IMG/VR virus record: IMGVR_UViG_3300034104_001908
Location: 1 to 31,894 of that record
Direction: 5' to 3' (one strand)
Origin: a virus
Length of the DNA: 31,894 nt
A program made the translations under genes and the position numbers. The notes beneath the pieces were generated by a model. The model was not told where the DNA came from, did no database searches, and saw only the letters and a list, made by a program, of their open reading frames with translations. Of this stretch, positions 1 through 31,894 are shown piece by piece. Each line of letters opens with the position of its first letter. Positions within the stretch are counted from its first letter, which is position 1.

Positions 1-2
1 GT

Positions 3-449
3 TCGATTGCCGCACAAATTCTTCGTCACAAGTCATTCTCATTCCAAGAATTTTCACAACGATATTCTTCTGCAACATCTGTTCAAGATATTGAACTTCG
101 TAAACAAGCCGAGAAGAATCGTCAATCATCTGCCGAATCCTACAATCCTGAATGGGTTGGTGGTGTGAGGTTATCCGATATTGTATCAGGTCATTTTCAA
201 GCATCCCTGAATCTTTATAATGAGATGATTCAAGCTGGTATCGCTCGTGAAGTTGCCCGTGATGTTCTTCCACTCGCAACAGAAACAACAATGTATATGA
301 AGGGTTCACTTCGTTCTTGGATTCACTACCTTGAACTTCGTACACTCGAAGATACACAGAAAGAACACCGAGACATTGCAAACGGTATTCGAGATATATT
401 CACACAGAACTTCCCAAGTATTTCTGAGGCAATCGGATGGGGGACGTGA
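3..449 (+). CDS. thyX: Flavin-dependent thymidylate synthase ThyX, C-terminal part (5' end outside window)
   Basis: The reading frame is open from base 3 and has no start in the window, so this is a 149-residue C-terminal fragment. ThyX makes dTMP from dUMP using FAD, NADPH and methylene-tetrahydrofolate. The signature region is visible near the left edge as RHKSFSFQEFSQRY (bases 24-65), matching the family pattern RHRxxSxNExSxRY except that the third residue is Lys rather than Arg. Downstream, REVARDVLP and LRSWIHYLELR followed by TQKEHR match the C-terminal dUMP/FAD-binding region of the family. The internal GTG at 165 is not a start because homologous sequence continues upstream of it. The next gene overlaps its 3' end by 13 bases, suggesting one operon. 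Phages commonly carry ThyX for nucleotide supply. Family assignment is confident. Confidence 0.93.
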   Translation, partial: SIAAQILRHKSFSFQEFSQRYSSATSVQDIELRKQAEKNRQSSAESYNPEWVGGVRLSDIVSGHFQASLNLYNEMIQAGIAREVARDVLPLATETTMYMKGSLRSWIHYLELRTLEDTQKEHRDIANGIRDIFTQNFPSISEAIGWGT

Positions 450-685
450 AGAAGTTTTATGAAGAGTCCCTAAACTTCAATTGGGAAATGTTAGAAGAAA
501 ATCCCAACTATTTCATTGAGATGACTTCAATGACCGACTTTCAAAAGCTAGACGAATTATATGATATGTATATCTACTTTCTTGAAAAAGATGAATTTGA
601 AAAGTGTACGGTAATACAAACAAACATTACAAATATAAGAAACAAATATCACAAAGTAATAAAAGAGAAAAAACGTTATGACTGA
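437..685 (+). CDS. Small acidic protein of unknown function (82 aa)
   Basis: I do not recognise this protein. It is 82 residues, predicted mostly helical, rich in Glu, Asp, Tyr and Met, with no signal peptide or membrane segment. A GAGG at 426-429 lies seven bases before the ATG. The start overlaps the end of thyX by 13 bases and the end overlaps the next gene by 8 bases, so translation is probably coupled. A later GTG at 446 is possible but less likely. Its reality rests on the tight overlap pattern typical of this genome and a composition like its neighbours. Confidence 0.7.
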   Translation: MGDVKKFYEESLNFNWEMLEENPNYFIEMTSMTDFQKLDELYDMYIYFLEKDEFEKCTVIQTNITNIRNKYHKVIKEKKRYD

Positions 686-977
686 TACAGAAAAAATTAT
701 GAAAAAAGTATTAAAAAAGGCACCAACTGCAAAAATGCTTTTTGATTCAGAAAAAAATTTGTATATTGACGTAAATGGAGTGAATCTATCGGAAGAACAT
801 TTACTTCCTCCGACGAAAGACCCCCAAAAGGCATGGGAGATGGCTGATTTAAGTTTGAAGATGACACAAAATTTTAATCGTACTCATCCACTTCGTGCAG
901 ATTTTTATTCATCGAAAGAAACAAAGAAACGTATAAATCGCAGAAAGAGAAAACATGGAGACTACTTTGGAGAATGA
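678..977 (+). CDS. Small basic-tailed protein of unknown function (99 aa)
   Basis: Unrecognised 99-residue protein. The C-terminus is strongly basic (KKRINRRKRKHG, about residues 83-94), which could bind nucleic acid, but no known fold is evident. It overlaps the preceding gene by 8 bases. The end (TGA 975-977) sits one base before the preferred start of the next gene, and the last codons of this gene contain that gene's ribosome-binding site (GGAG at 969-972). The SD in front of its own ATG is weak (AGAG about 10 bases upstream), so it may depend on coupling to the upstream gene. Confidence 0.7.
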   Translation: MTDTEKIMKKVLKKAPTAKMLFDSEKNLYIDVNGVNLSEEHLLPPTKDPQKAWEMADLSLKMTQNFNRTHPLRADFYSSKETKKRINRRKRKHGDYFGE

Positions 978-978
978 T

Positions 979-1617
979 ATGGAAGACATCGTATCAAATA
1001 TCAATGAAGAATCAGTTAGTAAAACTGATAATTTTGATGAAATTATAAAGTTTAGAGACCAATTATTCGCAAGGGAAATTTTAAGTTGCGGAGTTGGTGT
1101 GATGGACAAAATAGTACATTTTGGTTCTGGATATAAAAATTCTTTACTATGGGACTATTTGTCTTCAATAAAGACTCAAAATTTAGTTGAGAATTTTGGT
1201 GTAATATATACTGCTGTAGACGCAGATGCTCAGAGTATAAACGAAATTTCTAGAACTAATGCAGAAAATCCAACTGGTATAGATGTAAGACTCATCAATA
1301 ATACAATGCAGTCTTTTCTTGATACAAATACAGATGAATTTGACTGGAGTATTGTGACTGGTATATTTGATAAAAATTTATACGGAGAAGAACAGTTTAA
1401 ATTCATTGATACAATGATTACAAATCTTCTGAATATTTCTCGCGAGGGTTTAATTTTTACATTTGATTCTTCGCGTGAAAGTGATGAATCTTATAATATT
1501 AACCTTGTAATAGATTATCTTTCTTCTATCTATAATAGATACCGTATTAATAGAATAAATGAAGAAAATTATGTCATATGTATTTATAAATACTATCATT
1601 CAATAATTCCACAATAA
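979..1617 (+). CDS. Possible class I methyltransferase-fold protein (weak)
   Basis: The protein has 212 residues from the preferred ATG at 979, which has GGAG at 969-972 with six-base spacing. An in-frame ATG at 955 would add eight residues but has a poorer SD and overlaps the upstream gene. The middle of the protein reads like a degenerate SAM-methyltransferase fold: a LSCGVGVMDKIVHFGSG segment near the N-terminal third, then an acidic strand end (YTAVDADAQSINEIS), then a FDWSIVTGIFDK segment like motif IV of phage-encoded methyltransferase-like proteins, and a C-terminal strand pair ending VICIYKYY. The canonical DxGxGxG loop is not intact, so catalysis is uncertain. It could also be a structural relic of that fold. 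The 3' end of the gene contains an exact late-promoter-like TATAAATA (1585-1592). Confidence 0.45.
   Translation: MEDIVSNINEESVSKTDNFDEIIKFRDQLFAREILSCGVGVMDKIVHFGSGYKNSLLWDYLSSIKTQNLVENFGVIYTAVDADAQSINEISRTNAENPTGIDVRLINNTMQSFLDTNTDEFDWSIVTGIFDKNLYGEEQFKFIDTMITNLLNISREGLIFTFDSSRESDESYNINLVIDYLSSIYNRYRINRINEENYVICIYKYYHSIIPQ
1585..1592 (+). promoter_or_regulatory. Candidate T4-type late promoter (TATAAATA)
   Basis: An exact TATAAATA followed by CT occurs inside the end of the preceding gene, 36 bases before the ATG of the small membrane protein at 1628. In T4 the late sigma factor gp55 recognises exactly this octamer as a -10 element with no -35 box, and a gp55-like gene lies at 6535-7266. 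The surrounding TATTTATAAATA is a perfect palindrome. The match is by eye; such AT-rich strings also occur by chance. Confidence 0.45.
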
Positions 1618-1627
1618 AGGATTAGTT

Positions 1628-1999
1628 ATGTTTACTTTACTCATTGTTTTTATATCTGTTTTTCTTGCCGGTCTCGGCTTCTGGTTTTATAATAAGCGTC
1701 AAGTAAATACGCTTGTAGATCAGATTGATGATAAGAATGCTGTTATTAATGCTCTTAGAAATCATGTAGATGAATCTACGGATGTAGTAACATCAACCAC
1801 AACTACGATTGAAAAATCTGTAAATCTTACACCTTCTGTTGAAGAAGCTATTGGTAATAAACAAAAGAAGAACAATGGATATTACAAGAAGAATGGTAAT
1901 AAGAAGTCTTCTAATAAACCAAAGCCTGTTCAATTTGAACAATCATCTGAAAAGAAGAATCGTCCAAAGCCACGTAAGAAGAACAAACCAACAGAATAA
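1628..1999 (+). CDS. Small membrane-anchored Lys-rich protein
   Basis: The protein has 123 residues. Residues about 2-20 (FTLLIVFISVFLAGLGFWF) form one clear hydrophobic membrane segment, followed by NKR, which suggests N-out/C-in or a simple N-terminal anchor. A short helical stretch follows, then a Thr-rich segment (TSTTTT), and the last 50 residues are Lys/Asn/Pro-rich and probably disordered. No enzymatic motif is seen and I do not recognise the family. The start has a good SD (AAAGGATT, about seven bases upstream). The gap to the next gene is 98 bases, one of the largest in the window. Confidence 0.75.
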   Translation: MFTLLIVFISVFLAGLGFWFYNKRQVNTLVDQIDDKNAVINALRNHVDESTDVVTSTTTTIEKSVNLTPSVEEAIGNKQKKNNGYYKKNGNKKSSNKPKPVQFEQSSEKKNRPKPRKKNKPTE

Positions 2000-2025
2000 T
2001 TCTGTTTAAAAAATACTTATAACAA

Positions 2026-2052
2026 ATCACCGGTGCCAAACGGGTCGGTGGT
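2026..2052 (+). promoter_or_regulatory. GC-rich hairpin in the hsp20 leader
   Basis: The arms ATCACCG (2026-2032) and CGGTGGT (2046-2052) can form a 7-bp stem (one G-U pair) around a 13-base loop that itself holds CC and GG four bases apart. It lies in the 98-base gap ahead of hsp20 and stands out from the AT-rich surroundings. No T-run follows directly, so it is not a standard terminator. It may be a leader structure or simply chance. Confidence 0.3.
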
Positions 2053-2086
2053 AAAACAAGTCTAACTGATTGTTTAATTTTTTTAT

Positions 2087-2092
2087 AGGAGG
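2087..2092 (+). promoter_or_regulatory. Strong ribosome-binding site of hsp20
   Basis: A full AGGAGG lies five bases ahead of the ATG at 2098. This is the longest SD match seen in the window; most other genes rely on overlaps or shorter GGAG/AGGA sites. It fixes the start of the small heat-shock protein gene and suggests high translation. Confidence 0.75.
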
Positions 2093-2097
2093 TTACT

Positions 2098-2598
2098 ATG
2101 GGTAACAAATATGAATTGGCTCACCTGCCATCCGCTTTATGGAACGATCCGTTCCTTCCAACCGATAGGTTGTTTGACAATATCTTTTCAAAAACATTTC
2201 CTGAATTCTCAAAGACATTCGGAATTGATGCTCTTCAAAAGGCATCATATCCAAAGGTGAATATCCTTGAAACAGATTCAGAAATCAAGTTTGTAGCTGA
2301 AGTCGCTGGTCTAACAAAAGATGAGGTTCAAATCTCAATCAAGGATAACGAAGATCACACAAAGACACTTACTATTTCAGGTAAGAAGGAAGTTGAAAAG
2401 AAAGATGAAAACGTTCGTTATCTTCTTCGTGAACTGAAGCAGTCTTATTTTGAACGTTCATTTGTCATAAACAACTATGCAGAATATGATTTCGATGGTA
2501 TTACTGCAAAACATGAAAACGGTGTTCTTTCACTATCAATTCCAAAGTTGGAAGTAAAGAAGACGGAAAACAAGGTTAAGTATATCAAGGTTGACTAA
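2098..2598 (+). CDS. hsp20: Hsp20-family small heat-shock protein
   Basis: The protein has 166 residues, a typical length for the family. An N-terminal arm (about 1-50) is followed by an alpha-crystallin domain (about 50-150). YPKVNILETDSEIKFVAEVAGLTKDEVQ is the usual first strands (shown here in full only as YPKVNI...AEVAGL), LTISGKKEVEKKDENV is the L57-type loop region, and NGVLSLSIPKLE matches the GVLxxxxPK signature near the C-terminus. Small heat-shock proteins hold unfolding proteins in soluble form without ATP. Hsp20 genes are frequent in T4-like phages of aquatic bacteria, where they may assist virion assembly or protect during infection. The gene has its own strong SD, a 98-base leader with a hairpin and a terminator 21 bases after the stop, so it may be an independently controlled unit. 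Confidence 0.93.
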   Translation: MGNKYELAHLPSALWNDPFLPTDRLFDNIFSKTFPEFSKTFGIDALQKASYPKVNILETDSEIKFVAEVAGLTKDEVQISIKDNEDHTKTLTISGKKEVEKKDENVRYLLRELKQSYFERSFVINNYAEYDFDGITAKHENGVLSLSIPKLEVKKTENKVKYIKVD

Positions 2599-2619
2599 AT
2601 CATCTTGGTATAAAATTTT

Positions 2620-2660
2620 CAATGGGAGACAAGATTTTTCTTGTTTCCCATTGTTTTTTT
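2620..2660 (+). terminator. Intrinsic (Rho-independent) terminator after hsp20
   Basis: The left arm CAATGGGAGACAAG (2620-2633) and right arm CTTGTTTCCCATTG (2640-2653) form a 14-bp stem with a single G-U pair and a six-base loop ATTTTT, followed directly by seven T residues (2654-2660). This is a textbook intrinsic terminator placed 21 bases after the hsp20 stop and 40 bases before uvsE. Confidence 0.93.
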
Positions 2661-2699
2661 CCTTATATTAGAACTCACATTATTCATCATAGGATTGTT

Positions 2700-3617
2700 A
2701 TGAATCTCGGTTATGCCTGTATCAATATGACTCTCGGTAAGAAGAAGATTACCACCAACCGGTCAATGATAAAGAAAACATTTCTTCAACGTGGTATCAA
2801 TTATGCCGCTGAACTTGGACTTCAAAACGTCAAGGACTTGGAAACTATTATTCATTGGAACGTAGAGAACGGTATCAAACTGTTCCGTATCTCATCCGAT
2901 ATGTTTCCGTGGGCATCCGAGTACGGTGTAGAAAACCTTCCTAACATACAGGAAATTGCAGAGGTAATGAAACGTACAGGTGAGTATGTAAAGTCCAATG
3001 GCGTTCGTTTAGGGTGTCACCCTGGCCCTTTCAATGTACTCTGTTCACCGAATGAGAAAGTTGTTCAAAACACTATCGTTGACTTAGAAAACCACGCCAA
3101 GGTTCTCGACTTACTTCAACTTTCACATACACCATACAACAAGATAAACATCCACTGTAACGGTACATATGGTGATAAAATTGCAAGTATGCAACGTTTT
3201 TGTGATAACTATGACAAATTGTCACACTCTGTCAAATCGCGTCTAACCATAGAGAATGATGACAAAGCCAGTATGTATAGTGTCAAAGACTTGATATATA
3301 TCCACGAACGTATCGGTATTCCAATCGTCTTTGACTATCACCACCATACGTTCAACACAGGTGGTTTGTCTGAACAAGAAGCTCTTGAACTTGCTATGTC
3401 AACGTGGCCCGATGGTATTAGTCCTGTTGTTCATTACTCATCATCGAAACCAAAAGAGTCGGGTAATCCAAAAGATAAACCACAGGCTCACGCAGATTAC
3501 ATTTTGGAGAAAATAAATACTTATAATCATAATGTGGATGTTATGTTAGAGTGTAAGGCAAAAGAACTGGCACTACTTGAATATCGTAAACAAAATGGAG
3601 AAATTCTAAATGGATAA
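2700..3617 (+). CDS. uvsE: UV damage endonuclease (UvsE/UVDE family)
   Basis: The protein has 305 residues from the ATG at 2700. The family nicks DNA 5' to UV photoproducts and other lesions, using a TIM-barrel fold with a cluster of divalent metals. Family hallmarks appear in order: N-terminal NLGYACINMTL, RISSDMFPW, the HPGPFNVL motif, IHCNGTYGDK, the metal-binding ENDD, FDYHHHTFN, the VHYSS segment, a later AHADYI and a C-terminal MLECKAKE. All expected metal ligands seem present, so it should be active. An upstream in-frame ATG at 2622 is rejected: it lies in the stem of the terminator and lacks an SD, whereas 2700 has AGGA (2691-2694) five bases upstream and begins at the family's usual N-terminus. 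The 3' end overlaps the next gene by 8 bases. Confidence 0.93.
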   Translation: MNLGYACINMTLGKKKITTNRSMIKKTFLQRGINYAAELGLQNVKDLETIIHWNVENGIKLFRISSDMFPWASEYGVENLPNIQEIAEVMKRTGEYVKSNGVRLGCHPGPFNVLCSPNEKVVQNTIVDLENHAKVLDLLQLSHTPYNKINIHCNGTYGDKIASMQRFCDNYDKLSHSVKSRLTIENDDKASMYSVKDLIYIHERIGIPIVFDYHHHTFNTGGLSEQEALELAMSTWPDGISPVVHYSSSKPKESGNPKDKPQAHADYILEKINTYNHNVDVMLECKAKELALLEYRKQNGEILNG

Positions 3618-3903
3618 GAAGAGATTACAAAAACTCGCTGGTATTATAACAGAAAATTATATTTCTGAATCAATTCCTTCAAATGTAATGAACCAACGTT
3701 TCAAGTATGTTGGTAAAACATTAGAGATAGAACCAGGTTCGGATGTTTTTGATTCACTCAATGATTTCTTTGCGGAAATTAGATTTAGTTGGGACACAAC
3801 AGAAACTGAAGTTCAGAAGTACATAGATTCTCTTTCATACGAAGGTGGAAAGATTGTTTCCAATTATTCTGGTACAAAACAAGTAGAGTTAGTAAAACAG
3901 TAA
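3610..3903 (+). CDS. Small protein of unknown function (97 aa)
   Basis: Unrecognised 97-residue protein. It begins with MDKKRLQKLAGIITE, a basic amphipathic N-terminal helix like one I associate with various environmental phage proteins, followed by a mixed alpha/beta remainder. The end of uvsE overlaps its start by 8 bases, and GGAG at 3597-3600 lies nine bases before the ATG. No membrane segment, cysteine cluster or enzymatic motif is visible. Confidence 0.7.
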   Translation: MDKKRLQKLAGIITENYISESIPSNVMNQRFKYVGKTLEIEPGSDVFDSLNDFFAEIRFSWDTTETEVQKYIDSLSYEGGKIVSNYSGTKQVELVKQ

Positions 3904-3913
3904 GAGTGAATTT

Positions 3914-5137
3914 ATGACAAATAAACTGTTCAGTCTAAAAAACCTTATTTGGTTTTGCGCGATTGGATTAGCAGTATTCTCCGGATATTATTCTGTATTT
4001 GGCATATCCAAATTATTTTCGGGTGGTTCGTGGTCAATTATTGGTATGGCGGCAATGTTGGAACTTTCCAAACTTGTTGTTGTAACCTTTTTACACGATA
4101 ACTTCAAAACACTCCGACTTCTTTTCAAGGGTTATCTTCTATCTGCCGCGGCAGTTTTGATGATTATAACATCTATCGGTGTTTATGGCTATCTAACAAA
4201 CTCATACCAAGAAACTGCGAAGGTGGTTTACAAAACACAAAATGAAATTGTACTTCTTGACCAAAAGAAAAAACTTTTTGAAGAACAAAAGATTCAGTTA
4301 GACAAGGCGGTTGAAGAAAAAAATAATCGACTTAAATCACTTGACCAAATCCGAGTATCACAACAAAATGCTTACACACAACAACTAACACAGAAACGTG
4401 GAACTGGTGGTTTATCAAAGAATATAGCCTCAATAGATAAGTCATCCGAAGGGTTGAACTCTGATATTTCCACTCTTACACAAAAGTCATTCGCACTTTC
4501 AGATTCCATCGCTGCAATAGAACAAACAAAACTAACACTCAACAACGAAACATTTTCATCAGAACTTGGTCCACTTCTCTACTTGAGTCGTATCACAGGT
4601 ATTCCGATGGATAGTGTTGTCAATTGGTTTATTCTATTTCTCGTCATTGTATTTGACCCACTTGCGGTTAGTTTGGTGATTGCAGCAAATCATTTGAGTG
4701 ACAAAGAAAAACAAAAAGAAACATTAGATGAATTGAGTGAGATTGGTCAAGATATAGGAATTGGATATGAAGAACCAACTCAAAGTTCCCCACCAGCCGT
4801 AAATGACCAAATCACGGACTCGGTTACACAGGCACACGAAAAGGTGGAATCACAAATCACAGACTCGGTTACACAACTTTTAGAAGAAACAATCGTTGAA
4901 CCCGATATTGTAATCATACCAAATATAGAACCTGTTATTCAAAGTAATCTATTCGATGAAGTTAATTTACGTGGCATAAAATCAGAAAATAGAAAGAAAA
5001 AATCAAAACGTTTGAAAAAGTCAGAAGAAGTTAGTATATTAAATGATTCTACTAATGAAGACATTGTAGAAAATAAACCAGAACAAAATATCTTTTATCA
5101 AGAAGGTCCTAGATATAATCGTGGTATTTCATTATGA
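3914..5137 (+). CDS. Multi-pass membrane protein with central coiled coil, unknown function
   Basis: The protein has 407 residues. The N-terminal part holds about three hydrophobic segments (residues about 10-30, 38-58 and 72-94). A long charged, Gln/Lys-rich helical region (about 100-215) looks like a coiled coil, and a further membrane segment contains FILFLVIVFDPLAVSLVIAAN (quoted here only in part, about 235-257). The last 140 residues are acidic then basic and probably cytoplasmic and disordered. They contain an in-frame 15-residue duplication beginning QITDSVTQ (4808-4830 and 4853-4875). The function is unknown; the layout recalls phage inner-membrane proteins thought to act in host takeover or lysis control, but nothing here proves that. 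It overlaps the next gene by four bases (ATGA). Confidence 0.75.
   Translation: MTNKLFSLKNLIWFCAIGLAVFSGYYSVFGISKLFSGGSWSIIGMAAMLELSKLVVVTFLHDNFKTLRLLFKGYLLSAAAVLMIITSIGVYGYLTNSYQETAKVVYKTQNEIVLLDQKKKLFEEQKIQLDKAVEEKNNRLKSLDQIRVSQQNAYTQQLTQKRGTGGLSKNIASIDKSSEGLNSDISTLTQKSFALSDSIAAIEQTKLTLNNETFSSELGPLLYLSRITGIPMDSVVNWFILFLVIVFDPLAVSLVIAANHLSDKEKQKETLDELSEIGQDIGIGYEEPTQSSPPAVNDQITDSVTQAHEKVESQITDSVTQLLEETIVEPDIVIIPNIEPVIQSNLFDEVNLRGIKSENRKKKSKRLKKSEEVSILNDSTNEDIVENKPEQNIFYQEGPRYNRGISL
4808..4875 (+). repeat. In-frame direct repeat pair (23-bp units, 45-bp period)
   Basis: Two 23-base copies (4808-4830 and 4853-4875) differ at one position. The 45-base offset keeps the frame, giving two copies of QITDSVTQ 15 residues apart in the cytoplasmic tail of the membrane protein. 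It looks like a recent tandem duplication of 15 codons. Confidence 0.85.
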
Positions 5138-5505
5138 AGTTATTAACTTGTCAAAATAGCAAAGGTAGTGGAAAATATTTTCGAGGAAGAACTTGTTATG
5201 AGCAAGTAGAAGTTGATAATTCAACTGAATCGGTTCTTTGTTGGAAATGTCTTGCACTTTTAATGCCCATGCCAGAAGAAAAAAAACCAACGGGTTATCC
5301 TCGTGGTTGGAAATTTATGTCTGAATTTGTTGATAAAGATGGTAATGTTTATCATAAAGGTGAAATTCAAAATCACTTATTTGGTACATTACCACCAACG
5401 GAAATAAAAGAAGTAACTCAGAAAGAAAGGAAAAAGAAAGTTTCACTTGATGATAAGATTGTTAGCGAGTTTAAGAAAAGAAACGTAAAGAAAAAAAAGA
5501 AATAA
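5134..5505 (+). CDS. Small Cys4 (possible zinc-binding) protein
   Basis: The protein has 123 residues. Four cysteines lie in the N-terminal third: one in LLTCQN, one in GRTCYEQ and a pair in LCWKC. The C-x14-15-C and C-x2-C arrangement could hold a zinc ion, but it matches no family I can name. The C-terminal 40 residues are very Lys-rich, ending in a run of lysines, consistent with nucleic-acid contact or disorder. The ATG overlaps the preceding TGA (ATGA), so translation is probably coupled. Confidence 0.65.
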   Translation: MKLLTCQNSKGSGKYFRGRTCYEQVEVDNSTESVLCWKCLALLMPMPEEKKPTGYPRGWKFMSEFVDKDGNVYHKGEIQNHLFGTLPPTEIKEVTQKERKKKVSLDDKIVSEFKKRNVKKKKK

Positions 5506-5520
5506 ATAGGAGTTTTGATT

Positions 5521-6174
5521 ATGTCAAATTTATATGACGATGAACCAGAAAATGTAAAGAACAAAATTTCTGCAAAAGAAGATGCACAAGATCTTCCAAT
5601 TAAATGGAAAGAAGCATTGGCACAAATTGATTATGGATTTGATGTATCAACATCGAGTATTTTGATGTTCGGTGATATTGCAGAAGGTACGTTGTATGAT
5701 ATGGTCTTGAGAGTCCGTGCAATTATGCACATGAGAGACGATGATAAAAAGAATGACCCAATTAACATCATCATAAATTCTGATGGTGGTGATGTCTATG
5801 AGGCACTCGGTATGATTGACTTCATTCAGAGTCTTGATGTAAAGGTGAATACAATTTGTAGAGGACGTGCAATGTCTGCCGCAGCACTACTTCTTTGTGC
5901 TGGAACAGGTACAAGGGCGGCTTCAAAGAACAGTACAATCATGTTCCATGAAATCAGTTCCGGTATCTATGGTAAGTCTTCTGATATGAAAGCAAATGTT
6001 CAACATACAGAAAAGTTAGAAGAAATTCTTATAAACATAATCACAACAAATTCTAAAAAAAATTCTTCCTTTTGGAAGGACAAAATCCTAAAGGATTATT
6101 ATCTATCACCAGAAGAGGCATTAGAACTGGGTGTGATTGATACAATAATTCAACCTAAAAACACAAGGGGATAA
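5521..6174 (+). CDS. clpP: ClpP-like serine protease
   Basis: The protein has 217 residues, close to ordinary ClpP length (about 200). The catalytic triad is recognisable: Ser119 in GRAMSAAALLL (family GxAxS), His143 in IMFHEIS (family MIHxP) and Asp192 in KDYYLSPEEALELGVID (family RDxFLSxxEAxxYGLID). The Ser-His and His-Asp spacings are 24 and 49, nearly those of E. coli ClpP (25 and 49). The INSDGGDVYEAL segment is the oxyanion-region glycine motif. ClpP assembles into double heptamers and usually needs a Clp ATPase; no ATPase is in this window, so it may use host ClpX/ClpA or act alone. The ATG at 5521 has AGGAG (5508-5512) eight bases upstream; a TTG two codons earlier is less likely. Confidence 0.92.
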   Translation: MSNLYDDEPENVKNKISAKEDAQDLPIKWKEALAQIDYGFDVSTSSILMFGDIAEGTLYDMVLRVRAIMHMRDDDKKNDPINIIINSDGGDVYEALGMIDFIQSLDVKVNTICRGRAMSAAALLLCAGTGTRAASKNSTIMFHEISSGIYGKSSDMKANVQHTEKLEEILINIITTNSKKNSSFWKDKILKDYYLSPEEALELGVIDTIIQPKNTRG

Positions 6175-6175
6175 C

Positions 6176-6535
6176 ATGGAATTTATTGTTTTGTTTTTAG
6201 TTTTGTCTCTTTTAGTTTCTGTATATGTTTCATATAACCTATACATGAAGTATCAAAAATTAGAAGAAATATCAATTGAAAATTCACAAGTTGCGGAAAA
6301 TACTCAAGAATTCTTAAATCAAATTCGTAGAAGAATTATGAGTCAACGTTCTTATCTAAAACAATTGGATAGACGAGGTGCATTTGAATCAGATGATGAA
6401 ATAGGATTTTTCTTCAAAGAATTGAAAAAAATTGTTGATGATATTTCAAAAAACTTTGAAATGGAAGAAGAAGAGATTGACCAAGATCAGACCGAAGAAC
6501 AAACCACAAATCCATTCATAACTTCGAGATTCTGA
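6176..6535 (+). CDS. Small single-pass membrane protein, unknown function
   Basis: The protein has 119 residues. Residues about 3-22 (FIVLFLVLSLLVSVYVSYNL) form one N-terminal membrane helix, followed by a helical, probably coiled-coil cytoplasmic part with RGAFESDDEIGFFFKELKK (about residues 63-81), then a Glu/Asp/Gln-rich tail. The DDEIGFFFKELK segment looks constrained and might be a protein-binding helix. I recall similar small membrane proteins beside gp55-type genes in T4-like phages but cannot assign a role. A good SD (AAGGGGAT) precedes it, and its TGA shares a base with the ATG of the sigma factor gene. Confidence 0.72.
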   Translation: MEFIVLFLVLSLLVSVYVSYNLYMKYQKLEEISIENSQVAENTQEFLNQIRRRIMSQRSYLKQLDRRGAFESDDEIGFFFKELKKIVDDISKNFEMEEEEIDQDQTEEQTTNPFITSRF

Positions 6536-7266
6536 TGGAAACCAAAAAGAAAAAACAAAACGTATACTTCACTCAAGATACTGAAGACGCTATCAATGAA
6601 TATAATAAATGTGAAGACCCTATTGAAAAAAATATAATCTATACTAAAAAGATACACCCTGCATTTTATAAACTTGCGGAGATAATGATTCACCGATTTA
6701 AGTTCTATAATTTTGATGTATCACATGAAGATGTAAAACATGAAGTTGTTGCATTCTTACACGAAAAAATCGGTAAGTACGATGGTGATAGTGGATTTAA
6801 AGCATTCTCATATTTTTCGATAGTCGCAAAGAATTACTTGATTGCTGAGAATAACAAAAACTATTATCAGTATAAAAAGAGACATGACGTTCAGTATATT
6901 GACTCTGAAAGAAATATCATCAATGAGAGACTTCGAGACGAATATATAGATGAACAAAAAGATTTCATTGACATATTTGTTGATGTAATGGAAAAATATC
7001 TACCTTTGATATTTACAAAGAATAGAGATGTTCAAGTTGCAGATTCTATTTTATATCTATTTAAAACAAGAGAGAACATAGAAAACTACAATAAAAAAGC
7101 ACTCTATATCCTAATCAGAGAAAGAACAGGAATAAAAACACAATACATTACAAATGTAATAACAAAAATAAAACTCATATATGCAAGATTATATGAAGCA
7201 TATTCTGACGGTAGAAATATAGCAGATTTGGATTGGTACAATATTCAAGACATTATTAACGATTAG
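6535..7266 (+). CDS. 55: Late-transcription sigma factor, T4 gp55-like
   Basis: The protein has 243 residues, longer than T4 gp55 (185). T4 gp55 binds host RNA polymerase and, together with the co-activator gp33 and sliding clamp gp45, directs late transcription from TATAAATA promoters. Here HPAFYKLAEIMIHRFKFYN (about residues 41-60), DVSHEDVKHEVVAFLHEKI and the KAFSYFSIVAKNYLIAENN stretch (about 88-106) match the sigma region-2-like core of the gp55 family. The C-terminal half is helical and less recognisable. The start overlaps the preceding stop (TGATG). Its placement directly ahead of the baseplate genes fits control of late genes. A more distant sigma-70 family member is the only alternative. 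Confidence 0.85.
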   Translation: METKKKKQNVYFTQDTEDAINEYNKCEDPIEKNIIYTKKIHPAFYKLAEIMIHRFKFYNFDVSHEDVKHEVVAFLHEKIGKYDGDSGFKAFSYFSIVAKNYLIAENNKNYYQYKKRHDVQYIDSERNIINERLRDEYIDEQKDFIDIFVDVMEKYLPLIFTKNRDVQVADSILYLFKTRENIENYNKKALYILIRERTGIKTQYITNVITKIKLIYARLYEAYSDGRNIADLDWYNIQDIIND

Positions 7267-7279
7267 ATATTTATAAGAT

Positions 7280-7666
7280 ATGGGATTTGATACAGAAATA
7301 TTTGGAAGCAAAAAATTCTCAGATTTGTTAAAAGACATCTATGAGAATCAAAAAAAGAAAGATAGACAAATCAATCTTCTTATTGCTGATTTGAAACCAC
7401 TTATTACAAACATAGGTGATGCAGCTCTTCTTGTACCTGTAATCAAAGACTATATGGAAGTATCTGTTAAGAATGATGAACATCTTGTAAAACTTGCGGC
7501 TGTTGTTCAACGGATGGTTTCAAATAAAACAGAGGAAGGTAATTCTTTCTTGACAGATGAAGAAAAGGATGCTCTTCTAAAAGAAATTAAATCAATCGGT
7601 GAATCAGTAGAGGAAAACAAGACAAGTGAATATAAGGAAGACGATATTAAACGGACAGGAATATGA
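7280..7666 (+). CDS. Helical protein of unknown function next to gp55 and gp5
   Basis: The protein has 128 residues. It is mainly helical, with a hydrophobic-heptad central section (LITNIGDAALLVPVIKDYME, about residues 38-57, then HLVKLAAVVQRMV) and an acidic, Lys-rich C-terminus. No known domain is recognised. It has no clear SD: a TATTTATA element lies at 7268-7275, just before the ATG. Its 3' end overlaps the hub gene start (GTG 7626) by 41 bases, an unusually long overlap for this window. It could be a baseplate or tail assembly factor by position only. Confidence 0.7.
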   Translation: MGFDTEIFGSKKFSDLLKDIYENQKKKDRQINLLIADLKPLITNIGDAALLVPVIKDYMEVSVKNDEHLVKLAAVVQRMVSNKTEEGNSFLTDEEKDALLKEIKSIGESVEENKTSEYKEDDIKRTGI

Positions 7667-9272
7667 AGTAGTTTCTGCTGAAGTTGTTGATGTAGACTTC
7701 TCTGGCAAAGATGTAGAAAAACTTTATTCCATTCGTTGTAAAATTATAGGTGCTTTTGGTTCACAAGCTGGAACAAACGTAATCCAAGCAAGAGCTCTTG
7801 ATGCAAACATCAAGAACATTCCTATTATAGGTGAAATCGTAATGCTATTAAAGGCACCAACGCCTTATAGTAGTTACTTCGGGTCTGGTCAAGAATATTA
7901 TTACACAAACCCAGTATCAATACAAAGTTCTGTACATCACAATGGTATTCCTGGTGTAACTGATGTTTTACCATCAACTACTCCAAACAATTCTCAAAAA
8001 AGACAAAATTCACAAGACGGTTTACCATCAAAATCATCAAAAGTAAATTCATCAACAAAAACAATAGACCCAGCATTTGCTGAGAGATTAGATGTTCGCC
8101 CAATACAACCATACTCTGGTGATATTATCCTTGAAGGTAGATGGGGTCAATCAATTAGATTTGGTTCAACCATTGATGAACGTAGAGAATACCCAGTAAA
8201 ACCATATTGGAAAAAAGGACAGACCGATACTGGTAATCCAATAATGGTTATATCAAATGGAACAAATCCTGGTAAGAAAAAAGAAAATGAATTTATACAA
8301 GAAAACCCAGATACTGATGATTCTTCAATTTGGCTAACATCTGGTCAAGAAGTCAAATTTACACCTGCTTCATCATATACTCCATCAATAACTGATAAGA
8401 GTGTTGATTTATACGCAAAGAATAAATTTGCAGGAAATCAGGTGATAATTGCATCTGATAGATTAATATTTAATTCTAAAAAACAAGAGTTTATCATATT
8501 CAGTAAAGAAGGTATTGGATTTTCTTCTGAAAAAGCCATATCAATTGATGGAAAACAAGTTGTTGAAATGGAATCAAAACGTATTAATTTAGGATTAAAT
8601 GCTAAATCACCTGTACTTCTTGGTGATAGAACTATGGATTGGTTGAATGAATTATGCAGTATTCTGTCTAGTTTTTTAACATCGACTACACAAATAACCG
8701 TTCCTACTGCATGGGGTCCTTCCGGCCCTCCTATAAACACTCCAAGTTTTGTAAACTTGAAAATGAAAACAAAACAACTCCAGCAAAAAATAGAAAAATT
8801 ACAATCTCAACTTGCTTTTGTTAACGAGTTCAGTAAAGGTCCATCGGAGGAGGCTAAATCAAAAGAAGCTGAAAGAGAACAAAAACAAGAACAAAGAGAT
8901 TCTGGTAGTGCAGAAACAAGAACAAAATCTGATCCAAATGAAACTGCTCTTTCTCCGAGAGACACACGTACTGGAACAGAGTGGCAGGGATATGCTCTTT
9001 GGGATCCTAATAAGAATGCGGTATATGGTGTACGTGATAAGAATGCAACAACATGGTTCTATGATAAGGCTTGGAGTGACTATTCTACAAACATGACAAA
9101 TGATAGTGTTCCTGATAAGGTTGGTGGTGGGACGGTTCAAGGATTTAACGTTCCTCCTGAATTTGATAAAGGAACTACAACTTTCAATAGCGATTTAATG
9201 GCTGGTGTTACATCAAAAGATACCGGTTCGATAAATGATTCAATAACTTCACCTGACCCATCCGAAGATTAA
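7626..9272 (+). CDS. 5: Baseplate hub/spike protein, T4 gp5-like without lysozyme domain
   Basis: The protein has 548 residues (T4 gp5: 575). In T4, gp5 forms the central needle of the baseplate: an OB-fold, a lysozyme domain and a triple-stranded beta-helix. Here the OB-like N-terminal part (KNIPIIGEIVMLLKAP, about residues 62-77) and SGDIILEGRWGQSIRFGST (about 163-181) resemble gp5 of T4-like phages of aquatic bacteria. A beta-helix-like stretch (about 260-335, with FAGNQVIIASDRLIFNS and the KAISIDGKQVVEMES strands) follows, then a coiled segment and a Lys/Glu-rich linker. No lysozyme catalytic motif is visible; cell-wall hydrolysis is probably delegated to the next gene. The start is GTG, because there is no in-frame ATG before the conserved N-terminus; AGAGGA (7609-7614) lies 11 bases upstream. 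Confidence 0.82.
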   Translation: MNIRKTILNGQEYEVVSAEVVDVDFSGKDVEKLYSIRCKIIGAFGSQAGTNVIQARALDANIKNIPIIGEIVMLLKAPTPYSSYFGSGQEYYYTNPVSIQSSVHHNGIPGVTDVLPSTTPNNSQKRQNSQDGLPSKSSKVNSSTKTIDPAFAERLDVRPIQPYSGDIILEGRWGQSIRFGSTIDERREYPVKPYWKKGQTDTGNPIMVISNGTNPGKKKENEFIQENPDTDDSSIWLTSGQEVKFTPASSYTPSITDKSVDLYAKNKFAGNQVIIASDRLIFNSKKQEFIIFSKEGIGFSSEKAISIDGKQVVEMESKRINLGLNAKSPVLLGDRTMDWLNELCSILSSFLTSTTQITVPTAWGPSGPPINTPSFVNLKMKTKQLQQKIEKLQSQLAFVNEFSKGPSEEAKSKEAEREQKQEQRDSGSAETRTKSDPNETALSPRDTRTGTEWQGYALWDPNKNAVYGVRDKNATTWFYDKAWSDYSTNMTNDSVPDKVGGGTVQGFNVPPEFDKGTTTFNSDLMAGVTSKDTGSINDSITSPDPSED

Positions 9273-9285
9273 TTTGGGGAAATAA

Positions 9286-11046
9286 ATGCCAGTAACAGAC
9301 AATAATAAAGATAGAGAACTTTATAAGTCAATTAGTGGTGATCCAAATCCACCGTTAGATAATCGTATAGATAATTTCGAAGATTTATTAGATGCCGCTC
9401 AAGTAGGGGATGATTCACTCGTAGGAGAAACTAGAGGAATACGCGGAGGTCAAGAAGAACTATTTACTCCAGATGGTCAACAATCTGGTATTGGAAAAAA
9501 TAAAGCAAAAAATAAAGGAACTGCCTCTTCTGTTGGTTCTCCACCGGATGTTTATTTAGATTCAAAAGATAGAGAACGGGCGTTAAAAACTCCTTATACG
9601 GAAGATGATTTAATAAAAAAAATAAAAGAAATACCAGACCAAATGTTGCCAAGATATATAAAAAGTAGGGCAGAGATGATAGTTAAATCATTTGGTATAA
9701 ATACACGAGAAAAGGTTGCAAACTTTTTCGGACAATTAGCATCAGAATCACTACGTGGTTTAGCCGAATATGTCTATTATTCCAAAAAAGGAATAACAAA
9801 CTTAGGCACAAAAATGTCAAATTACAAAGAAGGTGATGAAGAAAAATTTTTCTATTCTGATAAAAACATAGATGATGGTATACCATTTGGTATAAAAACT
9901 CCGCCTTGGGAAAAAGGTGGTATGTTCGATACATACTATGGTGGTAAGTATTCTCCTAGAACTGATTTAGGAAATAAATTCAATAAAGAATCACTTGCAA
10001 AAAATGATGCCGGTGTAGTCGAGCCAGACGAAAAAATAAATGACTATACTGTTGATCCGGGTTTTTATAAAGGAAGTCCTGAAGGTTATGCGTATCGTGG
10101 ACATGGGGCTATACAAATAACAGGAAAGTATCAATATGAGAGAATGAATCAGTTTTTTGGTGTTAATGGAAAATACGAGAAAAATAATGTTGACTTTTTA
10201 GAATACCCTGAATTAGTCTCATACAACTGGAGAAGTGATTTAGGTGGTGGTCCAAATGGAAAAGACCAAAATAAATTCGCATTATTAAGTGCTCTAATGT
10301 GGTGGAACGACCATAAAGGTGTTCAAATAAATCAAGTGAGTCTTTCAACAACAACTACTATAACGAAGGCGGTGAGTAATAGTGAAAGTACGTCAAGAAA
10401 TCGTCATAAAAATGTAGAAAGATATTATGACTTTTTACTTGGAGGAACTGTTGCAAAATCATTGTACTCTAATGTAAATTATACGCCAAACAATTTTAAA
10501 CCTGGTGAACTAAAAACAAGAGAAGATGTGCCTCAATTAAGTGGTAGACAAAAATCTTCTATTTTTGGTCATATTGAATACGAACCTTTGGATAATGGTC
10601 GTGTACGAATTCTAAATAATTTTGAACAAGAGAATATTGTATTTGTGGAGATACCACAACTCAAAAAGTTTGGATATAATGGCACTAGATTCCACAAAAA
10701 AGGTGCAGAACAATTGAAACGATTGTGGGCAGAATGGCAAGAACTTGGTTTACTCGATGGTATATTGACATTTAGTCCGTCTGCATTTTCTCCAAGATAT
10801 TCAAAGGCAAAGGGAAGTCGTTCACTTAGCAGTCACTCATGGGGCGTTGCTTTTGATATAAATCAAAGATGGAATGACCTATATGAAACACCTGCTGCAT
10901 TGGGTACTAAAGGTTCTGTTAGAGAACTTGTACCTTCTGCTATAAAATGGGGATTTTTCTGGGGAGGTTGGTGGACGGGCACACCCGATGGTATGCACTT
11001 TGAAATTTCAAGAGTTCTTGACCCAAATACACTAAAATTTGTTTAA
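9286..11046 (+). CDS. Two-domain peptidoglycan hydrolase: GH19-like glycosidase plus M15 D-Ala-D-Ala peptidase
   Basis: The protein has 586 residues. Residues about 1-105 are charged and low in order. A chitinase-class/GH19-like domain follows (about 115-385): GQLASES with candidate catalytic Glu154 and YRGHGAIQITGKYQYE (from residue 270), which matches the GxGxxQxTG signature. A C-terminal M15-type zinc peptidase (about 410-586) has the ligands His517 and Asp524 in SSHSWGVAFD and His571 in DGMHFE, after a WGGWW segment typical of phage L-alanyl-D-glutamate or D-Ala-D-Ala peptidases. Together it would cut both glycan and peptide bonds. Its position between gp5 and gp25 suggests a virion-borne tail lysin rather than only a late endolysin. 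A good SD (GGGGAAATAA) precedes the ATG. No signal peptide is seen. Confidence 0.87.
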   Translation: MPVTDNNKDRELYKSISGDPNPPLDNRIDNFEDLLDAAQVGDDSLVGETRGIRGGQEELFTPDGQQSGIGKNKAKNKGTASSVGSPPDVYLDSKDRERALKTPYTEDDLIKKIKEIPDQMLPRYIKSRAEMIVKSFGINTREKVANFFGQLASESLRGLAEYVYYSKKGITNLGTKMSNYKEGDEEKFFYSDKNIDDGIPFGIKTPPWEKGGMFDTYYGGKYSPRTDLGNKFNKESLAKNDAGVVEPDEKINDYTVDPGFYKGSPEGYAYRGHGAIQITGKYQYERMNQFFGVNGKYEKNNVDFLEYPELVSYNWRSDLGGGPNGKDQNKFALLSALMWWNDHKGVQINQVSLSTTTTITKAVSNSESTSRNRHKNVERYYDFLLGGTVAKSLYSNVNYTPNNFKPGELKTREDVPQLSGRQKSSIFGHIEYEPLDNGRVRILNNFEQENIVFVEIPQLKKFGYNGTRFHKKGAEQLKRLWAEWQELGLLDGILTFSPSAFSPRYSKAKGSRSLSSHSWGVAFDINQRWNDLYETPAALGTKGSVRELVPSAIKWGFFWGGWWTGTPDGMHFEISRVLDPNTLKFV

Positions 11047-11082
11047 ATATAGTTATTAGTATAACAAACAAAGGATTAAAAG

Positions 11083-11535
11083 ATGGATACTAAAAATTTT
11101 TTAAAAGAAATACGTTCTATTATTCGTGAAGAAATAGAATATGCTTTGGAAAAAAAATTGAAATCAACTAAACCCGCTTCTGAATCAATCAAGCACGGTA
11201 TGTCTCTATACAAAGAGGCAACTCAACAAGTTGGTTTACCAAAGAAAACACAATCTAGTGTAAAACAAAAACAATCGAACAAAAATTCATCAATGGTTCA
11301 GTCTATTCTAAATGAAACAAGACGTTCATTAGAAGAAAGTGTACGATATGATGATGAATTTGGTGGTAACGAGTATTCATTTACTACCGACTCACTAAAT
11401 GCCTTTGCAAGACCTTCACATGGAGCAATTCCACAAGGAGTTGACCCAAATGAATTAACACCAGAAGTTGCAAGTGCTCTAACTCGTGATTATTCGGCTC
11501 TTATGGCGAAAATAAACGAAAAAAAGGGAGCATAA
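11083..11535 (+). CDS. Protein of unknown function in the baseplate cluster (150 aa)
   Basis: The protein has 150 residues. The N-terminus (about 3-30) is a charged helix of the FLKEIRSIIREEIEYALEKK type, likely to form a coiled coil; the middle is Lys/Gln/Ser-rich and flexible; and the C-terminal third has conserved-looking DDEFGGNEYSF and THE FARPSHGAIPQGVDPNELTP segment (about 110-128). No enzymatic motif is visible. Position between the lysin and gp25 suggests a minor baseplate or assembly protein, but that is inference. A good SD (AAAGGATT) is present. GGGAG in its last codons serves the next gene. Confidence 0.7.
   Translation: MDTKNFLKEIRSIIREEIEYALEKKLKSTKPASESIKHGMSLYKEATQQVGLPKKTQSSVKQKQSNKNSSMVQSILNETRRSLEESVRYDDEFGGNEYSFTTDSLNAFARPSHGAIPQGVDPNELTPEVASALTRDYSALMAKINEKKGA
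11526..11530 (+). promoter_or_regulatory. Ribosome-binding site that selects the TTG start of gp25
   Basis: GGGAG lies eight bases ahead of the TTG at 11539. An ATG three bases earlier (11536) is in another frame and stops after five codons. The SD therefore supports use of the rare TTG start. Confidence 0.6.
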
Positions 11536-11538
11536 TGA

Positions 11539-12033
11539 TTGGCACGGTTTAGACGAAAGAGTATAATAATAAATGAGCCTAGCTCTTCTATAAATTATTA
11601 CACCAAACCTATTGGTGTAACTATACCGTTTAATAATCCAAATGGTGTGTTCTTTCAAAGTTTCACCAGTAGAGTTCAAGTTTATTCTAATGTAAAAAAT
11701 CTTCTTTTGACTGCAAAAGGAGAACGATATGAACTTCCTGATTTCGGAACAGAATTGAGATATATACTTTTCGAAAATATATCAGATGAAGCAGAATTTA
11801 CTGAAAAAATAAAAGGTGAAATAATTGATGCTTTAACAACATGGATTCCTTATGTTGGTATTACTCAACTTGATGTAAACTTCAATATGGCGGAAGATGG
11901 ACGAGTCGATGACCCCACTCATGCTATTGGTATCTTCTTGGAATTGAAAATCGTCGGTACAAACATATATTTACCCATTCAGATATTTATATCTGATACA
12001 GGTAATTTACGCATTCAAGAGGCACAGAACTAA
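11539..12033 (+). CDS. 25: Baseplate wedge subunit, gp25-like
   Basis: The protein has 164 residues (T4 gp25: 132). This small protein is conserved in all contractile injection systems (P2 W, Mu gp46, T6SS TssE) and links the wedge to the sheath. The diagnostic core is visible: SRVQVYSNVKNLLLTAKGE (about residues 45-63), with LLLTxxGER, then LPDFGTELRYILFENIS, matching the PxFGxxLxxLLFE pattern. The start is TTG: no in-frame ATG occurs until far inside the domain, and GGGAG (11526-11530) is well placed. Its stop shares a base with the ATG of gp6, as expected for neighbouring wedge subunits. Confidence 0.88.
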   Translation: MARFRRKSIIINEPSSSINYYTKPIGVTIPFNNPNGVFFQSFTSRVQVYSNVKNLLLTAKGERYELPDFGTELRYILFENISDEAEFTEKIKGEIIDALTTWIPYVGITQLDVNFNMAEDGRVDDPTHAIGIFLELKIVGTNIYLPIQIFISDTGNLRIQEAQN

Positions 12034-13931
12034 TGGCTGATTTAGTAAAAAAAGATATTAGGTATCTCTCACGAGATTTTCCTTCGTTGAAGCAAAACCT
12101 TATTGATTTTGCTAAAAATTATTTCCCAGATACCTATCAAGATTTTAATGAATCATCTCCTGGTATGATGTTTTTGGAAATGGCGGCATATGTTGGTGAT
12201 GTTTTATCGTATTATACAGACACATCATTACAAGAGTCTCTTATTCTACAAGCTTCAGAGCGTCAGAACATTTTAAATATTGCACAGTCTCTTGGTTATA
12301 ATCCTAAAACTAATATTGCATCAAATGTAAAGTTGGATATTTTTCAAATTGTACCTGCAATAGATTCTGGTGTAAATAACAGACCTGATTATTCATATGC
12401 ATTTGCAATAGAACCAGGTATGGTTGTTGCATCGGATAATAGAAACATCACAACCGAATTCAGAACAACTGATTATGTTGATTTTAGATTTTCAAGTAGC
12501 ATTGACCCAAGAGAAGTTACTGTTTTTGAAGTAAGTGACATACCACCTTTTGAACCAACATTTTATCTTTTAAAAAAGAGTGTAAATGCTGTTTCCGGTG
12601 TTGTAAGATCAAAAACATATTCTTTTGGCGAGCCTAAACCATACGATAAAATAGAACTAGAAGATGTCAATATAATTGATATACTTTATGGTATAGATTC
12701 TGATGGTAACAAATGGTATCATGTTCCTTATTTAGCACAAGATACTATTTTTGAACCAACTCCGAATATTCCAAGAAATGATAGAACATTATCACAATAC
12801 AGAGAAGAAACACCGTATCTTTTAAAATTGAGAAAAATTTCAAGAAGATTTGTTTCAAGACAACTTGATAACGGTAAATTAGAAATTCAGTTTGGTGCGG
12901 GTGTATCTGATTTAGATGATGAATTACTGATACCAAATCCAGATTTAGTTGGAAATTCATTAACTGGTATTGATACATTAACTTCAGCAGATATTGATCC
13001 TTCGAATTTCTTGTACACAAAAACATACGGCCTTGCCCCAAATAATACAGATATTACAATCTACTATACAACTGGTGGTGGTATACGCGATAATGTTCCA
13101 AGTGAAACAATAACAAGATTGAAATCTCGTTCTATTATTTTAGATGAAACGGGTTTGGACTTGACTCTATATAACCAAGCTCTTGGAAGTCTCGCTGTAA
13201 CAAACCCAGAACCTGCATCTGGTGCAAAACAGGGCGAAACTACCGACGAAATCCGTCAGAACGCACTTGCTTACTTTGCATCACAAAATCGTGCAGTAAC
13301 AAAAGAGGACTATATTATTAGAACGTATAGTCTTCCACAAAAGTACGGTGCTGTTGCAAAGGCATACATCACAAAAGATGACCAATTAACTGCTGACTCT
13401 ATTTACAATTCTGATAGAGTTGCAAATCCATTGGCACTTAATTTATATCTTCTTGGATATGATTCCTATGGTAAGTTGACTAGAATAAACAATGCAACAA
13501 AAGAAAATTTGAAAACATATCTTGGTTATCATAGAATGTTGACTGATGCCATAAACATAAAAGATGCTTACATCATAAACATTGGTCTTGAATTTGAAAT
13601 CATAACAATGCCTGACCAAAATGGAAACCAAGTAATTCTCAGATGTATAGATAAATTAAAGCAATACTTTGACATTAAGAAGTGGCAAATAAATCAACCG
13701 ATAGTAATTAGTAACATATTTACTGAATTGGATAAGGTTCCTGGTGTTCAAACGGTTGTTGACGTTAGAATTACAAATTTAATTGATTCTGACGCAGGCT
13801 ACACACCAAACGCATATAACATACAACAAGCAACGAAAGATGGTATCATCTTCCCGTCTCTTGACCCATCAATTTTTGAAATACGTTTTCCAGATAACGA
13901 TATAATCGGTAAAGTGAGGGCATTTGGATGA
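12033..13931 (+). CDS. 6: Baseplate wedge subunit, gp6-like (baseplate J family)
   Basis: The protein has 632 residues (T4 gp6: 660). gp6 builds the inner ring of the baseplate wedge. The N-terminal part, with YLSRDFPSLKQNLIDFAKNY and MMFLEMAAYVGDVLSYYTD, then ASERQNILNIAQSLGY, is the hallmark of T4-like gp6. The baseplate-J-like core (about 385-560) includes GAKQGETTDEIRQNALAYFA and FASQNRAVTKEDYI, the family's E-xR-xxA and RAVTxxDY signature. The C-terminal domain (about 560-632) is typical of the long J proteins. It overlaps both neighbours by 1-4 bases, so the gp25-gp6 pair and the next gene are probably translationally coupled. Confidence 0.9.
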   Translation: MADLVKKDIRYLSRDFPSLKQNLIDFAKNYFPDTYQDFNESSPGMMFLEMAAYVGDVLSYYTDTSLQESLILQASERQNILNIAQSLGYNPKTNIASNVKLDIFQIVPAIDSGVNNRPDYSYAFAIEPGMVVASDNRNITTEFRTTDYVDFRFSSSIDPREVTVFEVSDIPPFEPTFYLLKKSVNAVSGVVRSKTYSFGEPKPYDKIELEDVNIIDILYGIDSDGNKWYHVPYLAQDTIFEPTPNIPRNDRTLSQYREETPYLLKLRKISRRFVSRQLDNGKLEIQFGAGVSDLDDELLIPNPDLVGNSLTGIDTLTSADIDPSNFLYTKTYGLAPNNTDITIYYTTGGGIRDNVPSETITRLKSRSIILDETGLDLTLYNQALGSLAVTNPEPASGAKQGETTDEIRQNALAYFASQNRAVTKEDYIIRTYSLPQKYGAVAKAYITKDDQLTADSIYNSDRVANPLALNLYLLGYDSYGKLTRINNATKENLKTYLGYHRMLTDAINIKDAYIINIGLEFEIITMPDQNGNQVILRCIDKLKQYFDIKKWQINQPIVISNIFTELDKVPGVQTVVDVRITNLIDSDAGYTPNAYNIQQATKDGIIFPSLDPSIFEIRFPDNDIIGKVRAFG

Positions 13932-15100
13932 TATACACCATATACGCTCAAAAAGACGCAACCATTTACGAGAGAACTGAGTCTCTAAATACAGGTACTG
14001 ATCAGATACTTGAATTGAAACACGAGTATCCTGATAATTCAAATATTTACAATAGTCGTATTCTTATAAAGTTTGATACAACTGATATTGAATCAAAAGT
14101 AAATTCTGGAAAAATCTCATCGAACGCAAAATATTACTTGTCTTTGAGATCGGCACAAGTAAGAGAAATACCACAGGAATATACTGTATATGCATACCCA
14201 GTAAGTTCTTCTTGGGTAAACGGAACTGGTAAATATTTTAATTTACCAATAACTACTGATGGTGTTTCTTGGAAATATAGAACATCAAAATCAGTTGGAA
14301 CAGAATGGAATGTTCCACCAACTGTACCGAGTTATGAATGGGACGAGGTATCTGATACATGGATAATTAATGACGGTATGTGGGCATCTGGAACTCTAAT
14401 TGCTGATGTAACATCATCTTATTTTACAAAAGATGGTGGTGGTACATGGTGGACATGGGACGGTGCAGAATGCACACAGTCATTCTCATTTGAATCATCT
14501 GATCTTTATATGGACGTTACACCTATTATAAAAAAATGGATAACTGGATCAGGTAGATTTGAAAATGATGGTATGATTTTAAAATTCAGTAATGAGATAG
14601 AATCATCGACTCAAACATTAACAAGTTTAAAATTTTTCGGAACAGATAGTAATACAATTTATATACCAAGACTTCATGTTGTTTGGAATGATTCTTTATT
14701 TTTAACTGGAAGTTTAACACAAATAGATGACGAAAATCTTGTGTTAGGTGTTAAGTTGAAAAAATATTATTCTGAAAATGAAAAGGCAAAAATACGCGTT
14801 TATGGAAATCAACGTTACCCTGCAAAAACATACACCACACAATCTTATTATACTCAAAAATATTATCTACCTAGTTCATCATACTATGAGATAAGAGATG
14901 CTCATACGGATGAAGTAATTTTACCATTTAATACAACTGGTTCAAAAATAAGTTGCGACTCAGACGGTAACTATTTCAACCTATGGATGGATTCATTTCA
15001 ACCAGAAAGATTTTATAGAGTGGTGATTAAAATAGAAACTGATAATGGGGATAACGTTCAAATCTTTGACAACAATTATTACTTTAAGGTTGTAAGATGA
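13928..15100 (+). CDS. DNRLRE-like beta-domain protein, probable baseplate or tail component
   Basis: The protein has 390 residues. Residues about 6-265 follow the layout of the DNRLRE (disaggregatase-related) beta-sandwich: DATIYE near the N-terminus, NSRILIKFDTTDIE (family RxLIKFDLSxI), NAKYYLSLRSAQ, SSWVNGTGKY, then LYMDVTPIIKKWITGSG (family DVTxxVxxW) with GMILKFSNE, and IPRLHVVW to close. The remaining 120 residues are beta-rich and probably a separate domain. This fold is best known from extracellular, often carbohydrate-associated, proteins; in a phage baseplate it suggests a surface-exposed or ligand-binding part. The start overlaps gp6 by four bases (ATGA). In T4-like order the position corresponds to other wedge proteins, but no T4 gene matches. 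Confidence 0.65.
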   Translation: MIYTIYAQKDATIYERTESLNTGTDQILELKHEYPDNSNIYNSRILIKFDTTDIESKVNSGKISSNAKYYLSLRSAQVREIPQEYTVYAYPVSSSWVNGTGKYFNLPITTDGVSWKYRTSKSVGTEWNVPPTVPSYEWDEVSDTWIINDGMWASGTLIADVTSSYFTKDGGGTWWTWDGAECTQSFSFESSDLYMDVTPIIKKWITGSGRFENDGMILKFSNEIESSTQTLTSLKFFGTDSNTIYIPRLHVVWNDSLFLTGSLTQIDDENLVLGVKLKKYYSENEKAKIRVYGNQRYPAKTYTTQSYYTQKYYLPSSSYYEIRDAHTDEVILPFNTTGSKISCDSDGNYFNLWMDSFQPERFYRVVIKIETDNGDNVQIFDNNYYFKVVR

Positions 15101-16272
15101 GTCAGCCAATTGATTTAGTAAAGTTTCTTTTTTTAGCAGATGTTGATATTAATCAAGCAGAGTACATATTGGATAATTTTTCCAATTTTACTATGCCAAC
15201 GTATGAGGCGTTCTTTGATTTTTTCAAAAACAATGGTATAACACTTAACAGATATAGACAAAGAACAACAGATGAACGTGTAGAGTTGATTGAAAAGTTT
15301 AAAGCTTTTAAACAATCATATGAATACGAAATTATTAAAAAGTATATTGCCGAAGAAAAAGAACTTGAACTTCTATTAAATACACAAGACCCAAATGTAA
15401 TTAAACAAGCATTGACGGGTAGTGTATTGCAATATAGTCTCGATGCATTTGATTATTATATTGTTCGTAAGGTTTTAACTGGAACTGAATACGGAGTTCT
15501 ACCATCGGAGAGATTAAAAGAAACATTATCTCAAATAACAACGGTAACTGATTCTTATCCTATGGATGGCGAATTATTCAGAGATGAAGAACAACGTGTA
15601 ATTTCATATGAAAACATATTGAGAAATTCTGGAAAGATATTAGTACCGATACAAGATGATAGATATATTAAATCTCGATTTGAATATGTACTACAACGAA
15701 ATTTTGAATCATTACCTGACGCGGTTAATGCAGACAGAAATATCTTAAAAAGATTTGCGGATGCAAATTTAAACTCAACAACCGCTCAACAGGACATTCA
15801 ACAATTTTTATCTGACCTAAAAAATCTTCAACTAACTATGCCTAATTCCGTTGCAAGTCTTGAGGCACAAGTTTCTAGATTAACAGAAATAATTCAAGCA
15901 AAACAAGAATTGATAGATTCTATGGTTAGTTCTGAAATTGAACATGAGGCATTTATTGATTCTATTGCTATGGATAATATAAACAAAGAACAGGAAATTG
16001 AAAATAAGGACGAATCCATTGCAAATCTTCAGGAAACAATAGATAAAACTCTTGATGAACTATCTAAAAATGTTGCAGAACAGATGAATGTTATGACTGC
16101 ATCAATAGATACTCTTGCTGGAAATATAATTAATCAATCTAATTCAGCAAATAGTGCACAAGATAAGTTAATTGCTTCTCTTAATGCTCAAATTACATCA
16201 TTGAAATCAGAAAAGGATTCTTTAGAAAAGATAATAAATAATCTTATTCAAAAGAATAACTTGAAAACATAA
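15097..16272 (+). CDS. Coiled-coil protein of the baseplate cluster, unknown function
   Basis: The protein has 391 residues. The N-terminal 230 residues are helical and globular in composition (Phe, Tyr and charged residues); from about residue 235 to the end the sequence is one long Leu/Ile/Gln/Glu/Asn-rich coiled coil with heptads such as SLEAQVSRLTEIIQAKQELI. It lacks cysteine-rich motifs, signal peptide or membrane segments. It sits between a DNRLRE-like protein and the gpI/gp7-like giant and overlaps the former by four bases. A rod-shaped connector within the baseplate is a reasonable guess; there is no recognised family. Confidence 0.7.
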   Translation: MSQPIDLVKFLFLADVDINQAEYILDNFSNFTMPTYEAFFDFFKNNGITLNRYRQRTTDERVELIEKFKAFKQSYEYEIIKKYIAEEKELELLLNTQDPNVIKQALTGSVLQYSLDAFDYYIVRKVLTGTEYGVLPSERLKETLSQITTVTDSYPMDGELFRDEEQRVISYENILRNSGKILVPIQDDRYIKSRFEYVLQRNFESLPDAVNADRNILKRFADANLNSTTAQQDIQQFLSDLKNLQLTMPNSVASLEAQVSRLTEIIQAKQELIDSMVSSEIEHEAFIDSIAMDNINKEQEIENKDESIANLQETIDKTLDELSKNVAEQMNVMTASIDTLAGNIINQSNSANSAQDKLIASLNAQITSLKSEKDSLEKIINNLIQKNNLKT

Positions 16273-16280
16273 TATAGTAT

Positions 16281-19200
16281 ATGGCAAATTTTGATTATAA
16301 AAATATAGATGAAATTCTTTCAACCTCACTTCCAATACGTGGGGTAAGAGTTTCTTTGGATGATAACAGACTTTTAGAAAAAACAACTATACCTGTTACA
16401 ATAGACCCATCTGATCCAAAGTTAAACAATTTTGAATTTCATGTATTTTTACCAAACGGTGCATATATTTCTACCGTGTATAATGTCCAGTCATGGAAAT
16501 TAGACACAACATCTAACAATAATATAATTCTTGATATACACAGGGATATGAGAAGATCATCTCTTTTACCTGGTGTATATAAAGTTGTTTATAACTTTTT
16601 AAAAGATGAAGTTGGTGGATTTAATCAACCAGTAAAACTTTTTATATCGGATATATCACCTGATAGATCTGAATTAAAACTTTCTCTTATAAATCCAAGT
16701 TCAACAGATGGTCTTTCACAGTTAAAGAATTTTGTTTTAAAGTATTTGAACCCAACAGATTTAATACAATCGTATGTTCTTAACTTTGGTGAAAACAAAA
16801 TATCTAATATTATAAACGTAACATCTGATGGAAATCAACAAAGTTTTTATGTAAAACTGTACGAACCTCTTCCAGAAGATTTGGATATTTACGCTGAATG
16901 TTGGGTATCTTCTGAATATATGAAACCGTATATAGAGACGGTAAATTATATTGCAGAACAAATACCAGTACAGATACCAGAATTAAAAGGTCCAAACTTT
17001 GAAGTAGATTATGACTATTGGACAACTACTGAAACGGAATACAAATCGTGGAATGATATTCTTTCTGCAAATGTACAAACCTCACAGGAAATACTTGATA
17101 GATATATTTCTTCGAGTAATATCCCTGTTCAGTTAAATGTAAATTTTAGAGAATTTGAAAATTTCATTTTTTATTCTTCTGCCGAAGATAGAATAAACAA
17201 CTTTGTTTATAAGATGGAATTAATAGAACGTTACAATAATGAACTTTCTACTCTAAATACATACACTGGTTCAGTAAACACTAGTTCTATTGATTCTAAC
17301 AAAATTAAAGTAAAATCATTCCGTGATAAAACAATTAGTGGATTTGATAATTTTGAAAAATGGTTATACTATGAAACAACTGGTAGTAATTATTACACAA
17401 GCCAAGCAACCGCATCGGTAGTACCATATCCAAAATATGAAGTAAATCTAACATCGAGTGATTACAATATTGCAACCAAAGAAGGTAAGTATAAATTTTA
17501 TTCCTCTGGTTCAAACGAAGTTGATGAATGGTATACAAGAGTCATAGATTTAGCAACTGACTATGATTTGAAAAATTATAACGCTTTAAACAAAGCTATA
17601 CCAGAATACCTTCGAGATGATTCGGATAACGAACAATTTGTAACCTTTGTCAATATGGTTGGTCAACATTTTGACATAATGTATGTTTACACAGACCACA
17701 TTATAAAGAAAAATCTTCGAGAAGAACACCCAAAAGATGGTATGTCTCAAGACCTTATCTATGATGTTGCTAAGAATCTTGGATGGACGTTATCACACGG
17801 AACACAGGCAAAAGACCTATGGGAATATGCTCTTGGTGTAAGTGGTAGTGGAGAACCTGTTTGGAGTGGTAAAACAACCACAAACAAATACTTGGCTAAA
17901 TCGGAAGAAGAAAGAACGAAGGAAGTATGGAGACGTATTCTCAATAACCTACCTTACATTTATAAGTCAAAAGGAACTAGTCGTGGTATAACCGCTTTAT
18001 TAGCTGCATATGGTATACCACAAACTCTTTTAACAATTAGAGAATACGGTGGTCCTGACAATGCTGATTTAGGACAAATACCAAGAGCAGAATGGGAAAA
18101 ACATACATATTATTTATCATTCTCTGGTAGTAATCCATTACCAACACGTCAACATCATATTCAAGTGCCTTGGGAAAAAGTTTACACGGAATATGAGACA
18201 TGGCAATATCCAGATACCTTAACATTTAGATGGAGACAAGAGCCTGCATTATTATACTCATATCAAGCAGATCCTGTCCAAACAATCTTGCAAAAACAAT
18301 CTGGTAGTAGAGTTGATTGGTTCGTAACAGTTGACAAAAATGGCGGAACTGATTATGATAAAGGAACTCTTACGTTGTATCTTGGTAATGGAACAACATA
18401 TACTTCTGCATCTATAACCGATGAATATCTATATGATGATATTCCTCTTAATATCATGATTAGACGAAATGTAACCAGTGACTTAACATCGTCTAATCAA
18501 GTCTATGATTTTATTTTAAAAACAAATAAGTACGGAAAAGTTGCAGTCGAAAGATCCGCCAGTATAACTATTAACGGTTCTACAAGTGGTAGTTACAATA
18601 ATGCATGGTCATCGGATGGTATACTCTATATTGGTTCTGGTTCAAACCCACAGACAAATAAAATACTTTCAGGTTCTGTATTTGAATTAAGATATTGGAC
18701 AAAACAATTATTAGAATCATCTTTTGATAATCATGTTCTTGCTGCTCGTGCATATAATGGAAATACCGAGACATCTTCCTTCTATGATTTACAGGCTCAA
18801 TTTAAATTCTGGCAGAAGTTTGATGTTGCGGTCACAACAAGTATATCAAGTAGTCACCCAGATCAAACAAAGACATATTTTTCAAGTTCTACTAAGATGG
18901 CAACATTTGTTGGATTTGATGAGGGTGCCTTTGAACCGATAGTTGAGACATATAATATGCAAGTCGCAACACTTGGTAATAACACAATATACTCAGAAAA
19001 AATTCGTATAGATACTGGTTCTTTAATTGGCGGATTAAGTAAAGATTATAGATCAGAAGTATCTGCGTTTGATAAATTCTCGGTGGATTCTGATAAGTTG
19101 ATGATTGCATTTTCGCCACAGAGTGTTATCAATGAAGATATTTATGAATCAATAGGTGGTACAACACTTGATGATTATATTGGTTCATACAGTAACATAT

Positions 19201-20618
19201 CTGCAAATGAATATAAAGAACTTAAATGGTTGGCAAGACAGTATTGGCAAAAATATCCAAATAGGAATGATTTTACTGCATATATTCGTTTAATATCCAA
19301 GTTTGATTTTAGTGTTTTTGATCAAATTCGTCAAACATTACCTGCGAGAAGTAATCCAATACTTGGTCTTGTAGTTGAATCGAATATACTTGAACGTAAT
19401 AAAGTAGATGGCGCAGGTAGAATCTTTACAGGGACAACAGATTATACAGTAGAATCCAATGAGATTTCTTCATCTGCGCAAATTTTTCAGAAGTATGATA
19501 CAAACGTAGCTGTTGTTTCTGTTATCGGTGAACAAGACGGTGAAGTTCAAGATTTGGGTGATGATTTAGACATCCAACCAACTTTACCTTTTATAGTAGA
19601 ACAAAAAATTGGATTTATTACAGGTTCGTTAGTAAGTACAGAAGTTGATTATACATCTAATAAGCAAGGTGTTATAGGTTTGTCATTTGACACGAGTGCT
19701 TCCTATACTGATAAGTTAGGAACACTAGATGCCGATAGACTTGATACTAATATAGAATATAATTCAAAAACAACGAGTGTTGGAATATCATTTGATACGA
19801 ATATAATTTATAGTGATAAAACGGGTAGTATATCTGATAAAAAAGTAGAAACTTTAATTGATTACTCGAATAAAGAATCTTCAATATCTAAAATAAATCC
19901 TGATACAAATATTGATATTTCTCAAAAAAATGGAGAAATAAAACAATTATTGAATGATGTAAATATCGAATATAAGTCAAAAACAACTTTAATAAATGTA
20001 ACTCAAGAAGAATTCGAATCAATATATAATCAATACAAAGGAACGGCATCAGGATCAATTCCAAAAGAACTTGTTAGTTCATATAATTCTATAAATGGAA
20101 CTGCCGTTAATACAATAAGTAATTCTATAATAAAGGATGTAACCGGCACTTATAATAATCTAACCGATTACGGTAATTTTGAAATAATGACAACTACAAC
20201 GTATGATAGGTCTAATATAGTCCCAACTTCTAGTTTTCAAGATATTGGTTATGGTGGGGGATGGACGACTCAAAGTAACTCTAATATGAAATCACTTTCA
20301 TTTATTAATGTAATAACTGGTTCAAGAATTGATAATTTTTATAGTTCACACTATTTATTTTACACTAGCTCTATTAAGTATGATGCAAAAGACCCATATT
20401 CGTCTTCCTTAATTCAGTCAAGTGTCCAGAATCAACATAATTTGGCAACTGGTATGCGTCATCATAGATTTGAAGGAAGTAAACTAATAGGGCCAGATGT
20501 AAATGTAAATTCTGATAATACTTTGGATGGAACTCCCGTTGTTGAAGTGTATATTGTGGACTCAAAAGAAATAGTTTATAGAACGTACACAGACGGTGGT
20601 AATTTATCCGCAATTTGA
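16281..20618 (+). CDS. Giant baseplate/tail protein: gpI/gp7-like motif, lectin-like domain and seven-repeat segment
   Basis: The protein has 1445 residues. Residues about 1-470 are beta-rich and unassigned. Around 545-582 the text EVWRRILNNLPYIYKSKGT then SRGITALLAAYGIP matches the helical signature shared by P2-type tail protein gpI and related wedge proteins; gpI is the counterpart of T4 gp7, and the order gp25-gp6-gpI here mirrors P2 W-J-I. Residues about 610-830 look like a concanavalin-A/LamG-type beta sandwich (closing strands DGILYIGSGSN and GSVFELRYWTK). Residues 1120-1244 are seven 17-18-residue repeats (listed separately). The C-terminal 200 residues are Ser/Thr/Asn-rich. There is no SD ahead of the ATG, so its translation is probably coupled to the preceding gene eight bases upstream. 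The gp7-like role is inference. Confidence 0.72.
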   Translation: MANFDYKNIDEILSTSLPIRGVRVSLDDNRLLEKTTIPVTIDPSDPKLNNFEFHVFLPNGAYISTVYNVQSWKLDTTSNNNIILDIHRDMRRSSLLPGVYKVVYNFLKDEVGGFNQPVKLFISDISPDRSELKLSLINPSSTDGLSQLKNFVLKYLNPTDLIQSYVLNFGENKISNIINVTSDGNQQSFYVKLYEPLPEDLDIYAECWVSSEYMKPYIETVNYIAEQIPVQIPELKGPNFEVDYDYWTTTETEYKSWNDILSANVQTSQEILDRYISSSNIPVQLNVNFREFENFIFYSSAEDRINNFVYKMELIERYNNELSTLNTYTGSVNTSSIDSNKIKVKSFRDKTISGFDNFEKWLYYETTGSNYYTSQATASVVPYPKYEVNLTSSDYNIATKEGKYKFYSSGSNEVDEWYTRVIDLATDYDLKNYNALNKAIPEYLRDDSDNEQFVTFVNMVGQHFDIMYVYTDHIIKKNLREEHPKDGMSQDLIYDVAKNLGWTLSHGTQAKDLWEYALGVSGSGEPVWSGKTTTNKYLAKSEEERTKEVWRRILNNLPYIYKSKGTSRGITALLAAYGIPQTLLTIREYGGPDNADLGQIPRAEWEKHTYYLSFSGSNPLPTRQHHIQVPWEKVYTEYETWQYPDTLTFRWRQEPALLYSYQADPVQTILQKQSGSRVDWFVTVDKNGGTDYDKGTLTLYLGNGTTYTSASITDEYLYDDIPLNIMIRRNVTSDLTSSNQVYDFILKTNKYGKVAVERSASITINGSTSGSYNNAWSSDGILYIGSGSNPQTNKILSGSVFELRYWTKQLLESSFDNHVLAARAYNGNTETSSFYDLQAQFKFWQKFDVAVTTSISSSHPDQTKTYFSSSTKMATFVGFDEGAFEPIVETYNMQVATLGNNTIYSEKIRIDTGSLIGGLSKDYRSEVSAFDKFSVDSDKLMIAFSPQSVINEDIYESIGGTTLDDYIGSYSNISANEYKELKWLARQYWQKYPNRNDFTAYIRLISKFDFSVFDQIRQTLPARSNPILGLVVESNILERNKVDGAGRIFTGTTDYTVESNEISSSAQIFQKYDTNVAVVSVIGEQDGEVQDLGDDLDIQPTLPFIVEQKIGFITGSLVSTEVDYTSNKQGVIGLSFDTSASYTDKLGTLDADRLDTNIEYNSKTTSVGISFDTNIIYSDKTGSISDKKVETLIDYSNKESSISKINPDTNIDISQKNGEIKQLLNDVNIEYKSKTTLINVTQEEFESIYNQYKGTASGSIPKELVSSYNSINGTAVNTISNSIIKDVTGTYNNLTDYGNFEIMTTTTYDRSNIVPTSSFQDIGYGGGWTTQSNSNMKSLSFINVITGSRIDNFYSSHYLFYTSSIKYDAKDPYSSSLIQSSVQNQHNLATGMRHHRFEGSKLIGPDVNVNSDNTLDGTPVVEVYIVDSKEIVYRTYTDGGNLSAI
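19638..20012 (+). repeat. Seven degenerate 17-18-residue protein repeats inside the giant baseplate gene
   Basis: Residues 1120-1244 break exactly into seven units: six of 18 and one of 17. Examples are TEVDYTSNKQGVIGLSFD, TNIEYNSKTTSVGISFD, TNIIYSDKTGSISDKKVE, TLIDYSNKESSISKINPD, TNIDISQKNGEIKQLLND and VNIEYKSKTTLINVTQEE. The shared pattern is T-x-I-[DE]-Y-[ST]-x-K-x-x-x-[IV] with Asp/Glu at the unit end. Polar/aliphatic alternation suggests short beta strands, as in a beta-solenoid or a fibrous stalk. Confidence 0.85.
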
Positions 20619-20648
20619 TATTTATTTATGACAACTAAATAATTTTTT
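20619..20648 (+). promoter_or_regulatory. AT-only hairpin with T-run; also TATTTATT element
   Basis: This stretch lies between the giant gene and the next one. TTATTTA (20622-20628) and TAAATAA (20636-20642) form a 7-bp stem with a seven-base loop, and six T residues follow (20643-20648). It may be a weak intrinsic terminator. TATTTATT at 20619-20626 resembles the element at 1581-1588 and could instead be part of a promoter. Both readings are tentative. Confidence 0.3.
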
Positions 20649-20662
20649 GATAGGAGAAAAAC

Positions 20663-21427
20663 ATGGGCTATTTAGACAATAGTACAATTACAGTAGATGC
20701 TATCTTGACAAAGAGAGGTAGAGAGCTTCTGGCACAAGGTAGAGGTCAAGTTGGTGGTGCTAGTGCTTTTCAAATCACTCGTTTTGCATTAGCAGACGAT
20801 GAAGTCGATTATGATTTGTGGAATCCAGCACACCCACTTGGTTCAAACTATTATGGTGCTGTTATTGAGAATATGCCTGTAACAGAGGCTGTTCCTGATG
20901 AAACACAATCTATGAAATACAAACTGATAACACTACCTCGTGGTGTTCGTCGTATTCCATATCTTCAAGCAACAAAAGCTTCTTTATCTCTTAATCCAAC
21001 AAACGCATCACCGACCCCAGCTGGTGCAGCAACGAGTGCGGATCAAGTAGTTCAGATTTCAACTTTGTATCATGACAATGTTGGTTCATCAACTACAATA
21101 AATCCACTTGCAAACTCATTTAATTCGGCAGAAGGTTACTCAGTTCTTCTCATGGATAATACATACGTTAGCATGAGAAATGGAATAGATACAAACTTAA
21201 AGAGTGTATCTGTTCTTTATCCTGGTCAAGCGGCTTCTTCTGTTAGTGCTGTATTAACACCTACTAGCGGTAATAAGATTGAAATTATTCTTGAATTAAC
21301 TGCAACAGCAACACAGTTAACAACAACTGCTAATAAGTCAACTAAACTTATTATCACTGGTATTGAAACTGGCGGACGTGTAGTTATTCCGATAACAATT
21401 AATGGTTCACAACAAAATGACGACTAA
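20663..21427 (+). CDS. Conserved-looking virion/tail protein, unknown function
   Basis: The protein has 254 residues. The N-terminal section (MGYLDNSTITVDAILTKRGR, then ELLAQGRG, FQITRFALADDEVDY, and the HPLGSNYYG segment) is a pattern I associate with structural proteins of large environmental phages: TVDAILTKRGRELLA, then a FALADDEVDY strand. It has no known enzymatic role. The C-terminal half (about 120-254) is Ser/Thr/Ala-rich with an Ig-like feel (SVLYPGQAASSVSAVLT, IEIILELTATA). A strong SD (AGGAG, six bases upstream) and its own 44-base leader suggest high expression, as for an abundant virion protein. It is followed by a 66-base gap. Confidence 0.75.
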   Translation: MGYLDNSTITVDAILTKRGRELLAQGRGQVGGASAFQITRFALADDEVDYDLWNPAHPLGSNYYGAVIENMPVTEAVPDETQSMKYKLITLPRGVRRIPYLQATKASLSLNPTNASPTPAGAATSADQVVQISTLYHDNVGSSTTINPLANSFNSAEGYSVLLMDNTYVSMRNGIDTNLKSVSVLYPGQAASSVSAVLTPTSGNKIEIILELTATATQLTTTANKSTKLIITGIETGGRVVIPITINGSQQNDD

Positions 21428-21441
21428 AAAGTGATTTTGTA

Positions 21442-21449
21442 TATTTATA
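21442..21449 (+). promoter_or_regulatory. Possible late promoter element (TATTTATA) ahead of the paralogous array
   Basis: TATTTATA occurs in the 66-base gap 45 bases before the ATG of the first array gene. On the other strand it reads TATAAATA. Similar elements lie at 1581, 7268 and 20619, each near a gene junction, but TATTTATA also occurs inside genes (for example 11984-11991), so chance is possible. Confidence 0.25.
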
Positions 21450-21493
21450 TTAGTAAGTCTGAAAATCAATAGCATCAAATTTGAGGTAAAAAA

Positions 21494-22687
21494 ATGGCAG
21501 TTCCAAACAATTTTACATATAATTCAGGACGTGCTGAAGACAATTATGGCGTTTATGCCAATTTTGAAGAAGCCGGAATGGGTTCATCTATATATCCTAC
21601 CACAAAGAAAATAACAACAAAAGCTCTTTGGGGAGATTCAACTGGTGAACTTTTAACATTCTATACAAGTTCACTGCAAACTTCAAATTCAAAAGAATAT
21701 TTCTATGAAGTTTGGGGATCTGCTTCTCTAACTTGTGACCCAAATGATATAAAAATGTTTTCGGTTGCCTATGGTAACATAGACGGATCGGGTTCATTAT
21801 TATCAACCGGAGGACAAGCTGGAGACACACCATCTCGTGCAATATACGGTCAATACAGATCTATGTGTTTGGAAACAAATCCAACACAGAGTGATGCAAC
21901 TGGTGCACCAACATCATTTACACTTGCTAATGGTAAGGTTGTAAATCATTTTTATGCTATTAATTTTTATCGTGCAAGAGTTGGTGATAAACTTGATCCG
22001 GGTAACTTTGAATTGAATATTGCTGAATTGAGTGGAAGTGGATTTGCTAACAATGTCCACACAGGAAGTAATGTGATTGTGAAAAGTGGAGGGAATATAA
22101 TATCACTTATCGATGATTCTTCAGATGCTAATGAATCATTTGGTTACGTCGGTATGCCTTCTCCGGTAAGAAATCTTGTGAGTGGTTCTATAACAGAAGG
22201 TATTTATAATCCATCCGCACCACATTATTATGGTCTTGTTTATTTAGACCAAGCTTCAATTATCATAGATGCAGATAAATTAAATCAATCTGGTTCATTT
22301 AATACAGTAACTGGTAGTAACATATCAGGTGATAACTCATTAAAACTATTTACATCTATAAGTGGATCTGGTGTTCAAGGAACTGGAAATGGATTTTTTG
22401 CTAGAAGTGTAAATGTTACTGAATGTTCTTATTACTATATTAGAGTAAGACCAACAAGTATGAACTATTCAAATAATCCAACATTTGTTAGTTCTTCGGC
22501 TGATCCAAACTCTATCGTAAAAAATACAATTAGAAACAGGACTTTTAGAAATGACCCAACAGTATATGTGAGTTCAATCGGATTATACAATGAAAATCTT
22601 GAATTACTTGCAATTGCTAAGATGAGCAAACCAATTCGTAAGGACTATAATAACGAACTATCTGTTACAGTAAAACTGGAATACTAA
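21494..22687 (+). CDS. Array paralogue 1: virion protein consisting almost wholly of the shared C-terminal module
   Basis: The protein has 397 residues. From about residue 32 to the end it is one copy of a module shared with the next genes. Landmarks in order: ITTKALWGD, FYTSSLQ, FSVAYGN, RAIYGQYR, FYRARVGDKLDPGNFELNI, LIDDSSD, VSGSITEGIYN, GSFNTVTGSNISGDN then LKLFTSISG, YYYIRVRP, MNYSNNPTF, and finally VYVSSIGLYNENLELLAIAK followed by MSKPIRKDY. Only 30 residues precede the module, so this may be its minimal form. The function is unknown; the family looks like baseplate-peripheral or tail-fibre-related proteins of T4-like phages of aquatic bacteria. GAGG is well placed before the ATG. The paralogue that follows starts three bases after this stop. 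Confidence 0.78.
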   Translation: MAVPNNFTYNSGRAEDNYGVYANFEEAGMGSSIYPTTKKITTKALWGDSTGELLTFYTSSLQTSNSKEYFYEVWGSASLTCDPNDIKMFSVAYGNIDGSGSLLSTGGQAGDTPSRAIYGQYRSMCLETNPTQSDATGAPTSFTLANGKVVNHFYAINFYRARVGDKLDPGNFELNIAELSGSGFANNVHTGSNVIVKSGGNIISLIDDSSDANESFGYVGMPSPVRNLVSGSITEGIYNPSAPHYYGLVYLDQASIIIDADKLNQSGSFNTVTGSNISGDNSLKLFTSISGSGVQGTGNGFFARSVNVTECSYYYIRVRPTSMNYSNNPTFVSSSADPNSIVKNTIRNRTFRNDPTVYVSSIGLYNENLELLAIAKMSKPIRKDYNNELSVTVKLEY

Positions 22688-22690
22688 CAT

Positions 22691-23797
22691 ATGGCAGAAA
22701 TGACAGCAGCGGAACTTGCTCAAGTTTCTAAAACTTTGAGAATGGGTAGAACTACTACTCCATTTATAGAAGACACAGATATACTTGACGGACAAAAGGA
22801 GATTGTAACTGCACCACTATGGTCAAATAATCAATCTGCTCTTTTCAACATTTATACAAGTTCTGCACAAAGTAGTAATCAAAAAAGATACTACTATGAA
22901 GTAATGAATACTTCTTCAAATTCAATATCTGCTGAAACTCAGTTTAGTGTTACATATGGTGATTCTCCTGGAAGTGGTTCAGATAGAGGCACGGGTAATA
23001 TAGACGATTATCCAACAAAGGCAATATACAAGCAATATAAACAGATATTGTTAAATGAAAACGAATCCGTTTTTAAATTCAAAAATGAAGAAACATCAGA
23101 GTATATTTATGTTGTAAATGTAAATAGAACACGATTTAAAGATAGAATGGACACTAGCAATTGGCAACTTTCAATATCAAAATTGACATCTGCTGGTAGT
23201 TCATCAATCGGATCCCCAGCTGATGTAATAACCTTAATTGATGATTCTGGTACATCAACTCTTGAATATAATACTGGTGCAAATCGTTCTTATTATGTTA
23301 GAAGTGGTTCTATAACAAATGGTATATATACTGGTGATACAACGCCTTGGGGTAACTATTATCCGGACAGTGGTATAATTGTATTAAATGGTAAAGCTCT
23401 TGACGCATCCGCATCATTTAATACTAACAGATCACCATCTACTGGAAGTATACATCAACAAAATGCTCTACGATTATTTACCTCAATAAGTGGTGCCATG
23501 ACTTATAATACTTCATCATATGCTTTTCAAGGAAGAACAAGTGAAGTCATAAGTTCGAAATACTACTTCGTCAGATTATTTAATGGAGAACATAATTACT
23601 CCACTAATCCAACATTCATTACTGGAAGTTTTGGTGTATTAAAATATCGTTCAATGATAAATGACCCAGTTGTTTACATTACAACTATTGGTTTGTACGA
23701 CGATAATGCAAATCTCCTAGCCATTGCAAAATTAAGTAAACCTATTGCCAAGTCTTTTGATAAAGAAGTAGTGGTTAAGGTTAAGATTGATTATTAA
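22691..23797 (+). CDS. Array paralogue 2: shared-module virion protein
   Basis: The protein has 368 residues and is full-length homologous to paralogue 1. It has the same landmarks: APLWSNNQSALFNIYTSS, FSVTYGDSPGSGS, KAIYKQYKQ, VVNVNRTRFKDRMD, LIDDSGTS, VRSGSITNGIY, ALRLFTSISGAM, YYFVRLFNGEHNYSTNPTF and VVYITTIGLYDDNANLLAIAK. It differs where paralogue 1 has DPGNFE (here DTSNWQ) and FNTVTGSN (here FNTNRSPSTG), so the copies are old. The SD is weak, and the start lies three bases after the previous stop, so coupling is likely. It probably assembles with its paralogue into a heteromeric appendage, but that is inference. Confidence 0.78.
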   Translation: MAEMTAAELAQVSKTLRMGRTTTPFIEDTDILDGQKEIVTAPLWSNNQSALFNIYTSSAQSSNQKRYYYEVMNTSSNSISAETQFSVTYGDSPGSGSDRGTGNIDDYPTKAIYKQYKQILLNENESVFKFKNEETSEYIYVVNVNRTRFKDRMDTSNWQLSISKLTSAGSSSIGSPADVITLIDDSGTSTLEYNTGANRSYYVRSGSITNGIYTGDTTPWGNYYPDSGIIVLNGKALDASASFNTNRSPSTGSIHQQNALRLFTSISGAMTYNTSSYAFQGRTSEVISSKYYFVRLFNGEHNYSTNPTFITGSFGVLKYRSMINDPVVYITTIGLYDDNANLLAIAKLSKPIAKSFDKEVVVKVKIDY

Positions 23798-23802
23798 TCA
23801 CG

Positions 23803-26800
23803 ATGGCAATGGTTCCTCAAAATATGACCCCTGTATATGACGGAGCGGGTAAGCTGATAGGTTATACCCGTAGCCTTCCTAATGTTGCATATATTGTAAT
23901 GGAAAATAATGCAGCAACATTTTACTCAGAAGATGGTTCCATGATAATGAGAAATCCATTAACACCGGAATTATTACAGAACCTAGAATACAAAGTAATG
24001 GATTCATACGGGACGGATGGACCAAATTCATATGAATATCCATCGGGTGATACGAGTGTCCCAATTATAGAAAATCCCGTTATAGTTACAAATACACCTA
24101 TAATATTGGATAGGACAAAAATAATACAAACCGATATTGGTGGAGAACCGACCATATCAAGTATACGATCATCAACATCTGGAACTGGTGGAACTGGTGG
24201 AACTATTGGAACAAATCCTCCACCATGGGATCCATCAAAACCATGTCCTACTGTCTTACGTTTAGACTATAAAATTAATAGCGACTATGCAATTGATTTA
24301 TCAGAAATTGCAAAAGAAGTACAAGATTTCATTAGTATTACCGGTGCAAGGCCGTCTGAAACTATTGAAAATGGTAGAACTGTAAGAAAATATATTATAG
24401 ACCCGTGTGTATTTTTAAGAAATGCAAAAATACCATCACAGGCCATACTTGACATATATAACTCAACAACCGATAAAGGTGGAAGTACATTACGATTTGA
24501 AGCCGATATAAATTCATCGGTGACAAAAAACATCAGTATTCGTGATGGTTTAACTGATTATAATGCAAGACCCACATATTTTGATAGATTATGTGATTTA
24601 ATGCAAAAACAAAGTTTTAGCAACGGTGTTAAAACTACTGACATGTATGTTGTATTTGATTATGAATACACAGATAGAGCTGGTATTGTACATAGAGTTT
24701 ATTTTACTGCAAGAGTTTATATAGATGCAAATGGAAGATGTGTTTGCGTAAAACAAACACTTGAAAACTGTGACTGTAAAAAATACACTTTAAGTTTAAG
24801 AAACTTACGAGTAGTTAGTGAGCCAGGTCAAGGGTTTGATTACTCAACAACACATGATCCAAGTAGTCCTTGGTATAATAGAAATCTACCAGCCGATAAA
24901 CAAAAAGTTTGTTTCTTAAAATCGGATGTATGGAGATGTTGTATTAACAGTGCCGGTGAAGTTATCGGTTCTGAAAAAGTTGGTGAAATACTACTTGGAA
25001 AATCATACCAGTCAACTGAATGGGTTGATTGTATAATAAATGGTGTAGCTGGTAAAAAGATAAAAGTAACACAATACTTTTTGATGGAAGATTTTAAAGA
25101 TGGGGCATTTTTACAATTTAGATTTGATTCTGTATTTAAATCAAGACCAAGAAATGTTTCATTTAAGTTTCCAACTGCTGATTTAAGAGGTGATGAATAT
25201 TACATAAACCAAAGAAATGATTTATATTGGTCTGATTGTGACAGTTCTGTAAAATCGACTTGGGGCGATTACATCTCTCAAAAATTAATTGGAGTTACCG
25301 ACGGAACAATAAAAGAGTTTATTCAATATTTTGCAGATATAACTTCTGGAACAAATAGAAAAGTAAACAATAGACCTTTATGGAGACCGGGTGGTTCAAT
25401 AGTTCAGAATGGAGTATTGACATCAAATCCATCCGAATTATCACTCGTACTAACTTGTGGTTCTGATGAAGGCGATTGTATTCCAGAGCCAGTAACACCA
25501 CCACCAACCGCAAAGGAACCAACAAAGTATTGTGTTATCGTTGATTCTTTCCAGAAGGCAAATGAAATAGATTCTGGACAACACGTAATATCTGACGGTC
25601 CAAGAAAAGGTGAAATACTACCGGCGTATACTGGTGGAAGAAATACTGGCGGTCTTTGGATTGCCGGTGGCATACGATACGGTAATGTAGTTTATGATGG
25701 TATAAATCCAGATGGATTTAATGCTCTTACAAAATTTATTGAATTTTCAAAAACATTTGTACCCGGTCCAACATCAACAACACGAGGCAACAGAGTAAAT
25801 CTTGCATCAGAAGGATTACCATGTGAAACTGGTATTTTTGAAACAACAACAAGTTCAAATATAGAACAATATCAAAAGTATAGAATTTGTTATACTATAA
25901 GTGAAGAGACAGGAAAAGAAGGTAGACTTATAGATGTTCAAATTCAACCAGGAAATGCTGGAACATTTAATGGAAACACAATATTTTCGAATGGTACACC
26001 AATTCTTGATCCAAATTCAAGAGAATACGATCCAAACGGTGGTTGTTGTGAACGTTTAACTTGGCCTGACAATTGGGTTCGTAATAAAGATTATGTAGTT
26101 CCTGGTGCATCAATTATCCAATCACTAAATATGCCACCGGCAAATACACCGTATCTTGATTATGATGCATCTAGTGAAGAACTAATCATGAAAGATAGTT
26201 GTGGTTGCGAAATGATTCCAATTGCAGATATTTGGTGTTACTATAATGGTAGTAAAAAGTTCAAGTGGAGATCAAAAAATGTAAATGATCCAACAACACA
26301 CACAGGAAAACCAATTGCAGTACCAGATGAAAGATGTATTGGCGACGGAGCAAAGGTATTCCATCCATTTGATATAAGAAAAGATATATCTTATTCTGTT
26401 AGAAAGGATAAAACATCAGGTTTATTTGATGGAGAACAAAGTTTAAATTGTTATTTAACTTCTTCATTTACATCACCAAATGTAAAATCTTTTTACTATG
26501 CCGTAAATGATTGTTTGGACTGTGCAAAATCACCTTACTTTACTGTATCTTATGGTAATTATAAGGGATCGGGTTCTCTAACCGTAAACTCCGACCCAAA
26601 CAACACAAAAACATATTCAGATGCAGTTTATTCTCAGCATCAATTGTTATGTAACGAGGCATCTCGTTCAATAGATGGAATTTTAACACTTCCTAAATTT
26701 ACATTTGTAAGTGAAAGTGTTCAAATAGAATCTGATGATATTTACGTTGTAAATTTTTACAGAGCAGGTCTTTCTGATAAGTTGGATCCGGGTAATTTCC

Positions 26801-27465
26801 AAATCAATATGTCATATTTAAGTGGAAGTTTTTACTCAAATAGTGTACATACTGGAAGTAATGTCAAGGTTGGAAGCGGTCGTATAATGCAGTTTATTGA
26901 TAATTCGGATGATTTTTCACAAAGATACTTGTGTGAAGATGATGTTCTAACAAGTTATGATATAGTCTCTGGTTCTCTTGAAAACGGAAAATATCAAGAC
27001 GCATCTATCAACTCTTACGGTAGAGTATATCCATCACTTGGTGTAGTAGTATTTCACCCTAAACGATTAAACGAGATTTTAGGATTTAACACGGTAACTG
27101 GAAGTAATATCGCAGGTGATAATGCATTCAAATTATTTACATCAATAAGTGGTGCAGCCGCACCAACAACAGGAAGAACAGAACTCCATCCAATGTTGGC
27201 AAGGAATGTAAACTATAAAGTAACACATCATTATTCTGTACGACTTTATAAAGGACAATCAAACTACAGTAATAATCCAACATATGTAACTGGTTCAAAG
27301 AATAGAATATTTGATAAATGTTTTATAAATCAACCACAAACGTATGTTACTTCTGTTGGTTTGTATAATGAAAACCTTGAACTATTGGCGGTTGCTAAAC
27401 TAACTAGACCTCTTAAAAAAGACTTTGACAGTGATTTGTTAATTAAGATACGGCTAAATTGGTAA
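23803..27465 (+). CDS. Array paralogue 3: large Cys-rich virion protein with C-terminal shared module
   Basis: The protein has 1220 residues. Residues about 860-1220 are the shared module (KLDPGNFQINMSYLSGS, FNTVTGSNIAGDN, FKLFTSISGAA, QSNYSNNPTYVTGS, TYVTSVGLYNENLELLAVAK). The N-terminal 860 residues are beta-rich with a Gly/Thr linker (about 127-140, from a 9-bp tandem repeat) and unusually many cysteines: about 29 in the whole protein, including CVC and NCDCKK near residue 310-330, WRCC, GGCC and SCGC. The pairs suggest disulfides or bound metal. No known fold is recognised. Because neighbours have few or no cysteines, this may be a bound-metal or redox-sensitive part of the tail. It has no good SD and starts five bases after the previous stop. 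Confidence 0.75.
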   Translation: MAMVPQNMTPVYDGAGKLIGYTRSLPNVAYIVMENNAATFYSEDGSMIMRNPLTPELLQNLEYKVMDSYGTDGPNSYEYPSGDTSVPIIENPVIVTNTPIILDRTKIIQTDIGGEPTISSIRSSTSGTGGTGGTIGTNPPPWDPSKPCPTVLRLDYKINSDYAIDLSEIAKEVQDFISITGARPSETIENGRTVRKYIIDPCVFLRNAKIPSQAILDIYNSTTDKGGSTLRFEADINSSVTKNISIRDGLTDYNARPTYFDRLCDLMQKQSFSNGVKTTDMYVVFDYEYTDRAGIVHRVYFTARVYIDANGRCVCVKQTLENCDCKKYTLSLRNLRVVSEPGQGFDYSTTHDPSSPWYNRNLPADKQKVCFLKSDVWRCCINSAGEVIGSEKVGEILLGKSYQSTEWVDCIINGVAGKKIKVTQYFLMEDFKDGAFLQFRFDSVFKSRPRNVSFKFPTADLRGDEYYINQRNDLYWSDCDSSVKSTWGDYISQKLIGVTDGTIKEFIQYFADITSGTNRKVNNRPLWRPGGSIVQNGVLTSNPSELSLVLTCGSDEGDCIPEPVTPPPTAKEPTKYCVIVDSFQKANEIDSGQHVISDGPRKGEILPAYTGGRNTGGLWIAGGIRYGNVVYDGINPDGFNALTKFIEFSKTFVPGPTSTTRGNRVNLASEGLPCETGIFETTTSSNIEQYQKYRICYTISEETGKEGRLIDVQIQPGNAGTFNGNTIFSNGTPILDPNSREYDPNGGCCERLTWPDNWVRNKDYVVPGASIIQSLNMPPANTPYLDYDASSEELIMKDSCGCEMIPIADIWCYYNGSKKFKWRSKNVNDPTTHTGKPIAVPDERCIGDGAKVFHPFDIRKDISYSVRKDKTSGLFDGEQSLNCYLTSSFTSPNVKSFYYAVNDCLDCAKSPYFTVSYGNYKGSGSLTVNSDPNNTKTYSDAVYSQHQLLCNEASRSIDGILTLPKFTFVSESVQIESDDIYVVNFYRAGLSDKLDPGNFQINMSYLSGSFYSNSVHTGSNVKVGSGRIMQFIDNSDDFSQRYLCEDDVLTSYDIVSGSLENGKYQDASINSYGRVYPSLGVVVFHPKRLNEILGFNTVTGSNIAGDNAFKLFTSISGAAAPTTGRTELHPMLARNVNYKVTHHYSVRLYKGQSNYSNNPTYVTGSKNRIFDKCFINQPQTYVTSVGLYNENLELLAVAKLTRPLKKDFDSDLLIKIRLNW
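24181..24207 (+). repeat. Short 9-bp tandem repeat encoding a Gly-Thr linker
   Basis: Two exact GGAACTGGT units and a third imperfect one (GGAACTATT) encode GTGGTGGTI in the linker between N-terminal parts of the large Cys-rich protein. Slippage could vary the linker length. It is too short for firm conclusions. Confidence 0.6.
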
Positions 27466-27466
27466 T

Positions 27467-30085
27467 ATGGCTAAATGTGTTCTCGATCTAACGGACGTAG
27501 GTTCCTATGGTAATTTAGGAGGGGCATACGGTACATATCAAGCAGAGTCTATATTAATAGATTCTATTGCACAGTTGGAATTATTTAGATATAATGCACT
27601 AGAAAGAGTTCCTGGTGTTTTACCTTGGCCTGCAATAACCGAAATAGTTGTTGAAGACACAGAACTATATCCAAATAATAGAAACGGCGAAGAAGTAGTT
27701 TCTATATTTGATTTTATAGATTCTTTGAGAGACCCTATAAATCCACAAATTTTAAAAAAACGTTCAAGTGAATCAGTTGGTATTTTTTTAACTGAATTAA
27801 TTACACCAGTTGGTTTGAGTGCATATCCGGACGGTAGAATAAATTTAAATATTGTAGGTGGTGATCCGTGTAAAAAAGGATTTTATGGGCTTATTGCTGA
27901 TAAATTTTTAGAGAAAATACCTGTTTATGAAATATGTTATGTTCCAAGAACTATTGCATATTCAACATTACCAAGAACAACAATAGCCAGAGCCAAACGT
28001 GTTAGTGATTTAACCACTGAGTCTTTTGTAAATAGAAGAGGACCACTTGTAATATCGGATGAAATATCTATCCGTTCTGGTAAAGGTATTTCAATAATGG
28101 ATGATTTAGTTGCATGTCCACCAGTTGATCCTGGAATATTTTTTGCAACAGATATTGATTTTGGTGAAATTGAATCAGGTGTGGTGGATATTAAAGATGT
28201 TTTATTATATAATAGAACTTCCCCAACACCACCAAATACAGGTGAGATTACATTATTAGACATAACTCCAAAAGAACATCCAAATTTTAAAATTTTGGAT
28301 TTCAATCATGGTGGTGGATTTTCTCAATTAACAAAATCTCCATTAGATTTATCATCAAATCCATTGATTATGCCGGCTGTGCCAAATTCTCCTTTTTCAT
28401 TTGGTGTACAGTATGACCCAAAAGACGATTTGGGTGTTACACATCAAATGGAAATAACATATTCAGTAGAAACGAAAACAAATAAACCTGAAGTTGTAAC
28501 CCAAGAAAAAATAACAACCAAATTAACTGGTATCGGGTATAACGTTAATGTTACCTGTTCTGATGCAAATTGGGGACAAGTTGATGTATTTAATCTAGAT
28601 AATCGAAAAGAAATAACAATACAAAATACGGGTACAAAAGATGTTTATTTGTACGATTACCAATTAACATCAAAAACGAATGGAAATTTTTTACTAATTT
28701 CAAAATTAGATGTTTCCAAGAAAAATCCTATTAGATTACAACCAAACGAAATTTATCCTATTGTTGTAAATTATAATCCAAATGGCATAGTCGGCACAGA
28801 ACACACGGCTCAAATTAGATTTTATTTTGCATATGACCATCCAAAACAAGGAATTTTGTCTGGTGAAGTCAAAGGAACAAAATTAACATCATATCTATCT
28901 GGAATCGGATATAGTGATCCAATTGATGATGTTATAGATGATGTTACTGGTGTAGTAACCGATGATGATAATGGTATATTTGTAACAAAAGTATTATCTG
29001 TTATTCTTGACAAATCGGTGACTGTACAAAAAAATAGAACATTCCCTCTTTGGAATTGTGTTGGTGATAGACTTTTTGAAATTTATACTGGTTCAAACGG
29101 TCAAAAAATGGATAAATACTATCTTCCTATCTATAACAAACCAGTTGGTGAACACGGTTCACATCATCAATTTGACATATCATACGGCCATGTAAATGGT
29201 TCAGGTTCGTCTTATTATGATGGTAATAATCTGATAGAGCTGAGTCCATCTAAAGCGATGTATAGAAAATATTTGATAGAATGTTATGGTAACATATCTG
29301 GTTCTGGAAATATTCCAAAAAAATTCAAGTTTAGAAATAATGTTGAGAGTGATTCTGTTTATTTTATACAACTAGATAGAGATGACTACAAGGATATGTT
29401 AGATCCTGGAAATTTTGAAATCTCGTTAGTTCCAATGTCCTCTAGTATAAATCAATTGTATAACACTGGAAGTAATTGCTATGTAAATACTTCATCGAGT
29501 ATTGTTTATAAACTAATAGATAATAGCAGTGATACAAAACAAGACAGAACAGATAGAAGTGGTTTAGATTCATTTTACTATATTGTATCGGGTTCAATAC
29601 AACAAGGTATTTATGATGATGATAATTCAAATGCATGGGGTATGGTATTTCCTAAAATGGGATTAATTATACTTGATGGGAATGTATTAGACCAATCATG
29701 TTCATTTAATACAGTGACTGCTTCTATTGATGGGGATAATATTTACAAGCTATTTTTGTCACTTAGTGGTTCAATGACAATATCTGACGCAAGACCTGCT
29801 TCCGAATCAATGTATGCACGTTCAGCAGAGAAATCACTTATACAAACATATTTTTGTAGAGCCAACCCAGATGAATTTAATTACTCTAATAATCCAACAT
29901 TTACATCAGGTTCACTAAACACGGTAAAGTATCAGTATTTTATAAAAGAACCACGAACATACATAACATCAATTGGTTTATACAATAAAAAAAATGAACT
30001 TGTTGCAGTTGGTAAACTTAAAAAACCATTACTTAAAACTGATAAAACTCAATATGTATTTCAAGTCAGAGTAAGGATAATGTAA
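27467..30085 (+). CDS. Array paralogue 4: virion protein with ASH/choice-of-anchor-D-like Ig domains and C-terminal shared module
   Basis: The protein has 872 residues. Residues about 1-215 are a unique N-terminal part. Two Ig-like domains follow, about 218-358 and 360-482: FGEIESGVVDIKDVLLYNRT, then WGQVDVFNLDNRKEITIQNTG with the end motifs KLTGIGY and SYLSGIGY. The pattern of W/F-G-x-V, then IxNTG, then PI-x-V-x-F/Y-P, then GxGY resembles ASH (ASPM, SPD-2, Hydin)-type or choice-of-anchor-D domains. Residues about 500-872 carry the shared module (MLDPGNFEISLVP, LIDNSSD, VSGSIQQGIY, FNTVTASIDGDN, FNYSNNPTFTSGS, TYITSIGLYNKKNELVAVGK). Such Ig domains in a phage tail protein could bind host-surface sugars or space the module. 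It starts two bases after the previous gene. Confidence 0.75.
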   Translation: MAKCVLDLTDVGSYGNLGGAYGTYQAESILIDSIAQLELFRYNALERVPGVLPWPAITEIVVEDTELYPNNRNGEEVVSIFDFIDSLRDPINPQILKKRSSESVGIFLTELITPVGLSAYPDGRINLNIVGGDPCKKGFYGLIADKFLEKIPVYEICYVPRTIAYSTLPRTTIARAKRVSDLTTESFVNRRGPLVISDEISIRSGKGISIMDDLVACPPVDPGIFFATDIDFGEIESGVVDIKDVLLYNRTSPTPPNTGEITLLDITPKEHPNFKILDFNHGGGFSQLTKSPLDLSSNPLIMPAVPNSPFSFGVQYDPKDDLGVTHQMEITYSVETKTNKPEVVTQEKITTKLTGIGYNVNVTCSDANWGQVDVFNLDNRKEITIQNTGTKDVYLYDYQLTSKTNGNFLLISKLDVSKKNPIRLQPNEIYPIVVNYNPNGIVGTEHTAQIRFYFAYDHPKQGILSGEVKGTKLTSYLSGIGYSDPIDDVIDDVTGVVTDDDNGIFVTKVLSVILDKSVTVQKNRTFPLWNCVGDRLFEIYTGSNGQKMDKYYLPIYNKPVGEHGSHHQFDISYGHVNGSGSSYYDGNNLIELSPSKAMYRKYLIECYGNISGSGNIPKKFKFRNNVESDSVYFIQLDRDDYKDMLDPGNFEISLVPMSSSINQLYNTGSNCYVNTSSSIVYKLIDNSSDTKQDRTDRSGLDSFYYIVSGSIQQGIYDDDNSNAWGMVFPKMGLIILDGNVLDQSCSFNTVTASIDGDNIYKLFLSLSGSMTISDARPASESMYARSAEKSLIQTYFCRANPDEFNYSNNPTFTSGSLNTVKYQYFIKEPRTYITSIGLYNKKNELVAVGKLKKPLLKTDKTQYVFQVRVRIM

Positions 30086-31836
30086 TGTCATTTCAATTTG
30101 GAAATAAGGTCTCTTTAATTTACAAAAAACTCAAACGGGGTGACTATGAGGTAAGACCATTTAAGATATTTAAGAAATGGGATTTTGCAAGTGACTCTGT
30201 TGAAAGTAAAGCCGGTGTACCAACATTCTATGAAAATTATGGAATAAAGATTTTTAGAGCATTTTATCCTGAAAATGATAAATATTTTGGAAATATTGCA
30301 AATATTTTTGGTTCCAACTACGAAAGAGTTTTTACAACACAAAGTCTTGATCCAAAATTACTATGGTATTACTTAGACCACACATTTTACACAAACCATT
30401 TTCCAGATAAAATTCCACAGATTAATGTAACTTCAAAAGCAAGACTTGCTCACTATGAAAGTTCTTCTTTGTTTGTTATACCACAGGATGTTTTTGGAGA
30501 AGGTATAAAACCTGGATCATTTATTCTAAATCATAGTGGTTCATCATCTGCGTTTGTATATCAACTAAAAGATGATTTACATGGAAATTTAGTAGATCAA
30601 TCATACGATACATCAAAAATAATTGACCAATCAAGATGCCAATTGTATATAGGCTTTAATGAAAAGTACAGAGAATATAATTTTAGGAATAAACAATCTG
30701 CATTTGTAAATGATGAATCACCATTACAGAATATTGTTGAGTATGTTCTTCCAAAAAATATTTCGTATGGCGTTGGTATACCAACAACTTCACCAGTTTC
30801 ATCGAGTGGAACTTGTGCTATATTAAATGGTGGTTATTTTAAAGTTGTAACAAAAGAAAATTTCAATCTGAATAGTAAGAATAATTTTGCTGTTAGTTTT
30901 TGGTTAAATGTTCCACCAACACAGTCAAACTATGACTATGATTATAATTGTATATTGGATAAAAGAACATACCAATTAACAACACAGCTTGATAGAAAAA
31001 CTGGTAAAACTTCTAACGTTTATATATCAAATCCTTCACCACAATATCCATTTGATATACGTGTAACCAATCACACTAGTCCAACTCCACACAAAATAGT
31101 CTTCTCACATTCAGCCGGCCTTGAGAGTATAACTTTAACTTCATCCGCATCACTTACACCGGGTGCATGGTATCATGTACTTTGTCAAAAGAGTGGTTCT
31201 ACCGTTGGTATATGGTTGAATGGTTCTACGGACATAACAGGTTCATTTTCAACAAGAAATCCTGTTGCAAATGATAGAGAAATATTTATCGGCGGAAATG
31301 GTACAACATCTGGAATGTTATCTGGCTCATTAGATGAGTTCAGAATTTATAACAAAGGTTTGACTAATACAGAAATACAAGCTCTATCCAATAATTCTTT
31401 TAATCTTGGATACGCATATCAAACAAATGTAGTTGGTAATGTATTTTATAATTATGGCATAGCCGTAATATCAGATCCAAGACCAAAGTACGCGAACGCA
31501 ATTTTAGGAAGAACTGGTAGTTTTGACTATAATGGTAGAACAAACGGTTTTTGGGGTTCATTTAGAAGCACAGTTACATTTTTTGAACATGAGATAATTT
31601 GTAGACTTAAAAAGAACGAATTTAATTTTAGTACAAATCCAACGTTAAGAAAAGACAATCAAATGAATACATCTTATCCAAAGGATTTTGCAACAAGTTC
31701 ATTCTTCAATCCGTACATAACAACAATAGGTCTGTATAATGATAATATGGATATGGTTGCTGTTGCTAAATTGGCAAATCCACTAGAAAAGAGAGATGAC
31801 GTAGATATGAACATAATAGTAAGGTTCGACGTATAA
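30085..31836 (+). CDS. Array paralogue 5: virion protein with LamG lectin-like domain set inside a divergent shared module
   Basis: The protein has 583 residues. The N-terminal part (about 1-200) begins MSFQFGNKVSLIYKKLKRGD and includes HYESSSLFVIPQDVFGEGIKPGSFIL, which lines up with the FYRARVGDKLDPGNFELNI element of the module. Residues about 245-435 form a LamG/concanavalin-A-like domain (NFAVSFWLNVPP, LTPGAWYHVLCQKSG, IWLNGSTDITGSF, GSLDEFRIYNKGLTNTEIQ). From about 450 on the module resumes: IICRLKKNEFNFSTNPTLR and YITTIGLYNDNMDMVAVAKLANP. So the lectin-like fold appears to be placed between two halves of the module. LamG folds often bind glycans, so this is a candidate receptor-binding protein. 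Its ATG shares a base with the previous stop (TAATG), with AAGGA eight bases upstream. Confidence 0.78.
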   Translation: MSFQFGNKVSLIYKKLKRGDYEVRPFKIFKKWDFASDSVESKAGVPTFYENYGIKIFRAFYPENDKYFGNIANIFGSNYERVFTTQSLDPKLLWYYLDHTFYTNHFPDKIPQINVTSKARLAHYESSSLFVIPQDVFGEGIKPGSFILNHSGSSSAFVYQLKDDLHGNLVDQSYDTSKIIDQSRCQLYIGFNEKYREYNFRNKQSAFVNDESPLQNIVEYVLPKNISYGVGIPTTSPVSSSGTCAILNGGYFKVVTKENFNLNSKNNFAVSFWLNVPPTQSNYDYDYNCILDKRTYQLTTQLDRKTGKTSNVYISNPSPQYPFDIRVTNHTSPTPHKIVFSHSAGLESITLTSSASLTPGAWYHVLCQKSGSTVGIWLNGSTDITGSFSTRNPVANDREIFIGGNGTTSGMLSGSLDEFRIYNKGLTNTEIQALSNNSFNLGYAYQTNVVGNVFYNYGIAVISDPRPKYANAILGRTGSFDYNGRTNGFWGSFRSTVTFFEHEIICRLKKNEFNFSTNPTLRKDNQMNTSYPKDFATSSFFNPYITTIGLYNDNMDMVAVAKLANPLEKRDDVDMNIIVRFDV

Positions 31837-31894
31837 TGAAAAGAAATGCAGTTGCGATAAAACACGGGTTTCGTTCTGGTCTTGAAGATACAAT
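31836..31894 (+). CDS. Start of a gene resembling phage endonuclease I (Holliday junction resolvase), truncated by window end
   Basis: Only the first 19 codons and two bases are visible: MKRNAVAIKHGFRSGLEDT. The KHGFRSGLED segment resembles the beginning of T7-type endonuclease I (gp3), where AFRSGLEDKVSKQL starts the catalytic domain. That enzyme cuts branched DNA such as four-way junctions before packaging. The ATG shares a base with the preceding stop (TAATG). The assignment rests on a short match and needs the rest of the gene. Confidence 0.55.
   Translation, partial: MKRNAVAIKHGFRSGLEDT

Follow-up and report, generated by a model that had tools for sequence, protein, structure and literature searches.

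An array of 18-residue units, varying in number among relatives, suggests an adjustable spacer in a phage baseplate-associated protein

The 1445-residue baseplate-associated protein P0001 of an uncultured phage contains seven tandem units of 17-18 residues at a place where its relatives have from none to about 16, and this range suggests an adjustable spacer that would set the reach of a tail part towards the host cell. With about even confidence, we read the array as a length-adjustable, beta-hairpin-rich spacer between a baseplate/lectin core and the C-terminal region, in which the number of units sets the reach.

A seven-unit array in a baseplate-associated protein

The window, meaning the whole stretch of 31,894 bases analysed here, is IMG/VR record IMGVR_UViG_3300034104_001908. 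In this record a gp25-like and a gp6-like gene are followed by two open reading frames (390 and 391 aa) and then by the P0001 gene, and this genomic context makes P0001 a putative baseplate protein. The gene, its domains and its array are laid out as follows.

11539-12033, plus strand: gp25-like baseplate wedge gene (PHROG 261, E 4.6e-12; Pfam GPW_gp25, E 1.1e-5, slightly under the curated cut-off)
12033-13931, plus strand: gp6-like baseplate wedge gene (PHROG 219, E 5.4e-20)
16281-20618, plus strand: gene of P0001, an open reading frame with homologues in 75 IMG/VR loci
17559-18062, plus strand: highly conserved helical part, residues 427-594 (mean column identity 85%, 36 sequences)
18099-18962, plus strand: laminin-G/concanavalin-like domain, residues ~607-894 (AlphaFold2 pLDDT mostly 82-92; VIA-align; Foldseek)
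19602-19637, plus strand: half unit ahead of the array, residues 1108-1119 (circular profile alignment)
19638-19691, plus strand: unit 1, residues 1120-1137 (units 1 to 7 from autocorrelation split and circular profile)
19692-19745, plus strand: unit 2, residues 1138-1155
19746-19796, plus strand: unit 3 (17 aa), residues 1156-1172
19797-19850, plus strand: unit 4, residues 1173-1190
19851-19904, plus strand: unit 5, residues 1191-1208
19905-19958, plus strand: unit 6, residues 1209-1226
19959-20012, plus strand: unit 7, residues 1227-1244
20013-20063, plus strand: degenerate unit past the array, residues 1245-1261 (circular profile)
20178-20615, plus strand: C-terminal region, residues 1300-1445, kept in most homologues in the alignment (AlphaFold2 confidence patchy)

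Pfam and PHROGs gave no family match for the 1445-residue protein and nothing above chance level for those of its homologues that were tested. PDB sequence searches returned chance-level matches and no solved relative. An AlphaFold2 run on residues 409-1445 with 47 sequences produced a confident laminin-G/pentraxin-like domain, the remainder of the model being weak. In a VIA-align comparison, which covered the lectin part only and so says nothing on the array, the predicted structure of residues 607-894 agreed with the laminin-G/pentraxin fold (Z up to 15.7, 209 aligned residues, rmsd 4.2), and its Foldseek matches were neurexin LNS domains; by sequence, this domain had no match in Pfam.

Bases 19638-20012, encoding residues 1120-1244, split exactly into units of 18, 18, 17, 18, 18, 18 and 18 residues. 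The BLOSUM62 autocorrelation of the array at lag 18 has a z of 6.3, which none of 2000 shuffles matched at any lag from 3 to 60, and when a wider stretch of 215 residues around the array was taken the best lag was still 18 (z 3.9; 0 of 300 shuffles). This split and period confirm the original observation of seven 17-18-residue units without remainder; its baseplate label is backed by the gp25-like and gp6-like genes closely upstream, and its placing of the array between a lectin-like part and the C-terminus by the laminin-G/pentraxin fold that precedes the array. The pattern proposed for the units, TxI[DE]Y[ST]xKxxx[IV] with an acidic end, stood in part: the acidic end is present in all seven, and the pattern itself is loose, with T1, Y5 and K8 each found in 6 of 7 units, I3, D/E4 and S/T6 each in 5 of 7, and I/V at column 12 in 6 of 7 (L in the remaining one). 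The further claim that no named repeat has this form agrees with our searches, since neither this array nor those of the homologues gave anything convincing in Pfam and PHROGs. Additionally, an array-only search of 50,697 phage records found no match, three array-only scans of IMG/VR returned nothing beyond the query contigs, a pattern scan of a genome collection gave 70 matches with no relative among them, and no description of an 18-residue repeat of this kind was found in the open-licence papers searched. Within that literature the repeat is thus undescribed, and it is probably used in a known way. At the DNA level, TRF reported no repeat in the window array and the best pair of 18-residue units is 52% identical; because its DNA is no longer visibly repetitive, the array is probably old.

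Arrays in homologous proteins

Whole-protein scans of IMG/VR returned 75, 80, 80, 40 and 80 loci on heavily overlapping contigs, which were reduced to 63 and later 69 distinct tails; furthermore, a relative of the 1445-residue protein is encoded in 358 of 459 pattern-matched stretches. The homologue alignment shows that the sequence flanking the array place is kept on either side, and arrays of 18-20-residue units occur at this same place in 15 of the 63 tails, a count made over related and hence non-independent sequences. Thirteen of these were recognised by a circular 18-column profile, which replaced an iterated single-unit HMM that had drifted to shorter domains and under-counted. The 13 score at least 46.9, against 27.3 for the next best tail and a maximum of 18.5 over 60 shuffles, the scores of the five seed arrays (window, L001, L006, L009 and L011) being high by construction. 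The other two arrays, recognised by eye (L021) or by eye and TRF (L022), have near-identical 20-residue units at contig ends and a profile score of only 12.5. A profile-free periodicity test ranked the same 13 at the top of 62 tails, with lags of 18-19 or 35-37; this test left out 7 of the 69 tails as too short and 17 of 238 loci as having no anchor motif.

In closed arrays the number of units runs from about 5 to 16-17, the upper end counting partial units. By circular profile it is 16-17 in L011, 9 in L009, 9-10 in L012 and L014, 6 in L016, 5-6 in L005 and L007, 4-6 in L010, 4-5 in L015, and 8-9 in the window when partial units are included; L013 has 4-5 and its contig ends soon after. Units of 17, 19 and 20 residues also occur among the arrays. 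In a tree of the conserved core (48 sequences, midpoint root, quick method, L021 included and L022 left out), the array-bearing sequences form one clade of 14 with an SH-aLRT of 99. Within it, L014 and L016, sisters on short branches (0.029 and 0.044, respectively), have 10 and 6 units, which confirms the expectation that copy number may vary between related phages. Absence of periodicity in homologues had been named as evidence against the array; most homologues outside the one clade do lack it, which dates the array and does not abolish it. The nearest named relative, Microcystis phage Mel-JY01 (50% identity), has no array (profile score 13.7).

Tandem copies of 54, 57 or 60 bp are visible in the DNA of L009, L011, L014 and L022, so duplication and loss of units seem to be ongoing. 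The contigs of L013, L021 and L022 stop at their 3' ends inside or shortly past the array, as expected if near-identical repeats break assembly. In L019, the tblastn match covers the whole protein, but matching open frames reach 750 aa at most, which points to a stop or a change of frame in that homologue.

Resemblance to a single upstream motif

Outside the clade the same motif is present as one unit, in a conserved flank upstream of the array place and about 48 residues past the anchor motif. Its place in the window, where it is degenerate, was located from the alignment.

19479-19529, plus strand: place of the single 'founder' unit, residues ~1067-1083

Among 46 array-free homologues, the founder place is the best match to the array profile in the whole protein in 24, within the top 5 in 34 and within the top 10 in 40, where random places give 2.7%, 8.5% and 16.4%, respectively (2 of 63 segments were too short and were skipped). 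In the reverse direction, a profile made from the founders was enriched in all 13 arrays, with L014 the weakest (3 against 2.4 expected). The founder place has itself drifted in three of the proteins, ranking 12 in that of the window, 8 in L001 and 20 in L011. As the motif sits singly upstream outside the clade, the array probably arose by tandem iteration of this conserved founder. A faint periodicity is also found outside the clade, the best lag being 17-19 in 9 of 29 array-free linkers of a thinned set; because of this signal, 'arose once' may instead mean 'was regularised once', and the arrays may derive from older degenerate repeats. The combined autocorrelation of these 29 linkers, which are not independent, also has a lag-11 peak (z 9.4) beside that at 17-19.

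Selection and fold of the array

Columns 3, 5 and 12 of the unit are hydrophobic in 32 of 42, 35 of 43 and 39 of 43 cases in eight non-seed arrays aligned with those columns masked, against an overall hydrophobic background of 239 of 792. Furthermore, three sister pairs give dN/dS values of 0.23, 0.13 and 0.26 within the array, synonymous sites being near saturation in one pair. The kept columns and these ratios indicate that the array is under purifying selection, and favour a folded or binding element. It evolves faster than the core (dN of 0.50 against 0.085 between the window and L001). The hydrophobic profile has a lag-9 correlation of 0.63, and this half-period is as expected for two strand-turn halves per unit. 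The beta moment stands out in some arrays only (z of 2.0 in the window, 1.5 in L011, 4.9 in L009, -0.6 in L006 and 2.4 in L014).

According to the spacer reading, the array would lie within a wedge-type baseplate protein, and each unit of about 18 residues would consist of two short strand-turn halves, with hydrophobic residues at columns 3, 5 and 12, a fourth whose column varies (14, 15 or 17), and turns near 8-10 and 17-1. The array would have a single origin, confined to one clade, in which the motif that homologues carry singly upstream was copied in tandem, and its unit number would go on changing through duplication and deletion. By holding the C-terminal region away from the baseplate/lectin core, the array would let unit number set the reach. 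The period, the position, the clade, the range of copy numbers, the resemblance to the founder and the purifying selection are thus observed, and the beta fold, the spacer role and the reach are inferred. By standard beta geometry the rise per unit would be about 0.95 nm for strands that meander across the axis and about 0.48 nm for a solenoid, so that seven units might span roughly 6.6 nm or 3.4 nm, respectively. A bolder version is considered less likely than not: the protein would belong to the baseplate of a contractile tail, and phages of the clade would adjust its reach to the surface layer of their hosts through a stalk of a new 18-residue beta repeat, gaining or losing units that derive from one conserved hairpin.

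Two AlphaFold2 monomer models give the array pLDDT values of 27-40 and 24-39; these lend no support to the beta-solenoid, which together with a fibrous trimer had first been suggested for the segment, and are no proof of disorder either. Two known folds were also compared with the array and rejected. For the triple beta-spiral, whose consensus was taken from the Figure 2 legend of PMC3150272, a 15-residue unit with the loop assumed at the unit end was used; hydrophobic residues did not follow positions c, e, g, k and m (the best of 18 registers had a mean of 0.57, with positions at 0.10, 0.45 and 0.38), and in that register Pro/Gly at the turn position j reached only 0.02. For the left-handed beta-helix the best register gave 0.38, 1.0 and 0.19, which departs from the hexapeptide pattern. 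In this fold aliphatic residues recur at intervals of 6, so that a coil of 18 residues has three.

The weak models and the kept columns bear on several other readings of the array. One of them, which we consider unlikely, is a mostly disordered polar linker of drifting length with a weak local strand preference. It would account for the low pLDDT, the fast evolution and variable length, and the polar composition (S, T, N and Q make up 37%), and hydropathy is near the order/disorder boundary (0.425 against 0.436 in the window, 0.372 against 0.426 in L009 and 0.456 against 0.448 in L011); however, hydrophobic columns are kept in independent arrays and dN/dS stays at 0.13-0.26. A similarly low probability is given to a trimeric beta fibre, in which hairpins from three chains would form a stalk (a beta-prism or similar) and single-chain prediction would fail for this reason. 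The strand-turn-strand pattern with fixed hydrophobic columns, and a monomer confidence that is low although these columns are conserved, are consistent with such a fibre, but none of the 18 registers follows the triple beta-spiral consensus and sequence searches of the PDB found no solved relative. T4 gp7 sits singly in each wedge, and if there is likewise one protein per wedge here, three copies would not be adjacent.

A monomeric beta-solenoid, with one coil per 18-residue unit, is somewhat less probable still. The regular unit length, the ladder-like conserved columns and the short strands 18 residues apart (1193-1195 and 1211-1213) in the first, low-confidence model would fit it, yet for a solenoid a single chain usually suffices to give a confident prediction, whereas pLDDT here is at most 40 in both models; units of 17, 19 and 20 residues and the departure from the left-handed hexapeptide pattern also argue against it. 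Least probable of all is that the units contact the receptor, binding host glycans or a surface protein so that their number alters avidity and not reach: a lectin-like domain adjoins, the other columns evolve fast and reovirus sigma1 offers a precedent in a sugar site between fibre repeats (PMC3150272), but the array has no recognised binding motif and its remaining columns are not common to the different arrays.

Relation to known systems

The spacer reading has parallels in several known systems. The triple beta-spiral of the adenovirus fibre and reovirus sigma1 is likewise built of strand-turn-strand units in tandem, each about 15 residues long with an added loop, that join an anchor to a distal domain in a viral attachment protein; unlike it, the phage array has misfitting hydrophobic positions and turn Pro/Gly, and no sequence similarity was found between the two. 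The periscope proteins of bacterial surfaces resemble the array in that relatives differ in their number of tandem repeats, which would determine how far a binding domain projects (PMC8201768); their repeats are folded SHIRT domains, whereas those of the phage are 18-residue units in a baseplate protein. As with periscope proteins, copy number differs here between close relatives (L014 and L016). Number-changing tandem repeats are also described in Campylobacter phage CP220, where they are ascribed to slippage or recombination (PMC2853527); unlike the array, they are of about 75 bp and, with a single exception, are located outside genes. In position, the P0001 gene is like that of T4 gp7, a large gene behind gp25- and gp6-like genes. 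T4 gp7 has 1032 residues against 1445 here, and no sequence or profile match was found between the two proteins (hhalign probability 0.1-0.3). In BFVD, the 1445-residue protein weakly matches a 'baseplate wedge initiator' of a cyanophage (E 0.12).

Our analysis provides a tree place, a founder motif and a natural length range for a repeat in a baseplate protein family that occurs on many viral contigs and is otherwise unannotated. Should reach depend on the number of units, the natural range from none to about 16 would offer a ready test of how the geometry of the baseplate is adapted to the surface of the host. A new fold would mean an additional fibre unit that is short and modular.

Other genes in the window

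Upstream of the structural genes, 2622-3617 encodes a UvdE-type UV-damage endonuclease (Pfam E 6.7e-64; PHROG 8420). A ClpP-like protease at 5515-6174 matches PHROG head maturation proteases, and directly before the baseplate genes, 9286-11046 encodes an endolysin-like protein of 586 aa with a C-terminal M15 peptidase domain. Five adjacent open reading frames (21494-22687, 22691-23797, 23803-27465, 27467-30085 and 30085-31836) have a homologous C-terminal domain in common (30-40% identity, E 1e-8 to 1e-71). Three of the five were compared with PHROGs and had no match; the set at 21494-31836 probably represents paralogous tail-fibre or decoration proteins. The last of them, at 30085-31836, carries the second laminin-G-like domain of this gene cluster (Pfam Laminin_G_3, E 1.9e-16).
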